The notes under the pieces: generated by a model
What the model was told of the DNA's origin: nothing
Databases searched by the model: none
The model's input: the letters and a program-made list of their open reading frames with translations, nothing else
Position numbers and translations under genes: made by a program
Assembly (NCBI GenBank): GCA_017622845.1
Contig: JAGAQJ010000004.1
Coordinates: 1 to 52,984 of the forward strand
DNA from: Lachnospiraceae bacterium
GTDB lineage: Bacteria > Bacillota > Clostridia > Lachnospirales > Lachnospiraceae
DNA: 52,984 bases
Direction: 5' to 3'
Part shown: piece after piece, positions 1-52,984 of the stretch
Layout of the letters: the number at the start of each line of letters is the position of its first letter
How positions within the stretch are numbered: position 1 is the stretch's first letter

Positions 1-165
1 GAAAGTGTACAGGAATTCCGTTTTGTTCTCAGTGATCAGATTTGGGCAGAAGTATTTTTGGCTGCTTTCGTACAGAACATCGAAAATAGCATAAAATCAA
101 ATGCTGTTGTGAAAGCCCTGAAACAGCTTATTCAGCAGAGGAGCACTTATTTATCAAAGTTGTAA
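1..165 (+). CDS. C-terminal end of an unidentified protein (5' end outside window)
   Basis: An open frame enters from the left edge in frame 1 and ends at a TAA at 163-165, giving the last 54 residues of a protein. The peptide has no low-complexity sequence and looks helical, with alternating hydrophobic residues (DQIWAEVFLAAFVQNI) and a basic C-terminus. A regulator C-terminal domain such as TetR is possible, but I see no diagnostic motif and do not name it. The following 106 bases carry an 8-bp inverted repeat (TGTTACAG near 172 and CTGTAACA near 211) before the next gene. Confidence 0.5.
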   Translation, partial: ESVQEFRFVLSDQIWAEVFLAAFVQNIENSIKSNAVVKALKQLIQQRSTYLSKL

Positions 166-271
166 ATTGGTGTTACAGGAAGTTTCATTTTATTATTTTG
201 AGGCTTTGAGCTGTAACATGATAAAGTAGCAAAAAATTTATTTTGAGATATAATAAAGGAGTTTACATTTT

Positions 272-2629
272 ATGATTGCTTCATTCCAAGAATTACAGAA
301 ACAGGAGTTAGAAAAGTGTGGAGGAAAAGGCAAAGGTTTAGTTGAAATGACTATGGCGGGTTTTTCTGTTCCATACGGTTTTATTATAAATAGTGATGAA
401 TTTATAAAGTATTGTGAAGCAAATGGATTGCTAGAAATACCTTTTGAAGAAATGTGGCAAGGCATTACTAATGGAAAATTTCCAGATGAAATGAGTCAAA
501 ATATTCTTGAGTTATATACAAGAATATTTCCTAATAACGAAAAAGTGGCAGTCCGTTCTTCTGCTTTGTGTGAAGATGGTGCCGAATTTGCATGGAGTGG
601 AGAGCTTGAGACTTATCTATTTGTTAATAAGGATAATTTAGTAGAAAGCATAAAGAAATGTTTTGCTTCTCTTTTTTCTGAAAGAGCTTTATTTTATGCT
701 AAACGTGCTAATATAAGTAGAGACAAATTGAGAGTGGCTGTTATTGTGCAAAAACAAGTTGAATCCCGATTTGCTGGTGTTGCTTTTTCTAATAATCCAA
801 TAAATGGTGAAAATGAGATTGTAATTGAAGTAGTTGATGGTCAAGGGGAACGCCTAGTTTCAGGAGAAATTATTCCTGATAGATATGTGTATTCATATGA
901 TGGAATATTACAGGATAATAAAATTCAGCAATCGAATATTCATATTACAGAATATCATTTGGATAATTTATTGCAAAACGTTAGAAAATTAAAAGAATTT
1001 TATAATTTCCCTGTGGATATTGAATGGGCAATAGAAAAAGATAGTTTATTTATCTTACAATGTAGACCTATAACAACTATTGCTAATAAAAACAAGATAA
1101 ATGACCTATTAACGAAACTATTACCTGCATCAAAGTGGAATTTTGATACCCAAGCAGCTTTTAATTACATGTTTATGCATTCTATGATGAGTGCGTCTGA
1201 TAAAAAACTTCATGAAAAAGTTTTTGGATTTTATCGTCAGATTGAAGATTGCTTGCGAGTAAATGGACAAGTGTACAAATTAAAGTGTGCAAAAGATTAT
1301 TTGAATATGACTATTTCGGATAAAATAGCAGTTGAACCGGATTTTTTAACGCATTTTGCAAAACTTTGGGATGATGTAGCAAAATGGGAGGAAAAATATG
1401 TTGATTATTTATTATCAATTGAATGGCAAACTGTTTCCACTGATGTTTTAATTAATGAGACTAAAATATTTGCAGAAAAATATAAGTGTTCACTTGTTTA
1501 TGCCTATTATTTTATTGATGATTTCTTAGAAGAAAAATTTATTGCATTACTAAAAAAAGAGTATGGCTTTTCGCAAAGACAGTGCAAGGAAATATTTAAT
1601 GATATAGCATCATGCTCTAATGATTTTGGCGCATTATCTTACAGTGAAGAACCTATAGATTTATTAAAAATAGCAATAAGAATGCAAAATGGAGAAAGTA
1701 TATCCGAATTATTAGATAATCATATTTCTAAATATGGGTGGATGCTTGCGCCTGTGGAGCGAGAGTTTAAGATATTTGAAAAAAAACACTATGAGAAGCG
1801 CATAAAGGACTGGATAAAAGAAGGGAATGTTCCTGATAGATTAAATAATATATTATCTAGTAGAAAACAAAATGACACTCGCTTTCATGACACAGTTGAA
1901 AAATATCATTTTACAGAAGAATTAATTTGTTTGGCAAATAGTATTCGTACATTTATTTATTATCGTACATTTTTGACAGAACATACGGATTGGCTTTTTT
2001 TCAATGGACGAACAACGATATTGCGTGAAATTGCGCGACGAGAAGAAATTGCTGAAAATGATTTGGTAATGCTTTCACTTGATGAGGTTGTGTCATATTT
2101 GGAAAAGAAAATTTCCAAAGAAAAAATTCAGTTACTTGCACAGAGTCGCTCACAGTATTATGCAATTATTTATATTTCAGATGAATTAATTACATTTGAA
2201 GGAGAAGATGCACTTGCTATAGAACATGGTTTTGTACCATATTTTTTGGAAAGCCAAAAGAAGATGCCGTCTCAGGATGCAAGTAGTTATGAGAGATCCA
2301 GTGGCACATTTGTTGAAGGAACAATATGCTATCCTGGTCGTGTTGTTGGGAAGGTAAAAATAGTAAAAACGCTTTCTGATTGTGATAAGGTTCAAAAAGG
2401 TGATATTTTGGTTGCCAACATGACAACACCCAATTTTATTTCGGCTATGGAGAGAGCATCAGGTTTTGTTACTGATCAAGGCGGTATAACTTGCCACGCA
2501 GCTATTTTATCGCGGGAGATGAGGATTCCATGTATAGTAGGGACATCAATTGCAACAAGAGTTTTCCATGACGAGGACGAGGTAGAGGTGGATGCATATT
2601 TGGGAATAGTACGTTTATCGAATAAATGA
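272..2629 (+). CDS. PEP-synthase/rifampin-phosphotransferase-like ATP-dependent dikinase
   Basis: A 785-residue protein with two recognisable ends. Residues 1 to about 280 are a PPDK-type ATP-binding domain: GGKGKGLVEM near 17, VAVRSSALCEDG near 92, and DIEWAIEKDSLFILQCRPIT closing it. The last 100 residues are a PEP-utilising phosphohistidine domain with GGITCHAAI; the predicted phospho-His is residue 742. The long middle part (about 290-660) is unfamiliar and the PEP/pyruvate TIM barrel of true PEP synthase is absent. The ATP-binding / variable / His order matches rifampin phosphotransferase (Rph) and related small-molecule phosphotransferases, which transfer the beta-phosphate of ATP through the histidine to a substrate bound by the middle domain. 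Substrate unknown. The start is supported by AAAGGAG about 10 bases upstream. The gene is clearly more AT-rich than most of the window, which suggests acquisition. Confidence 0.75.
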   Translation: MIASFQELQKQELEKCGGKGKGLVEMTMAGFSVPYGFIINSDEFIKYCEANGLLEIPFEEMWQGITNGKFPDEMSQNILELYTRIFPNNEKVAVRSSALCEDGAEFAWSGELETYLFVNKDNLVESIKKCFASLFSERALFYAKRANISRDKLRVAVIVQKQVESRFAGVAFSNNPINGENEIVIEVVDGQGERLVSGEIIPDRYVYSYDGILQDNKIQQSNIHITEYHLDNLLQNVRKLKEFYNFPVDIEWAIEKDSLFILQCRPITTIANKNKINDLLTKLLPASKWNFDTQAAFNYMFMHSMMSASDKKLHEKVFGFYRQIEDCLRVNGQVYKLKCAKDYLNMTISDKIAVEPDFLTHFAKLWDDVAKWEEKYVDYLLSIEWQTVSTDVLINETKIFAEKYKCSLVYAYYFIDDFLEEKFIALLKKEYGFSQRQCKEIFNDIASCSNDFGALSYSEEPIDLLKIAIRMQNGESISELLDNHISKYGWMLAPVEREFKIFEKKHYEKRIKDWIKEGNVPDRLNNILSSRKQNDTRFHDTVEKYHFTEELICLANSIRTFIYYRTFLTEHTDWLFFNGRTTILREIARREEIAENDLVMLSLDEVVSYLEKKISKEKIQLLAQSRSQYYAIIYISDELITFEGEDALAIEHGFVPYFLESQKKMPSQDASSYERSSGTFVEGTICYPGRVVGKVKIVKTLSDCDKVQKGDILVANMTTPNFISAMERASGFVTDQGGITCHAAILSREMRIPCIVGTSIATRVFHDEDEVEVDAYLGIVRLSNK

Positions 2630-3324
2630 TAGTTTCTATGATTAATACGATTTTTAATGGCAAATTAGTGTATCTTTTACACCTACGATGAAAATATTTG
2701 CACAGCAATATTTAAAATTAGAGTCAGATGTTATTTTTTACAAACAATTATGATGTAAATAAAAGAGTTAGGAAGGTATTAAGCCAAATACATTTTTTGA
2801 ATATGGGAGGTCGGGTATAGGATATTAATATAATGTAATGATAACTAAATTTTGCACTTGAAAATAACTGGTGTTGAAGCTGATTCAACAGCCGGTTATT
2901 TTTACTTTACTACAAGATGAATCTATCAGAAAAAAGGTAAATCGTAAACGAAATACAATCTAACGAAATTTGGGCTATAAGTCGTTCAAAGATGTTCCTA
3001 TAGCATGTTTAAAATGAAAATGTGACAGTTTAATCTTTCGTGAATTTAGTAATTATAAATTTTTGTTATGGGGTTGGGGAGTATTCACTAAAAGTTGTGA
3101 CCAGAGAGTTTTTGCATATTCGTCGCATATTTAGACATAAACTTGGATTATGCTTTAGAGGCATGGTAAAGAAGTCAAAATAGACATTAGACACTACACA
3201 AGGACGGGGGTAAAATAAAGTTGGAGCTGAATTTATGTCTGGACTTAACCTTTGGGTATACACAGAATAACTATTTAGGAGATTCCTTATTGGTGGATTC
3301 GGGGATATAATGAAAGCGAAAAAA
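2630..3324. other. Long gene-poor, AT-rich stretch
   Basis: About 695 bases with stop codons in all frames and no open frame I can relate to a protein family. It holds one terminator-like hairpin at 2861-2904. The right part leads into a 5'-truncated flavodoxin, so it may be decayed coding sequence, but nothing is recognisable. Confidence 0.5.
2861..2904 (+). terminator. Rho-independent terminator
   Basis: Left arm AAAATAACTGGTGTTG pairs with right arm CAACAGCCGGTTATTTT with one bulge around a 9-base loop, followed by more T residues. It lies about 230 bases after the Rph-like gene and could end that transcript. Confidence 0.65.
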
Positions 3325-3327
3325 TAA

Positions 3328-3606
3328 AATTTTTTTAGTCCTTACTTGACAGAAGAATTCCCCAACTGGTGGTATGGTATGCCTATGGTAATGTACAGCT
3401 TTTTTGACGAGTATGACTTCAGTGGAAAAACAGTGATCCCCTTCTGTACTTCCGGCGGCAGTGCATTCTCGGATGCGATTGATGAAATTAAGGATATGGA
3501 GCCGGATGCAATCATTCTTGACGGACTTCATATTGGTGGTTCCAGTATAACCGATGCGGAAAGCAGAGTGAGCGAATGGGTGCAGGAACTCGGTTTATCT
3601 AAATGA
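3328..3606 (+). pseudogene. Flavodoxin, C-terminal remnant
   Basis: The frame opens after a TAA at 3325-3327. It encodes the C-terminal half of a flavodoxin: FPNWWYGMPM, then YDFSGKTVIPFCTSGGS, the FMN-loop/strand region of flavodoxin_4-type proteins, ending LGLSK and TGA. The N-terminal phosphate-binding loop and about 70 residues are missing and there is no ribosome site before the nominal TTG at 3346, so this is a 5'-truncated remnant. A separate N-terminal flavodoxin stub lies downstream at 5766, on the other side of the DUF4405 and MATE genes. Confidence 0.75.
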
Positions 3607-3626
3607 TGCGAAAGGACAAATGACTC

Positions 3627-4358
3627 ATGAAACTAAAAATGAAAATAAAGATGGGAATTGATTTCCTGATGACAGTGCTGTTACTTTGTCTGATGGCATA
3701 TCAAATCACCGGGCAGGAGCTTCATGAGTGGTTTGGTGCCGGGATGCTGATACTGTTCATCGTGCATAACATTCTCAATATTCGGTGGTATGGCAATCTG
3801 TTTAAAGGAAAATACAAGTTGCTGCGTATTGTACAGACAATTGTTAATATCAGTGTACTCATTTCCATGCTCTGCCTTGGATATAGCGGAATCGTTATGT
3901 CCCGTCATGTGTTTGCGGCGCTTCCCATTCACGGGTCGATGGCAACTGCAAGAAGTATGCACATGGCAGCCTCCTATTGGGGATTTGTACTGATGAGCAT
4001 CCATTTGGGAATGCATTGGGGAATGATCGTGGGAATGTTCCGCAGGCTTTTGAAAGGCAGGAAATTGCCGGGGGCGGCGGTGTGGGGGCTGCGGCTGGCC
4101 GCCGCCGTGATCGCCGGATATGGGTTGTTCTGCTTTATCCAAAAGGACATTGTTTCTTATATGTTCCTGAAAAATCAATTTGTATTTTTTGATTTTGAAC
4201 AAAGCGCAATATCCGTATTCGCAGAGTACATTGCGATGATGGGATTCTGGATTTTTGTCAGCTTTTATATAATCCGGGGAATCGGGAAGATTTCCGGTAA
4301 ACACTCGAAAGGGCAGAGGAAAAGGCATGAGTCAGCATACAGAATTGTTTTCAAATAA
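3627..4358 (+). CDS. DUF4405-type membrane protein, probable cytochrome b-like
   Basis: A 243-residue integral membrane protein with about five or six hydrophobic segments. Histidines inside or beside helices (LHEWFGAGMLILFIVHN; HMAASYWGFVLMSIHLGMHWG) are the arrangement seen in DUF4405 proteins, which resemble cytochrome b561/formate-dehydrogenase gamma heme-binding bundles. A heme-linked electron-transfer role is inferred from the family. Its 3' end overlaps the next gene (MATE) by 32 bases, so the two are probably co-transcribed and translationally linked. A flavodoxin remnant directly upstream fits an earlier redox cassette. Confidence 0.65.
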   Translation: MKLKMKIKMGIDFLMTVLLLCLMAYQITGQELHEWFGAGMLILFIVHNILNIRWYGNLFKGKYKLLRIVQTIVNISVLISMLCLGYSGIVMSRHVFAALPIHGSMATARSMHMAASYWGFVLMSIHLGMHWGMIVGMFRRLLKGRKLPGAAVWGLRLAAAVIAGYGLFCFIQKDIVSYMFLKNQFVFFDFEQSAISVFAEYIAMMGFWIFVSFYIIRGIGKISGKHSKGQRKRHESAYRIVFK

Positions 4359-5670
4359 AGCATTAAAAGAGATGATTGTTCCACTTTTTTTAGAGCAGTT
4401 GCTGGTCATGCTTGTGGGACTGGCAGATACATTGGTGGTCAGCTATGCCGGAGAAGCAGCAGTTTCAGGCGTTTCTCTGGTAAACCAGTTCAACACGATT
4501 TTTATTTACCTGTTTACGGCGCTGGCATCCGGCGGAGCGGTGGTAATCAGCCAGTATATTGGCAGAAAGGCAATGGATGCCGCAGGGGAATCTGCGAGCC
4601 AGCTTTTGCTGTTCTCCGTGATTTTTTCCGCATTGGTTTCGTCACTTGTGCTAATTGGGAATGAGGGAATGCTTCGTATGATGTTTGGAAAAGTGGAAAG
4701 CGATGTGATGCAAGCCTGCATTACTTATCTTAGAATTTCCGCCTATTCCTACCCGGCTTTGGCGGTTTATAACGCCGGAGCCGCGCTTTTCCGCAGCATG
4801 GGAAAAACCAGCGTAACCATGTATCTGTCGGTGGCATCCAATATCATCAATGTCATTGGCAACCTGATCGGCGTGTTTGTGCTGCACGCAGGCGTTGCCG
4901 GTGTCGCCTGGTCTTCCCTGATTGCCCGGATATTTTCGGCTGTGGTTATCACAGTGCTTTGCTTCCGTAAGAAAAATGAGGTAATCTATGCGTACAAATG
5001 GATTTTTCAGTGGAACGGAGCGCTTATGCGGCACATTTTAAGGATTGCCATTCCGAATGGGCTGGAAAACGGCGTTTTCCAGTTGGTAAAGGTGGTCTTG
5101 AGCAGTATTGTGGCGCTTTTTGGTACTTATCAGATTGCCGCAAACGGCGTGGCGCAGAGTATCTGGTCTTTGGCTGCTTTGGCGGGTGTTGCTATGGGAC
5201 CGGTGTTTATCACAGTCATTGGGCAGTGTATGGGAAACAGGGATATACAGGCTGCAGAAATCTATTTTCAGAAATTGACGAAGATCACGCTGCTGCTTTC
5301 GTCGGTATGGAATTTTCTGATTTTCCTGCTGACTCCCTTATTTATGAGATTTTATGCGTTAGAGCCGGACACAAAGCAGCTTGTAATCTGGCTGGTTCTG
5401 CTCCATAATCTGTTCAATGCCATTGCCTATCCTTTTTCCGGTGCGCTCAGCAATGGGCTGCGGGCCGCAGGCGATGTGAAGTTCACCATGTATGTTTCGG
5501 TTATATCCACCATAGCGGTGCGTTTATTGCTGTCCTGGCTTTTAGGGGTTGTCCTGCAAATGGGCGTCATAGGAATTGCGATTGCAATGGTCAGTGACTG
5601 GGTCATCCGGGCGGTTATTTTCTTCTGGAGACAGAAGTCCGGAAAGTGGAAAACTTTTCAGGTAATATAA
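4327..5670 (+). CDS. MATE family efflux transporter
   Basis: A 447-residue polytopic protein with about twelve membrane helices in two similar halves, the MATE layout. Family-typical features include PLFLEQLLVMLVGLADTLVVSYAGEAAVSGVSL in the first helix pair, ALFRSMGKT, and a second half with the matching NGLRAAGDVKF segment. MATE proteins expel cationic drugs or metabolites with Na+ or H+ antiport; the substrate cannot be read from sequence. It starts inside the 3' end of the DUF4405 gene and is followed 20 bases later by a long palindrome (5690-5750). It is the first of three MATE genes in this window. Confidence 0.9.
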   Translation: MSQHTELFSNKALKEMIVPLFLEQLLVMLVGLADTLVVSYAGEAAVSGVSLVNQFNTIFIYLFTALASGGAVVISQYIGRKAMDAAGESASQLLLFSVIFSALVSSLVLIGNEGMLRMMFGKVESDVMQACITYLRISAYSYPALAVYNAGAALFRSMGKTSVTMYLSVASNIINVIGNLIGVFVLHAGVAGVAWSSLIARIFSAVVITVLCFRKKNEVIYAYKWIFQWNGALMRHILRIAIPNGLENGVFQLVKVVLSSIVALFGTYQIAANGVAQSIWSLAALAGVAMGPVFITVIGQCMGNRDIQAAEIYFQKLTKITLLLSSVWNFLIFLLTPLFMRFYALEPDTKQLVIWLVLLHNLFNAIAYPFSGALSNGLRAAGDVKFTMYVSVISTIAVRLLLSWLLGVVLQMGVIGIAIAMVSDWVIRAVIFFWRQKSGKWKTFQVI

Positions 5671-5689
5671 TTTTTATTCACAGTTCAGC

Positions 5690-5750
5690 CAGCATGAATG
5701 AAAGGGCAAAAATCGTGCTTGCACAAATTTTTGTCCCTTGATTCATGCTG
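5690..5750. repeat. Long imperfect palindrome after MATE gene
   Basis: CAGCATGAAT at the left is matched by ATTCATGCTG at the right, and the inner AAAGGGCAAAAAT pairs with ATTTTTGTCCCTT, giving about 24 stem positions with a few mismatches around a GTGCTTGCAC loop region. There is no T tract after the stem, so it may be a repeat-type palindrome rather than a simple terminator. ACAGTTCAGC at 5680-5689 just before it resembles the end of the repeats at 16014 and 23753. Confidence 0.7.
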
Positions 5751-5765
5751 AGGGAGCGCCATTTT

Positions 5766-5816
5766 ATGAGCAAGAAAATTTTAGTGGCGTATTTTTCAGC
5801 GAGCGGTGTAACTGCA
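5766..5816 (+). pseudogene. Flavodoxin, N-terminal stub
   Basis: ATG at 5766, behind AGGGAG, encodes MSKKILVAYFSASGVTA, the first strand and FMN phosphate-binding loop of a flavodoxin. After about 17 residues the similarity stops and the frame runs into unrelated sequence, ending at 5933. The break leads directly into remnants of a ParE toxin. It is the N-terminal counterpart, though not necessarily of the same gene, of the C-terminal flavodoxin piece at 3328-3606. Confidence 0.7.
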
Positions 5817-5880
5817 ACACCAATTTCCTTTTTACATCAACAGTTGGGCGAGTGTTTTGTAGTTCCACAACATATAATAA

Positions 5881-6067
5881 GAAGCTGCAGAATGGCTGGG
5901 AGAATATCCGATAGGGCATCCTTTCGTAGATGATGAACTTTTGGGAAGAATAGGTTTGCGGATGACGCGCTTTGATAATTACAATATCTTTTACCACTAT
6001 GACAGCGAAGATGACGTTATACATAATCAGAATTTTATATAACAAGGCTGATTGGCAGAACTTTCTT
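5881..6067 (+). pseudogene. ParE/RelE-type toxin remnant, frameshifted
   Basis: Frame 5881-6039 reads EAAEWLGEYPIGHPFVDDEL, then RMTRFDNYNIFYHYDSEDDVIH, and the next frame (from 6026) continues IRILYNKADWQNFL. Together these give the beta-sheet core and the C-terminal R(V/I)LHxxxDW-like ending of a ParE-family toxin. A 2-base loss near 6024 separates the two frames, and stop codons lie upstream at about 5872-5880. No antitoxin gene is present next to it. The gene is non-functional. Confidence 0.6.
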
Positions 6068-6208
6068 CTGCCTATTTGGATTTCGGAAAATCTATCCGAA
6101 AAAGCAAAACTATGGTACAATTGCAAGTAGCAATGTGTGACATTCGTATTGCAAAAAATATCATAAAAGCGTACGATGCAGGGAATTAGTGATGAAAATG
6201 GAGGTGGC

Positions 6209-6558
6209 ATGAGGTATGTGCGGCTGGATGAATATCTGCTTGGAAAAGCAGGTGTGACAAAGGATTTACAAAAAGATTGGAATTGGATTCGATATCAAAT
6301 TGGCGGAAAGAGGTTCGCGGCAGTTTGTTTGAAAGGAAATGATGAACCATATTATATTACATGAAAGCCGGAGCCATCTGAGGGAGATTTCCTGCGTCAG
6401 CTGTATGAGGATATTATATGAATAAAATGCATTGGAATTTGATAAAACCGGATGGAAACGTGCCAGATGACTTGGTTAAAGATTTACTGGATAAATCATA
6501 TCATTTGGTGCTTAACGGGTTCAGTAAAAAGAAACAGAAAGAAATTTTAGAAAGCTGA
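6209..6558 (+). pseudogene. MmcQ/YjbR family protein, broken by stop and frameshift
   Basis: ATG 6209 has a good ribosome site (GGAGGT). The frame reads LDEYLLGKAGVTKDLQKDWN, then FAAVCLKGNDEPYYIT, an MmcQ/YjbR start. A TGA at 6362-6364 falls where the family has a sense codon before KPEPSEGDFLRQLYEDII. Then a small deletion shifts the frame, and the typical ending MNKMHWNLIKPDGNVPDDL, followed by KDLLDKSYHLVLNGFSKKK, continues from 6418 to a TGA at 6558. With both lesions the product is two short pieces. Family members are small CyaY-like-fold proteins, often in accessory regions. Confidence 0.75.
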
Positions 6559-6581
6559 TAAACGATTGGGAGATGATTAAG

Positions 6582-7220
6582 ATGGCATTTGATTATAAAA
6601 AAGAATATAAAGAGTTTTATATGCCGAAAAAGAAACCGGAACTGGTGGAAGTGCCGGAGATGAAATTTATTGCAGTAAGGGGAAAAGGAAACCCTAATGA
6701 GGAGGATGGTGCATACAAAAAGGCAATAGGTCTGTTGTATGGAATTGCTTTTACCATCAAGATGAGTAAAATGGGAGATCATAAAATTGACGGATATTTT
6801 GATTATGTAGTACCGCCGCTGGAAGGATTCTGGTGGCAGGAAGGTGTTATAGGCGTGGATTACAGCCGAAAAGAGGATTTTTGCTGGATATCACTAATCA
6901 GGCTGCCGGATTTCGTGATGGAAGAGGACTTTCAGTGGGCTGTCGATGAAGCACAAAGAAAGAAAAAACAGGATTATTCAAAGGTAGAATTCCTAACAAT
7001 CTCCGAAGGCTTATGTGTACAGTGCATGCACATAGGAGCCTATGATGATGAACCTGCCACGATTGGAGTGATGGATCAGTTTATCCGGGAACAAGGTTAT
7101 GAAAATGACTTTTCAGAGACGAGAATGCACCATGAGATTTATTTGTCAGATGCAAGGCGTGTCGTTCCGGAGAAGTTAAAGACCGTCATAAGACATCCAA
7201 TTAAAAAGGCAGAAAAGTAA
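6582..7220 (+). CDS. GyrI-like small-molecule-binding domain protein
   Basis: A protein of 212 residues. LVEVPEMKFIAVRGKGNPNE near the N-terminus, GFWWQEG in the middle and the C-terminal HHEIYLSDARRV are hallmarks of stand-alone GyrI-like proteins (COG4832 type), which have a SOUL/GyrI fold that binds hydrophobic small molecules. I place the start at the second ATG (6582): GGGAG at 6566-6571 is about ten bases from it but almost touches the ATG at 6573. Function is probably multidrug or toxin sequestration or hydrolysis by family analogy, unproven. It stands among other single accessory genes; just upstream is a broken MmcQ gene. Confidence 0.8.
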   Translation: MAFDYKKEYKEFYMPKKKPELVEVPEMKFIAVRGKGNPNEEDGAYKKAIGLLYGIAFTIKMSKMGDHKIDGYFDYVVPPLEGFWWQEGVIGVDYSRKEDFCWISLIRLPDFVMEEDFQWAVDEAQRKKKQDYSKVEFLTISEGLCVQCMHIGAYDDEPATIGVMDQFIREQGYENDFSETRMHHEIYLSDARRVVPEKLKTVIRHPIKKAEK

Positions 7221-7242
7221 AACAAACAGAACAAATTATGCC

Positions 7243-7350
7243 ATGCGGGAGCATAGAGATACTCTGGTAGAGGAATCCTTGGATAACAGTATCGAAATGG
7301 TAATCAGGCTGTTGGAAGTTTATATTTCAGGAAAGGGAAAATTACTGTGA
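7243..7350 (+). CDS. Possible short ORF or gene 5' remnant
   Basis: A 35-codon frame starting MREHRDTLVEESLDNSIEM and ending 4 bases into the next gene (GTG at 7347). The peptide is amphipathic and charged. No clear ribosome site lies before the ATG. It could be a small leader coupled to the membrane-protein gene or the first part of a lost gene; I cannot assign a family. Confidence 0.25.
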   Translation: MREHRDTLVEESLDNSIEMVIRLLEVYISGKGKLL

Positions 7351-7841
7351 ATTGGTTAAGGACTATTTTAGACGGGGTTATTATAGGTATCGCTTTTAAT
7401 GGAGTCGTTGCCTTTGTCTGGCTGCTGGAACCAATCGGGTTCTCTGTGATGCTGCCAAAGGGCATCAATACACCGCTTAAGAAGCTGACGAGAGCACAGA
7501 TCAAGCCAATCAGGCTCATGGAATTTATACTGTATCCGATTTTGCTGGCATATATCATAATTAGTACCTATGAAGCAGGCGTGAACGGATTCTGGAATTT
7601 GTTTTTCACGGCATTCATTGAAAACCTTTTCTGGAATTTCGGGGATTTTTTCCTGCTGGATTGGCTGCTTCGCGCCAAGTATACGGACCGGCTTATGGTG
7701 CCCGGAACAGAAGGCAGCGAATTGTGGAAAACCGGGCCGTGGATGAAGAAATTTGGAATTGTTGACCATTGGATAAAAGGGCCGATTTGCTGCGCTGTGC
7801 CGGGTCTGATCTGCTCCGGCATTGGAATGCTTATAAGATAA
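7347..7841 (+). CDS. Integral membrane protein of unknown function
   Basis: A 164-residue protein with GTG start; AAAGGG sits about nine bases upstream. Four hydrophobic stretches are visible (about 8-30, 58-75, 84-105 and 145-163). The segment between helices three and four is aromatic and charged (FWNFGDFFLLDWLLRAKYTD). I do not recognise a named family. Similar small four-helix proteins occur beside acetyltransferase and GyrI genes in Clostridia, but no function follows from that. It is followed by a short remnant and a GNAT gene. Confidence 0.6.
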   Translation: MNWLRTILDGVIIGIAFNGVVAFVWLLEPIGFSVMLPKGINTPLKKLTRAQIKPIRLMEFILYPILLAYIIISTYEAGVNGFWNLFFTAFIENLFWNFGDFFLLDWLLRAKYTDRLMVPGTEGSELWKTGPWMKKFGIVDHWIKGPICCAVPGLICSGIGMLIR

Positions 7842-7845
7842 CTAT

Positions 7846-7932
7846 CATGCCGTTCTGGTTACATACGATGGATTTAATCCGTCAGAGCCGGAAACGGACT
7901 TTAAGTCGGTTGTGGCTGAGGCAAAACGATAG
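7846..7932 (+). pseudogene. Short C-terminal gene remnant
   Basis: A frame without a start reads HAVLVTYDGFNPSEPETDFK and then SVVAEAKR before a TAG at 7930-7932. It looks like the last strand and helix of an alpha/beta protein whose 5' part is gone. Family not identified. Confidence 0.35.
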
Positions 7933-8012
7933 GGGGATTATATCGTAGAAAATTATGGTGGGAAAATTGATATTTTATATGGAGTCTCATTTGGATGCAG
8001 GAGGAGAATGAT

Positions 8013-8471
8013 ATGATTCGTACAATGACGATTGATGAATATGAAGCTGTATTTGACCTTTGGATTAACACACCTAATATGGGACTTCGTGGTCTTGACG
8101 ATTCCAAAGAAGGAATTGCTGTGTTCTTGAAACGCAATCCCGAAACCTGCTTTGTTGCTGTTGACGGTGAAGCAGTTGTCGGTGCTATTCTCTGTGGACA
8201 CGATGGCAGACGGGGATATGTTTATCATACCGTTGTCCATTATAACTACAGAAATCAAGGTATTGGAACAGCGCTTGTAAATGCCGCCGTTGCTGCCTTG
8301 CAGAAGGAAGGTATTACCCGTGTATGTCTCAATGTAATGGAAAGTAACGAGGACGGAAAACACTTCTGGACAAACCACGGTTGGGAGAAGAAGGATTTCC
8401 TCGGATTTTACAGTAAATCTATTACGGAAAAAGAAAATTTGCCTTTGTTTGAGACAGAGAAAAGGGGTTAA
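8013..8471 (+). CDS. GNAT family N-acetyltransferase
   Basis: A 152-residue GNAT protein with start at ATG 8013, seven bases after AGGAGGA; an upstream in-frame ATG at 7995 has no ribosome site. The acetyl-CoA-binding motif A is clear: YVYHTVVHYNYRNQGIGTAL (R/QxxGxG/A loop), and motif B follows with VCLNVMESNEDGKHFWTNHGW. Such proteins acetylate amino groups of small molecules or peptides; the substrate is unknown. It is a single-gene unit within the accessory region, flanked by remnants on both sides. Confidence 0.88.
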   Translation: MIRTMTIDEYEAVFDLWINTPNMGLRGLDDSKEGIAVFLKRNPETCFVAVDGEAVVGAILCGHDGRRGYVYHTVVHYNYRNQGIGTALVNAAVAALQKEGITRVCLNVMESNEDGKHFWTNHGWEKKDFLGFYSKSITEKENLPLFETEKRG

Positions 8472-8480
8472 GTATGACAG

Positions 8481-8570
8481 TTTGATAAATGTTATTCGGC
8501 GATTATAAAGCAGCTGGACGATACATTCTCCAAAGGGGAGCAGGATGCGGTCATGAGCGGCAACATCGCC
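8481..8570 (+). pseudogene. Methyltransferase N-terminal remnant, paralogous to gene at 9508
   Basis: The frame reads FDKCYSAIIKQLDDTFSKGE, then QDAVMSGNIA, closely matching YDKKAIEIVKQLDYDFSKAE and EDAVMSSGVIA of the intact methyltransferase that starts at 9508. After this the frame diverges into unrelated residues. The start is lost. This looks like a leftover of a second copy, or of a duplication or replacement of the same gene. Confidence 0.65.
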
Positions 8571-8701
8571 ATGCCGTTTTGTTGGCTTGAGTGGCGGAAC
8601 CTTCTTAGAGAAAAACAGATTGCGATGACGAGTCGGAAAATATGGAGGAGAAAGCACGAAGCGTCTGACTGCAAAAGCAAAACTGGAAGTGAGGTGGGGG
8701 G

Positions 8702-8785
8702 TATGATTATTTGCCAAATCATTCCAAACCCTATGTCGATAAGAAGGATAAAAATGGACAATGGGGACGGCAGGAATTGTCATGA
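8702..8785 (+). pseudogene. Unidentified C-terminal remnant
   Basis: A frame without start codon reads YDYLPNHSKPYVDKKDKNGQ then WGRQELS before TGA at 8783. The polar ending resembles a real protein tail, but I cannot place it. It lies between the methyltransferase remnant and the DUF6796-like gene; the 335 bases between 8472 and 8806 otherwise hold nothing recognisable. Confidence 0.3.
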
Positions 8786-8806
8786 AATGAGAAAGCGGTG
8801 ATTTGA

Positions 8807-9502
8807 ATGTATCATAAACGAAAAATAATAATCAGTTCCCTGCTGTGCGGTATCCTGGGATGTTTCTGCTTCGGTGCCGGTGATTGGCTGATGATCTATG
8901 GGGACACGACGTACAGGGGAAGCTTATCCTGGCTGACGGTGGGCGCAGCTGTGATTGCACCCTGGCGGAACGCTCTTGCCATGGCATTGGCATTTCCCGG
9001 TATTCTTTTCTATGGTATTGCTTTGTTTGCCATTGCGGGCTTTTTGAAAGAAGAGAGACAACGAAAAGTATATCATTATCTGACGGCGTTTGGCCTCACG
9101 CCATGGTTATGTCTGCACCTGTTTTATATCATGATTTTATACGGGTTTGCCTGGATGTCCGGCAATGGTTATTCAGCAGCAGCCCTCCCGGTATCAGAGG
9201 CGCTGTTTGCACACTTATCCTGGCTCGTCATCGCAAGTGAAGTACTGATGCTTCCGCCGTATCTCTATTGGTTTTGGATGCTGGTGCGGGGGAAGAGTAT
9301 TTTCCCCAGGAAAATGGCATTGTCAAATCCGCTGGTATTTTATGTTCTGTTGAAGCTGGTAACGATGCTGATGCCGGACTGCGCCTTTCGGCTTGCCTTT
9401 ACCAACGGGCTGATGAGTGAGAGTATGATGATTTGGTTTGCGATTATGGCATTGTGGAGCGCTCGTCGCCGGGAAAAGCAAATCCAAGGAAATGGAGAGT
9501 AA
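8807..9502 (+). CDS. DUF6796-like integral membrane protein
   Basis: A 231-residue membrane protein with about six or seven helices. The N-terminal segment CGILGCFCFGAGDWLMIYGD, with Gly-Asp-Trp at the end of the first helix, resembles the DUF6796 group of Firmicutes membrane proteins of unknown function. GTGATTTGA precedes the ATG; the ribosome site is weak. The stop at 9502 is five bases before the methyltransferase ATG at 9508, so the two are probably one transcript and perhaps one functional unit. Confidence 0.6.
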   Translation: MYHKRKIIISSLLCGILGCFCFGAGDWLMIYGDTTYRGSLSWLTVGAAVIAPWRNALAMALAFPGILFYGIALFAIAGFLKEERQRKVYHYLTAFGLTPWLCLHLFYIMILYGFAWMSGNGYSAAALPVSEALFAHLSWLVIASEVLMLPPYLYWFWMLVRGKSIFPRKMALSNPLVFYVLLKLVTMLMPDCAFRLAFTNGLMSESMMIWFAIMALWSARRREKQIQGNGE

Positions 9503-9507
9503 GGAAC

Positions 9508-10299
9508 ATGGAAAAAGTAAATATTCAAGGCGTATCGGAGACCATGCTGCAGACATTGTTTGCCCGGGCCGCCTATTCTCAGAAGAAGGAACACAAATTC
9601 TATGATAAAAAGGCTATAGAGATTGTAAAGCAGTTGGACTATGACTTCTCCAAAGCAGAGGAGGATGCGGTCATGAGCAGCGGCGTCATCGCCCGTACCA
9701 TCTTGTTTGATCGGATGGTGGGCGCTTTCTTAGAGGAAAACCCGGATGCAGCCATTATTAATATTGCCTGCGGTCTGGATACACGGGTCTATCGGCTGGA
9801 TAATGGACAGGTCCGCTGGTACAATCTGGATTTGCCGGAGGTCATCGATATCCGGCGGCGCTTTCTGGAAGAGCAGGGGCGTATCTCCATGATCGCCAAA
9901 TCCGCTATGGATGAGAGTTGGGCATCAGAAATTGAGAATCCGACGGGCAGAGTGCTTGTGGTGATTGAGGGTCTGGTCATGTACCTGACTGAGACGGATG
10001 TAAAGAAAATTCTTTCCATTATATGCAGGCGGTTTGAACATGCAGATATTATTATGGAGACCATGAATCCCTTTATCATGCGGCATATGAAGGAGAAATC
10101 TATTGAAGCCAGTAAGGCTCGATTTACCTGGGGCGTGAAAAGCGGCAGGGAGCTGGAGCGTATGGCACCGGAACTTACCTGGATAAAGGATATAAGCTTA
10201 GTGGAAGGGATGAAAGAGCTGTACCCGGTTTATCAGGTGCTTGGGCGGATACGGCCTGTCAAAAACATCTCCAACAAGCTGGTAATACTGAGAAAATAG
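9508..10299 (+). CDS. Class I SAM-dependent O-methyltransferase, LCMT/PPM1-like
   Basis: A 263-residue protein. The start is set at ATG 9508 (AAGGAAC upstream), because the family begins with VQGVSETML-like sequence as here (IQGVSETMLQTLFARAAYS). The SAM-binding motif I is INIACGLDTRVYRL, and NLDLPEVIDIRR supplies the acidic ribose-binding residue. This matches the leucine carboxyl methyltransferase / TcmP-like family, which methylates small-molecule hydroxyls or carboxylates in bacteria. The substrate is unknown. A decayed copy of its N-terminus lies one gene upstream at 8481. Confidence 0.85.
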   Translation: MEKVNIQGVSETMLQTLFARAAYSQKKEHKFYDKKAIEIVKQLDYDFSKAEEDAVMSSGVIARTILFDRMVGAFLEENPDAAIINIACGLDTRVYRLDNGQVRWYNLDLPEVIDIRRRFLEEQGRISMIAKSAMDESWASEIENPTGRVLVVIEGLVMYLTETDVKKILSIICRRFEHADIIMETMNPFIMRHMKEKSIEASKARFTWGVKSGRELERMAPELTWIKDISLVEGMKELYPVYQVLGRIRPVKNISNKLVILRK

Positions 10300-10422
10300 G
10301 CTGGAAGCGATTCGGTATGAAAACCTGCCCCATGTGGAAGCGACTGCATGAGCAAAGAAATTACAGGATAGGCGGTGTCCGTTGCATATATCAATCCCAT
10401 TATAATATTAAAATGGCGCAAG

Positions 10423-10450
10423 GCATATAGTGAAAGCTATGTGCTTTTTT
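10423..10450 (+). terminator. Rho-independent terminator
   Basis: GCATATAG pairs with CTATGTGC (one G-U) around TGAAAG, followed by six T residues. It ends transcription from the methyltransferase side and separates the accessory region from argC. Confidence 0.85.
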
Positions 10451-10514
10451 CGTGGAAAGGAAAATGAATGTGCCGGAACTGTTACTGCTGCATGCCGGAA
10501 TTGTCACATTAAAA

Positions 10515-10543
10515 TTGACATTTGCGGTGAATCGTCATATGAT
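10515..10543 (+). promoter_or_regulatory. Promoter of argC
   Basis: TTGACA at 10515-10520 and TATGAT at 10538-10543 are spaced by 17 bases. The expected transcription start is near 10550, giving a leader of about 25 bases to the argC ATG. No clear ArgR operator was recognised. Confidence 0.75.
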
Positions 10544-10574
10544 AAGAATTAATGATGAAATAAAGGAGAATCAA

Positions 10575-11519
10575 ATGAAAAAGGTTTTTATTGATGGAAG
10601 TGAAGGAACGACGGGGCTGCGTATTTTTGAGCGCTTTGAAGGGAGAGATGATATCGAAATACTTAAAATTCCGTCAGAGCTGAGAAAAGAGCCGGATGAA
10701 ATCAGAAAATATATCAATGCTTCCGATATTACATTTTTGTGCCTGCCTGATGCGGCTGCAAGAGAGGCAGTGGCGATGGTAGAGAACGACAACACAATTA
10801 TTATTGATACATCGACAGCGCACCGGACGGAGGCAGGCTGGGCATATGGTTATCCGGAGCTGTCTGCTGCGCATAGAGAGGCTGTCCGGACAGGGAAACG
10901 TATCGCAGTACCGGGATGTTATGCGACAGGCTTTATCACCGCAGCATATCCGATGGTGGCAGAGGGAATCCTTCCGAAAGATTATCCGGTATCGGCATTT
11001 GCAATGTCCGGCTACAGCGGAGCAGGCAAAAAGACGATAGCAGTTTATGAGGCTTCGGAAAGGGATAAGGAGCTGGACGCTCCCAGAGAATATGCACTTA
11101 CCCAGAACCATAAACATTTAAAGGAAATGCAGAAGATTACAGGTCTTGATAAGATGCCGTTATTTTCACCGATTATCTGTGATTATTACAGCGGCATGAT
11201 TGTTACCTTACCCTTTTACACAGATATGCTGAACGGAAAGCCCGCGCCTGAGAAGGTGCATGAAATGTTTGCAAAGTACTATGCAGGAGAACAGTTTATT
11301 AAGGTGATGCCTTTTGGAAAGGAAGCGGATTACAACGGCTTTCTGGCAGGAAATGCATGCTCCGGTTGGGACGGCATAGAAATCTATGTAACAGGAAATG
11401 AGGACAGGCTGTTAGTCAGCACACGTTTTGATAACCTCGGAAAAGGCGCTTCCGGTGCAGCAGTGCAGTGTCTCAACATTATTCTTGGCTGTGACGAGAA
11501 CAAAGGATTAGTGTTATAA
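10575..11519 (+). CDS. argC: N-acetyl-gamma-glutamyl-phosphate reductase, short type
   Basis: Reduces N-acetyl-glutamyl phosphate to the semialdehyde with NADPH, the third step of arginine synthesis, in the cytoplasm. The N-terminal FIDGSEGTTGLRIFERF is the dinucleotide-binding start and VPGCYATGF carries the catalytic cysteine. A Rossmann domain is followed by the dimerisation/catalytic domain. At 314 residues it is the short (type 2) form rather than the usual ~345. The start is ATG 10575 with AAGGAG seven bases upstream; a longer in-frame extension to 10452 covers the promoter and is not coding. It stands alone, without other arg genes next to it, under its own promoter. Confidence 0.92.
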   Translation: MKKVFIDGSEGTTGLRIFERFEGRDDIEILKIPSELRKEPDEIRKYINASDITFLCLPDAAAREAVAMVENDNTIIIDTSTAHRTEAGWAYGYPELSAAHREAVRTGKRIAVPGCYATGFITAAYPMVAEGILPKDYPVSAFAMSGYSGAGKKTIAVYEASERDKELDAPREYALTQNHKHLKEMQKITGLDKMPLFSPIICDYYSGMIVTLPFYTDMLNGKPAPEKVHEMFAKYYAGEQFIKVMPFGKEADYNGFLAGNACSGWDGIEIYVTGNEDRLLVSTRFDNLGKGASGAAVQCLNIILGCDENKGLVL

Positions 11520-11532
11520 AGGGATTTAGGCT

Positions 11533-12954
11533 ATGATTCATTTACCGCAAGATTTTGCAATCAGAATGCAGGATATGCTTCAGGAAGCGTATCCTGCTTT
11601 CCTGCTTAGTTATGAACAGGAGAACTATCAGGCGCTCAGAGTCAACACGTTAAAAGGCACGGCAGATGCTTTTTTAAAGCTTGCTCCCTTTCCTGATTTA
11701 AAGAAAATTCCGTGGGAGGAGCAGGGCTTTTATTATGAGCGCAGCAGTCAGCCGGGGAAGCATCCGCTTCATGAGGCAGGCGCTTATTACATACAGGAGC
11801 CAAGTGCCATGGCACCGGCCGCTTACATGGAGGCAAAGCCGGGGGAGCGTATTCTTGACCTGTGTGCGGCACCCGGAGGAAAGACAACGCAGCTTGCTTC
11901 TTATATGCAGAATGAAGGACTTCTTGTGTGCAATGAGATTCATCCTGCAAGAGCAAAAATTTTGTCTGAAAATGTAGAACGCATGGGAATACGAAATGCA
12001 CTTGTCACCAATGAAACGCCGCAGCATTTGTCAGAGCTGTTTGATGGATATTTTGACAGGGTTCTGGCAGATGCTCCCTGCTCCGGAGAGGGGATGTTCC
12101 GCAAAAATGAAGAGGCATGCGGCGAATGGAGCCTCGAAAATGTCCGTCTTTGTGCGGCCAGACAGGACGAGATTCTTGATTGTGCAGACCGTATGCTCCG
12201 GCAGGGCGGAAGGCTGGTGTATTCGACCTGCACCTTTGCGCCTGCTGAAAATGAAGGAAGCATTGCGCGGTTTATGGAGCGGCACCCGGAGTATCGGATT
12301 TTGGAGATTCCTAAATATGACGGAATGTCGTCGGGCGTTCCCGATTGGGCTTATTATGGGGAGCAGGACCACAGTGGTTCCGGAATATTTGATACAGCAC
12401 AGCTGACACGCACGATTCGGCTGTTTCCGCACCTGATAAAAGGAGAAGGACATTATCTTGCCGTACTGGAAAAACAGGGCGGGGATTGGGATGGATATCG
12501 GAACTTTCCTGTTCATGGCATACAAAAAGGAATTTCAGTAAAGGAAGTAAAAGAATTTGAGCAATTTCAGAAGGAAACACTGGCAATTGACCTTGTGAAG
12601 GGACAAGAGGACTGCCTGCTTCGGTTCGGTGACCAGCTTTATCTGATGCCAAAGGATATGCCGTCAATCAATAAGCTCAAGGTATTAAGGGCAGGTCTTC
12701 ATCTGGGAACCCTTAAGAAAAACAGGTTTGAGCCGTCACATGCCTTGGCGCTTGCATTGAAAAAGGAAGATGTACAACGTTCTGCGGAGCTGGAAGATGC
12801 CGCCACCGCGCGTGCGTACCTGAATGGAATGACTTGGAATTATAACGGTGAAAAGGGCTGGCATCTGATAACTTACCAGGGCTACAGTATCGGTTGGGGA
12901 AAGCTGGCAGGACAGGTCATGAAAAATCATTATCCGAAAGGATTAAGGAAGTAA
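11533..12954 (+). CDS. rsmF: RsmF/NOL1-NOP2-Sun family rRNA (cytosine-5) methyltransferase
   Basis: A 473-residue SAM-dependent RNA m5C methyltransferase. ILDLCAAPGGKTTQLASYM is the SAM-binding motif, LADAPCSGEGMFRKNEEA carries the release cysteine and VYSTCTFAPAENE the catalytic cysteine, both needed for the two-cysteine m5C mechanism. The C-terminal ~170 residues match the extra RsmF-type PUA-like region. The target is most likely 16S rRNA by family analogy; the exact base is uncertain. The ATG is 13 bases after the argC stop. The next gene begins five bases after its stop, so argC, this gene and a MATE transporter appear to be one transcript. Confidence 0.88.
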   Translation: MIHLPQDFAIRMQDMLQEAYPAFLLSYEQENYQALRVNTLKGTADAFLKLAPFPDLKKIPWEEQGFYYERSSQPGKHPLHEAGAYYIQEPSAMAPAAYMEAKPGERILDLCAAPGGKTTQLASYMQNEGLLVCNEIHPARAKILSENVERMGIRNALVTNETPQHLSELFDGYFDRVLADAPCSGEGMFRKNEEACGEWSLENVRLCAARQDEILDCADRMLRQGGRLVYSTCTFAPAENEGSIARFMERHPEYRILEIPKYDGMSSGVPDWAYYGEQDHSGSGIFDTAQLTRTIRLFPHLIKGEGHYLAVLEKQGGDWDGYRNFPVHGIQKGISVKEVKEFEQFQKETLAIDLVKGQEDCLLRFGDQLYLMPKDMPSINKLKVLRAGLHLGTLKKNRFEPSHALALALKKEDVQRSAELEDAATARAYLNGMTWNYNGEKGWHLITYQGYSIGWGKLAGQVMKNHYPKGLRK

Positions 12955-12959
12955 GACAA

Positions 12960-14324
12960 ATGAAACATTCAAAAACGGCATTAAATCTTACACAAGGCAA
13001 GCCGGTTCAGCTGATTTTACTGTTTGCGATTCCGGTGTTTTTAGGAAATCTTTTTCAGATTTTATATAGCCTTGTGGATACGAAGATTGTAGGGAGTATT
13101 TTAGGGGAGACAGCGCTTGCAGCAGTAGGCTCCGTGACAATCCTGTATACATTACTGACTGGATTTTTTAATGGGCTGAGTCTCGGCTTTAGCGTGATAA
13201 CTGCACGATTTTACGGAAGCGGTGACGAGAAGGAATTAAAGAAAAGCGTGGCAGGCTCCATTCTGCTTGGTTTTATAACAGCGGCTATTATCATATTTCT
13301 TGTCGCAGCGTTTTTGAAACCGATTCTGTCACTTTTGAATGTGCCGGCACAGCAGCTTGATATGGCAGCGGATTATATTACCCTGCTGGTGTGGGGAATG
13401 TTCGTGACGCTTGCATATAATCTCTGTGCAAACATGCTGCGCGCAATCGGTGACTCACTCACGCCGTTAATCTTTTTGATAATAGCAGCAGCAACCAATG
13501 TGGCGCTGGATTATCTGCTGATTCTGAATTTTGATATGGGCGTAAAGGGTGCAGCGGCTGCAACGCTTGTCTCACAGCTCTTGTCGGTAGTTCTGTGCCT
13601 GATTCGGATTTATAAGGCCTTTCCGATACTGCATGTTTCCGCGCAGGATTTTGTGCTCACAAAGAGCCGGATTTTTTCCATGTATGAAAGCGGTCTTTCC
13701 ATGGGTTTGATGTCAAGCCTTGTCAATTTTGGAACGCTCGTGCTGCAAAGCGGTATCAATCAGCTTGGAACCAATATCATTGTGGCGCATACCGCAGCGC
13801 GCAAGGTATGTGAGATATGGGGACTGCCTGTAAGCGTGCTTGGTTCATCCATGGCGACATATTGCGGACAAAATTATGGCGCAGGCAAATACGACAGGAT
13901 TCGTCAGGGAATCAGAGCTGTGCTGATATTGGGCGGCATATGGGATTTGATTGTTTTGATTCTTGCGCATACGATATCACCTTATCTCATCAGTTTTATC
14001 GCAAGCTCTCAAAATGAAGAAATTATATACTGGGGCACGATATATCTGCGAATTGACATGTCATTTCTTCTGGTATGCCTGTTTATCGTGATATTGAGAA
14101 ATTCCATGCAGGGATTTGGAGATTACAAAACACCGATTTTGTCAAGCTCTATTGAGCTTGTCGGCAAGCTTGTCTTTACGTTTGTATTTGTACGGCTGTT
14201 TGGTTACTGGGGGATTATCTGGACCGAGCCTGTAATCTGGTTTCTGATGGTGATACCGCTGATTGTCATGACGCTTAAGAATCCGATATTCCGCAAGCAT
14301 GGAGAAGCAGAGCGGTCAGGCTGA
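12960..14324 (+). CDS. MATE family efflux transporter
   Basis: A 454-residue transporter with about twelve helices. LTQGKPVQLILLFAIPVFLG at the N-terminus, DTKIVGSILGETALAAVGS and NMLRAIGDSLTP are standard MATE signatures, and the second half repeats the pattern (RNSMQGFGDYKTP). The start is the ATG at 12960 after TTAAGGAAG; an upstream frame to 12894 overlaps the rsmF coding end and is rejected. The substrate is unknown. It is the second MATE gene in the window and is followed by another after a partial MITE. Confidence 0.9.
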   Translation: MKHSKTALNLTQGKPVQLILLFAIPVFLGNLFQILYSLVDTKIVGSILGETALAAVGSVTILYTLLTGFFNGLSLGFSVITARFYGSGDEKELKKSVAGSILLGFITAAIIIFLVAAFLKPILSLLNVPAQQLDMAADYITLLVWGMFVTLAYNLCANMLRAIGDSLTPLIFLIIAAATNVALDYLLILNFDMGVKGAAAATLVSQLLSVVLCLIRIYKAFPILHVSAQDFVLTKSRIFSMYESGLSMGLMSSLVNFGTLVLQSGINQLGTNIIVAHTAARKVCEIWGLPVSVLGSSMATYCGQNYGAGKYDRIRQGIRAVLILGGIWDLIVLILAHTISPYLISFIASSQNEEIIYWGTIYLRIDMSFLLVCLFIVILRNSMQGFGDYKTPILSSSIELVGKLVFTFVFVRLFGYWGIIWTEPVIWFLMVIPLIVMTLKNPIFRKHGEAERSG

Positions 14325-14354
14325 GCCGGTGCAGAGACAGGACTAATGACTTGT

Positions 14355-14427
14355 CATTCCTCCGCCTTGCATAGGAAACAATCATTCTGCGTCAATGTAT
14401 CAGAAGCTTATTATTCGTTGTACTAGA
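14355..14427 (-). repeat. Truncated copy of the MITE at 52684
   Basis: These 73 bases are the reverse complement of 52684-52756 with two mismatches. The copy ends in the 20-bp terminal sequence TTATTATTCGTTGTACTAGA at 14408-14427. The other end of the element is missing, so this is a one-ended fragment. It lies just upstream of the promoter of the next MATE gene. Confidence 0.85.
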
Positions 14428-14443
14428 ATTGACATAAATTTTA

Positions 14444-14472
14444 GTGACGTTTTCAGAGAAAGGATTTATAAT
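14444..14472 (+). promoter_or_regulatory. Probable promoter of third MATE gene
   Basis: GTGACG and TATAAT are separated by 17 bases; the -10 is perfect and the -35 weak. It begins 16 bases after the truncated MITE, and the leader to the ATG at 14493 is short. Confidence 0.5.
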
Positions 14473-14492
14473 AAAAGACAGGAGAATGCAAA

Positions 14493-15851
14493 ATGAATAA
14501 AAAATATGAGATTGATATGTGCAGTGGCTCCGTGTTTCAAAAAATGCTCTTTTTTGCGATACCGCTTATGTGCTCAAGTATTCTTCAACTGCTGTTTAAT
14601 GCGGCTGATATTGTGGTTGTGGGGCGCTTTGCAGGTGACAATGCTCTGGCGGCAGTAGGTTCCAATACCGCGCTGATTAATTTACTGACAAACCTTTTTG
14701 TGGGACTGTCAATCGGCAGCAATGTACTGACAGCACAGTACTATGGTGCGAAAAAGCCTGCCGATTTGAAGGAGACGGTACATACGTCGATGCTGCTGAG
14801 CATTTGCAGCGGTGTCATCCTTACTGTAGTCGGCATTATCAGCGCACGCTGGCTTTTGGAGCTGATGCAGGCTCCGCCTGAGGTGTTAAGCCTTGCAGTT
14901 TTATACCTGAGAATTTACTTTTTGGGTATGACTTCCACGATGGTGTATAATTTCGGAAGCGCCATTCTGCGTGCGGTCGGAGATACCAAACGTCCGCTGT
15001 ATTATCTTTTGGGAGCAGGCATCGTAAATGTGATTTTGAACCTGTTCTTTGTCATTGTGTTAAAAATGGGGGTTGCAGGAGTCGGTGCGGCAACTGTGAT
15101 TTCGCAGACGATTTCAGCGATACTGGTGGTACGCTGTTTGATGAAGGAGCAGGGCGGAATTCATCTGGAGCTTAAGGAGCTTGCCATCTCGAAGGAAAAG
15201 CTGGGCAAAATCATGCGAATCGGTCTTCCGGCGGGGTTCCAGGGAACTGTGTTTTCCCTGTCAAATGTCGTGATTCAGTCTGCTGTCAATTCATTTGGAG
15301 CGATAGCGGTTGCAGGAAATTCGGCGGCTTCGAATATTGAAGGCTTTGTGTATATGGCGATGAATGCCTTTTATCAGGCAACGATATCCTTCACAAGTCA
15401 GAACTACGGTGCAAGGGAATACAAGCGCATTTACAAAATCCTGCTGGCAGGAGAGCTTTATGTTGTTGCAACAGGTATTCTGCTTGGCAATCTGGCAGTA
15501 TTTTTCGGAGAGGAATTACTTGGAATCTATTCGTCCAGTCCGGACGTAATTACGGCAGGTATGTCCCGATTAAAGATTATCTGCACCGTGTATGCACTGT
15601 GCGGCATTATGGATGTGCTGGTCGGAGCATTAAGAGGGATTGGATATTCTGTCATACCGATGATTGTGTCGCTGATAGGCGCCTGCGGACTGCGGCTTTT
15701 GTGGATTGCTACGGTATTTCAGATACCGCAGTATCACAGCCTGACTATGGTTTATCTTTCCTATCCGATTACATGGCTGATTACGCTTACTGTACATGCA
15801 GTTACCTTTGCGTTAGCGGCACGTAAGGTACTCAGAGCGGAGCACGCATAA
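14493..15851 (+). CDS. MATE family efflux transporter
   Basis: A 452-residue protein with about twelve helices. Typical features are MLFFAIPLMCSSILQLLFNA, ADIVVVGRFAGDNALAAVGS, FGSAILRAVGDTKRPLYYL and, in the second half, VGALRGIGYSVIPM. It has its own promoter and AGGAGA ribosome site, so it is separate from the preceding MATE gene despite being only 168 bases away. The two neighbouring transporters are only distantly similar to each other, so this is not a recent tandem duplication. The substrate is unknown. Confidence 0.9.
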   Translation: MNKKYEIDMCSGSVFQKMLFFAIPLMCSSILQLLFNAADIVVVGRFAGDNALAAVGSNTALINLLTNLFVGLSIGSNVLTAQYYGAKKPADLKETVHTSMLLSICSGVILTVVGIISARWLLELMQAPPEVLSLAVLYLRIYFLGMTSTMVYNFGSAILRAVGDTKRPLYYLLGAGIVNVILNLFFVIVLKMGVAGVGAATVISQTISAILVVRCLMKEQGGIHLELKELAISKEKLGKIMRIGLPAGFQGTVFSLSNVVIQSAVNSFGAIAVAGNSAASNIEGFVYMAMNAFYQATISFTSQNYGAREYKRIYKILLAGELYVVATGILLGNLAVFFGEELLGIYSSSPDVITAGMSRLKIICTVYALCGIMDVLVGALRGIGYSVIPMIVSLIGACGLRLLWIATVFQIPQYHSLTMVYLSYPITWLITLTVHAVTFALAARKVLRAEHA

Positions 15852-16150
15852 TGATTGCTGTTTTCATGATTGGTATGCAGTCTTCTGCATACTGATGTTC
15901 AGCCTGTTTTTTGCATGATATCCATGAAAATTTCTTGAAGGACCATATATGGCCTGAAACGAAGATTCAAATTTTGTAATATGAAAACAATATGTAAGAA
16001 TTGTTTGATTATAACAGTTCAGACAGGTCTGCGTATTGACCAGGCATGCGCCCGGTACAGAGTGACTGGCAATGGCCGGGGATACGAACAGTTTTGACTT
16101 GTCTGTACTGTTGCGTTTGATTTACAGAGTTTGTATCGGGGTGAATTTGA
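15852..16150. other. Intergenic region with hairpin and repeat
   Basis: No gene. It contains an 8-bp perfect hairpin (GTATGCAG at 15873 and CTGCATAC at 15885) without an adjacent T tract, which may act as a weak terminator for the MATE gene, and the repeat element at 16014-16111. Confidence 0.5.
16014..16111. repeat. Short MITE-like repeat with imperfect inverted ends
   Basis: ACAGTTCAGACAGGT at 16014-16028 and ACTTGTCTGTACTGT at 16097-16111 are inverted with 13 of 15 matches; the element is 98 bases long. Its end resembles the element at 23753-23886, whose ends are TAACAGTTCAGC and GCTGAACTGTTA. Confidence 0.55.
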
Positions 16151-16393
16151 TTGAAAGCACAGGAAGCTGTCGTGCTCAGGATAAGGGGTTTGTGTAAAGA
16201 CAAAAATATGAAAATATCCCAGTTGGCATATGCAGCAGGAATGCCGCCTTCAACGCTTAAGAACATTATGAAAGGAAACAGTAAGAATACAGGAATTGTC
16301 ACGATAAAGATGATTTGTGACGGATTGGAGGTCTCGCTGGATGATTTCTTTCATTGTGGGCTGTTTAGGGATTTGGAACAGGAAATTGATTAG
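16151..16393 (+). CDS. Small XRE-type helix-turn-helix regulator
   Basis: An 80-residue protein that is essentially one HTH domain: MKISQLAYAAGMPPSTLKNI carries the two helices, followed by TIKMICDGLEVSLDDFF, the usual closing part. The start is a TTG at 16151, because a TGA lies directly in frame before it and the next ATG would cut into the HTH; GGGGTG is seven bases upstream. The target is unknown. It is 29 bases upstream of the LytTR regulator start, so they may be co-transcribed. Confidence 0.75.
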   Translation: MKAQEAVVLRIRGLCKDKNMKISQLAYAAGMPPSTLKNIMKGNSKNTGIVTIKMICDGLEVSLDDFFHCGLFRDLEQEID

Positions 16394-16422
16394 AGACAAA
16401 GGGATTGCATCAGACAGGTATT

Positions 16423-17148
16423 ATGAAAAGAAATGTATTGATTATAGAGGATAATGAAGCTTGCAGAGATGCACTGGCAGAGATAACACGACGATGTGAA
16501 GCTGCCGGTGCTGTTTTTTGTGCAGGGAGCAGTGCTGCTGCTTACAGATATGCGTTGGAAGAAACGATTCATCTGTTTTTGGTGGATATTATTTTGGAAC
16601 CGGAAAACCCGGGAGATATATCGGGGCTGATTTTTGCGGAGAAAATAAGAGGAATTGAGCGGTACAAATATACACCGATTATTTTTGTGACAAGCCTGAT
16701 TGACGAGAAGCTGATTGCATACCAGAAGCTGTACTGCTCGAGTTACATTGAAAAGCCGATAGACCCTGTAAGAGTGGAGTGCGAGATTGCGAGGGCATTG
16801 GGACAGCCTGTCGGGCAGGAGAGGGAAAGCGGCTCCGGTTTTTATTATTACCGCAAGGATGGCGTCATATACGGCTTGGAGACGGAGGCGATTATTTATA
16901 TAGAATCTTCTTTCAGGCGTCTGCTGGTGTACACGACAGAGCAGACTGTGGAAATGGCATATAAGCCGCTGAGAGCAGTGATGGACAAGCTTCCGAACCG
17001 TTATTTTGCACAGTGCAGTAAAAATGTGATTGTAAATAAAAAATATATTAAGAATATTGATAAGGCAAACCGTTATATTACTTTAAAAGATGGCAGGCAG
17101 ATTGAAATAGGGAGCTGTAAGCGAAAGAGTTTTTTGGAAGAATTGTAA
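16423..17148 (+). CDS. LytTR-family response regulator
   Basis: A 241-residue regulator. Residues 1-120 form a receiver domain: VLIIEDNEACRDAL supplies the acidic pocket, LFLVDIILEPENPG the phospho-acceptor Asp, and IEKPIDP the conserved Lys. Residues about 135-241 form a LytTR DNA-binding domain (IIYIESSFRRLLVY, YFAQCSKNVIVNKKYIKNI). ATG 16423 is preferred over the upstream TTG. No histidine kinase is adjacent, so the partner must be elsewhere, or the small HTH gene upstream forms the unit. Family members control peptide-quorum, bacteriocin or cell-wall functions. Confidence 0.85.
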   Translation: MKRNVLIIEDNEACRDALAEITRRCEAAGAVFCAGSSAAAYRYALEETIHLFLVDIILEPENPGDISGLIFAEKIRGIERYKYTPIIFVTSLIDEKLIAYQKLYCSSYIEKPIDPVRVECEIARALGQPVGQERESGSGFYYYRKDGVIYGLETEAIIYIESSFRRLLVYTTEQTVEMAYKPLRAVMDKLPNRYFAQCSKNVIVNKKYIKNIDKANRYITLKDGRQIEIGSCKRKSFLEEL

Positions 17149-17168
17149 GAAGAAAAACGAACAAATGG

Positions 17169-17197
17169 TTGCAAATAGAACAAATGTGTGATATTAT
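17169..17197 (+). promoter_or_regulatory. Possible promoter of radical-SAM gene pair
   Basis: TTGCAA and TATTAT are separated by exactly 17 bases. The predicted start falls inside the following hairpin (17198-17234), which could therefore be a leader structure instead of, or besides, a terminator. Confidence 0.4.
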
Positions 17198-17234
17198 AAA
17201 GGCGAACAGAGATTTGGAAAAACTGTTCGCCTTT
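17198..17234. terminator. Perfect 12-bp hairpin, probable terminator of LytTR gene
   Basis: AAAGGCGAACAG and CTGTTCGCCTTT pair perfectly around a 13-base loop. It lies 50 bases after the LytTR stop. The T residues are part of the stem and no longer T run follows, so efficiency is uncertain. Confidence 0.6.
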
Positions 17235-17285
17235 ATAATTTGCTCTCTGTTCGAATTGATTCAGGCTGGTGAAAGGGATTTTGAT

Positions 17286-18725
17286 ATGGACTACATTGCG
17301 CAGAATGCTCACTGCAGCAGTTTGACTGATAAAAAAATGAATATAGCGCTTCACGAAACTTCCACGCAGACAATTATGGACAAACTTGCGATATTGACAG
17401 ATGCCGCCAAATATGATGTGGCATGTACCAGCTCCGGTGTTGACAGAAAAGGCAACGGGCGCGATATGGGAAGCTGTGTGGCGGCAGGGATTTGCCACAG
17501 CTTTTCAGCAGACGGCAGGTGCATTTCCCTGCTCAAGATTCTGATGTCAAATGAATGTGCCTATGACTGCAAATATTGCGTTAACCGACGCAGCAATGAC
17601 GTGCCGAGAGCAACGTTTACCCCCGATGAAATCTGCGAGCTGACTATGAATTTTTACAAAAGAAATTATATTGAAGGATTATTTTTAAGTTCCGGTATCA
17701 TCAACAATCCAAGCTATACCATGGAGCTTATTTATCAGACTTTATATAAACTCAGAAATGTATATCGTTTTCGCGGTTATGTGCATGTGAAAGGGATACC
17801 GGGGGCAGATCCAATGCTGATACAGCAGGTTGGCTATCTGGCGGACCGTATGAGCGTCAATCTTGAGCTTCCGACAGCAGAGGGGTTAGAGAAGCTCGCA
17901 CCCAATAAGCACAGAAAGACAATTCTGGCCCCCATGCGTCAGATACAAAACGGAATTGCTCAGGGAAAACGGGAGCTTGCGCTTTACAAAAATGCACCGT
18001 CCTTTGTGCCGGCAGGGCAGTCCACACAGATGATTATAGGCGCGACCCCGGAGAGTGATTACCAGATTATGACTGTCGCAGAGGGACTTTATGACAAATT
18101 CGGCATGAAGAGGGTATTTTACTCGGCTTATGTCGGGGTTAACGAAGATAAGGCGCTTCCTTCTATACAGACTGCTTCTCCGCTTCTTCGGGAACACAGA
18201 TTATATCAGGCGGACTGGCTTCTTCGGTTTTATCAGTTCCGGGTAGATGAGCTGTTAAATGAAAAGCATCAGAATTTCAATATACTGCTCGACCCGAAAT
18301 GTGACTGGGCGCTGCAGCATCTTGAGCAGTTTCCCGTAGAAATCAACCGGGCGGACTACCGGATGCTTCTGCGCGTGCCGGGAATCGGAGTAAAGAGTGC
18401 GCAGCGGATTTGCAAGGCAAGGCGAAGCGGTGCGCTGGATTTTGACCATCTTAAGAAAATCGGCGTCGTTTTAAAGCGTGCATTGTATTTTATTACCTGC
18501 AGCGGAAAGATGATGTACCGCACAAAACTGGAAGAGGATTATATCACAAGAAATTTACTGGCTGAGCATGAGAAGCTTCCATTTGACAAGGACGGTATGA
18601 CTTATAAACAATTGACGCTGTTTGATGATGCACAGGAGAATGTAAGCTTGTTTACGGGCTGCCGTGAAGAAGCTGACGGAGAAAGCATGCAGCGCTTTGA
18701 CAGTTTGATGAGGAGACAGGTATAA
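17286..18725 (+). CDS. Putative DNA modification/repair radical SAM protein (TIGR03916-type)
   Basis: A 479-residue protein. MSNECAYDCKYCVNRRSND contains the CxxxCxxC cluster that binds the radical-SAM 4Fe-4S. A C-terminal helix-hairpin-helix (MLLRVPGIGVKSAQRICKAR) indicates DNA binding. The MDKLAILTDAAKYDVACTSS start and DRKGNGRDMGSCVAAGICHS match the family that is almost always paired with a DUF4130 / uracil-DNA-glycosylase-like partner, as here with the next gene. The exact chemistry is unknown. The start is ATG 17286 with AAAGGG eight bases upstream; homologues begin closer to 17337-17380, so the first ~30 residues are less certain. Confidence 0.85.
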   Translation: MDYIAQNAHCSSLTDKKMNIALHETSTQTIMDKLAILTDAAKYDVACTSSGVDRKGNGRDMGSCVAAGICHSFSADGRCISLLKILMSNECAYDCKYCVNRRSNDVPRATFTPDEICELTMNFYKRNYIEGLFLSSGIINNPSYTMELIYQTLYKLRNVYRFRGYVHVKGIPGADPMLIQQVGYLADRMSVNLELPTAEGLEKLAPNKHRKTILAPMRQIQNGIAQGKRELALYKNAPSFVPAGQSTQMIIGATPESDYQIMTVAEGLYDKFGMKRVFYSAYVGVNEDKALPSIQTASPLLREHRLYQADWLLRFYQFRVDELLNEKHQNFNILLDPKCDWALQHLEQFPVEINRADYRMLLRVPGIGVKSAQRICKARRSGALDFDHLKKIGVVLKRALYFITCSGKMMYRTKLEEDYITRNLLAEHEKLPFDKDGMTYKQLTLFDDAQENVSLFTGCREEADGESMQRFDSLMRRQV

Positions 18726-18740
18726 GGGAGAAGGAAACAT

Positions 18741-19544
18741 ATGGAAGAGTATGTATTGGTCTGTGAGGACAGTATGGAAGGGATTCTGACAGGTGTTTAC
18801 GAAGCGTACCAGTTGAAAAAGGATATGGGGATAGCAAGCCACGACAGCATTCATCTTGCTGTGTCAGAGCCGGATGTGCACAGACTTTTCACAACCTATC
18901 GTAAGATAGATGCGGACCGCGAAAAGGCGGAAAAGGTGACGAACACGATGATCAGACAGCTTGGCAGTGAGACATGGTACAGGCTTACCATGGCGATGGC
19001 ATCCTGCTTTGAGGATAAGGCAGATGCGGTGTATCATACCATTGCTTTGGGACTTCGCACGCATGACAGAAGAATTACGGACAGGCTTCAGGAGAATTGT
19101 GTACAGAACGTTTTTCAATATGCCAGAGCATCGGATAACGAGCTGTGTCATCTGAAACAGTTTCTGCGCTTTTCAGAGCTTCAAAACGGAATACTGTTTG
19201 CAAAAATGGATGCAAAGCATCATGTGCTGCCCTTTTTGATGCCGCATTTTGCAGAGCGCCTTCCTGCTGAGAATTTTGTGATTTATGATGAAAACCAGCA
19301 GATTTACGGATTGCATGCAAGCTTTCAAAAATGGTATATCCTTCAAGGCGCAGATTTTGATGAGGAGCGCCTTGTGTACTCAGAGACTGAGGAGATGTAT
19401 CAGAAACTTTTCAAACGCTTTTGTGACAGCATTGCAATTGAGGTGCGCATAAATCCCGGCCTTCAGATGAACATGCTGCCGCTTCGGTTCCGGCCTAATA
19501 TGACAGAGTTTCAAGATCAGGCCGGTGCAACGCTTCATAAATAA
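18741..19544 (+). CDS. DUF4130 (TIGR03915) DNA-metabolism partner protein
   Basis: A 267-residue protein starting 16 bases after the radical-SAM gene, behind GGGAGAAGG. The N-terminal YVLVCEDSMEGILTGVYEAY and the central DNELCHLKQFLRFSEL, then HHVLPFLMPHFAERLPAENF, are the DUF4130 signatures. In many genomes DUF4130 is fused to a uracil-DNA-glycosylase domain; here the protein ends after DUF4130 and has no UDG domain. Together with the radical-SAM protein it is thought to act on damaged or modified DNA, but no activity has been assigned from the sequence. Confidence 0.85.
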   Translation: MEEYVLVCEDSMEGILTGVYEAYQLKKDMGIASHDSIHLAVSEPDVHRLFTTYRKIDADREKAEKVTNTMIRQLGSETWYRLTMAMASCFEDKADAVYHTIALGLRTHDRRITDRLQENCVQNVFQYARASDNELCHLKQFLRFSELQNGILFAKMDAKHHVLPFLMPHFAERLPAENFVIYDENQQIYGLHASFQKWYILQGADFDEERLVYSETEEMYQKLFKRFCDSIAIEVRINPGLQMNMLPLRFRPNMTEFQDQAGATLHK

Positions 19545-19623
19545 CAACAGCGCTGCATCAGCCGCCGCCGTCCGGCTTGAAATCAACCGCAAATCTGAGT
19601 CTTTCTTCTCAATGATATGCTTT

Positions 19624-20643
19624 CTATATATTTTCTAAGATACGGATATCAACAGAGGTGTAATTGTATTCCTTTTCAGGAAGCTCTCCTGATGTAAGGT
19701 ATGCAAAAAGCAGGTCAAGGGGCTTTTTGCCCTGGGTACGCGGCTGCTGACAGATGACAGCGGATAAGGTGCCTTCTTTTAGAAACTGTTCTGTAGTGTC
19801 TGCCTTATCAAAGGCGATAACCCGAAGCCTGCCGCTGAGCCCGAGGGCGGATATCGCACGGCAGCCGCCATATACGCCGCCTGCTGCAAAGAACAGTGCA
19901 TTTATTTCAGGATGTTCTTTTAAAAGCCGTGAAGTCTGCTCATAGCTTTCAATCTCATCATCATGTGTCTCAAGCACGGAGATAATATGCATTTGTTCGG
20001 AGTATGGAGCCAGAGCGTCAACGAAGCCTGCTATGCGCTCTGTGTGGCATAAGATATCGGAGGAACCGGTGATAATCCCGATTTGCACATGGCTGCCCGT
20101 CATAAGCTTTAAAAGTCCGGCTGCTGTAGCTCCGCTTTTTCGATAGTGGCTGCCTACATAGGCAATTCTTTTGGAGCTTTCAATATCTGTGTTGAATGTA
20201 ATAACAGGAATGCCCAGTTCAAATAAATCATTGATGCGAAGACGGATACGGCTGTCATTGCAAGGGGCAAGTGCAATGCCGTTTACTTCTTCGCGGACAA
20301 GTTCATCGATTGCATTAAGCTGCGCATCAACATGAATGGGAATTTGCCTTACGAGGACGGCACAATTGTAGCCTGCCAAATCCTCTGATTTTTCGTTGAT
20401 TCCTTTTAACACATCGGCAAAAAAGGGATTATCCGTAGAAAACAGGATTACGCCAAGCTTTAGCTTTTTTTTCTGCGCGGCAAGGGCTAATCCGGCTTTG
20501 TTGGGACGGTAGTCAAGTGCCTTTGCAATTTCTCTGATTTTTTCGGCAGTGTCAGAGCTGACAGAGCCTCTATTGTTGAGTACCCGGTCGACAGTTCCGC
20601 GGGAAACGCCTGCCAGCGCTGCGATTTCTTTGATTGTAGCCAT
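19624..20643 (-). CDS. LacI-family transcriptional regulator
   Basis: A 339-residue protein. TIKEIAALAGVSRGTVDRVL is the LacI HTH, followed by the hinge region (YRPNKAGLALA) and a periplasmic-binding-protein-like sugar-binding domain (KLGVILFSTDNPFFADVLKG). The start is ATG at 20643 with GGAGG upstream; longer frames run into the leader. It is divergent from the isomerase gene at 21155. Two copies of TGCACGTGCA, one just upstream of its own promoter and one just after the isomerase start point, are the likely operators, so it probably represses the isomerase and affects itself. The inducer is probably a sugar related to the isomerase substrate. Confidence 0.9.
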   Translation of the reverse strand: MATIKEIAALAGVSRGTVDRVLNNRGSVSSDTAEKIREIAKALDYRPNKAGLALAAQKKKLKLGVILFSTDNPFFADVLKGINEKSEDLAGYNCAVLVRQIPIHVDAQLNAIDELVREEVNGIALAPCNDSRIRLRINDLFELGIPVITFNTDIESSKRIAYVGSHYRKSGATAAGLLKLMTGSHVQIGIITGSSDILCHTERIAGFVDALAPYSEQMHIISVLETHDDEIESYEQTSRLLKEHPEINALFFAAGGVYGGCRAISALGLSGRLRVIAFDKADTTEQFLKEGTLSAVICQQPRTQGKKPLDLLFAYLTSGELPEKEYNYTSVDIRILENI

Positions 20644-20779
20644 ATAGAACCTCCAATATATCTTTAAGCTTCCTGATAAAACACCCATACAGGCATATTG
20701 ATTCCGCCGTAAAATCAAGCAGTAAGGCTGAATTGTTACGCTTTGGTGCATAAAACAGGTGTCCGGGGTTTATTAAAAT

Positions 20780-20808
20780 ATTATAAAATTGTATATGGGA
20801 AAAATCAA
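20780..20808 (-). promoter_or_regulatory. Promoter of the LacI-family gene
   Basis: Read on the minus strand, TTGATT and TATAAT are separated by 17 bases. The resulting leader is about 130 bases. The operator TGCACGTGCA at 20818-20827 lies directly upstream of the -35. Confidence 0.7.
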
Positions 20809-20817
20809 GCAAAATGT

Positions 20818-20827
20818 TGCACGTGCA
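20818..20827. promoter_or_regulatory. LacI-type operator, copy 1
   Basis: Perfect palindrome TGCACGTGCA with a central CG as in LacI-family operators. An identical sequence lies 254 bases away at 21072-21081. Confidence 0.7.
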
Positions 20828-21023
20828 CGCTGGACTGAGCGGGTAAAATTCCGGTACTGTTCACTTGCTGCCGCTCAGACCGGCAATATGTAGAAATGTA
20901 CAGAATACAATAGGGGATAAACTGTAATCTGAAAGAGAATAGCGAGCTTGTGGCACATTGAACATAAAGCACAATGTAAAATACTATATTTTGACTAAAA
21001 ATAAAATATTATAAAATATCTGC

Positions 21024-21052
21024 TTGATTTTTGAAGCGACACACACTATTAT
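21024..21052 (+). promoter_or_regulatory. Promoter of the isomerase gene
   Basis: TTGATT at 21024-21029 and TATTAT at 21047-21052 with a 17-base spacer. The start point near 21059 is just before the second operator, so a bound regulator would block initiation or clearance. Confidence 0.7.
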
Positions 21053-21071
21053 TAAAATAGTTACCGGTACG

Positions 21072-21081
21072 TGCACGTGCA
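21072..21081. promoter_or_regulatory. LacI-type operator, copy 2
   Basis: TGCACGTGCA inside the longer alternating sequence GTACGTGCACGTGCAC, about +13 to +22 relative to the predicted isomerase start point. Confidence 0.7.
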
Positions 21082-21154
21082 CAGTGCTGTGGGACGAGGT
21101 GTGATATCAATACAGTCAGGAAATTCCGGCTGGATTTTTAAGGAGGATTTTATC

Positions 21155-22639
21155 ATGAATAATTTACCGCAGGTAAAAGTAGGAATTGTAGCTGTAAGCC
21201 GTGACTGCTTTCCGGAGAGCTTATCCGTAAACAGAAGAAAAGCATTGGTGAAAGCATATGCTGATAAATACGGCATGGAGAGTATTTATGAATGTCCGGT
21301 ATGTATAGTGGAGAGCGAGATACATATGGTACAGGCGCTTGAGGATATTAAGAAGGCAGGCTGTAATGCACTCTGCGTTTATCTTGGAAACTTCGGACCT
21401 GAGATTTCAGAGACGCTTCTGGCAAAACATTTTGACGGTCCGGCAATGTTTATCGCTGCAGCCGAGGAGACACAGAATGACCTTGTCGGCGGACGCGGAG
21501 ATGCGTACTGCGGAATGTTAAATGCAAGCTATAATCTCAAGCTTCGCAATATCAAGGCTTATATTCCTGAGTACCCTGTTGGAACAGCAGAGGAATGTGC
21601 AGATATGATCAATGAGTTTCTGCCGATTGCCAGGGCAATCATCGGTCTTTCCGATTTAAAGATTATTTCATTTGGTCCAAGACCGCTCAACTTCCTTGCA
21701 TGTAATGCACCGATTAAGCAGCTTTACAATCTTGGCGTAGAGATTGAGGAAAATTCAGAGCTTGATTTGTTTGAAGCTTTCAAGAAGCATGAGGGTGATG
21801 AGAGAATCCCTGCTAAGATTAAGGAGATGGAGGAGGAGCTTGGTGCAGGCAACTTAAAGCCTGAGGTACTTCCTAAGCTTGCACAGTATGAGCTGACGCT
21901 TCTTGACTGGGTAGAGGCACACAAGGGATATCGCAAGTATGTTGCAATTGCTGGAAAGTGCTGGCCGGCATTCCAGACACAGTTTGGCTTTGTTCCCTGC
22001 TATGTAAACAGCCGTCTCACAGGTATGGGAATTCCTGTATCCTGCGAGGTTGATATCTATGGCTGCTTAAGTGAGTTTATCGGAACCTGCGTAAGCCAGG
22101 ATGCAGTTACCCTGCTTGATATCAACAATACTGTACCGGCTGATATGTACAAGGAATCTATAGAAGGTAAGTTTAACTATACGCATAATGATACATTTAT
22201 GGGCTTCCACTGCGGAAATACCAATACAAAGAAGCTTAGCTTCTGCAATATGAAGTATCAGATGATTATGGCAAGAACACTTCCTGAGGAGGTTACACAG
22301 GGTACGCTTGAGGGAGATATTATTCCCGGCGACATCACCTTCTACCGTTTACAGTCTACAGCAGACTGCAGGCTTCGCGCTTACATCGCACAGGGTGAGG
22401 TACTTCCTGTTGCTACAAAGTCTTTCGGAAGCATCGGCGTATTTGCAATTCCTGAGATGCAGCGTTTCTATCGCCATGTATTGATTGAGAAGAATTATCC
22501 TCACCACGGAGCAGTTGCTTTCGGACACTTTGGAAAGGCGTTGTATGAGGTATTTAAGTATATCGGAGTACCTGTAGAGGACTTAAACTATAACCAGCCT
22601 AAGTCCCTTCCATACCCCACAGAGAATCCGTTTGCGTAA
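21155..22639 (+). CDS. L-fucose/L-arabinose isomerase family enzyme
   Basis: A 494-residue cytoplasmic sugar isomerase-type protein; start ATG 21155 behind AAGGAGG. The N-terminal domain is the alpha/beta fold of the family (VKVGIVAVSRDCFPESLSVN, ALCVYLGNFGPE). The C-terminal half has VPCYVNSRLTGMGIPVSCEV followed by DIYGC, where Glu and Asp match the family's metal-binding acidic pair, and FGHFGKALYEVFKYIG near the end. Aldose-ketose isomerisation is inferred. The exact sugar is open, and family members include enzymes of unproven specificity. The gene stands alone, without kinase, aldolase or transporter, under control of the divergent LacI-type regulator. A terminator follows at 22723. Confidence 0.8.
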   Translation: MNNLPQVKVGIVAVSRDCFPESLSVNRRKALVKAYADKYGMESIYECPVCIVESEIHMVQALEDIKKAGCNALCVYLGNFGPEISETLLAKHFDGPAMFIAAAEETQNDLVGGRGDAYCGMLNASYNLKLRNIKAYIPEYPVGTAEECADMINEFLPIARAIIGLSDLKIISFGPRPLNFLACNAPIKQLYNLGVEIEENSELDLFEAFKKHEGDERIPAKIKEMEEELGAGNLKPEVLPKLAQYELTLLDWVEAHKGYRKYVAIAGKCWPAFQTQFGFVPCYVNSRLTGMGIPVSCEVDIYGCLSEFIGTCVSQDAVTLLDINNTVPADMYKESIEGKFNYTHNDTFMGFHCGNTNTKKLSFCNMKYQMIMARTLPEEVTQGTLEGDIIPGDITFYRLQSTADCRLRAYIAQGEVLPVATKSFGSIGVFAIPEMQRFYRHVLIEKNYPHHGAVAFGHFGKALYEVFKYIGVPVEDLNYNQPKSLPYPTENPFA

Positions 22640-22722
22640 ATTGTCGGGATGGCAACAGGATCATTTTTAACCTTCTTTGTATGGGTCTGTGCATCAAAAA
22701 GCAGCAGTATAGTTACAGAATT

Positions 22723-22755
22723 AAAAGGCAGATGTCTCAGGACTCTGCCTTTTTT
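22723..22755 (+). terminator. Rho-independent terminator of the isomerase gene
   Basis: AAAAGGCAGA pairs with TCTGCCTTTT around an 11-base loop and continues in T residues. Confidence 0.9.
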
Positions 22756-22885
22756 AGAAAGTTCGAAAGAATCAGATGATGGGCTTGCATACAAATCTGT
22801 CCATATGTATCCGTGAAGAGACGAATGCGCAAACGTTGGAAAAGAAACAGATAAATCAGCATTTAAATAGTTTGGAGGAGTAAAG

Positions 22886-23755
22886 ATGACAGGCTTACGG
22901 CGAGGCGCGGTTATGTTATGCGACCATGAGAAGGAATGGGAAATCGAAGCGCAAAAAACAATTGAGCGGTTACATCGTATTTTAGGAATGGCTGCAAAGG
23001 ATATTCAGCATGTCGGCAGCACATCGATTTTGACAATTAAGGCAAAACCGATTATTGATATTGCAGTTGCGGTAGACAGCTTTGATGAGATACTTGCGTT
23101 AAAAACACAGATGGAGGCGGAGGGATTTTATTATCGGCCGCAGGAGAATTTATCAGATCAGATTCTGTTTGCATATGGTAACTTTTATGATGGAACAGGA
23201 GATTTGCAGACACACTTTATTCACGTGGTTTTGACAGGAAGTATGCAGTGGATCAATTACATCAATTTCAGGGACTATCTGAATGCCGAACCTTCCATCG
23301 CAAAGTCTTATGAAGACCTGAAGCTGTCACTTGCGCAGGCTCCGCATGATGATAATATCAGAGAACAATATACCAACGGCAAGCATGATTTCATAGTGCA
23401 TACATTAAGAAAGGCGTTGGTCAAATCGTATCTTGGGAAAACGATTACAATCAAAATCGACCGTCCGCTTGGCAGCGCGCATCCCAGGAATCCGGACATA
23501 ATCTATCCGGTCAATTATGGATATATTCCCAATGTCACAGGAGGAGATGGTGAAGAGCTGGATGTTTATCTGCTTGGCGTAGAGAAACCTGTAAAAGAAT
23601 ATACAGCCAGGGTGGTTGGTATCGTTCACCGTCACAATGATGCGGAAGATAAACTGATAGCTGCGCCGGATGGAATGAACTTTACTCCGGCTGAGATGGA
23701 AAAGCTGCTGCATTTTCAGGAACAGTATTTTGAAAGCTGCATTGAAGTTTGGTAA
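22886..23755 (+). CDS. Fusion of GrpB-type nucleotidyltransferase and inorganic pyrophosphatase-like domain
   Basis: A 289-residue two-domain protein behind GGAGGAG. Residues 1-170 are a GrpB (UPF0157) domain: IQHVGSTSILTIKAKPIIDI is the characteristic nucleotidyltransferase-fold motif. Residues about 185-289 resemble small family I inorganic pyrophosphatases: KIDRPLGSAHPRNPDIIYPV, NYGYIPNVTGGDGEELDVYL, and NDAEDKLIAAPDG. The usual metal motif DxDPxD appears as DGEELD, so one acidic residue is Glu instead of Asp. A nucleotidyl transfer releasing PPi coupled to PPi hydrolysis would be logical, but this is inference. The stop codon TAA lies within the left end of the repeat at 23753-23886. Confidence 0.85.
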   Translation: MTGLRRGAVMLCDHEKEWEIEAQKTIERLHRILGMAAKDIQHVGSTSILTIKAKPIIDIAVAVDSFDEILALKTQMEAEGFYYRPQENLSDQILFAYGNFYDGTGDLQTHFIHVVLTGSMQWINYINFRDYLNAEPSIAKSYEDLKLSLAQAPHDDNIREQYTNGKHDFIVHTLRKALVKSYLGKTITIKIDRPLGSAHPRNPDIIYPVNYGYIPNVTGGDGEELDVYLLGVEKPVKEYTARVVGIVHRHNDAEDKLIAAPDGMNFTPAEMEKLLHFQEQYFESCIEVW

Positions 23756-23886
23756 CAGTTCAGCGCAGAGGTTTGCACTCGCTGCAAACTTCGTAAGAAA
23801 ACGCAGCGTCTGAAGGACTCAAGGCACCACGAAGTGGTTCTGCATGCCTTGAGTCCGGTAACAGGAAGCCAAAGGCTGAACTGTTA
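23753..23886. repeat. Structured MITE-like repeat with 12-bp inverted ends
   Basis: TAACAGTTCAGC at the left and GCTGAACTGTTA at the right are perfect inverted repeats 134 bases apart. Inside are a perfect 12-bp stem (GGACTCAAGGCA at 23815, TGCCTTGAGTCC at 23845) and a shorter TTTGCA/TGCAAA hairpin. The left end overlaps the stop codon of the upstream gene. The region 23887-24016 after it holds nothing recognisable. Confidence 0.75.
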
Positions 23887-24016
23887 CGAAGTTTTGAATC
23901 CGGCAGTGGAGGCTGAATGACAGAAGCAGAACTTCTGAATACCATGCAATGAACAGGCTGATTTCGTGTTGCAGATGAACACCTGTACATGCTGTGAGGG
24001 ACGAATGAGCTGCAAA

Positions 24017-25255
24017 TTAATTGCATTTTCTTTTATAAACCTCGGCAAGCTTTTCGTCACCTTTCAGTTCATACAGCTTAATGAGATTTTTATAAGCCTC
24101 TTTCTGCGCATATTTACTGTAGCTGGAAGATATTCTTTCCTGCTGTAGATAGGTCTCCAGAGCGGACCCGATATCACCCTTCAAAAGATAATAGTCGCCG
24201 TATGTGCCAAGAAGCCTGCATTCAAATTCCTCCAGTGAGAAATGTGCTTTGTGGTTGGTGTAAACGGCAGATGCTTCCTTTAACAAAGCAGATATTTCCG
24301 GAATATGTTCTTTCTGCAGAATATACAGGCATGCACGCAGCCACTTTGTCGTGCCGGTGAACTGCTCTCTGATATTCACCTGCGTATCCGGCAGCAGGCT
24401 TTCCATGCGTTCAAGCGCGGTTCCGGCTTTTTCAAGACTGCCGACACGCAGATAACAGTATACCAGATTCGTGAGAATCATGCACTTGAGGTTTGCGGTT
24501 AAATCCTTATATTTTGCATTATCCATAATATTTTGATAGATTTCAATGGATTTGTCATAGCATTCCTGAAGCATGTAACTGTCAGCAAGGGTGTGGTAGG
24601 TCATGCACTCCATTTCTTTGTTGCCGTTTCGCGAACAGAGTTCTCTTGCAGTGTTCAGATAAGCATTGCCGCGTTCCAATTCACCGAATATTGTTTTGTA
24701 AATATATCCGATATGCAGATAGACCCTTGCATCTTTTTGGGATTCAGAGCTTTTTACATATTGATAAGCCTTGTTCAGATATTCAATTACTTCCGTTTTA
24801 TCAGTTTCATAGCGTTTGTACCATAAAATGTTGATATAGTGCAGTGCGAGTTCTGTATAAAGATTATATTTTTCAAATATTTTGACAGCATCATAAAAGT
24901 AAATTTTTACTTTGTTGTTTTCCTTTTTGACGTAGTAGTAAATGGCAAGATAGGAATAGATTTTAGCAGTAAAAATTTCATTGCCTGCTGCTGCGGCATA
25001 TTGTTTTGCTTTCTCCCACGCTGCGAAGGCATCATCAAAGCTTTCGATTTTATACAGAATAACCGCATAGACATAGTAAGCAAGCATGTTGATTTCATCG
25101 GCATTTTTATCCTTTTGGGCAAGAATATTTTTGACCTCATCAAGGTATTGGTCAATGCCCATATTTCCAATGCAAAATTCGCAGGTGCCCTCAAAATATG
25201 TAATCAAATCCTCCAGATGTTCCTTTAACCCGGTATATTCTCTTGTACACCACAT
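24017..25255 (-). CDS. TPR-repeat protein, possible signalling or regulatory partner
   Basis: A 412-residue soluble, helical protein made almost entirely of TPR-like pairs. Examples are LAYYVYAVILYKIESFDDAF, AKIYSYLAIYYYVKKENNKV, RVYLHIGYIYKTIFGELERG and YHTLADSYMLQECYDKSIEI. The architecture resembles the TPR part of RRNPP-type peptide sensors or of Rap-like proteins, but there is no N-terminal HTH, so it is not itself a typical transcription factor. The start is ATG 25255, eight bases after AAGGAG; a GTG at 25264 is too close to that site. It is transcribed divergently from the small ORF and WYL regulator at 25362-26554. Function unknown. Confidence 0.7.
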   Translation of the reverse strand: MWCTREYTGLKEHLEDLITYFEGTCEFCIGNMGIDQYLDEVKNILAQKDKNADEINMLAYYVYAVILYKIESFDDAFAAWEKAKQYAAAAGNEIFTAKIYSYLAIYYYVKKENNKVKIYFYDAVKIFEKYNLYTELALHYINILWYKRYETDKTEVIEYLNKAYQYVKSSESQKDARVYLHIGYIYKTIFGELERGNAYLNTARELCSRNGNKEMECMTYHTLADSYMLQECYDKSIEIYQNIMDNAKYKDLTANLKCMILTNLVYCYLRVGSLEKAGTALERMESLLPDTQVNIREQFTGTTKWLRACLYILQKEHIPEISALLKEASAVYTNHKAHFSLEEFECRLLGTYGDYYLLKGDIGSALETYLQQERISSSYSKYAQKEAYKNLIKLYELKGDEKLAEVYKRKCN

Positions 25256-25361
25256 AGTAAGCACTCCTTATTAACATTAACTGCATAATAATAATATTGG
25301 CATCATAATAATCAAATTATAACATTACTGTGGATAAAAGGGAATAAAAAGGTTGTACGGA

Positions 25362-25592
25362 ATGACAAGTGCGTATAAAATATGGGTATATCGAGAGCAA
25401 AACACGATTGCACAGGTGATTTTGCATCAAGGCAGCCTGCCAAGCGATGCGGCAGAGTTTGTGATTGATGGCGGCTGCCATGCATATTTTGGAGATTATG
25501 GAGCGCAAAAAGGAGACGGAGAACCGGCGATTTCCCCCACGGAACAGATAGGGCAGGCAGCAGAGCTTACACAAGGTTTTATTTACGACTGA
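25362..25592 (+). CDS. Small hypothetical protein
   Basis: A 76-residue protein: MTSAYKIWVYREQNTIAQVI at the start, a glycine-rich centre (IDGGCHAYFGDYGAQKGDG) and an acidic, Gln-rich tail. The ATG at 25362 is preceded by AAAAAGG about ten bases upstream. It ends three bases before the longest possible start of the WYL regulator frame, which suggests one transcript. No family recognised. Confidence 0.5.
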   Translation: MTSAYKIWVYREQNTIAQVILHQGSLPSDAAEFVIDGGCHAYFGDYGAQKGDGEPAISPTEQIGQAAELTQGFIYD

Positions 25593-25613
25593 CAATGTTA
25601 CAGGAGGTTTTAC

Positions 25614-25649
25614 ATGAAACAAAGAACGGAGCGAAAGAACAGTCTATGA
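25614..25649 (+). CDS. Eleven-codon leader ORF upstream of WYL regulator
   Basis: ATG 25614 has the best ribosome site of the area (CAGGAGG, seven bases upstream). It encodes MKQRTERKNSL and stops at TGA 25647-25649, which overlaps the ATG at 25646 of the WYL frame (ATGA). It could translate as a coupling leader. The alternative is a one-base indel that separated the natural start from the gene body. Confidence 0.4.
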   Translation: MKQRTERKNSL

Positions 25650-26554
25650 TGGAGCGCCTTTTAGGAATGGTATACATGCTGATGAAACGGGAGACAGTTA
25701 CGGCGGCTGAGCTGGCAGAGCGATTTGAGGTATCAGTCAGAACCATATACCGTGATATGGATACCCTGAGCACTGCCGGAATTCCCATCTATGCAAAGAA
25801 GGGAAGAAATGGCGGTATCTGCCTGACGGAGCAGTTTGTCCTGAATAAAATGCTGATAACAAAGGAAGAACAGCAGGAAATTCTGTCGGGACTGGTATCG
25901 CTGAGGGAAACCGGAGCGAAAGGGGAAGAAAATGTCCTGCAAAAGCTCGGAGAATTTTTTAAGACAGAGCCGGTTGACTGGCTGGCGATAGACTTGTCTG
26001 ATTGGAGCGGAAGGAGAAAACAACTTTATGAGGATATCAAAAATGCCATATTGACACAAAAGCTGATACGCTTTGATTATTATGGACAGCATCAGCAGAT
26101 GAGCCGCCGGACTGTGGAGCCGCTGCAGCTTCTCTTCAAGGAATATACATGGTATCTGAGAGCCTTTTGCAGAGAGAGAAATGATTACAGGCTGTTTAAA
26201 CTGTTTCGCATGAAACGGCTGGAGGTACTGGAGGAGCGGTTTGCTCCAAGAGAGGATTGGAATCAGGAAAAAGAGGACAGGCATGAGGATAAGCCATTAC
26301 CGGACAACCATATGACGCCTGTTGACATCTGGATTGACAAGAAAGAAGCCTACAGAGTGTACGACCGATTCGAGGAGGAGGAGCTTGAGGTCCTGCCGGA
26401 TGGGAACTTTATGGCGCATCTTCATGTGCCTGTGGATGACTGGGTGTATGGCTTTATTTTGAGCTTTGGCCCGTCGGCAAAGGTGGTCGCTCCGGAGAAC
26501 ATCAGACAGGAGATGAAAAGACGGATTCAGGAAATGTCGGGAAACTATGAGTAG
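25646..26554 (+). CDS. HTH and WYL domain transcriptional regulator (YafY-like)
   Basis: A 302-residue protein. MERLLGMVYMLMKRETVTAA and ELAERFEVSVRTIYRDMDTL form an HTH_11 domain; residues about 130-220 are a WYL domain (IRFDYYGQHQQMSRRTVEPL, then YTWYLRAFCRERNDYRLFKL) and the end is a WCX-type region. Such regulators sense small ligands or nucleic acids through WYL and control stress, defence or metabolism. I start it at ATG 25646 because family members begin here; the frame extends to ATG 25595, which lacks a ribosome site. Expression may depend on coupling to the leader at 25614. Confidence 0.85.
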   Translation: MMERLLGMVYMLMKRETVTAAELAERFEVSVRTIYRDMDTLSTAGIPIYAKKGRNGGICLTEQFVLNKMLITKEEQQEILSGLVSLRETGAKGEENVLQKLGEFFKTEPVDWLAIDLSDWSGRRKQLYEDIKNAILTQKLIRFDYYGQHQQMSRRTVEPLQLLFKEYTWYLRAFCRERNDYRLFKLFRMKRLEVLEERFAPREDWNQEKEDRHEDKPLPDNHMTPVDIWIDKKEAYRVYDRFEEEELEVLPDGNFMAHLHVPVDDWVYGFILSFGPSAKVVAPENIRQEMKRRIQEMSGNYE

Positions 26555-26666
26555 CATTGAAAAAAGTAAATAAGCGGTTATGTACAGAGGCAGGCGCTTG
26601 TAAAATATAAGGAAGATAATTGTGCAGTGAAAAGCTGCACACATCCAATAGAAGGAGTGAAGCAAG

Positions 26667-28358
26667 ATGGCAAGGACAGCAGCAATCGGGATACAGGACT
26701 TTGAAACAGTGATTACAAAAGAGTGCTTTTATGTTGATAAAACAAATTTTATCAAAGAGTGGTGGGAGCGCAATGACAGTGTCACATTAATTACCCGTCC
26801 GCGTCGTTTTGGGAAAACGCTTACTATGAGTATGGTGGAACGTTTTTTTTTCCGTGAAATATGCGGGACAGGGAAACGTATTTGAAAATCTTGCCATATG
26901 GAAGGAACAGGGATATCGGGAATTGCAGGGAACATACCCGGTAATCAGCTTGTCCTTTGCCAGCGTAAAGGAAAACAATTTTGAAATGGTAAGAAAAAAA
27001 TAAATCAGCTTTTGACGATGATTTATGAGAAAAATTCCTTTATAAAGGACAGCGGAATCCTGGGAGATAAAGAACTGGACTATTATAACAGGGTTTCCAA
27101 GGATATGGACGATAGTGATGCTTCACTGGCGCTATATCAAATGTCTGATTTCTTAAGCCGTTATTATGGTAAAAAGGTGATTATTCTGTTAGATGAGTAT
27201 GATACTCCGATGCAGGAGGCATATGTGGGCGGATATTGGGATGAGCTGGTATCTTATACAAGAAGTCTCTTTAACGCTGCCTTCAAAACCAATCCATATT
27301 TAGAGCGCGGTATTATGACAGGAATTACTCGGGTTAGTAAAGAGAGTATTTTTTTGGATTTAAACAATCTGAAAGTTGTAACAACAACATCCGATGAATA
27401 TGCAGATATTTTTGGCTTTACTGAACAAGAGGTATTTGCCGCAATGGATGAGTTTGGTTATGACGAAAAAGAGGAAGTCAAACTATGGTATGACGGCTTT
27501 ACGTTTGGAAAAATAAAGGATATTTACAATCCGTGGTCAATCATAAATTACCTTGATACAGGAAGGGTAGGCGCTTATTGGGCAAATACAAGCTCCAACA
27601 ATCTTGTCGGAAAACTGATTCGCGAAGGAAGTCAGGACATCAAGCAGAGCTTTGAAGGTTTGCTGCAGGGTGGAATGCTTGTTGCTGCGATTGATGAACA
27701 GATTGTATACAATCAGATTAGCGATGATGAAGACGCGATATGGAGCCTGCTTCTTGCAAGCGGCTATCTGAAGGTATTGTCTGTAGATGACACAGAAATG
27801 CGGATGGGGATTGGCAGCGTAAGGTATGAGCTGACATTGACAAACAGGGAAGTACGGATGATGTTTGAATCCATGATAAAAGGATGGTTCAGCGGGCGGT
27901 CGAAGGGAGATTACAATCGGTTTATCAAGGCGCTTCTAAGTGATGATAAAAAGCTGATGAATATCTATATGAATAAAGTTGCACTTGCAACAATCGGTTA
28001 TTTTGACAGTGGAAACCAGCCATCGGGAAGTGAGCCGGAGCGTTTTTATCATGGGTTTGTATTGGGACTGCTGGTAGATTTGCGCGGCAGGTATACGATA
28101 ACCTCCAATCGTGAGAGCGGCTATGGACGATATGACATTATGCTGGAACCGCAAAACAAGGATGATGCGGCAATAATTATGGAATTTAAGGTTTATGATG
28201 AGGAAGACGAAAAAACACTTCAGGATACTGTTGCATCAGCATTGGCACAGATAGAAGAAAAGAACTATGCACAAAGTCTGATTGAAAAAGGAATCCGGGA
28301 AGAAAAGATTCGAAAGTATGGTTTTGCTTTTCAGGGGAAAAAAGTCCTGATCGGGTGA
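26667..28358 (+). pseudogene. AAA-ATPase / PD-(D/E)XK protein (DUF1703 type) with two frameshifts
   Basis: A full-length gene of about 564 codons whose frame is interrupted twice. It starts ARTAAIGIQDFETVITKECF with P-loop LITRPRRFGKTLTMSM. At a run of nine T (26843-26851) the frame shifts by one extra base; the correct reading continues with FSVKYAGQGNVFENLAIWKE. At a run of seven A (26994-27000) one base is missing, after which the frame from 27012 continues to the end: IILLDEYDTPMQEAY (Walker B) and, near the C-terminus, YDIMLEPQNKDDAAIIMEFK (nuclease-like D...ExK). Both lesions sit in homopolymers and compensate each other. Sequencing error, slippage or decay are all possible. The family is common in Lachnospiraceae and Bacteroides; its role is unknown. 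Confidence 0.8.
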
Positions 28359-28464
28359 CACAAAATATAAATATGACATGCAGATGTCATATTATATTTG
28401 GTATCATGGTTTTAAGGCGGCACGATAACAAACCGCTTGTATGCCGGAAAGGAATGAGAAAACC

Positions 28465-28908
28465 ATGATTACATACGGAAGCATTTATATCATTACAAAG
28501 GATTTTGAAAAGAGTATTGCTTTTTACAAAACATTATTTGAGAAGGAGGTTGATGCGCAGAACAAAACCCGATTTGCAATTTTTCATATAAACGGTCTGA
28601 CGCTGTCCGTCATGAATGGAAGCTTTGATATGGAACATCCCGACGAGGTGATTACAAAAGGAGAGTACAGTGCCCTGTATGATGATATGATTCCGATTAT
28701 GCAGGCGCCCAATTGCGGGAAAGTGGTCATCAACTTAAATACAAATGATTTGAAAGCAGAGTATGATAGAATCCAGACACTTCAGATTGGCAGCAATATG
28801 ACGAAAATCCGCTATATCAATGCAAAAAATCCTTATTATTATTTCTCACTGAAGGACCCTGATGATAATACGATAGAAATAACAGGGGATTGCAATTGTG
28901 ATTTCTGA
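28465..28908 (+). CDS. VOC (glyoxalase/bleomycin-resistance) family protein
   Basis: A 147-residue protein with two beta-alpha-beta-beta-beta units: SIYIITKDFEKSIAFYKTLF at the N-terminus and YYYFSLKDPDDNTIEITGD at the C-terminus, the standard start and end of VOC proteins. The C-terminal Glu in NTIEI is the usual metal ligand. The substrate is unknown. The ATG at 28465 follows AAAGGAATGAG; a possible start at 28441 has no ribosome site. Its last codons are part of a 37-bp tandem duplication that extends past the stop. Confidence 0.85.
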   Translation: MITYGSIYIITKDFEKSIAFYKTLFEKEVDAQNKTRFAIFHINGLTLSVMNGSFDMEHPDEVITKGEYSALYDDMIPIMQAPNCGKVVINLNTNDLKAEYDRIQTLQIGSNMTKIRYINAKNPYYYFSLKDPDDNTIEITGDCNCDF

Positions 28909-28955
28909 ATGGAAAATTACAGGGGACTGCAATTGTGATTTCTGAATGGAAAATC
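28882..28955. repeat. Tandem duplication of 37 bases at the end of the VOC gene
   Basis: Units 28882-28918 and 28919-28955 differ at only two bases (each begins ACAGGGGA and ends GAATGGAAAAT plus T or C), with a partial third start (ACAGGA). The first copy carries the end and stop codon of the VOC gene, the second is untranslated. Confidence 0.9.
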
Positions 28956-28990
28956 ACAGGAGACTATCAGAACGAAAGCGGAAGAAACAT

Positions 28991-29368
28991 ATGAAACGGG
29001 AATTAGGAATTGCAAGATGCGGACTGGCATGCTGCCTGTGCTCGGAAAATGACCAGTGTCCGGGCTGTGACTCAGAGGGATGTCCGGGGTATCAGGATTG
29101 CGAAAACAGAAAATGTTCCATAGAAAAAGGCATTTCAAGCTGCTGGCAGTGCGGTGAGGACTGCCAAAAAGAAATTTTGTGCAAGATAAAGCCATACGGT
29201 TTTACAGCCTTTGCAAAAAGGTATGGGGTAGAGACACTGCTCAACTGCCTGGAGCAGAATGAAAAGAGGGGTGTAATCTACCATAGAGAAGGCATTACCG
29301 GAGACTACGATGCATTTGATGATATTGAGGAGCTGATTGAATTTATTAAAACAGGAAGATGCAAATAA
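28991..29368 (+). CDS. DUF3795 cysteine-rich protein
   Basis: A 125-residue cytoplasmic protein. The N-terminal ARCGLACCLCSENDQCPGCD, then GCPGYQDCENRKCSIEKGIS and CWQCGEDC, form the cysteine clusters of DUF3795, thought to bind zinc. The second half is helical and acidic, ending IEFIKTGRCK. The start is ATG 28991, preceded by GCGGAAGAA. It lies 82 bases after the VOC gene in the same direction and is followed by a strong bidirectional terminator. Function not established. Confidence 0.85.
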   Translation: MKRELGIARCGLACCLCSENDQCPGCDSEGCPGYQDCENRKCSIEKGISSCWQCGEDCQKEILCKIKPYGFTAFAKRYGVETLLNCLEQNEKRGVIYHREGITGDYDAFDDIEELIEFIKTGRCK

Positions 29369-29390
29369 CTGACCGGCAGAAATACATTCT

Positions 29391-29430
29391 AAAAAACTCT
29401 CTTAGAACAGTAGTTTTAAGAGAGTTTTTT
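29391..29430. terminator. Strong bidirectional terminator
   Basis: AAAAAACTCTCTTA and TAAGAGAGTTTTTT form a perfect 14-bp stem around a 12-base loop, with A and T runs on both sides. It serves the DUF3795 gene on + and possibly the XRE gene on -. Confidence 0.9.
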
Positions 29431-29540
29431 GTTATGAAAAAGATGCAGGACTTGATGTCTCACGCACTCCGCAGCAAGTGCGTAGTGATGTACTGAACAA
29501 TTGCGACGATTTAAGGCAGATGGAAAAAATATTGAACGAG

Positions 29541-29870
29541 TCAGCTTTTGTCCTGCAGTTCAGCTAATTTTTTGATTTGCTCTAAGGCATAGTCCTGAAA
29601 TTCCGGACGCAGAGATTTGAATATACTTAAAGCTTCATCAAGTTTGCTGGTTTCCTCAGGGGACTCGTCAAACATTTCGCCCTCGCCGGTTTTTAACCAA
29701 TGTTCATTTACTCTGTACAGTTGGCATATATGCTTGAGAAAAAGTTCTTTGGGCTGTACCCGGCCATATTCAATATTACTTATTACATCGCGGCTGACTC
29801 CCAGCTTCTCACCAAATTCACGCTGTGAAAGCTTCAATGACTCACGGACAGCTTTTATTCTGTTAACCAA
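29541..29870 (-). CDS. XRE-family transcriptional regulator
   Basis: A 109-residue repressor-type protein. VNRIKAVRESLKLSQREFGE, then KLGVSRDVISNIEYGRVQPK, is a complete Cro/C1-type HTH; YRVNEHWLKTGEGEMFDE follows, typical of small clostridial repressors, and the last 35 residues form a helical dimerisation tail. It is divergent from the small gene at 30020. The intergenic region has an 11-bp inverted repeat (GTTGTCAACAC / GTGTTGACAAC) that overlaps the -35 of both promoters, so it very likely represses itself and the rightward genes. Confidence 0.9.
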   Translation of the reverse strand: MVNRIKAVRESLKLSQREFGEKLGVSRDVISNIEYGRVQPKELFLKHICQLYRVNEHWLKTGEGEMFDESPEETSKLDEALSIFKSLRPEFQDYALEQIKKLAELQDKS

Positions 29871-29900
29871 TGTTATACCTCCCTTGATAAGGCTGAATAC

Positions 29901-29929
29901 ATCTTACAACACAAGTATAAAGTTGTCAA
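29901..29929 (-). promoter_or_regulatory. Promoter of the XRE regulator gene
   Basis: On the minus strand, TTGACA and TAAGAT are separated by 17 bases. The -35 is inside the left operator arm. Confidence 0.75.
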
Positions 29930-29961
29930 CACAAAAAAATACGCAATTACGTGTTGACAAC
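29922..29961. promoter_or_regulatory. Symmetric operator pair
   Basis: GTTGTCAACAC at 29922-29932 and GTGTTGACAAC at 29951-29961 are perfect inverted repeats separated by 18 bases. Each arm contains a TTGACA -35 box, one per strand. Confidence 0.8.
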
Positions 29962-29982
29962 ATAAATAAAATGTGCTATATT
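29954..29982 (+). promoter_or_regulatory. Promoter of the small gene / secreted protein unit
   Basis: TTGACA and TATATT are separated by 17 bases; a further GTGTAAACAACACAA follows, which resembles the operator half-sites. Confidence 0.8.
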
Positions 29983-30019
29983 GTGTAAACAACACAATCA
30001 AAAGGAAGGCGCTGTGGTT

Positions 30020-30187
30020 ATGACACAAGAAGAGGAAAATGTAAAAAGAATTGCAGAGTTTCATGCTCTTTTTCTGACCTTGGACGATAGAGGACAGGAG
30101 GAAGCTCTTATTATTTTAAAGTCGCTTGGTTTTGCTCAGTCAGTAATGTGTTCACAAGGGATTGAACAGCCGCATAATCCAGTATAA
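30020..30187 (+). CDS. Small hypothetical protein
   Basis: A 55-residue acidic protein (MTQEEENVKRIAEFHALFLT, then LDDRGQEEALIILKSLGFAQ), predicted to be a helical hairpin. The start is ATG 30020 with GGAAGG ten bases upstream; a GTG six bases earlier is possible. It is the first gene rightward from the XRE-controlled promoter and lies 27 bases before the secreted-protein gene. Similar short acidic proteins often follow phage-type repressors, but no family is identified. Confidence 0.6.
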   Translation: MTQEEENVKRIAEFHALFLTLDDRGQEEALIILKSLGFAQSVMCSQGIEQPHNPV

Positions 30188-30214
30188 CAGCTTTTGGGAA
30201 AAGGGGTAACTACA

Positions 30215-31081
30215 ATGAAAAGAAAAATTTTAGCCGGAACGATGGCATTGTCTTTGGTTCTTGCAAACAGCATCACGGCTTTCGCTGCACCTGAGGCAAC
30301 AGAAGACGGAGGCGTATTTGACGCTGAGTATTATGCAGACAACAATCCTGATGTAGAAGCAGTATATGGACGTGATTTTAATCTGCTGTACCAGCATTTT
30401 GTTGCGTTTGGTGCACAGGAGGGCAGACTGCCGTTTGCGGTCGGAACAGATACGGCAGCTATTTTGGAAACAGCACAGACAGAAAACGTTTCACAGGAAC
30501 CGGCAGCTTCGGAAGAACCGGCGTCAGATATTGTATTGGCAGCGGAAGGTGTGGAATACCCTATAACTACATTTGTAAGAAGCGAGGATGATAATGGTAA
30601 TGAAGTTTTTTATTCATATACAGACAAAGTGAGTTCCCGCGATCCTCGTGAAGGTATAGAGGGACAGATTGATTATCAGGCGGTATATGCAATAAAACCG
30701 GCTAAGGAAGGATATGAATGGGTATCTGCAGGCTGGGCAGTTCTGGATGGTTGGACGGCGTGGTCTTGGAGTGTTGATAATGGAGACGCAGGAAGCTGGG
30801 ACGATGATTGCAGTGATGTCGAAAATTATGTAGACAGAGATGCACTCCACGGTTCGGATTATGCAAATTATGAGGTTTTCACAGGTTCGGTATCCTATAA
30901 TGGTTCGGAATATCCTATGATAGCAGTTATAGAGGACAATCCTGTTGGAGGAAGCGTATGGGCAATGGTACCGGAAGGATATACTGATATGTATCTGCAT
31001 GTCATGGGAAGCAAGGTTGAAAACGGAAAAATAGTATCGAACGAAGAAGATATGGTTACTTTCCAATTAAAGAAATACTAA
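30215..31081 (+). CDS. Secreted protein with signal peptide
   Basis: A 288-residue exported protein. Residues 1-27 are a signal peptide (KRKILAGTMALSLVLANSIT followed by AFAAP). Next comes one copy of the repeat type found in many Firmicutes surface proteins: FDAEYYADNNPDVEAVYGRD then FNLLYQHFVAFGAQEGRLP. After a Glu/Ala/Ser-rich linker, residues about 110-288 form an unfamiliar domain rich in Trp, Tyr and Asp (GWAVLDGWTAWSWSVDNGDA). No sortase signal or anchor was seen, so it is probably released or loosely wall-bound. It probably shares the XRE-controlled promoter with the 55-residue gene. Confidence 0.75.
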   Translation: MKRKILAGTMALSLVLANSITAFAAPEATEDGGVFDAEYYADNNPDVEAVYGRDFNLLYQHFVAFGAQEGRLPFAVGTDTAAILETAQTENVSQEPAASEEPASDIVLAAEGVEYPITTFVRSEDDNGNEVFYSYTDKVSSRDPREGIEGQIDYQAVYAIKPAKEGYEWVSAGWAVLDGWTAWSWSVDNGDAGSWDDDCSDVENYVDRDALHGSDYANYEVFTGSVSYNGSEYPMIAVIEDNPVGGSVWAMVPEGYTDMYLHVMGSKVENGKIVSNEEDMVTFQLKKY

Positions 31082-31125
31082 ATCAGTTTTCCAATACACA
31101 TTAAGTATCCATCTATGGAGTTTAT

Positions 31126-31173
31126 GTCAAATGGTTTGCAGACAGGCAAAAGATGTTCTGCAGACCATTTGAC
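31126..31173. promoter_or_regulatory. Long hairpin ahead of the carrier-protein operon
   Basis: GTCAAATGGTTTGCAGA and TCTGCAGACCATTTGAC pair over 17 positions with one G-U, around a 14-base loop. No T run follows. It lies between the secreted protein stop and the ACP start. It could be a terminator without U tract, an operator or an RNA leader element. A TTGACA begins at 31169 in its right arm but the -10 is weak. Confidence 0.6.
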
Positions 31174-31214
31174 AAGTATAGAAATAATGACTGTTTTGAA
31201 TGGGGAAATAGAAA

Positions 31215-31445
31215 ATGGACAAATTATTACAGATTTTATCGGAATTGCATCCGGATATTGATTTCGAGACGCAGGACAAGTTGATTGATGGGATGATTTT
31301 GGATTCTTTTGATATTGTTACATTGATTTCTGAGATTAGCGAGGTCTTTGACGTAACCATTTCGGCGGAGCATATTATTCCTGACAATTTTAATTCCGCC
31401 AGGGCGTTATATGCGCTGATTCAGCAATTAGAGGACGAGGAGTAA
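31215..31445 (+). CDS. Phosphopantetheine-binding carrier protein (DltC/ACP-like)
   Basis: A 76-residue acidic, helical carrier protein. IDGMILDSFDIVTLISEISE has the Asp-Ser motif where phosphopantetheine attaches (Ser31), and FDVTISAEHIIPDNFNSA matches the third/fourth helix of acyl and D-alanyl carrier proteins. It is the first gene of an eight-gene run and fits as the carrier for the adenylation enzyme at 38852 and the MBOAT at 31481, as DltC serves DltA and DltB. No phosphopantetheinyl transferase is encoded nearby. The SFD instead of SLD after Asp is unremarkable for DltC-like carriers. Confidence 0.85.
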   Translation: MDKLLQILSELHPDIDFETQDKLIDGMILDSFDIVTLISEISEVFDVTISAEHIIPDNFNSARALYALIQQLEDEE

Positions 31446-31480
31446 CAAGTGCTTTTTAGAAAGCATGCGGGTATTGTCTT

Positions 31481-33073
31481 ATGTTATTTACATCATATGA
31501 ATTTATAGGGTTTACAGCAATTCTGTTATTTGTATATTATCTCATTCCGCAGAAGTATCAATGGATGCTGCTGCTTTTGTTCAGCTATATTTTTTATTAT
31601 ATGGCGGACCCGGCATATCTGATTTATATTCTTACCACGACCATTACAATATATTTTACAGCCTGCCTGATAGAAAAAAATGCAGACAGGCAGAGTGCAT
31701 TTTTGAAGCAGCATAAGGAAACACTGCTGCGAGATGAGAAGAAAGCTTATAAAGACGGGCAGAAGCGGATTCGCCGGCGCACGGCGGGGCTTTGCATTCT
31801 TCTTAATATCGGGATTCTGGCAGCGGTAAAATACACCAACTTCCTTATTGGAAATGTAAATGGTATGCTTCAGGCATTTGGGCAGGAAAAGCAGCTTTCT
31901 TTTGTCTCATTGGTGCTTCCGATGGGAATTTCTTTTTATACGTTTCAGGCAATAGGGTATCTTGTTGATGTTTACCGTGGAACTGTCCGCGCTGAAAAAA
32001 ATCCGTTGAAGTTCGCATTATTTGTGTCGTTTTTCCCCCAACTGGTTCAGGGACCGATTAGCCGTTTCGGAGACCTTTCAAAAAGCTTATATGAGAAGCA
32101 TTCCTTTGACAGCAAGGCAGTATGCTTTGGACTGCAGCGCATTCTTTGGGGATTCTTCAAGAAGCTGGTTATAGCAGACCGCATTTTGACAGGCGTGACG
32201 ACGATTATCAGTGATATTGATACATATAATGGAGTTTATGCGTTTGTGGGAATGGTGTTTTATACATTGGAACTGTATGCTGACTTCTCAGGAGGAATTG
32301 ATATAACGATTGGTATCGCAGAGGCGCTCGGCATTACGGTGCAGGAGAATTTCAACCGCCCTTATTTTTCAAAATCACTTAAGGAGTATTGGCGCCGATG
32401 GCATATATCAATGTGCAGTTGGTTTAGGGATTACATTTTTTATCCGGTGTCTGCCAGTAAAGCAATGCAGAAGTTTTCTAAGTTTGCCCGAAAGCATTGG
32501 GGAGACTCCATCGGAAAGCGGCTGCCGGTATATGCGGCAACCTTTATTGTCTGGTTTGCAACCGGGATATGGCATGGTGCAAACTGGAATTTTATTGTAT
32601 GGGGATTGGCAAACTGGTGTGTTTTGATGATATCCGAGGAATTGGAACCTGCCTATATGCAGTTTCACAACCGTTTTCACCTGGATAAAAAGCCTGCCTA
32701 TAAGCTGTTTCAGACAGCACGTACCTTTTTGCTTGTCTGCTGTTTGAATATGTTTGACTGCTACAGCTCAGTGGCCGAAACGTTCCGGGCGTTCGGAACA
32801 ATGTTCACGGCAGGGAACTGGGGTGTTTTGCGGGAGGGCGCTCTGCTGAATCTTGGGTTATCCATGCTCGACTATGGTATCCTGGTTTTTGGGGTCATTG
32901 TATTACTGGCAGTCAGCCTTGTCCAGCGAAGCGGCTCGGTGAGAGAGAAGATTGGTCGGAAACCGTATCCCATACGCGTCTGCCTGTGGTTCGGGATGTT
33001 TTTGCTGATTATTCTGCTTGGAGCATATGGCGTTGGATATGACTCCAGTCAATTCATTTATAACAGATTTTAG
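31481..33073 (+). CDS. MBOAT family O-acyltransferase (DltB/AlgI-like)
   Basis: A 530-residue membrane protein with about eleven helices. LVLPMGISFYTFQAIGYLVD and SFFPQLVQGPI, then LKEYWRRWHISMCSWFRDYI and FATGIWHGANWNFIVWG, are the MBOAT signatures. His308 (in RRWHIS) and His365 (in IWHGAN) are the two conserved histidines; the second is the usual catalytic candidate. In Dlt and alginate systems such proteins move an acyl or aminoacyl group from a carrier across the membrane to a polymer hydroxyl. Here the donor would be the carrier encoded 35 bases upstream and the acceptor an unidentified surface glycopolymer. It also resembles AlgI by length and ending. Confidence 0.9.
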   Translation: MLFTSYEFIGFTAILLFVYYLIPQKYQWMLLLLFSYIFYYMADPAYLIYILTTTITIYFTACLIEKNADRQSAFLKQHKETLLRDEKKAYKDGQKRIRRRTAGLCILLNIGILAAVKYTNFLIGNVNGMLQAFGQEKQLSFVSLVLPMGISFYTFQAIGYLVDVYRGTVRAEKNPLKFALFVSFFPQLVQGPISRFGDLSKSLYEKHSFDSKAVCFGLQRILWGFFKKLVIADRILTGVTTIISDIDTYNGVYAFVGMVFYTLELYADFSGGIDITIGIAEALGITVQENFNRPYFSKSLKEYWRRWHISMCSWFRDYIFYPVSASKAMQKFSKFARKHWGDSIGKRLPVYAATFIVWFATGIWHGANWNFIVWGLANWCVLMISEELEPAYMQFHNRFHLDKKPAYKLFQTARTFLLVCCLNMFDCYSSVAETFRAFGTMFTAGNWGVLREGALLNLGLSMLDYGILVFGVIVLLAVSLVQRSGSVREKIGRKPYPIRVCLWFGMFLLIILLGAYGVGYDSSQFIYNRF

Positions 33074-33096
33074 GGTTTAATTAAGGAAGCAGGAAG

Positions 33097-34146
33097 ATGA
33101 ATAAAGGGGAAATCATATTTAAGACAGGGATAACGCTGGTTATCGTAGTAGGTGTGTTGTATCTTCTGCAGCGTCTGCTTGTGCCAAAATATGTGGACGG
33201 CATTGTAGAAGGAGCCTTTGTTGCCGAATATTATCAGGAAAAAAATAAAGAGTTCGATGTGGTATTTATAGGTGATTGTGAAGTATACGAGAATTTTTCT
33301 CTGGTAACACTTTGGGAAGAATATGGGATAAACAGTTATATCAGAGGCAGCGCGGAGCAGTATATCTGGCAGTCTTATTATATGCTGGAGGATACGCTGA
33401 ATTATGATACACCGCAGGTAGTTGTATTTAATGTACAGTCTTTGCAGTTTAACGAATCTCAGTCAGAGGCATATAACCGCATGACCCTGGAAGGAATGAA
33501 GTGGTCTTCGGCTAAAGTAAAATCAATCCTTGCTTCTATGAAGGAAGATGAAAAATTTTTGGATTATGTATTTCCGATACTAAGATATCATACCAGATGG
33601 AGTGAACTTACAGCGGATGACTTTAAGTATATGTTTTCAGGGAAAAAGGTCACGCATAACGGTTATTATATGAGAGTGGATGTAAAGCCTGCTGAGAATG
33701 TACCTGTGGGCAGAATGCTTTCTGATTACAGCTTTGGCGATAACGCATGGAAATATTTGGACAAAATGGTGGAATTATGTGAGCAGAAGGGAATCACATT
33801 AATTTTGATCAAAGCTCCCAGCCTTTATCCTTATTGGTACGATGAATGGGATGCGCAGATAAAGGATTATGCAGAGGAAAAGGAACTCTTATATATCAAT
33901 TTTCTGCAGCTTATTGATGAGATAGGAATTGATTACAATACGGATACATATGATGCAGGACTCCATATGAATCTGTCGGGTGCAGAAAAGCTTTCTGTTT
34001 ATCTCGGCAGGATTTTGTCAGAAGAATTGAACGTTCCGGATCGCAGGAACGAGGATGATATCTCCAGAATATGGGAGCAGAAGATCATTGATTATGAATC
34101 GGAGATAGAGGTCCAATATGAATATTATGGGATAAATAAAGAGTAG
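33097..34146 (+). CDS. Membrane-anchored SGNH/DltD-like protein with Cys at nucleophile position
   Basis: A 349-residue protein with one N-terminal membrane helix (about 8-27) and an extracellular SGNH-type domain. The block-I motif, normally G(D/S)S, reads VVFIGDCEVYENF, placing Cys61 where the catalytic Ser is expected. The C-terminal D...H motif is present (Asp286 and His290 in DAGLHMNLSGAEKL), so a Cys-Asp-His set may replace Ser-Asp-His. DltD and AlgJ/AlgX-like partners of MBOAT proteins have this layout and either transfer or hydrolyse acyl groups outside the membrane. The gene follows the MBOAT gene by 23 bases, which fits that partnership. Confidence 0.75.
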   Translation: MNKGEIIFKTGITLVIVVGVLYLLQRLLVPKYVDGIVEGAFVAEYYQEKNKEFDVVFIGDCEVYENFSLVTLWEEYGINSYIRGSAEQYIWQSYYMLEDTLNYDTPQVVVFNVQSLQFNESQSEAYNRMTLEGMKWSSAKVKSILASMKEDEKFLDYVFPILRYHTRWSELTADDFKYMFSGKKVTHNGYYMRVDVKPAENVPVGRMLSDYSFGDNAWKYLDKMVELCEQKGITLILIKAPSLYPYWYDEWDAQIKDYAEEKELLYINFLQLIDEIGIDYNTDTYDAGLHMNLSGAEKLSVYLGRILSEELNVPDRRNEDDISRIWEQKIIDYESEIEVQYEYYGINKE

Positions 34147-34167
34147 CCGGAAGGGACAGTGAAAGAA

Positions 34168-36006
34168 ATGTGTGGGATATGCGGAATATATAATCTCCAC
34201 GGACAGAGAAAAATAGACAAAGAAATTGTGGGGCATATGCTGCAGGCAATCCGGCATAGGGGACCGGACGGAAGCAATATGCTGGTGAAGGATCAGATTG
34301 CGCTTGGATTTAACCGGCTGAGCTTCCTGGACTTAAGCGGCGGCATGCAGCCTATTTTGAATGAAGATCAGACCATTTCCATGATCTGCAATGGTGAAAT
34401 ATTTAACTATCAGGAGTTGAAGGCTGAGCTTTTGCTCAAAGGCCACAAATTCCGTACAGGGACAGATGTTGAAGTGGTACTGCATTTGTATGAAGAATAT
34501 GGGGTAGATTTTCCGAAGCGCTTAAATGGCCAGTTTGCGATTGCTCTTTATGATGAACGGGACAGACAGCTTGTTCTTGTGCGTGATCAGATTGGCATTT
34601 GCCCATTATTTTATACCGTGGCAGATAATCGTGTAATCTTCGCCTCAGAGATAAAAGCAATCTTGGAATATCCCCACATTGAGCGCAGATTAAACCTGAA
34701 AGCCGTCGATCAATTGATGAATTTTCCGGGAGTCGTATCACCGAATACATTTTTTCAGGGGATTTATTCTCTTGAGGCGGGGCATATGCTTCTGATAAGA
34801 CCGGAACAGGAAATCAGGAATTTGGAATTTTGGGATTTGATGTACAATCCGGAGGAAGAGGATAAAGGGGAAGACTATTATGTGGAAAAACTGCGTGAGC
34901 TGTTAAAAAAGGCAATTTCCAGAAGACTGATTGCTGATGTTCCGATCGGCTTTTATATATCAGGAGGATTGGACAGCTCAATTGTCGCATGTTATATTGG
35001 CAAATTTTTATTGAATAGTTATTATTCTTTTTCTGCGGAAATTGGTTCGGGAGACTTGGATGAGAGCCGCTTTCAGAAGATTGTACGTGACTGCGTAAAC
35101 TCATCCCATTACAGCACGAAGGTCGCGGAGGAGGAAATATGGAAAAATCTTCCGGACGTGATTTATCATGCGGAAAGCGCGGTGAAGGAAAGCTATGATG
35201 TGGCAGCATATATGCTGTCTGGTCTGGTTAGCAGTTCTCCGGCAAAAGCTGTCCTCACAGGACAGGGGTCGGATGAATTTTTTTACGGCTATGTGGGCTA
35301 TATGGTTGATTTATTCCGGAACATGCAGAAGGATAAGATGTCCGCTGAGGAATGTGCGGTAAATGAACAATTGTGGGGCGACCCGTATTTTCGCTTTGAG
35401 CGGAATCACTTGGAAATCCGAAAAATACACACAAAAATATACAGTGAGGATGTCCGTGGGGAAATTAATAAATTTTCTGCATGGGAATCAAGCCCGATTA
35501 ATATAGAACGCGTCAGGAATCTTAGCTCACAAAAAAGAAGGTCTTATATTGATTACAAATTGCGCCTTTCGGATCATCTGCTGGGGGAACATGGAGACAG
35601 AATGTTTTTCTCACATTCAGTGGAAGGTCGTCATCCGTTTTTGGATGCAGAGCTTTTAGACTTCATCATCACCATACCGGATAAATATAAATTAAAGGGA
35701 GTAAATGAGAAATATATCCTCAAAAAAGCAGGCGAGGGAATCGTACCGGAAGAAATATTGAAGCGTAAGAAATTTCCGTTTCAGGCTCCGGGAATGTCTG
35801 CAATGATTAAGAAGCCGTCAAACATTGATTTCCTGGAGGATAGTGTCATTAAAAAATATGGGGTGTTTGATGCGGATTATGTTAATAAAATGAAGCAAAT
35901 ATACAGTCAGGAAGATTTTAAATTAATGGGAGCTTATGAAATAGATTATTTGCTTATTGTTATGACTGTTACAATGCTGTGCGACAGGTATTCGCTTTCT
36001 GTCTAA
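34168..36006 (+). CDS. asnB: Glutamine-dependent asparagine-synthetase-like amidotransferase
   Basis: A 612-residue cytoplasmic enzyme. The start is ATG 34168, because Cys2 (MCGICGIYN) must become the N-terminal nucleophile of the glutaminase domain; the upstream GTG 34159 would bury it. Residues 1-200 hold the glutaminase (RGPDGSN, FNRLSFLDLSGGMQP, CNGEIFNYQEL, RTGTDVEVV). Residues about 210-612 hold the synthetase with PP-loop SGGLDSSIVA and VEGRHPFLDAELLDF. The sequence is complete and looks active. Classic AsnB makes Asn from Asp and Gln via an acyl-AMP. Inside this operon it may amidate the Asp or Glu that is racemised or loaded on the carrier. Confidence 0.88.
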   Translation: MCGICGIYNLHGQRKIDKEIVGHMLQAIRHRGPDGSNMLVKDQIALGFNRLSFLDLSGGMQPILNEDQTISMICNGEIFNYQELKAELLLKGHKFRTGTDVEVVLHLYEEYGVDFPKRLNGQFAIALYDERDRQLVLVRDQIGICPLFYTVADNRVIFASEIKAILEYPHIERRLNLKAVDQLMNFPGVVSPNTFFQGIYSLEAGHMLLIRPEQEIRNLEFWDLMYNPEEEDKGEDYYVEKLRELLKKAISRRLIADVPIGFYISGGLDSSIVACYIGKFLLNSYYSFSAEIGSGDLDESRFQKIVRDCVNSSHYSTKVAEEEIWKNLPDVIYHAESAVKESYDVAAYMLSGLVSSSPAKAVLTGQGSDEFFYGYVGYMVDLFRNMQKDKMSAEECAVNEQLWGDPYFRFERNHLEIRKIHTKIYSEDVRGEINKFSAWESSPINIERVRNLSSQKRRSYIDYKLRLSDHLLGEHGDRMFFSHSVEGRHPFLDAELLDFIITIPDKYKLKGVNEKYILKKAGEGIVPEEILKRKKFPFQAPGMSAMIKKPSNIDFLEDSVIKKYGVFDADYVNKMKQIYSQEDFKLMGAYEIDYLLIVMTVTMLCDRYSLSV

Positions 36007-36053
36007 TAAGCTTTGGGGAGAAAATATAACAGACCGATAGGAGAGTGCTGAGG

Positions 36054-38111
36054 ATGAGCAAAAAGAAACGGAGAAATAAAAAGAAAACTGCAGTTCAAAA
36101 AAAGACTGCAGTTCAAAAGAAAGCCGCGGCTCGAAAAAAAGCTGCAGCTCGAAAAAAAGCTGCAGCGCAAAAGAGAGTCATAGCGCAAAAGAGAATGCAG
36201 GAAGCTGCTGAAAAGCCGGCAGAGCCTTATACGGAAGAAGCCGCTGTAAAAGAGATACCGGAAGAACCCTGTGCAGAAGAAGCCGCTGCGAAAGAGACAC
36301 CGGAAGAATTTGTGCTGAAAGATGATAATTCAAACAAACCAGCGGCGGAAGAAAATCCTGCAGAAAAAGCGGAAGAACCCGTTGCGGAAGCAGAAACAGA
36401 AGAAGGCTCCGGTACTGAAGCAGCCTCACAAGAACCTGTTGCGGAAGCTGCTGCGGAAGAAGATTCCTCACAAATATCAGAAAAGAAACGTTTAAAAATT
36501 TCAAAAAAGCAAAGGACGCTGCTTACTGCTGTCCTGGCTGTTTTGCTCATCGGTTCAGCTATCGGGTTATGGCTTTATCAGGAGAACCTTGTATATAAAG
36601 TATGCCGTGTGGAGGCTGGTGTGCCTGTCAGTGTAGGAGACTTTTTAAAGAAGGAAGACGAAACTGCTTATTTTACAGAGAAAAGCGATGAAATTCATAT
36701 CAATGTTCCGGGAGAATATCATCTGAATGTAAAAACAGGTTTGTGGACTCATGACTGCACACTTTATATAGAGGATACGATACCGCCGGAAGTAGAGGTG
36801 CAGCCCGTTACAGTTGAATACGGACAGACTTGCGGTGCGATGGATTTTATAAGCAGTGTAACGGACGCTACAGAAACAACTGCTTCGTTTTTTACGGAAG
36901 AACCTGATTTTTCCCTGACAGAAAATCAAAAGGTTGTTATTGCTGTAACTGATGCAGGAAATAATGTAACGATAGCAGAAACGGAACTGAAGGTTTCTAT
37001 GGTTGCCAGTTCTCTTACCGTGGAAGCAGGAAGCGATGCGCCGGCTGTTTCTGATTTTGTCCTGATAGGCTCAGGCGCAGAAATGATTACGAATATGGAC
37101 AGCATTGATTTTACAAAGCCCGGGGTTCACAACGTAGTCATCGAGCTGTATGGGGAACGCTATACAACTGCAATGGAGATAGCAGATACAGTCGCTCCGG
37201 TTTTTAAAGTAAAGGATCTGGAACTATATGCCAATCTAAGCAGGGAACCGGGTGATTTTGTGGAAAGCGCTGAAGATGTAACGGAAATAACCTATTCTTT
37301 TGAGACAAAGCCGGATTTCACTATGATTGGTACGCAGGAAGTTGTTATTATTGCGACGGATGAAGGCGGAAACCGGTCACAGCAGGAAGCGAAACTGACC
37401 TTGCTGGAAGATACAGAGCCGCCGACAATCGTGGGAGCAGAGGATAGGACAGTTTTTCAGAAAAGCAGTGTTTCCTATAAAACAGGGGTAAGAGCGCATG
37501 ACAATTGTGAGGAAGGACTTGTCCTTTCCGTAGATGCCAGCGCTGTCAACATAAATGAGATTGGCACCTATCCGGTTGTATATACTGCGACAGACCGTGC
37601 AGGGAATACCACTACGGTTTCCGTGAACCTGACAGTCAGGGAACAAACATATGATATCAATGAGGTAAATGCATTAGCAGATGCAGTGCTTGCAAAAATA
37701 ATCACAGATGACATGTCTCAATACGATAAGGCATGGGCGATTTTTCAGTATATCAGAGGGCATGTTGGTTATATCAGTCATTCTGAAAAGGGAAATTATG
37801 TAAGGGCAGCATATGAAGGCCTGGTAAACGGACGCGGTGACTGCTATGTATATGCAAGTACATCAAAAGTGCTTTTGACAAGAGCGGGAATCCCCAATTT
37901 GGATATTGAGAGAATTCCGTCAGGAACATCAATGCACTATTGGAATCTTGTTGACATTGGTGACGGATGGGGCTGGTATCATTTTGACACGACGCCGAGA
38001 GTGGATCATCCTACGATATTCCTTTGGAATGACACACAGATAACAGAATATTCCAACAGCCATAAAAACTGCCATAATTATGATCGTTCGCGGTATCCGG
38101 AGATAAAATGA
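36054..38111 (+). CDS. Membrane-anchored transglutaminase-like protein with Lys/Ala repeats and Ig-like domains
   Basis: A 685-residue protein in four parts. Residues 5-45 are six near-repeats of a KKxA unit (KKTAVQKKTAVQKKAAARKK), strongly basic and presumably cytoplasmic; 46-145 are acidic and Pro/Glu/Ala-rich; 155-175 are one membrane helix (LLTAVLAVLLIGSAIGLWLY); about 190-520 contain Ig-like, DUF5011-type domains (VYTATDRAGNTTTVSVNLTV). The C-terminus is a transglutaminase-like core with Cys597 (GRGDCYVYAS), His628 (SMHYWNLVDIG) and Asp645 (WYHFDTTP), all three catalytic residues present. It may cleave or form amide links at the cell surface. The start at ATG 36054 has TAGGAGAG upstream; GTG 36045 is the alternative. 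Confidence 0.85.
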   Translation: MSKKKRRNKKKTAVQKKTAVQKKAAARKKAAARKKAAAQKRVIAQKRMQEAAEKPAEPYTEEAAVKEIPEEPCAEEAAAKETPEEFVLKDDNSNKPAAEENPAEKAEEPVAEAETEEGSGTEAASQEPVAEAAAEEDSSQISEKKRLKISKKQRTLLTAVLAVLLIGSAIGLWLYQENLVYKVCRVEAGVPVSVGDFLKKEDETAYFTEKSDEIHINVPGEYHLNVKTGLWTHDCTLYIEDTIPPEVEVQPVTVEYGQTCGAMDFISSVTDATETTASFFTEEPDFSLTENQKVVIAVTDAGNNVTIAETELKVSMVASSLTVEAGSDAPAVSDFVLIGSGAEMITNMDSIDFTKPGVHNVVIELYGERYTTAMEIADTVAPVFKVKDLELYANLSREPGDFVESAEDVTEITYSFETKPDFTMIGTQEVVIIATDEGGNRSQQEAKLTLLEDTEPPTIVGAEDRTVFQKSSVSYKTGVRAHDNCEEGLVLSVDASAVNINEIGTYPVVYTATDRAGNTTTVSVNLTVREQTYDINEVNALADAVLAKIITDDMSQYDKAWAIFQYIRGHVGYISHSEKGNYVRAAYEGLVNGRGDCYVYASTSKVLLTRAGIPNLDIERIPSGTSMHYWNLVDIGDGWGWYHFDTTPRVDHPTIFLWNDTQITEYSNSHKNCHNYDRSRYPEIK

Positions 38112-38127
38112 TAAAGAGGAAAACAGC

Positions 38128-38844
38128 ATGAAAAAATTGGGGATAATAGGCGGTCTTGGACCTATGGCTACAGCGTATTTTTTACAGCTAATCGTTGAGA
38201 TGACAGATGCGCTGACGGACCAGGGGCATATCGAGGTGCTGCTGCATAGCAGACCTCAGATACCGGACCGGACGAAGTTTATATTAGGGGTCAGTCGGGA
38301 TAGTCCTGTGCCATATCTTGTTGAGACTGGAGTGACGCTGGCAGAGCAGGGAGCGGAGCTGATAGCAATTCCCTGCATTACAGCACACTTTTTTCAGAAT
38401 CAGCTGGAAGAAAAAATCGGATGCCCGATGATACATACGATTGAAGAAACAGCAGATTATCTTAGGAGCGAGCATATCCATCATGTGGGAATCATGGCTA
38501 CGGATGGGACAATTAAGAGTGAATTATTTCAGCAGGTACTTGCCGGGTATGATATTGCGTGCACAGTGCCGCAAACGGAAGAACAAGGCAAGATTATGCA
38601 CATCATTTATGACAATGTGAAAGCAGGACTGCCGATTGAAATGGATTTGTTCGAAGAAGTATCGCGAAAGCTTTTTGCACAGGGAGCAGAAGTCCTGTTG
38701 CTCGGTTGTACAGAGCTGTCTTTGATAAAGGGGAATTATAGGCTTGGAAAGGGCTATTTGGATGTTATGGAGGTTTTGGCGAGACGGGCTGTTTTGTCCT
38801 GCGGGAAATTGAAATCAGAATATCAACATTTGATTACGAGGTGA
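38128..38844 (+). CDS. Aspartate/glutamate racemase family protein
   Basis: A 238-residue cytoplasmic enzyme. KLGIIGGLGPMATAYFLQLI is the standard Asp/Glu racemase start. The two catalytic cysteines are Cys83 (AIPCITAHFF) and Cys194 (LLLGCTELSLI), so a PLP-independent two-base racemase is expected. The first motif has Ile where PCNTAH is common. The substrate may be Asp, Glu or another amino acid. It sits between the transglutaminase and adenylation genes (17 and 7 bases), which suggests that it makes a D-amino acid for this pathway. Confidence 0.88.
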   Translation: MKKLGIIGGLGPMATAYFLQLIVEMTDALTDQGHIEVLLHSRPQIPDRTKFILGVSRDSPVPYLVETGVTLAEQGAELIAIPCITAHFFQNQLEEKIGCPMIHTIEETADYLRSEHIHHVGIMATDGTIKSELFQQVLAGYDIACTVPQTEEQGKIMHIIYDNVKAGLPIEMDLFEEVSRKLFAQGAEVLLLGCTELSLIKGNYRLGKGYLDVMEVLARRAVLSCGKLKSEYQHLITR

Positions 38845-38851
38845 GAAGGCT

Positions 38852-40366
38852 GTGCAAAATCATGTATTGGATTATTTAAACGAAATTGTGATAAAAAAAC
38901 CGGATAAATTGGCATTTGCCAATGAGTATGAAGGAATGACATTCCGGCAGGTATACGATCAGAGCAGAGCGATTGGAACTTATCTGCACCAACAAGGGGT
39001 ATATCGGAAGCCGGTTGTGATATTCATGAGTAAACATCCCAGACAGGTGACTGCTTTTTTCGGCGTGATTACCGCGGGGGATTTCTATGTCCCGGTTGAT
39101 GAAGAGATGCCTGCCGGAAGGATTCAATTAATCCTTGATAACGTAAAGGCGCCAGTCATTATATGCGATGAAAAGACAGCAGGCATTGCCGCGGCATTTG
39201 ACTATGACGGCAAAATTGTGCTGTATCAGGATATTTGCAGAACCGCTGTCTGTGAGACTGCTATTCAAAAAATCCATGATGAGGCAATTGATACCGATCC
39301 GATTTATATTGTGTTTACATCAGGGTCTACCGGCATTCCTAAGGGAGTCGCAGCATGTCACAGGTCGGTGATTGATTATATTGAGCAGCTTTCGGAAACA
39401 CTGGAGTTTGATGAAGATACTATTTTTGGAAACCAGACACCGCTTTATTTTGATGCCTGCCTCAAGGAATTGTATCCGACCCTGAAATTTGGCGCAACGA
39501 CTTATTTGATTCCCAAAAGCTTATTTATGATGCCGATAAAACTGGTGGAATTTATGAATGAGCATCGGATTAATACGGTGTGCTGGGTTGTTTCCGCACT
39601 GACAATGATTTCCGCATTTGGTACGTTTAAGGCAGTTAAACCGGAATATCTGCATACAGTCGTGTTTGGCAGTGAGGTATTCCCGATCAAACAGTTTCAT
39701 ATTTGGAAATCCGTTCTTCCGAATGCTAAGTTTACAAATTTATACGGACCTACGGAAGGAACCGGAATGTGCTGCTATTATAAAGTGAATCGGGAATTTG
39801 AGCTAAATGAAGTGATTCCTATCGGCAGGCCGTTTAAGAACACAGAGATTATTCTGCTTAATGAAAAAGATGAGCGTGCAGGACAGGGCGAGACAGGAGA
39901 AATCTGTATCCGGGGCACATCGCTAACACTTGGTTATTATAACAATTTTGAGAAGACACGCGAAGTTTACGTACAGAATCCGCTGAACACGGCGTATCCG
40001 GAACTGATTTATCGGACAGGCGATCTCGGAAAATATAATGAACGCGGAGAGCTTGTGTTCGTATCCAGAAAGGATTACCAGATTAAGCATATGGGGCATC
40101 GCATTGAGCTTGGCGAGATTGAAGTGAATGTCAATCTGTTAGACGGGATAAGACTTTCAGGGTGCATTTATGATAATGAGAGGGGTAAAATTGTATTGTA
40201 TTATGTCGGCAGTATAACGGATAAGGATTTGGCAAAGGCCTTAAAGGAAAAGCTTCCGCGTTATATGGTTCCGAACCGTATCATACAATTGGTCGAAATG
40301 CCGCTGACTGCAAACGGAAAAATTGACAGAGTTACTTTGAAGAAAAGATATTTGGAGGAAAAATGA
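38852..40366 (+). CDS. Stand-alone amino-acid adenylation enzyme (DltA-like A domain)
   Basis: A 504-residue AMP-forming enzyme with GTG start behind GAGGTGAG. The core motifs are IYIVFTSGSTGIPKGVAACH (A3), YFDACLKELYP (A4, the Asp that binds the amino group is present), NLYGPTEGTG (A5), YRTGDLGKYNERGELVF (A7) and TANGKID with the catalytic Lys (A10). There is no carrier or condensation domain, as in DltA, and the carrier is a separate gene (31215). At the position that I align with DltA Cys269, which helps select D-alanine, this protein has Gly273 (VVFGSEVFP), so a substrate other than D-Ala is plausible. It ends four bases inside the next gene (ATGA). Confidence 0.85.
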   Translation: MQNHVLDYLNEIVIKKPDKLAFANEYEGMTFRQVYDQSRAIGTYLHQQGVYRKPVVIFMSKHPRQVTAFFGVITAGDFYVPVDEEMPAGRIQLILDNVKAPVIICDEKTAGIAAAFDYDGKIVLYQDICRTAVCETAIQKIHDEAIDTDPIYIVFTSGSTGIPKGVAACHRSVIDYIEQLSETLEFDEDTIFGNQTPLYFDACLKELYPTLKFGATTYLIPKSLFMMPIKLVEFMNEHRINTVCWVVSALTMISAFGTFKAVKPEYLHTVVFGSEVFPIKQFHIWKSVLPNAKFTNLYGPTEGTGMCCYYKVNREFELNEVIPIGRPFKNTEIILLNEKDERAGQGETGEICIRGTSLTLGYYNNFEKTREVYVQNPLNTAYPELIYRTGDLGKYNERGELVFVSRKDYQIKHMGHRIELGEIEVNVNLLDGIRLSGCIYDNERGKIVLYYVGSITDKDLAKALKEKLPRYMVPNRIIQLVEMPLTANGKIDRVTLKKRYLEEK

Positions 40367-40950
40367 GAAAGATTGTGAAAAAAACTGCAATTGTTATTTT
40401 ATTAGCTTTTACACTGGTTGGATGCGGTGAAGAGAGAGTAATCGAAGGAACTGTGACGAATGCTGTTACGGACAATGGAACGGCGGAAGCAGAAAATGAG
40501 GCTGCGACTGCAGCCGGGGAACCGCAGAATGATAGTGAAAATGCCGGGCAGGGATATATTTTTGAGGCACAAGGGGTTGCCATTGCGATTGATGCAGACG
40601 CAGAAGCTTACATTGAAGCCCTGACTGAGCTGATTTCTTATTATGAGGCGCCAAGCTGCGCATTTGGAGACCTTGATAAGATATACACATATAGCGGATT
40701 TGAACTGGATACATATTCCATTAACGGCAGGGACTATGTGAAATCCATCATTTTGCAGGATGATTCTGTTATGACGCCTGAGGGCGTATGCATCGGCGAT
40801 GCGGCTGAAAAAATTGAGGAGATATATGGAGCTGCGTCTTCAGCAGATGATGAAATGATGTTATATGTTAAGGACAATATGAAACTCTGTTTCCTTATCA
40901 GAGAAGGTCAGGTTGTATCAATCGAATATCTTTCTACAGTTCTTGATTAA
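40363..40950 (+). CDS. Lipoprotein of unknown function
   Basis: A 195-residue protein with a signal peptide ending in a lipobox (FTLVGC; Cys21 is the lipidation site), a 40-residue low-complexity Ala/Glu/Asn linker and an alpha/beta domain of about 120 residues (IAIDADAEAYIEALTELISY, then GVCIGDAAEKIEEIYGAAS). The IGDAAEKIEEIYG segment resembles the helices of small lipoproteins of Clostridia that recur as repeats. The ATG overlaps the adenylation gene stop, so translation is coupled. It closes the eight-gene run and is probably a surface component of the same system. Confidence 0.75.
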   Translation: MRKIVKKTAIVILLAFTLVGCGEERVIEGTVTNAVTDNGTAEAENEAATAAGEPQNDSENAGQGYIFEAQGVAIAIDADAEAYIEALTELISYYEAPSCAFGDLDKIYTYSGFELDTYSINGRDYVKSIILQDDSVMTPEGVCIGDAAEKIEEIYGAASSADDEMMLYVKDNMKLCFLIREGQVVSIEYLSTVLD

Positions 40951-40987
40951 TACAATTGTAACATTTGCAGATTAACTAAAAAAATAC

Positions 40988-41016
40988 TTGCATAATTATG
41001 CATTTTATGCTAGATT
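40988..41016 (+). promoter_or_regulatory. Probable promoter overlapping an ArgR-like palindrome
   Basis: TTGCAT and TAGATT are separated by 17 bases. The perfect 14-base palindrome TGCATAATTATGCA at 40989-41002 overlaps the -35 and resembles ARG-box half-sites (consensus TGAATnnnnATTCA, here TGCAT and ATGCA). The following amino-acid ABC transporter could be controlled here. Confidence 0.4.
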
Positions 41017-41030
41017 ATGTAGGAAAAGAC

Positions 41031-41068
41031 AAGGTAGTCCATAGTATTCCGGTGGACTGCCTTCTTTT
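41031..41068 (+). terminator. Terminator or leader attenuator
   Basis: AAGGTAGTCCA and TGGACTGCCTT pair over 11 positions (one G-U) around an 11-base loop, then TCTTTT. It terminates the preceding operon. If the promoter at 40988 is real, it lies in the leader of the ABC transporter mRNA, which also contains CTGCATG/CATGCAG arms at about 41078 and 41107. Confidence 0.7.
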
Positions 41069-41162
41069 ATGTACAGGGCTGCATGGGGAAAACAGCCGCA
41101 CAGCGGCATGCAGTCTGAGCATTCAAATTTATATACGTTTGTATAGCAAGGAGGAAGTTATT

Positions 41163-42086
41163 ATGAAGAAAAAATTGTTAACAGTATGCGTTTGCGCAGC
41201 AATGGTGATGTCGCTTGCAGCCTGCGGAGGCTCTGGCAGTGCCGATACAAGTGCTGATGCGGCAGTACAGCAGGAAGCAGCTGCGACAGAAGTAGTTACG
41301 ATGGAAGCAGTTACCACAGAAGCAGATAGTGCTGATACGGCAGCTTCCGCAGAAGCAGAGGAGGAAGGCAATGCCTCATATACGCTGCAGGAAGGCAAGC
41401 TTATGGTAGGCATGGAAATCGGATATCCTCCGATGGAGTACTTTGATACAGACGGCGCGACACCCATCGGCTTTGACGTTGAGGTTGCAAAGGCAGTAGC
41501 AGACTACCTCGGACTTGAGGTTGAGTATGTTGATACAGCATGGGATGGTATCTTTGCAGGTGTTAATACGGATAAATATGACGTGATCTTCTCATGCGTG
41601 AGCATCACTCCCGCAAGACAGGAAGAATTTAACATTTCTAAGCCGTATGTGTCCAACCACACGGTTTTAATCGTTCCCAACGATTCGGAGATTGATTCTC
41701 TGGAGGCTTTAAACGGCCATTCGACAGCCGTACAGGCTGAGACAACAGCGGACGACTACATGAAAGAGCACGGCGCAGAAATCGGCGTTGAGCTTTTCCA
41801 GTATGACAAGGTAATCAACTGCTTTGATGATTTGAAGACAGGACGTGTTGACAGTGTATTTACAGACAGCGTAGTAGCAGCTTACTATCTTGGCGATGAA
41901 GCAGCAAACTACAAGACGGTATGGGAAAATGAAGAGCTTGAGCCAATCGGCTTCTGCGTAAAGAAGGGCAATGACGAGCTTACAAACAAGCTTGACGAAG
42001 CAATCGACGCATTGTATGCAGACGGAACAATGGCTTCTATCGCAGAGAAATATTTTGGTTCGGACCTGACAGCAGGCTTACGATAG
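41163..42086 (+). CDS. Amino-acid ABC transporter, substrate-binding lipoprotein
   Basis: A 307-residue lipoprotein: signal peptide with lipobox SLAAC (Cys21), then an Ala/Thr/Glu-rich linker to about residue 75, then a solute-binding type 3 domain: LMVGMEIGYPPMEYFD, PIGFDVEVAKAVADYLGLEV and NCFDDLKTGRVDSVFTDS. This is the polar amino-acid (GlnH/FliY/ArtJ) family; the ligand is not readable. The start is ATG 41163, 8 bases after AAGGAGG; a much longer frame to 40998 runs through the leader. First gene of a four-gene unit with permease, ATPase and EamA exporter. Confidence 0.92.
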   Translation: MKKKLLTVCVCAAMVMSLAACGGSGSADTSADAAVQQEAAATEVVTMEAVTTEADSADTAASAEAEEEGNASYTLQEGKLMVGMEIGYPPMEYFDTDGATPIGFDVEVAKAVADYLGLEVEYVDTAWDGIFAGVNTDKYDVIFSCVSITPARQEEFNISKPYVSNHTVLIVPNDSEIDSLEALNGHSTAVQAETTADDYMKEHGAEIGVELFQYDKVINCFDDLKTGRVDSVFTDSVVAAYYLGDEAANYKTVWENEELEPIGFCVKKGNDELTNKLDEAIDALYADGTMASIAEKYFGSDLTAGLR

Positions 42087-42114
42087 ATTTAGGATGTAAA
42101 GAGAGGATTGGATT

Positions 42115-42768
42115 ATGCTACAACAGATGATTAGCTGGCTTCCGCAATTGCTGGAGGGAGCCAGGACTACAATACTGCTCACAATCTGTGCAGTGTGCAT
42201 GGGATTACTTTTAAGTATCTTTCTTGCACTTGGAAAAATGTCAAAAAAGAAGCTGATAAGCAAGCTTTGCAGTGCGTACATATTTTTCTTCAGGGGCACG
42301 CCGCTTCTGATGCAGTTGTATTTTATCTATTTCGGCCTGCCGCAGATTAATATGGCGCTTACCATCAACAGCAGATTTCTGGCAGCATTTATAGCCTTCT
42401 CCTTAAACAGTGCGGCGTACTGTTCAGAAATCATCAGGGCAGCAATCCAGTCCATTGACAAGGGACAATTTGAGGCTTCCAAGGCTCTGGGGCTTTCCAA
42501 TGCCCAGACGATGCGGCTTGTCATCTTTCCGCAGTCCATCAGACGTTTGATTCCGCCTGTTGCAAATGAGTTTATCATGGTGCTGAAGGATGCATCTCTT
42601 GTGTCCATCATCGCGCTTTCCGACCTCACAAAGGTAACGCGTGCCATTTCATCATCAACCGGTACGGCGCTTGTTTATATTCCGGCAATGGTGATTTACC
42701 TGATTATGACAGCTTTCTTTGAGTTTATCTTCCATAAGCTTGAGGCAAAGTTTTCGAAGTACGAATAA
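42115..42768 (+). CDS. Amino-acid ABC transporter permease
   Basis: A 217-residue His/Glu/Gln/Arg-type permease (HisM/GlnP family). WLPQLLEGARTTILLTICAV at the start, FFRGTPLLMQLYFIYFGLPQ and NSAAYCSEIIRAAIQSIDKG, then QFEASKALGLSNAQTMRLVI, are the standard EAA-loop motifs that contact the ATPase. Five transmembrane segments are expected. It lies 28 bases after the binding-protein gene. Confidence 0.93.
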   Translation: MLQQMISWLPQLLEGARTTILLTICAVCMGLLLSIFLALGKMSKKKLISKLCSAYIFFFRGTPLLMQLYFIYFGLPQINMALTINSRFLAAFIAFSLNSAAYCSEIIRAAIQSIDKGQFEASKALGLSNAQTMRLVIFPQSIRRLIPPVANEFIMVLKDASLVSIIALSDLTKVTRAISSSTGTALVYIPAMVIYLIMTAFFEFIFHKLEAKFSKYE

Positions 42769-42786
42769 TAGGAGGAAGCAAACGAT

Positions 42787-43545
42787 ATGTCAATGATAAA
42801 GGTGGAGCACCTTGCAAAAAGCTTTGGTGAACTAAAGGTATTGGAGGATGTAAATCTGACTGTAGAGCCGGGAGAGGTTGTGGTAATCATCGGACCGTCA
42901 GGAGCCGGAAAGTCAACATTTCTGCGTTCCCTGAATCGTCTGGAGAAGATTACAAGCGGCAAGATTTTTATAGAGGACGAGCTTTTTTATCACAGGGAGC
43001 ATGATAAGACTATCTCAAAGATGGAGACCAAAAAACATAAGGCGCTTCTGCTTGAGATGGGCATGGTTTTTCAGCGGTTTAACCTTTTTCCGCACAAGAC
43101 GGTGCTTGAGAATGTGATGCTGGCGCCAGTGCATGTCAAGAAGGTAAGTAAGCAGCAGGCAGAGGAAACGGCAAAGAGACTGATTGCAAAGGTAGGGCTT
43201 GCAGACAAGCTTGATGAGTATCCGGCAAGGCTTTCGGGCGGACAGCAGCAGCGTGTTGCCATTGCAAGAGCACTTGCCATGGAACCCAAAATGATGCTTT
43301 TTGACGAGCCGACCTCAGCGCTGGACCCGGAGCTTGTCGGAGAAGTGCTGAATGTTATGAAGGACCTTGCCAATCAGGGAATGACCATGCTGTGCGTCAC
43401 GCATGAGATGGGCTTTGCGCGCGAGGTGGCAGACAAAGTTGTCTTTATGGCAAACGGAAGAATACTTGAGGAGGGAACACCGGAGGAAATCTTTACGAAT
43501 CCAAAGTCGCCCGAGGCAAAACAGTTCCTTCGAAGCGTACTTTAA
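42787..43545 (+). CDS. Amino-acid ABC transporter ATP-binding protein (GlnQ-like)
   Basis: A 252-residue ATPase. Walker A is GPSGAGKST, the signature is [15 protein letters not shown], Walker B is [13 protein letters not shown] and the switch His is in CVTHEMGFA. It belongs to the polar amino-acid (GlnQ/ArtP) class. An insertion of about ten residues after Walker A ([14 protein letters not shown]) is seen in a subgroup of clostridial GlnQ proteins. It is 18 bases after the permease gene with AGGAGGAAG upstream. Confidence 0.94.
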
Positions 43546-43562
43546 CCGGTGAATCGGAGATT

Positions 43563-44471
43563 ATGAATCGATTTGTACTGAGACAATCATTGATACTTTT
43601 TCTTGCGGCAGCGATATGGGGCGTTGCATTTGTCGCGCAGAGCGTCGGCATGGATTATGTGGGTCCTTATACCTTTATCGCAGCAAGAAATGTTGTGGCA
43701 TTGGTTGTGCTGCTGCCCTGCATCATCGTGATGGACAGGCGCGGCAGAAAAGACGGAGAAAATAAAATTCCCGTAAAGAATGAAAATAAATCACTGCTTA
43801 TCGGCGGAGTCTGCTGCGGAATCTGTCTGTTTGCAGCAAGCGCATTCCAGCAGTTCGGCGTGAAATATACGACAGTGGGCAAAGCCGGATTTATCACAGC
43901 GATGTATATGGTGCTTGTTCCGATTTTTGGGATTTTTCTCAAGAAAAAGACAGGGCTTAAGGTATGGATTGCAGTGGTGCTTGCGGTCATAGGAATGTAT
44001 CTGCTCTGCCTTACAAAGGGAGATTTTCATCTGCAGAAGGGTGACCTTCTTGTATTTGGCTGTGCGGTTATCTTTACCTTTCATATTTTGATTGTCGACC
44101 ATTTTTCGCCGTTAGTGGACGGCATTAAGCTGTCCTTTATGCAGACGCTTACCAATGCAGTGCTTGGAATGATTATGATGTTTCTGTTTGAACAGCCGAG
44201 TATGGAGAGCATTTTATCGGCGTGGGTTCCGATTGTGTATGCAGGAGCGCTTTCCAGCGGAGTAGGATACACCTTCCAGATTATCGGTCAGAAGGGAATG
44301 AATCCTACAGTCGCGTCGTTAATATTGAGTCTCGAATCTGTAATTTCGGTTCTGGCAGGCTGGGTGATTCTGCATCAGACACTTTCGGTAAGAGAGCTGA
44401 CAGGCTGTGCGTTTGCCTTTGCGGCGATTATTCTGGTGCAGCTTCCTGAGCGGATAAAGAAGCCTGACTGA
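43563..44471 (+). CDS. EamA/DMT-family transporter
   Basis: A 302-residue protein with ten predicted helices formed by two EamA repeats: LFLAAAIWGVAFVAQSVGMD at the start and ALSSGVGYTFQIIGQKGMNP, then TVASLILSLESVISVLAGWV, in the second. Family members export amino acids or metabolites. It follows the ABC ATPase by 17 bases, so import and efflux of a related amino acid may be balanced by one operon, which is inference. Its end overlaps an AraC remnant on the opposite strand. Confidence 0.88.
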   Translation: MNRFVLRQSLILFLAAAIWGVAFVAQSVGMDYVGPYTFIAARNVVALVVLLPCIIVMDRRGRKDGENKIPVKNENKSLLIGGVCCGICLFAASAFQQFGVKYTTVGKAGFITAMYMVLVPIFGIFLKKKTGLKVWIAVVLAVIGMYLLCLTKGDFHLQKGDLLVFGCAVIFTFHILIVDHFSPLVDGIKLSFMQTLTNAVLGMIMMFLFEQPSMESILSAWVPIVYAGALSSGVGYTFQIIGQKGMNPTVASLILSLESVISVLAGWVILHQTLSVRELTGCAFAFAAIILVQLPERIKKPD

Positions 44472-44854
44472 TATCGCGGTATTCTTTTGGGGAGATGCCG
44501 TATTCCTTTTTAAATGCGCGAAAGAATGCAGAGTAATCGCGAAAGCCATATAATTCATAAATATATGTTATAGATGCACCGCTAAGGATTGCAGACCGAC
44601 AGGCCTGCAGTCTTTTCATTTTCCAGTCTCTCGAGTGATAGATTTTCCTCAAGATGTTCTGCAATAAAATCACAGATAGCATTGTGAAGCTCCTGCTGTA
44701 TATCGCCTGCCTGCACGTGTTTTTGGTCATAAACCAGTCTGTTCAGATACAGCACGAGTGAGTTGACAAGCAGCGATATCCGGGCATCTCTGCCGAAACG
44801 GTTTCCTTTTATCTCCTCAATCAGGCAAAAGATATAAGAAATTATTCTGTGCGC
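44428..44854 (-). pseudogene. AraC-family regulator, internally deleted remnant
   Basis: The C-terminal part (stop at 44428) reads ASITYIYELYGFRDYSAFFR and AFKKEYGISPKEYR, the second HTH of AraC proteins. A different frame upstream reads AICDFIAEHLEENLSLERLE, the start of the first HTH. The piece between them (recognition helix and FK..TG motif) is missing and the two parts are out of frame. More N-terminal sequence (SLLVNSLVLYLNRLVYDQ) extends to about 44854, and the sensor domain is lost. It cannot be functional. It is antisense to and overlaps the end of the EamA gene by 44 bases. Confidence 0.75.
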
Positions 44855-44909
44855 TTATATGAAGGAAATCAAACCAGGTGATACACAGGTATATGCTCAG
44901 ATCTAACCG

Positions 44910-44933
44910 ATTCTTTCAGACGAAAGAATTTTT
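44910..44933 (+). terminator. Terminator after the ABC/EamA operon
   Basis: ATTCTTTC and GAAAGAAT pair perfectly around AGAC, followed by T residues. The remaining bases to 45117 contain no recognised gene. Confidence 0.65.
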
Positions 44934-45117
44934 GGAGTGAATTTGTATGAGGCAGGGCTTGGAGAGAGAACTCCCTCGGAACCAGATTCCCACTGCTTTG
45001 ACAGGGGAGTGAATTGATAAATAGTATACAAAATAATTGAAAATTTCATGTACAAATGTTAAAATTATTTATAATAAGCTTTTCGGCATTATGTTATGAT
45101 TCAGGAGGACATTTATC

Positions 45118-46464
45118 ATGGAAAATAAAAAATATAAAAAAGTTTCTGTTATAGTAACTATTAATGTCATAATGTTTTTTGTGCTTGCTATTGCGTTTAC
45201 GATTAATAATTTCATAGCCTGCAGAGTAATGGAGAGTGAGGTTGCAAGGGTTGCAGGAATTTCTTTGGAGGAGGCTAAGGAACAGGTGATGGCAAAGGTC
45301 GGCGTATTAACCTTTGTAAGCATTGTGGTAGGATTGCTTTCACTGGTTGTTCTGGCAGTCATCTTAGAGATACGCCTGGTGAAGCCGTTAAAGACATCCG
45401 TGGCAGAAATTCACCGGATTGCACGTTATGATTTGACAGAAGGAAATATGGCGGCAATTCGTGCCATGAAAACACGAACGGATGAGATGGGAAGCATCAG
45501 CAGGAATCTGGTGCTGCTGCATGACAGTTTTCAGGAGATCGTGGTACAGATTGACCAATCGGCAGCTACGCTCTCAGACAATGCGGGAACGCTGGCAGAC
45601 AGGACAATGCAGGTAAAAAATTCCTCCGATGAGATTAGCAATACGATGAATGAGCTGAGCCGCGGAGCGATGGCTCAGGCAGAGGAGGCTGCTACAAGCG
45701 CTGCGGAGGTTGCAAAGCTGGATGAGCTGATTGTGCGGAACCTCAGCGATACGGAGAATCTTAGAAATAATGCTGATGAGATGGATAAGGTTAAAAATGC
45801 CGGACTTGCTGCCATAAAGGATTTGATAGAAAAGACAGCAAAGAGCCGCGAAAGTATTGCCGATGTTAAAGAAGCGATGCAGCAGAATAATGAACAGGCA
45901 CAAAAGATAGAGATGACAAGCCAGAAGATTAATGACATTGCTGACCAGACCAATCTGCTTTCCCTGAATGCAGCAATTGAAGCAGCACGGGCAGGAGAGG
46001 CAGGAAAAGGCTTTGCAGTTGTTGCAGAGGAAATCAGGAGCCTGGCGGAGGAGACCAACAATCTGACCAATGAAATCGGAGCTATTATACAAGGGCTTCT
46101 TGAGAAGACGGCATATGCTACCGGAAATATGGAAAGTATGGAGAATATTTTTGAGGAGCAGGAGCACAGCGTAGGCGAAACCAGAGAGAAATTTATCCAG
46201 ATTGAACAATGTCTTGAGAGTGTTGCGGCAAGTGTGGATACACTCTATGAGTCAAGCAATAATATGATGGACAGCAAAAATATTATCGTGGAAATGATTG
46301 AGGGAATTTCCGCTGCGTCCGAGCAAAATGCAGCCGGCAGCCAGGAGGTACTGGCAGCAGTTGAGACACAGGACGGAGTGATTACGGATATTGCAGGCAT
46401 GACACAGAGCCTGTCGGCAGTGGCAGAGGCGCTTATGGAGCAGGCAGGCAAGTTTCAGCACTAG
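45118..46464 (+). CDS. Methyl-accepting chemotaxis protein with minimal external loop
   Basis: A 448-residue receptor. Membrane helices at about 10-32 and 61-84 are separated by only about 28 residues, so there is no extracytoplasmic sensor domain. A HAMP-like segment follows ([20 protein letters not shown]), then a long coiled-coil signalling domain with the highly conserved tip [20 protein letters not shown] and [20 protein letters not shown]. It binds CheA/CheW and controls motility or another taxis-like output. The signal may be internal or membrane state. No other chemotaxis gene is next to it; AGGAGGA precedes the ATG. Confidence 0.9.
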
Positions 46465-46574
46465 TGCGGGCTGCATCGAGGCTTTTTGCCATGTGCAATC
46501 GGGAAAACAGGTAAGTTATTTGGTTTGAAGCATTGATAAATGTACAGATTAAACAATAAGAAAGGGAGCTTGAA

Positions 46575-47975
46575 ATGAAAAAGGATAATCTTTGGCTCGG
46601 TTATACCGGGACAGATAAAAAGAATATGAATGAGGTGTGTGAGCGTTATAAGGAATGCCTTGATAAAGGAAAGACGGAACGTGAGTGTGCAAGCCTTGCG
46701 GTGGAGCTGGCAGAAGAAAAGGGCTATAAGGAGCTGTATGGCACTCTGGAAAGAGGGGAAGCCATCAAAGCAGGTGATAAACTGTATGTGCTGCAGATGA
46801 ACAAAAGCGTTGCACTCTTCCAAATCGGAAGAAAGCCAATCTCTGAGGGAATGAAGATTCTCGGTGCGCATATGGATTCTCCGAGAATTGATGTGAAGCA
46901 GAATCCGGTTTATGAAAAAGAGGGCTTTGCCTATTTTGATACACATTATTATGGAGGAATCAAGAAGTATCAGTGGACAGCAATTCCGCTGGCGCTTCAC
47001 GGAGTAATTGCCAAAAAGGACGGCACGACAGTCCGGGTCAGCATTGGCGAGAAAGAAGAAGACCCGGTATTTGTCATAACGGATTTGCTGGTGCATCTTG
47101 CAGGAGAGCAGATGGCAAAAAAGGCAGCAGAGGTTGTTACGGGAGAAAATCTAGACCTTTTGATTGGAAACTGTCCGCTGGAGCAGAACAAGGAGCTTGA
47201 GAAGGAAGAAAAAGAAGCGCTGAAGGCGAATATTTTAAAGATTCTCTCAGAAACCTATGGCGTGGAGGAGGAAGATTTTCTTTCCGCAGAGCTTGAGATT
47301 GTTCCGGCAGGAAAGGCAAGAGATTTGGGGCTTGACAGAAGCATGATTCTCGCATACGGACAAGATGACAGGATATGCTCGTTTACATCACTGTTTGCAA
47401 TGCTGGACCTGGCAGATGAAATTACGGATACGACGCTTTGCTGTCTGCTGGTGGACAAGGAGGAAATTGGAAGCGTCGGCGCTACCGGCATGGAGTCGCG
47501 CTTTTTCGAGAATGCAGTGGCAGAGCTGGTTGCAGCGACAGAACGCGATTCACAGCTTTTGGTCCGCCGTGCCCTTTCCAATTCCATGATGCTGTCATCT
47601 GATGTCAGTGCAGGTTATGACCCGTTATATGCAAGTGCGTTTGAGAAGAATAATGCCGCCTTTTTGGCGAAGGGGCTTACTTTCAACAAATATACAGGCT
47701 CGCGCGGCAAGAGCGGTTCCAATGATGCCAATGCAGAGTACATTGCTGAGCTTAGAAGGATAATGGACAATGCAGGGATTACTTATCAGTTTGCAGAGCT
47801 TGGAAAAGTCGATGTGGGCGGCGGCGGAACAATCGCTTACATCATGGCAAAATACGGCATGAACGTAATTGACAGCGGCGTGGCAGTTTTGAACATGCAC
47901 GCACCTTATGAAGTCAGCAGCAAGGCTGACGTATATGAGGCAGTAAGAGGATATACAGCCTTCTTAAAGGCATAA
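46575..47975 (+). CDS. M18 family aminopeptidase
   Basis: A 466-residue cytosolic zinc peptidase. ILGAHMDSPRIDVKQNPVYE holds the first metal-binding His/Asp, LLVDKEEIGSVGATGMESRF the catalytic Glu and following ligand, SSDVSAGYDP and VLNMHAPYEVSSKADVYEAV the last ligand. This is the aspartyl/M18 aminopeptidase family, which removes N-terminal residues from peptides. AAGGGAG precedes the ATG. It is a single-gene unit ended by the terminator at 47978. Confidence 0.93.
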   Translation: MKKDNLWLGYTGTDKKNMNEVCERYKECLDKGKTERECASLAVELAEEKGYKELYGTLERGEAIKAGDKLYVLQMNKSVALFQIGRKPISEGMKILGAHMDSPRIDVKQNPVYEKEGFAYFDTHYYGGIKKYQWTAIPLALHGVIAKKDGTTVRVSIGEKEEDPVFVITDLLVHLAGEQMAKKAAEVVTGENLDLLIGNCPLEQNKELEKEEKEALKANILKILSETYGVEEEDFLSAELEIVPAGKARDLGLDRSMILAYGQDDRICSFTSLFAMLDLADEITDTTLCCLLVDKEEIGSVGATGMESRFFENAVAELVAATERDSQLLVRRALSNSMMLSSDVSAGYDPLYASAFEKNNAAFLAKGLTFNKYTGSRGKSGSNDANAEYIAELRRIMDNAGITYQFAELGKVDVGGGGTIAYIMAKYGMNVIDSGVAVLNMHAPYEVSSKADVYEAVRGYTAFLKA

Positions 47976-47977
47976 TG

Positions 47978-47999
47978 AAAAGGGCCGCAGGCCCTTTTT
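47978..47999 (+). terminator. Terminator of the aminopeptidase gene
   Basis: AAAAGGGCC and GGCCCTTTTT form a nine-base stem around GCA, followed by ATTAT. A second hairpin (GAAGGGG at 48010 and CCCCTTC at 48033) follows. Confidence 0.85.
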
Positions 48000-48105
48000 A
48001 TTATGCACAGAAGGGGGGACAGCCTATGACCGCCCCTTCACATTTCCTGCACGGCGTGAATAGCAGCGAACTGTTATGGGAGGTTTGTCTAAATAATATC
48101 AATTG

Positions 48106-48134
48106 TTGTAATATGAAAAAAGTCGGTGTACAAT
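48106..48134 (+). promoter_or_regulatory. Promoter of the hydrogenase operon
   Basis: TTGTAA and TACAAT are separated by exactly 17 bases. The predicted start is inside the palindrome at 48139-48152, and the leader to the ATG is about 85 bases. Confidence 0.65.
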
Positions 48135-48138
48135 ATGA

Positions 48139-48152
48139 TGTAAGAGCTTACA
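48139..48152. promoter_or_regulatory. Palindromic operator candidate at the hydrogenase start point
   Basis: Perfect 14-base palindrome TGTAAGAGCTTACA directly after the -10. It does not match the Rex consensus (TTGTGAAnnnnTTCACAA) closely, so the regulator is unassigned. Confidence 0.5.
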
Positions 48153-48224
48153 TTATCTTTTTCAAGAGGGTAGGCGCTGTGTGATTAGGCAATATTAACA
48201 AGCAAATGATTAGGGAGGTAACCA

Positions 48225-50057
48225 ATGAGCAGACTTGAGATTCCCATGCCGAATAAAGCGCAGGTAGTTGTTGAGCAGCTTTATAAGGATTTGGAGAGAA
48301 GAATAGAGGCAAGCCCGTCAGGACTTTGCCCCATTGACATGTCAAAGGCATTTCTGGAACTGTGCCATGCACAGACCTGCGGCAAATGCGTGCCCTGCCG
48401 TGTAGGGCTAAGGCAGCTTAAGAAGATGATTTCTGACGTTTTAAACGGAAGGGCAACGCTGGAAACCTTGGACGAGATGAAGGAAACAGCGCTTAGCATT
48501 ATGGAGACGGCAGACTGCGCCATCGGCTACGAGGCGGCAAATATGGTATACAAGGGACTCATTGGCTTCCATGATGAATATGTGGCGCATATTGAGCTTG
48601 GACGCTGCAACTGTAATTACCAGCAGCCTGTTCCCTGTGTGTCATTATGTCCGGCAGGCGTTGACATACCGGGATACATAGCGCTTGTGCATGAGGGCAG
48701 ATATAAAGACGCCATCAGACTTATCAGAAAGGATAATCCATTCCCGACCACCTGCGGATTTATCTGTGAGCACCCTTGTGAAGCACGCTGCCGCAGAAAT
48801 ATGGTGGATGATGCGATTAATATCAGAGGCTTAAAGCGTATGGCTGCAGAGTTCGCAGGAAAGGTTGAGCCGCCAAAATGCCAGCCGTCTACAGGGAAAA
48901 GAGTTGCGATTGTAGGAGGCGGTCCGGGGGGACTGAGTACAGCTTATTATTTACAGCTTATGGGTCATCAGGTAGTCGTATACGAGATGCTCCCGAAGCT
49001 TGGCGGCATGCTCCGTTATGGTATTCCAAACTACAGGCTCCCCAAGGACAGGCTTGATGATGATATCAATGCGATTCTTGAGACAGGTGTGGAGGTCAGG
49101 CATGGACTGAGAATCGGTATCGACATCACGATTAATGAACTGAGAGAGCAGTATGATGCAGTCCTTATCACCATCGGAGCAAGTACGGACAAGAAGCTTG
49201 GCATTGAAGGCGAGGATGCAGACGGCGTGATTTCAGCAGTACAATTTCTGCGTGACGTAGGAAAGGGCAATGCCATTGACCTCAAGGGACAGGAGGTCTG
49301 TGTAGTAGGCGGCGGAAATGTATCGATGGACGCCGTGCGCACTGCTGTAAGGCTTGGTGCAAAGAAGGTTACCATCGTATACCGCAGGCGTGTAGCGGAT
49401 ATGACAGCGCTTCGTGATGAGATTGAAGGGGCGATTGCAGAGGGCGTTGAGGTTGCAACACTCAAGGCGCCCGTGAGAATTGAGACAGACAATGATTATA
49501 GTGTGAAAGGTTTGTGGGTAAGACCGCAGATGATTAGTGCGATAAAGGATGGACGCGCAAGCGTTAAGGCAACAGGCGAGGAAGACTTCATGATTCCCTG
49601 TACCACTGTGATAGTAGCGATTGGACAGGATATTGAATCACAGCACTTTGCAGATGCAGGAGTACCGGTAAACAGAGGTGTTATCCAGACCGGAAGACAT
49701 GGAGGCTTTGACTTGCTTCCCGGAGTCTTTGCAGGAGGTGACTGTGCGACCGGACCAGCGACGGTTATCAAGGCAATCGGTGCGGCGAAGGTTATTGCAG
49801 CCAATATTGATGAATACCTGGGCTTCCATCATGTGATACAGAGCGACGTAGAAGTGCCGTCACCGAATATGGCTGACAGAAATCCATGCGGACGCGTCAA
49901 TATGACAGAGCGTGAAGCGTGTCAGAGAATCTGTGATTTTGAGGGCGTAGAGCTTCCGATGACAGAGGCAGAGTGCAAGCAGGAGGCATCAAGATGCCTG
50001 CGCTGTGATCACTTCGGATACGGAATATTTAAAGGAGGGCGTGAAACATTATGGTAA
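48225..50057 (+). CDS. NuoF-tail/GltD-like FAD iron-sulfur oxidoreductase, hydrogenase partner
   Basis: A 610-residue fusion. Residues 1-125 are the 4Fe-4S part of NuoF-type subunits (TCGKCVPCRVGLRQLKKM, with a fourth Cys in ETADCAIGYE). Residues 125-610 are GltD-like: cysteine motifs CNCNYQQPVPCVSLCPAGVD and CGFICEHPCEARCRRN for 4Fe-4S clusters, an FAD site (VAIVGGGPGGLSTAYYLQLM), and an NAD(P)H site (VCVVGGGNVSMDAVRTAVRL, then GAKKVTIVYRRR; the arginines favour NADPH). The FMN/NADH domain of HydB/NuoF is absent. It probably passes electrons between NAD(P)H and the HydA encoded next, whose ATG overlaps this stop by seven bases. Confidence 0.88.
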   Translation: MSRLEIPMPNKAQVVVEQLYKDLERRIEASPSGLCPIDMSKAFLELCHAQTCGKCVPCRVGLRQLKKMISDVLNGRATLETLDEMKETALSIMETADCAIGYEAANMVYKGLIGFHDEYVAHIELGRCNCNYQQPVPCVSLCPAGVDIPGYIALVHEGRYKDAIRLIRKDNPFPTTCGFICEHPCEARCRRNMVDDAINIRGLKRMAAEFAGKVEPPKCQPSTGKRVAIVGGGPGGLSTAYYLQLMGHQVVVYEMLPKLGGMLRYGIPNYRLPKDRLDDDINAILETGVEVRHGLRIGIDITINELREQYDAVLITIGASTDKKLGIEGEDADGVISAVQFLRDVGKGNAIDLKGQEVCVVGGGNVSMDAVRTAVRLGAKKVTIVYRRRVADMTALRDEIEGAIAEGVEVATLKAPVRIETDNDYSVKGLWVRPQMISAIKDGRASVKATGEEDFMIPCTTVIVAIGQDIESQHFADAGVPVNRGVIQTGRHGGFDLLPGVFAGGDCATGPATVIKAIGAAKVIAANIDEYLGFHHVIQSDVEVPSPNMADRNPCGRVNMTEREACQRICDFEGVELPMTEAECKQEASRCLRCDHFGYGIFKGGRETLW

Positions 50058-51796
50058 AGCTTACAATCGACCGGAAACCAGTAGAAGTACCAGAGGGAAG
50101 TACCATTATGGATGCAGCAAACATAGCAGGTATTCCGATTCCAAAGCTTTGTTTTTTGAAGGAAATCAACGAAATCGGCGCATGCCGCGTGTGTGTTGTG
50201 GAGATTGAAGGAAAGGAAAAGCTTGTCACCTCCTGCAATAACAAGGCAGAGGAGGGCATGGTAGTATATACCAACAGTCCGAAGGTGCGCAGAAACCGTA
50301 AAAAGACTGTCGAAATGATTCTCTCACAGCACAACAGCAATTGTGTGACCTGCGCCAGAAACAGAAATTGTTCACTGCAGACGATTACCAGAAACTTAAA
50401 TATTCTTGATGTGCCCTATGAGAAGGAGCTGACGCCGCTTCCGTGGAATAAAAATTTTCCTCTGATACGGGATAATGACAAATGTATCAAATGCATGCGC
50501 TGTATCTCTGTCTGTGATAAGATTCAGGGTGTAAAAGTATGGGACGCAGAGGGGACAGGCTCACGCACCGGTGTCTATGTATCAGGTAACAGAAAGATAG
50601 AGGAGTCTGACTGCGTGCTTTGCGGTCAGTGCATCACCCATTGTCCGGTAGGCGCTTTAAGAGAACGTGATGATACAGAGAAGGCCTGGTGGGCAATCGA
50701 GAACAAGAAAAAGGTGACCGTTGTACAGGTAGCTCCGGCAGTACGTGCTGCATGGGGTGAGGTATTCGGACTTTCCAGAGAAGAAGCAACCATGGGAAAG
50801 ATTGCAGATGCCCTCAAGAAAATAGGCTTTGACTATGTATTTGACACTGTATTTTCGGCAGACCTTACGATTATGGAGGAGGGCAATGAGTTTGTTGAGC
50901 GCTTCAAGAAGGGCGATACCGCGAACATGCCTATGTTCACCTCCTGCTGTCCGGGGTGGGTGCGCTTTGTAAAATCACAGTATCCGCATCTGGTTTCAAG
51001 GCTTTCTACGGCAAAGTCTCCGCAGCAGATGTTCGGTGCAGTCATGAAGACCTATTTTGCAAAGAAAATCGGTGTTGCGCCTGAGGATATGGTTACAGTG
51101 TCCGTGATGCCCTGCGTTGCGAAAAAAGGCGAGAGCAATATGGAGCTGTTTTATGAGGACTATGCAGGTCATGATGTGGACGTGGTGCTTACCACAAGAG
51201 AACTTACCCGTATGATTCGAATGGCGCATATTGATCCTGAGACTCTTGAGGATATCCCGTGTGATGACCCGATGAGAGACGGTACGGGTGCAGGCGTAAT
51301 CTTTGGAACGACAGGCGGCGTTATGGAGGCAGCGCTTCGTTCTGCATATTATCTGATTACCGGAGAAAATCCGGATGCAGACGCCTTTGAGGAGGTCAGA
51401 AGCACCAGAGAGCAGCCCAAATGGAAGGAAGCAGCATTTCATATTAACGACATTACTGTTAAGACAGCAGTCGTAAACGGTCTTGGCAATACAAGGGAAC
51501 TGATTGAAGCGCTTGAGCGCGGAGAGGTTCACTATGATTTTGTAGAAGTTATGGCCTGTCCCGGCGGCTGCGTGGGCGGCGGCGGACAGCCAATCAAGGA
51601 CGGCTGTGAGCTTGCGACGACCAGAAGTGAGAATTTGAGGACGCTGGATGAAAAGGCGGCAGTCAGATTTTCTCATGAAAATCAGGATGTGCTGAAGCTG
51701 TATGAGGAATTTATGGACAAGCCGTTATCCCACAAGGCGCATATGCTTTTACATACAGACCATCAGGCATGGCAGATGCCGTCTCAGGGAAAATAG
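50051..51796 (+). CDS. hydA: [FeFe] hydrogenase, HydA-type catalytic subunit
   Basis: A 581-residue iron hydrogenase. In order: a 2Fe-2S ferredoxin domain (LCFLKEINEIGACRVCVVE with TSCNN), a His-Cys3 4Fe-4S site (HNSNCVTCARNRNCSLQ), two 4Fe-4S motifs (CIKCMRCISVC, CVLCGQCITHCPVG) and the H-cluster domain: L1 FTSCCPGWVRF, L2 VMPCVAKKGE, L3 MACPGGCVGGGGQP. All H-cluster cysteines are present, so it should be active once matured. The maturases HydE, HydF and HydG are not in the window. Translation is coupled to the GltD-like partner by overlap. Together they form a two-subunit NAD(P)H-linked hydrogenase. Confidence 0.95.
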   Translation: MVKLTIDRKPVEVPEGSTIMDAANIAGIPIPKLCFLKEINEIGACRVCVVEIEGKEKLVTSCNNKAEEGMVVYTNSPKVRRNRKKTVEMILSQHNSNCVTCARNRNCSLQTITRNLNILDVPYEKELTPLPWNKNFPLIRDNDKCIKCMRCISVCDKIQGVKVWDAEGTGSRTGVYVSGNRKIEESDCVLCGQCITHCPVGALRERDDTEKAWWAIENKKKVTVVQVAPAVRAAWGEVFGLSREEATMGKIADALKKIGFDYVFDTVFSADLTIMEEGNEFVERFKKGDTANMPMFTSCCPGWVRFVKSQYPHLVSRLSTAKSPQQMFGAVMKTYFAKKIGVAPEDMVTVSVMPCVAKKGESNMELFYEDYAGHDVDVVLTTRELTRMIRMAHIDPETLEDIPCDDPMRDGTGAGVIFGTTGGVMEAALRSAYYLITGENPDADAFEEVRSTREQPKWKEAAFHINDITVKTAVVNGLGNTRELIEALERGEVHYDFVEVMACPGGCVGGGGQPIKDGCELATTRSENLRTLDEKAAVRFSHENQDVLKLYEEFMDKPLSHKAHMLLHTDHQAWQMPSQGK

Positions 51797-51860
51797 AATC
51801 TTATCATATGAAAAACGGATGATGATTCCGCTGGTAAAACTTAAAGTAAATTGATTCAAT

Positions 51861-51939
51861 AAAAGCTGCTGCCGCTTATGACAGGAACTGATGTGTGTAA
51901 CAGGATACACGCATAAAATCATAAGCGGCGGCAGCTTTT
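51861..51939. terminator. Large bidirectional terminator after the hydrogenase operon
   Basis: AAAAGCTGCTGCCGCTTATGA and, as its partner, TCATAAGCGGCGGCAGCTTTT form a 21-bp stem with a single mismatch around a 37-base loop. It separates hydA from the convergent Uma2 gene. Confidence 0.85.
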
Positions 51940-52036
51940 GTGATTGAATTCAATCGGCATTTTGACGAGATACGCAATAGGAGTTTATAACATAAGCGTG
52001 ACAAAAGGCCGCTTTAACAGGTCTTATACAATAGTG

Positions 52037-52591
52037 TCAAATATTTAAATCAAGGCTTGGGAAGCCGATATATAAATCCTCATAAATACTAACTTGAACA
52101 GTATCATCAAACGTGTAGGTATTTAGTATAAATTTGCCATCATGCATATTATATACATGAATTTTGCGTTGTTCAGCGTCAACAATCCAATACTCACGAA
52201 CTCCGGCATCATGGTACAATCCAAGCTTTGTGATATAGTCGTGACTGGGATTGGAAGGTGATGCAATCTCAATAATCCAGTCAGGAGCGCCGAGACAGCC
52301 GCGGTCATTGAGTTTATCGAGGTCACAGATAACGGATATATCAGGCTCGACAACAGTATCCTCTTCTTTTCGCAGCTGTACACTAAAAGGCGCAGTATAT
52401 ACGCGGCATTTGCCGCTTTTTGATTTTATATAGTTGGTAATTGCAAAATCAAGTTCATGTGATAATTCCTGATGCAGCCGGCCAGGTGCAGACATGCAGA
52501 CGATATGACCGTTTATCAATTCTGCCCGGATATCCTCAGGCATACTGTAGAAATCTTCAACAGTATAATGTTTTTCTTGCGGTAACGGCAT
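52037..52591 (-). CDS. Uma2 family (DUF820) putative restriction-endonuclease-fold protein
   Basis: A 184-residue protein. YTVEDFYSMPEDIRAELING at the N-terminus, VVEPDISVICD and APDWIIEIASPSNPSHDYIT, then YHDAGVREYWIVDAEQRKIH, are the Uma2 signatures: a PD-(D/E)XK-like fold with D...ExA/K-type residues (EPD, EIASPS). These proteins are abundant in Cyanobacteria and found scattered in Firmicutes; their function is unknown. The start has AAAGGAAG about nine bases upstream. It is isolated, converges with the hydrogenase operon, and lies next to a MITE and an IS element, suggesting a mobile neighbourhood. Confidence 0.88.
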   Translation of the reverse strand: MPLPQEKHYTVEDFYSMPEDIRAELINGHIVCMSAPGRLHQELSHELDFAITNYIKSKSGKCRVYTAPFSVQLRKEEDTVVEPDISVICDLDKLNDRGCLGAPDWIIEIASPSNPSHDYITKLGLYHDAGVREYWIVDAEQRKIHVYNMHDGKFILNTYTFDDTVQVSIYEDLYIGFPSLDLNI

Positions 52592-52683
52592 TTAACGCAC
52601 TTCCTTTCAAAAAATTATTTGCAGAGTGTATAGAACAGTGCATCATCACATATTTCAATCTGTTCTGATATGTTTTCATATAT

Positions 52684-52850
52684 TCTAGTACAACGAATAA
52701 TAAGTTTCTGATACATTGACGCAGAATGATTGTTTCATATGCAAGGCGGAGGAATGAGGCGTAGCGGTGGCTACGTCGATTGACGACAACGCAGCAGATG
52801 AAAAATCAGACAAGTCAAAGTGGCAGTTATTTATTATTCGTTGTACTAGA
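52684..52850. mobile_element. Complete 167-bp MITE-like element
   Basis: Perfect 20-bp terminal inverted repeats: TCTAGTACAACGAATAATAA at 52684-52703 and its reverse complement at 52831-52850. It has no coding capacity. The 73 bases at its left end recur in reverse orientation at 14355-14427. The core contains GTAGCGGTGGCTACGT, which can fold (GTAGC/GCTAC). Confidence 0.85.
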
Positions 52851-52984
52851 GCGTGTTTGAAAAATCATTTCGTTTAGTCATTTTATCCAAATCAAAATTG
52901 AAGCGATACAAAGGAATCCAAGATAAGTGCATGCCAGTTTGTCATATCTGGTAGCAATCCGCCGAAATGCTTTTAGTTTAAGAA
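52851..52984 (-). mobile_element. 3' end of an IS5-type insertion sequence
   Basis: The first bases GCGTGTTTGAAAAATCA directly abut the MITE end and look like an IS terminal repeat. The transposase reading frame on the minus strand starts beyond the window and ends at 52878. Confidence 0.7.
52878..52984 (-). CDS. IS5-family transposase, C-terminal fragment
   Basis: The minus-strand frame (5' end outside the window) reads LKLKAFRRIATRYDKLACTY then LGFLCIASILIWIK before TGA at 52878-52880. The RRIATRYDKL(A) segment followed by a hydrophobic helix is the typical C-terminus of IS5-family DDE transposases. Whether the element is intact cannot be judged from this end. Confidence 0.8.
   Translation of the reverse strand, partial: LKLKAFRRIATRYDKLACTYLGFLCIASILIWIK

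Follow-up and report, generated by a model that had tools for sequence, protein, structure and literature searches.

D-alanylation is the best-known export of an amino acid onto Gram-positive wall polymers. As described in PMC12148441, the Dlt system carries its acyl-shuttle motif on the microprotein DltX, PatA acylates the tyrosine of an FxYxxF motif, and MBOAT/SGNH pathways apart from Dlt have no carrier protein. No description of the gene set reported below was found in a literature search that was judged from listings and had subscription papers outside its scope.

The window analyzed here is the whole stretch of 52,984 nucleotides from contig JAGAQJ010000004.1 of a Lachnospiraceae bacterium (assembly GCA_017622845.1). 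Between positions 31215 and 40950 it holds eight tightly packed open reading frames (ORFs), all on the plus strand, with intergenic gaps, in order, of 35, 23, 12, 38, 16, 7, and −4 bases (Table 1). A reading of the DNA from its letters alone, hereafter the sequence-only reading, had placed eight plus-strand genes here, and every ORF was found at its coordinates when these were checked in the window. The same reading gave the spacing as 7 to 47 bases or overlapping; the tight or overlapping packing holds, but the value of 47 belongs to the gap between the cluster and the ORF that follows it at 40998, which encodes an amino-acid ABC-transporter binding protein. A sequence scan returned 31 promoter-like sites (24.7 expected) and 15 terminator-like sites (7.4 expected).

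Table 1. Genes of the cluster, with positions in the window and the family matches and residues used to assign them
Feature	Coordinates	Strand	Family matches and residues
Carrier protein, 76 aa	31215..31445	+	PF00550 above cutoff; phosphopantetheine Ser31
MBOAT acyltransferase, 530 aa	31481..33073	+	PF03062 above cutoff; His365; FIYNRF C terminus (codons 33053-33070)
SGNH-fold membrane-anchored protein	33097..34146	+	Cys61 at nucleophile site (33277-33279); D286/H290
AsnB-like glutamine amidotransferase, accessory	34159..36006	+	TIGR01536 441 bits, cutoff 267
Membrane-anchored protein, Ig-like and transglutaminase-like domains	36045..38111	+	PF01841 and PF16403 above cutoff; C600/H631/D648
Asp/Glu-type racemase	38128..38844	+	PF01177, TIGR00035, and CuyB NF052483 above cutoffs; C83, C194
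Free adenylation enzyme	38852..40366	+	TIGR01733 317.6 bits, cutoff 317.4; code DAKCVGLGMK; K205 codon 39464-39466
Lipoprotein, no family assigned	40363..40950	+	Invariant Cys99 separate from lipobox

A search with the SGNH protein covered 200 genomes from 199 genera of the window's family and found homologs at ≥45% identity in 35, the window's own genome counted. For comparison, 121 loci were assembled from the window, the 40 best SGNH matches (in 39 genomes, with flanks taken as far as the contigs reach), and the best 80 of at least 578 relatives confirmed when genome contigs were scanned. Across these loci the MBOAT was present in 115, the carrier in 104, the adenylation enzyme, transglutaminase-like protein, and lipoprotein in 101 each, the racemase in 72, and the AsnB-like amidotransferase in 29. 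In the 77 loci that extend 5.8 kb to either side of the SGNH gene, the counts were 77 for the MBOAT, 72 for the carrier, 71 each for the adenylation enzyme and the transglutaminase, 68 for the lipoprotein, 56 for the racemase, and 16 for AsnB. The transglutaminase thus takes its place as a core member, and AsnB, which the sequence-only reading had treated as a core step, is accessory. That reading had also proposed that the eight proteins be checked for co-occurrence in the same order: the racemase, transglutaminase, and lipoprotein do co-occur with the core, AsnB does so in 29 of the 121 loci, and the order varies among loci, although the genes remain grouped. The window's gene order is shared by locus L115 of the cultured Agathobacter ruminis JK623. 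When other ORFs of ≥100 aa were grouped by BLAST, no flanking gene family occurred in more than 7 of the 121 loci, and a shared polymer or regulator gene, sought in the same neighborhoods, was not found. Compared by gene content, the set is conserved, with sharp borders.

The SGNH proteins of the 121 loci have a median identity of 57% and form 116 groups at 90% identity, and because the set recurs with such diverse SGNH proteins, the locus represents more than a chance arrangement. The locus counts are dependent by kinship, since the racemase label changes nine times and the AsnB label six times on the SGNH tree of the 77 loci. According to the record titles, 50 of the 80 scanned loci belong to Lachnospiraceae, 11 to Oscillospiraceae, and 4 to Clostridiaceae, with 15 naming no family; many loci are metagenome assembled, so some taxonomic labels may be wrong. 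The closest SGNH protein in the tree (77% identical) lies on a contig titled uncultured Roseburia. As a matched control, 20 of the next 23 SGNH matches in the same bacterial family were analyzed (G142, G092, and G147 were left out). Among these 20 distant loci, some of which are cut by contig ends, the transglutaminase, racemase, and lipoprotein were each found in none and the adenylation enzyme in 5.

The carrier and the MBOAT retain their catalytic residues, with Ser31 in 104/104 aligned carriers and His365 in all 110 MBOATs of ≥400 aa (5 shorter ones were left out). The C terminus of the MBOAT is an FxYxxF motif in 110 of 115 proteins, and FIY is retained in 4 of the remaining 5. No ORF of the window other than the MBOAT ends in this motif, and inspection of ORF ends for FxYxxF found no separate DltX-like ORF there; 5 of the other 120 loci contain a short ORF with such an ending (13 to 31 aa, minus strand of the stretch), which looks like chance. 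The fused acyl-shuttle motif was not part of the sequence-only reading. Since FIYNRF is fused to the MBOAT and the donor is a carrier, the cluster is a hybrid, with a carrier as donor in the manner of Dlt and a fused shuttle in the manner of PatA.

The SGNH protein was assigned by its fold. In the window it scored 17.3 bits against PF13472 (cutoff, 32.9), a family that was matched at E values up to 0.1 by 23 of 24 members, and the SGNH fold is clear in the predicted structure, with DltD and PatB among the fold matches. None of the 24 members matched the DltD family, and a sequence comparison of the SGNH profile with solved structures yielded one chance-level match and no relevant one. The His of the DxxH motif is present in 121/121 loci. 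The nucleophile site is occupied by Cys in 114 of the 121 loci, including Cys61 of the window, and by Ser in 20/20 distant relatives, none of which has the transglutaminase at its locus. This Ser-to-Cys swap likewise goes beyond what had been noticed earlier. Its association with the transglutaminase corresponds to about one evolutionary event on the SGNH tree, and one locus (L070) has the transglutaminase together with Ser at this site. The MBOAT His, the FxYxxF end, and the SGNH-fold partner of MBOAT-SGNH relays are all present and the Ser nucleophile is absent; on these sequence features we call the cluster a variant of the MBOAT-SGNH acyl relay. Compared with the PatA/PatB O-acyltransferases, it would use a carrier-borne amino acid rather than acetyl from acetyl-CoA and has Cys at the nucleophile site.

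With Dlt the cluster shares the same four parts (adenylation enzyme, carrier, MBOAT, and SGNH-fold protein), a carrier with a phosphopantetheine Ser, and the FxYxxF shuttle tyrosine, in agreement with the Dlt-like logic recognized in the sequence-only reading. The locus could then be the lineage's own D-alanylation system, in which diverged DltA, DltC, DltB, and DltD load D-Ala on teichoic acid and the neighboring genes are unrelated. Beyond the shared logic, such a replacement is possible given that DltA exceeds its curated cutoff in only 6 of the 200 family genomes, and the second-best match to the cluster's adenylation enzyme in the window's genome is just 25% identical. However, the adenylation enzyme falls far under the DltA cutoffs (275.9 bits against 559.85 for TIGR01734 and 285.2 against 476 for PRK04813), as does the MBOAT under that of DltB (TIGR04091; 157 bits, cutoff 375), and the SGNH protein is not a DltD family member and has Cys in place of Ser. 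The pocket code is DAKCVGLGMK, compared with DLMVLCTVAK or DLMVLCTVCK in 8/8 DltA-clade proteins read from related genomes (L086, which would have been the ninth, was excluded); the DltA-clade code contains the Cys expected of DltA. The cluster MBOAT, at 530 aa with a fused motif, differs from canonical MBOATs of 383 to 396 aa in which the motif is absent, no separate DltX-like ORF accompanies it, and the racemase is of the Asp type. In six canonical dlt stretches from the same family (∼11 kb each), a DltD-like GSSE protein was found in five, four have an ORF of 53 aa with an FxYxxF end, and the models of the racemase, transglutaminase, and lipoprotein, which the cluster adds to the Dlt parts, matched in none of the six. 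Lineage-specific D-alanylation is thus very unlikely, and a plain dlt operon was rejected on the cutoffs, the pocket code, and the six canonical stretches. Judged by its sequence, the cluster follows the logic of Dlt without belonging to it, and five of the Dlt features tested are absent.

The pocket code is a prediction of the cargo. Its ten positions (201, 202, 205, 244, 271, 273, 297, 305, 306, and 490), defined by PheA numbering, were transferred through alignment with gramicidin synthetase. K205 occupies the place of the Lys in the glutamate code, from which the window's code differs at 5 of 10 positions, 3 of them non-conservatively, when its ten-letter form is used. A Lys-to-Gln change at this pocket position is reported to turn Glu selectivity into Gln. 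PMC10548584 gives DAKDLGVV as the Glu/Asp code of surfactin module 1; the first six letters of the ten-letter glutamate code appear there, and its full ten-letter form was not found in print, the accessible part of PMC3039948 printing no pocket code. The Glu-activating module 1 of surfactin synthetase shares the DAK start and the Gly at the sixth place with the cluster's enzyme (PMC10548584), but it is part of a peptide assembly line and 5 of its 10 pocket positions differ.

To relate the pocket to the racemase, the 94 loci with a full adenylation enzyme were compared. Position 205 is Lys or Arg in 68/68 loci with the racemase and in 20/26 without it (Fisher P = 0.0003, with loci counted as if unrelated). 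For loci with a basic pocket and no racemase in the stretch, 16 of 20 genomes were searched for an Asp-type racemase elsewhere (L153, L171, L076, and L078 were left out); 11 have one (E below 1e-15) and 5 have none. In the non-basic group (L074 and L075 left out), 0/4 genomes have one (P = 0.026 versus 11/16). Some of the 11 could be unrelated to the cluster, since a racemase at E below 1e-15 occurs in 52 of the 200 family genomes. Together, the Lys placed as in the glutamate code and the basic pocket of every racemase locus make an acidic amino acid the likely cargo, one of the options that the sequence-only reading had offered. Its other option, the amides Asn and Gln as the loaded amino acid, is disfavored by K205.

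The racemase retains C83 and C194 together in 72/72 loci, R48 in 72/72, and K165 in 71/72, the remaining one being unread; R48 and K165 match the Arg and Lys of the PH0670 substrate site. It therefore has both catalytic Cys and this Arg/Lys pair in common with the Asp/cysteate racemases (PH0670-like and CuyB) and differs from them as a subfamily tied to the gene set, with a predicted activity. Close homologs (≥45% identity) were found in 21 of the 200 family genomes, each of which is one of the 35 that have an SGNH protein at ≥45%; 18 lie beside the SGNH gene and 3 on other contigs adjoining a transglutaminase. This co-occurrence upholds the proposal that the racemase is part of the system. 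A cargo in the D form is somewhat likely. Because cells already make D-Glu for peptidoglycan, naming D-Asp rather than D-Glu is a guess. The same relay could instead carry cysteate or an acidic amino acid in the L form, the racemase feeding or balancing a pool used elsewhere. Consistent with this alternative, 20 of 88 basic-pocket loci lack the racemase in the stretch, no clear one was found in 5 of the 16 genomes searched, and the enzyme passes the CuyB cutoff as well as that of TIGR00035. We consider it unlikely, since the close racemase subfamily occurs only with the cluster's SGNH protein among the 200 family genomes (21/21).

The AsnB-like protein probably starts at 34168, which would expose an N-terminal Cys; this Cys is present in 28 of 29 members, with one gap. 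The motif TGQGSDE was read in 27/29, where the pattern was found. The acidic residue of SGEGSDE is absent, with Gln instead, at the place of E348 of Escherichia coli AsnB, and the acceptor may consequently not be free aspartate. A housekeeping asparagine synthetase was considered and rejected: the window's genome encodes three further AsnB proteins above the cutoff, one (L092) with SGDGGDE and two without a match to the pattern. Matches of the cluster's AsnB to TIGR03108 (372.7 bits, cutoff 816.9) and of its adenylation enzyme to TIGR03098 (190 bits, cutoff 592) stay below the cutoffs of these amidotransferase and ligase families of XrtA/PEP-CTERM exopolysaccharide loci. K205 is kept in 25/25 AsnB loci with a full adenylation enzyme (4 further AsnB loci have no full enzyme), and thus no amide-type pocket accompanies AsnB.

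Catalytic residues are kept across the loci, and the parts look like working enzymes. We consider it fairly probable, from these sequence features, that the cluster is a dedicated transmembrane system for transferring an acidic aminoacyl group. The racemase would make a D-acidic amino acid, most likely D-Asp; the adenylation enzyme would activate the alpha-carboxyl group of this amino acid, whose side-chain carboxylate K205 would hold, and load the carrier; the MBOAT would shift the amino acid from the carrier to the tyrosine in its own C-terminal FIYNRF motif; and Cys61 of the SGNH protein would accept it, forming a thioester where an ester on Ser is usual. A surface acceptor would then receive the amino acid, helped by the transglutaminase-like protein and the lipoprotein, and in some lineages AsnB may add an amide somewhere along the pathway. 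The export-and-transfer role advanced in the sequence-only reading fits an MBOAT with a shuttle motif, an SGNH-fold protein, a membrane-anchored transglutaminase, and a lipoprotein. These envelope-transfer parts, and the lack of any other recurring gene family in the neighborhoods, count against the highly improbable alternative that the carrier-bound amino acid enters a small secreted compound rather than a surface polymer or protein, even though free adenylation enzymes and carriers are known in natural-product pathways and the carrier's top NCBIfam match is cispentacin AmcB, below the cutoff.

The transglutaminase-like protein matches PF01841 at 35.8 bits (cutoff, 23), has one transmembrane-like stretch (156-174), and keeps its Cys-His-Asp triad in 99/99 proteins of ≥250 aa (2 shorter ones were left out). 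By sequence, its matches to solved structures are mainly Ig-like, with one weak transglutaminase match. Cys99 of the lipoprotein is invariant (101/101), a feature new to this analysis, and the fold of the lipoprotein resembles the N-terminal part of CAP-domain proteins and YjgB. Five loci (L065, L066, L069, L070, and L071) contain the transglutaminase, MBOAT, SGNH protein, and lipoprotein, but neither the adenylation enzyme nor the carrier lies in the stretch; three of their genomes (G022, G117, and G198) have no DltA-family match better than 1e-25, and two (G061 and G130) do. Loci of this kind associate the transglutaminase with the acceptor end of the pathway and not with any single amino acid. 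Together with four transglutaminase loci that have a non-basic pocket, they indicate that it is independent of an acidic amino acid.

The chemistry at this end may be a two-cysteine extracellular relay, in which the amino acid passes from the MBOAT Tyr to an SGNH Cys thioester that the transglutaminase hands on or resolves, forming an amide; as a specific mechanism we hold this to be a speculative option, and a product that is an amide or cross-link is in itself doubtful. If the relay operates, D-aspartate would be amide linked, or surface proteins or polymers would be cross-linked through D-aspartate. The transglutaminase-like protein could also stand outside acyl transfer and trim the modification as a hydrolase or monitor it as a sensor, a plausible role toward which we nonetheless do not quite lean. 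Transglutaminase-like domains include many proteases, and the gene's presence in loci without adenylation enzyme and carrier agrees with such a role, but its gain on about the same branch as the Ser-to-Cys change suggests a shared chemical step. A hydrolase or sensor is compatible with the first four steps of the pathway, from racemase to SGNH thioester.

Judging from this locus, many Clostridia of the gut and rumen may export an acidic amino acid, different from that of Dlt, by Dlt logic and add transglutaminase chemistry to it. The cluster unites two halves that have been described separately, a carrier-protein donor and an MBOAT with its own shuttle tail, and it allows one to ask directly why an SGNH acyltransferase would trade Ser for Cys. 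If the two-cysteine relay operates, these bacteria would possess a D-amino acid export-and-couple system apart from teichoic acid D-alanylation, its transfer side working with other donors in some relatives. The proposed pathway predicts an unrecognized D-amino acid modification on commensals, which may be of interest for host recognition and surface charge.

An amino-acid ABC transporter lies downstream of the eight-gene operon and could be cotranscribed with it. Its binding protein was assigned by a match to the SBP_bac_3 family, and its permease and ATPase were assigned by look only. When flanking open reading frames were grouped across the 121 loci, the transporter was not a recurring neighbor. 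For the protein encoded on the other side of the operon, the family search returned no match.

Other genes of the window
Feature	Position in window	Remark
MATE-family transporter	4327-5670	
MATE-family transporter	12894-14324	
MATE-family transporter	14493-15851	
AAA-ATPase-like/PDDEXK_9 protein	27012-28358	family matches
Protein with signal-like start	30194-31081	directly upstream of operon
Amino-acid ABC transporter	40998-43545	47 bases past lipoprotein gene

Three MATE-family transporters are encoded in the window. The AAA-ATPase-like/PDDEXK_9 protein may lack its N-terminal part because its ATPase match covers only the end of the profile (positions 114 to 201 of 201).

Elsewhere in the window's own genome, five extra DltB-like MBOATs are encoded on contigs 27, 32, 45, and 72, none of which (0/5) reached the curated DltB cutoff. 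The one on contig 72 adjoins a Ser-type SGNH protein (locus L188). Among the distant MBOAT/SGNH loci compared, five (L183, L184, L190, L191, and L197) include an adenylation enzyme and a carrier, have Ser as the nucleophile, and had no transglutaminase detected; these loci are putative additional carrier-dependent relays.

Within the transglutaminase loci, the MBOAT of L065 (locus positions 4705-5959) appears as two overlapping open reading frames, perhaps through a frameshift or an assembly error. Four others (L063, L064, L067, and L068) have a nonbasic adenylation pocket, exemplified by the code DVHFFAMHVK at L067, and the cargo of their relays is probably a different amino acid.
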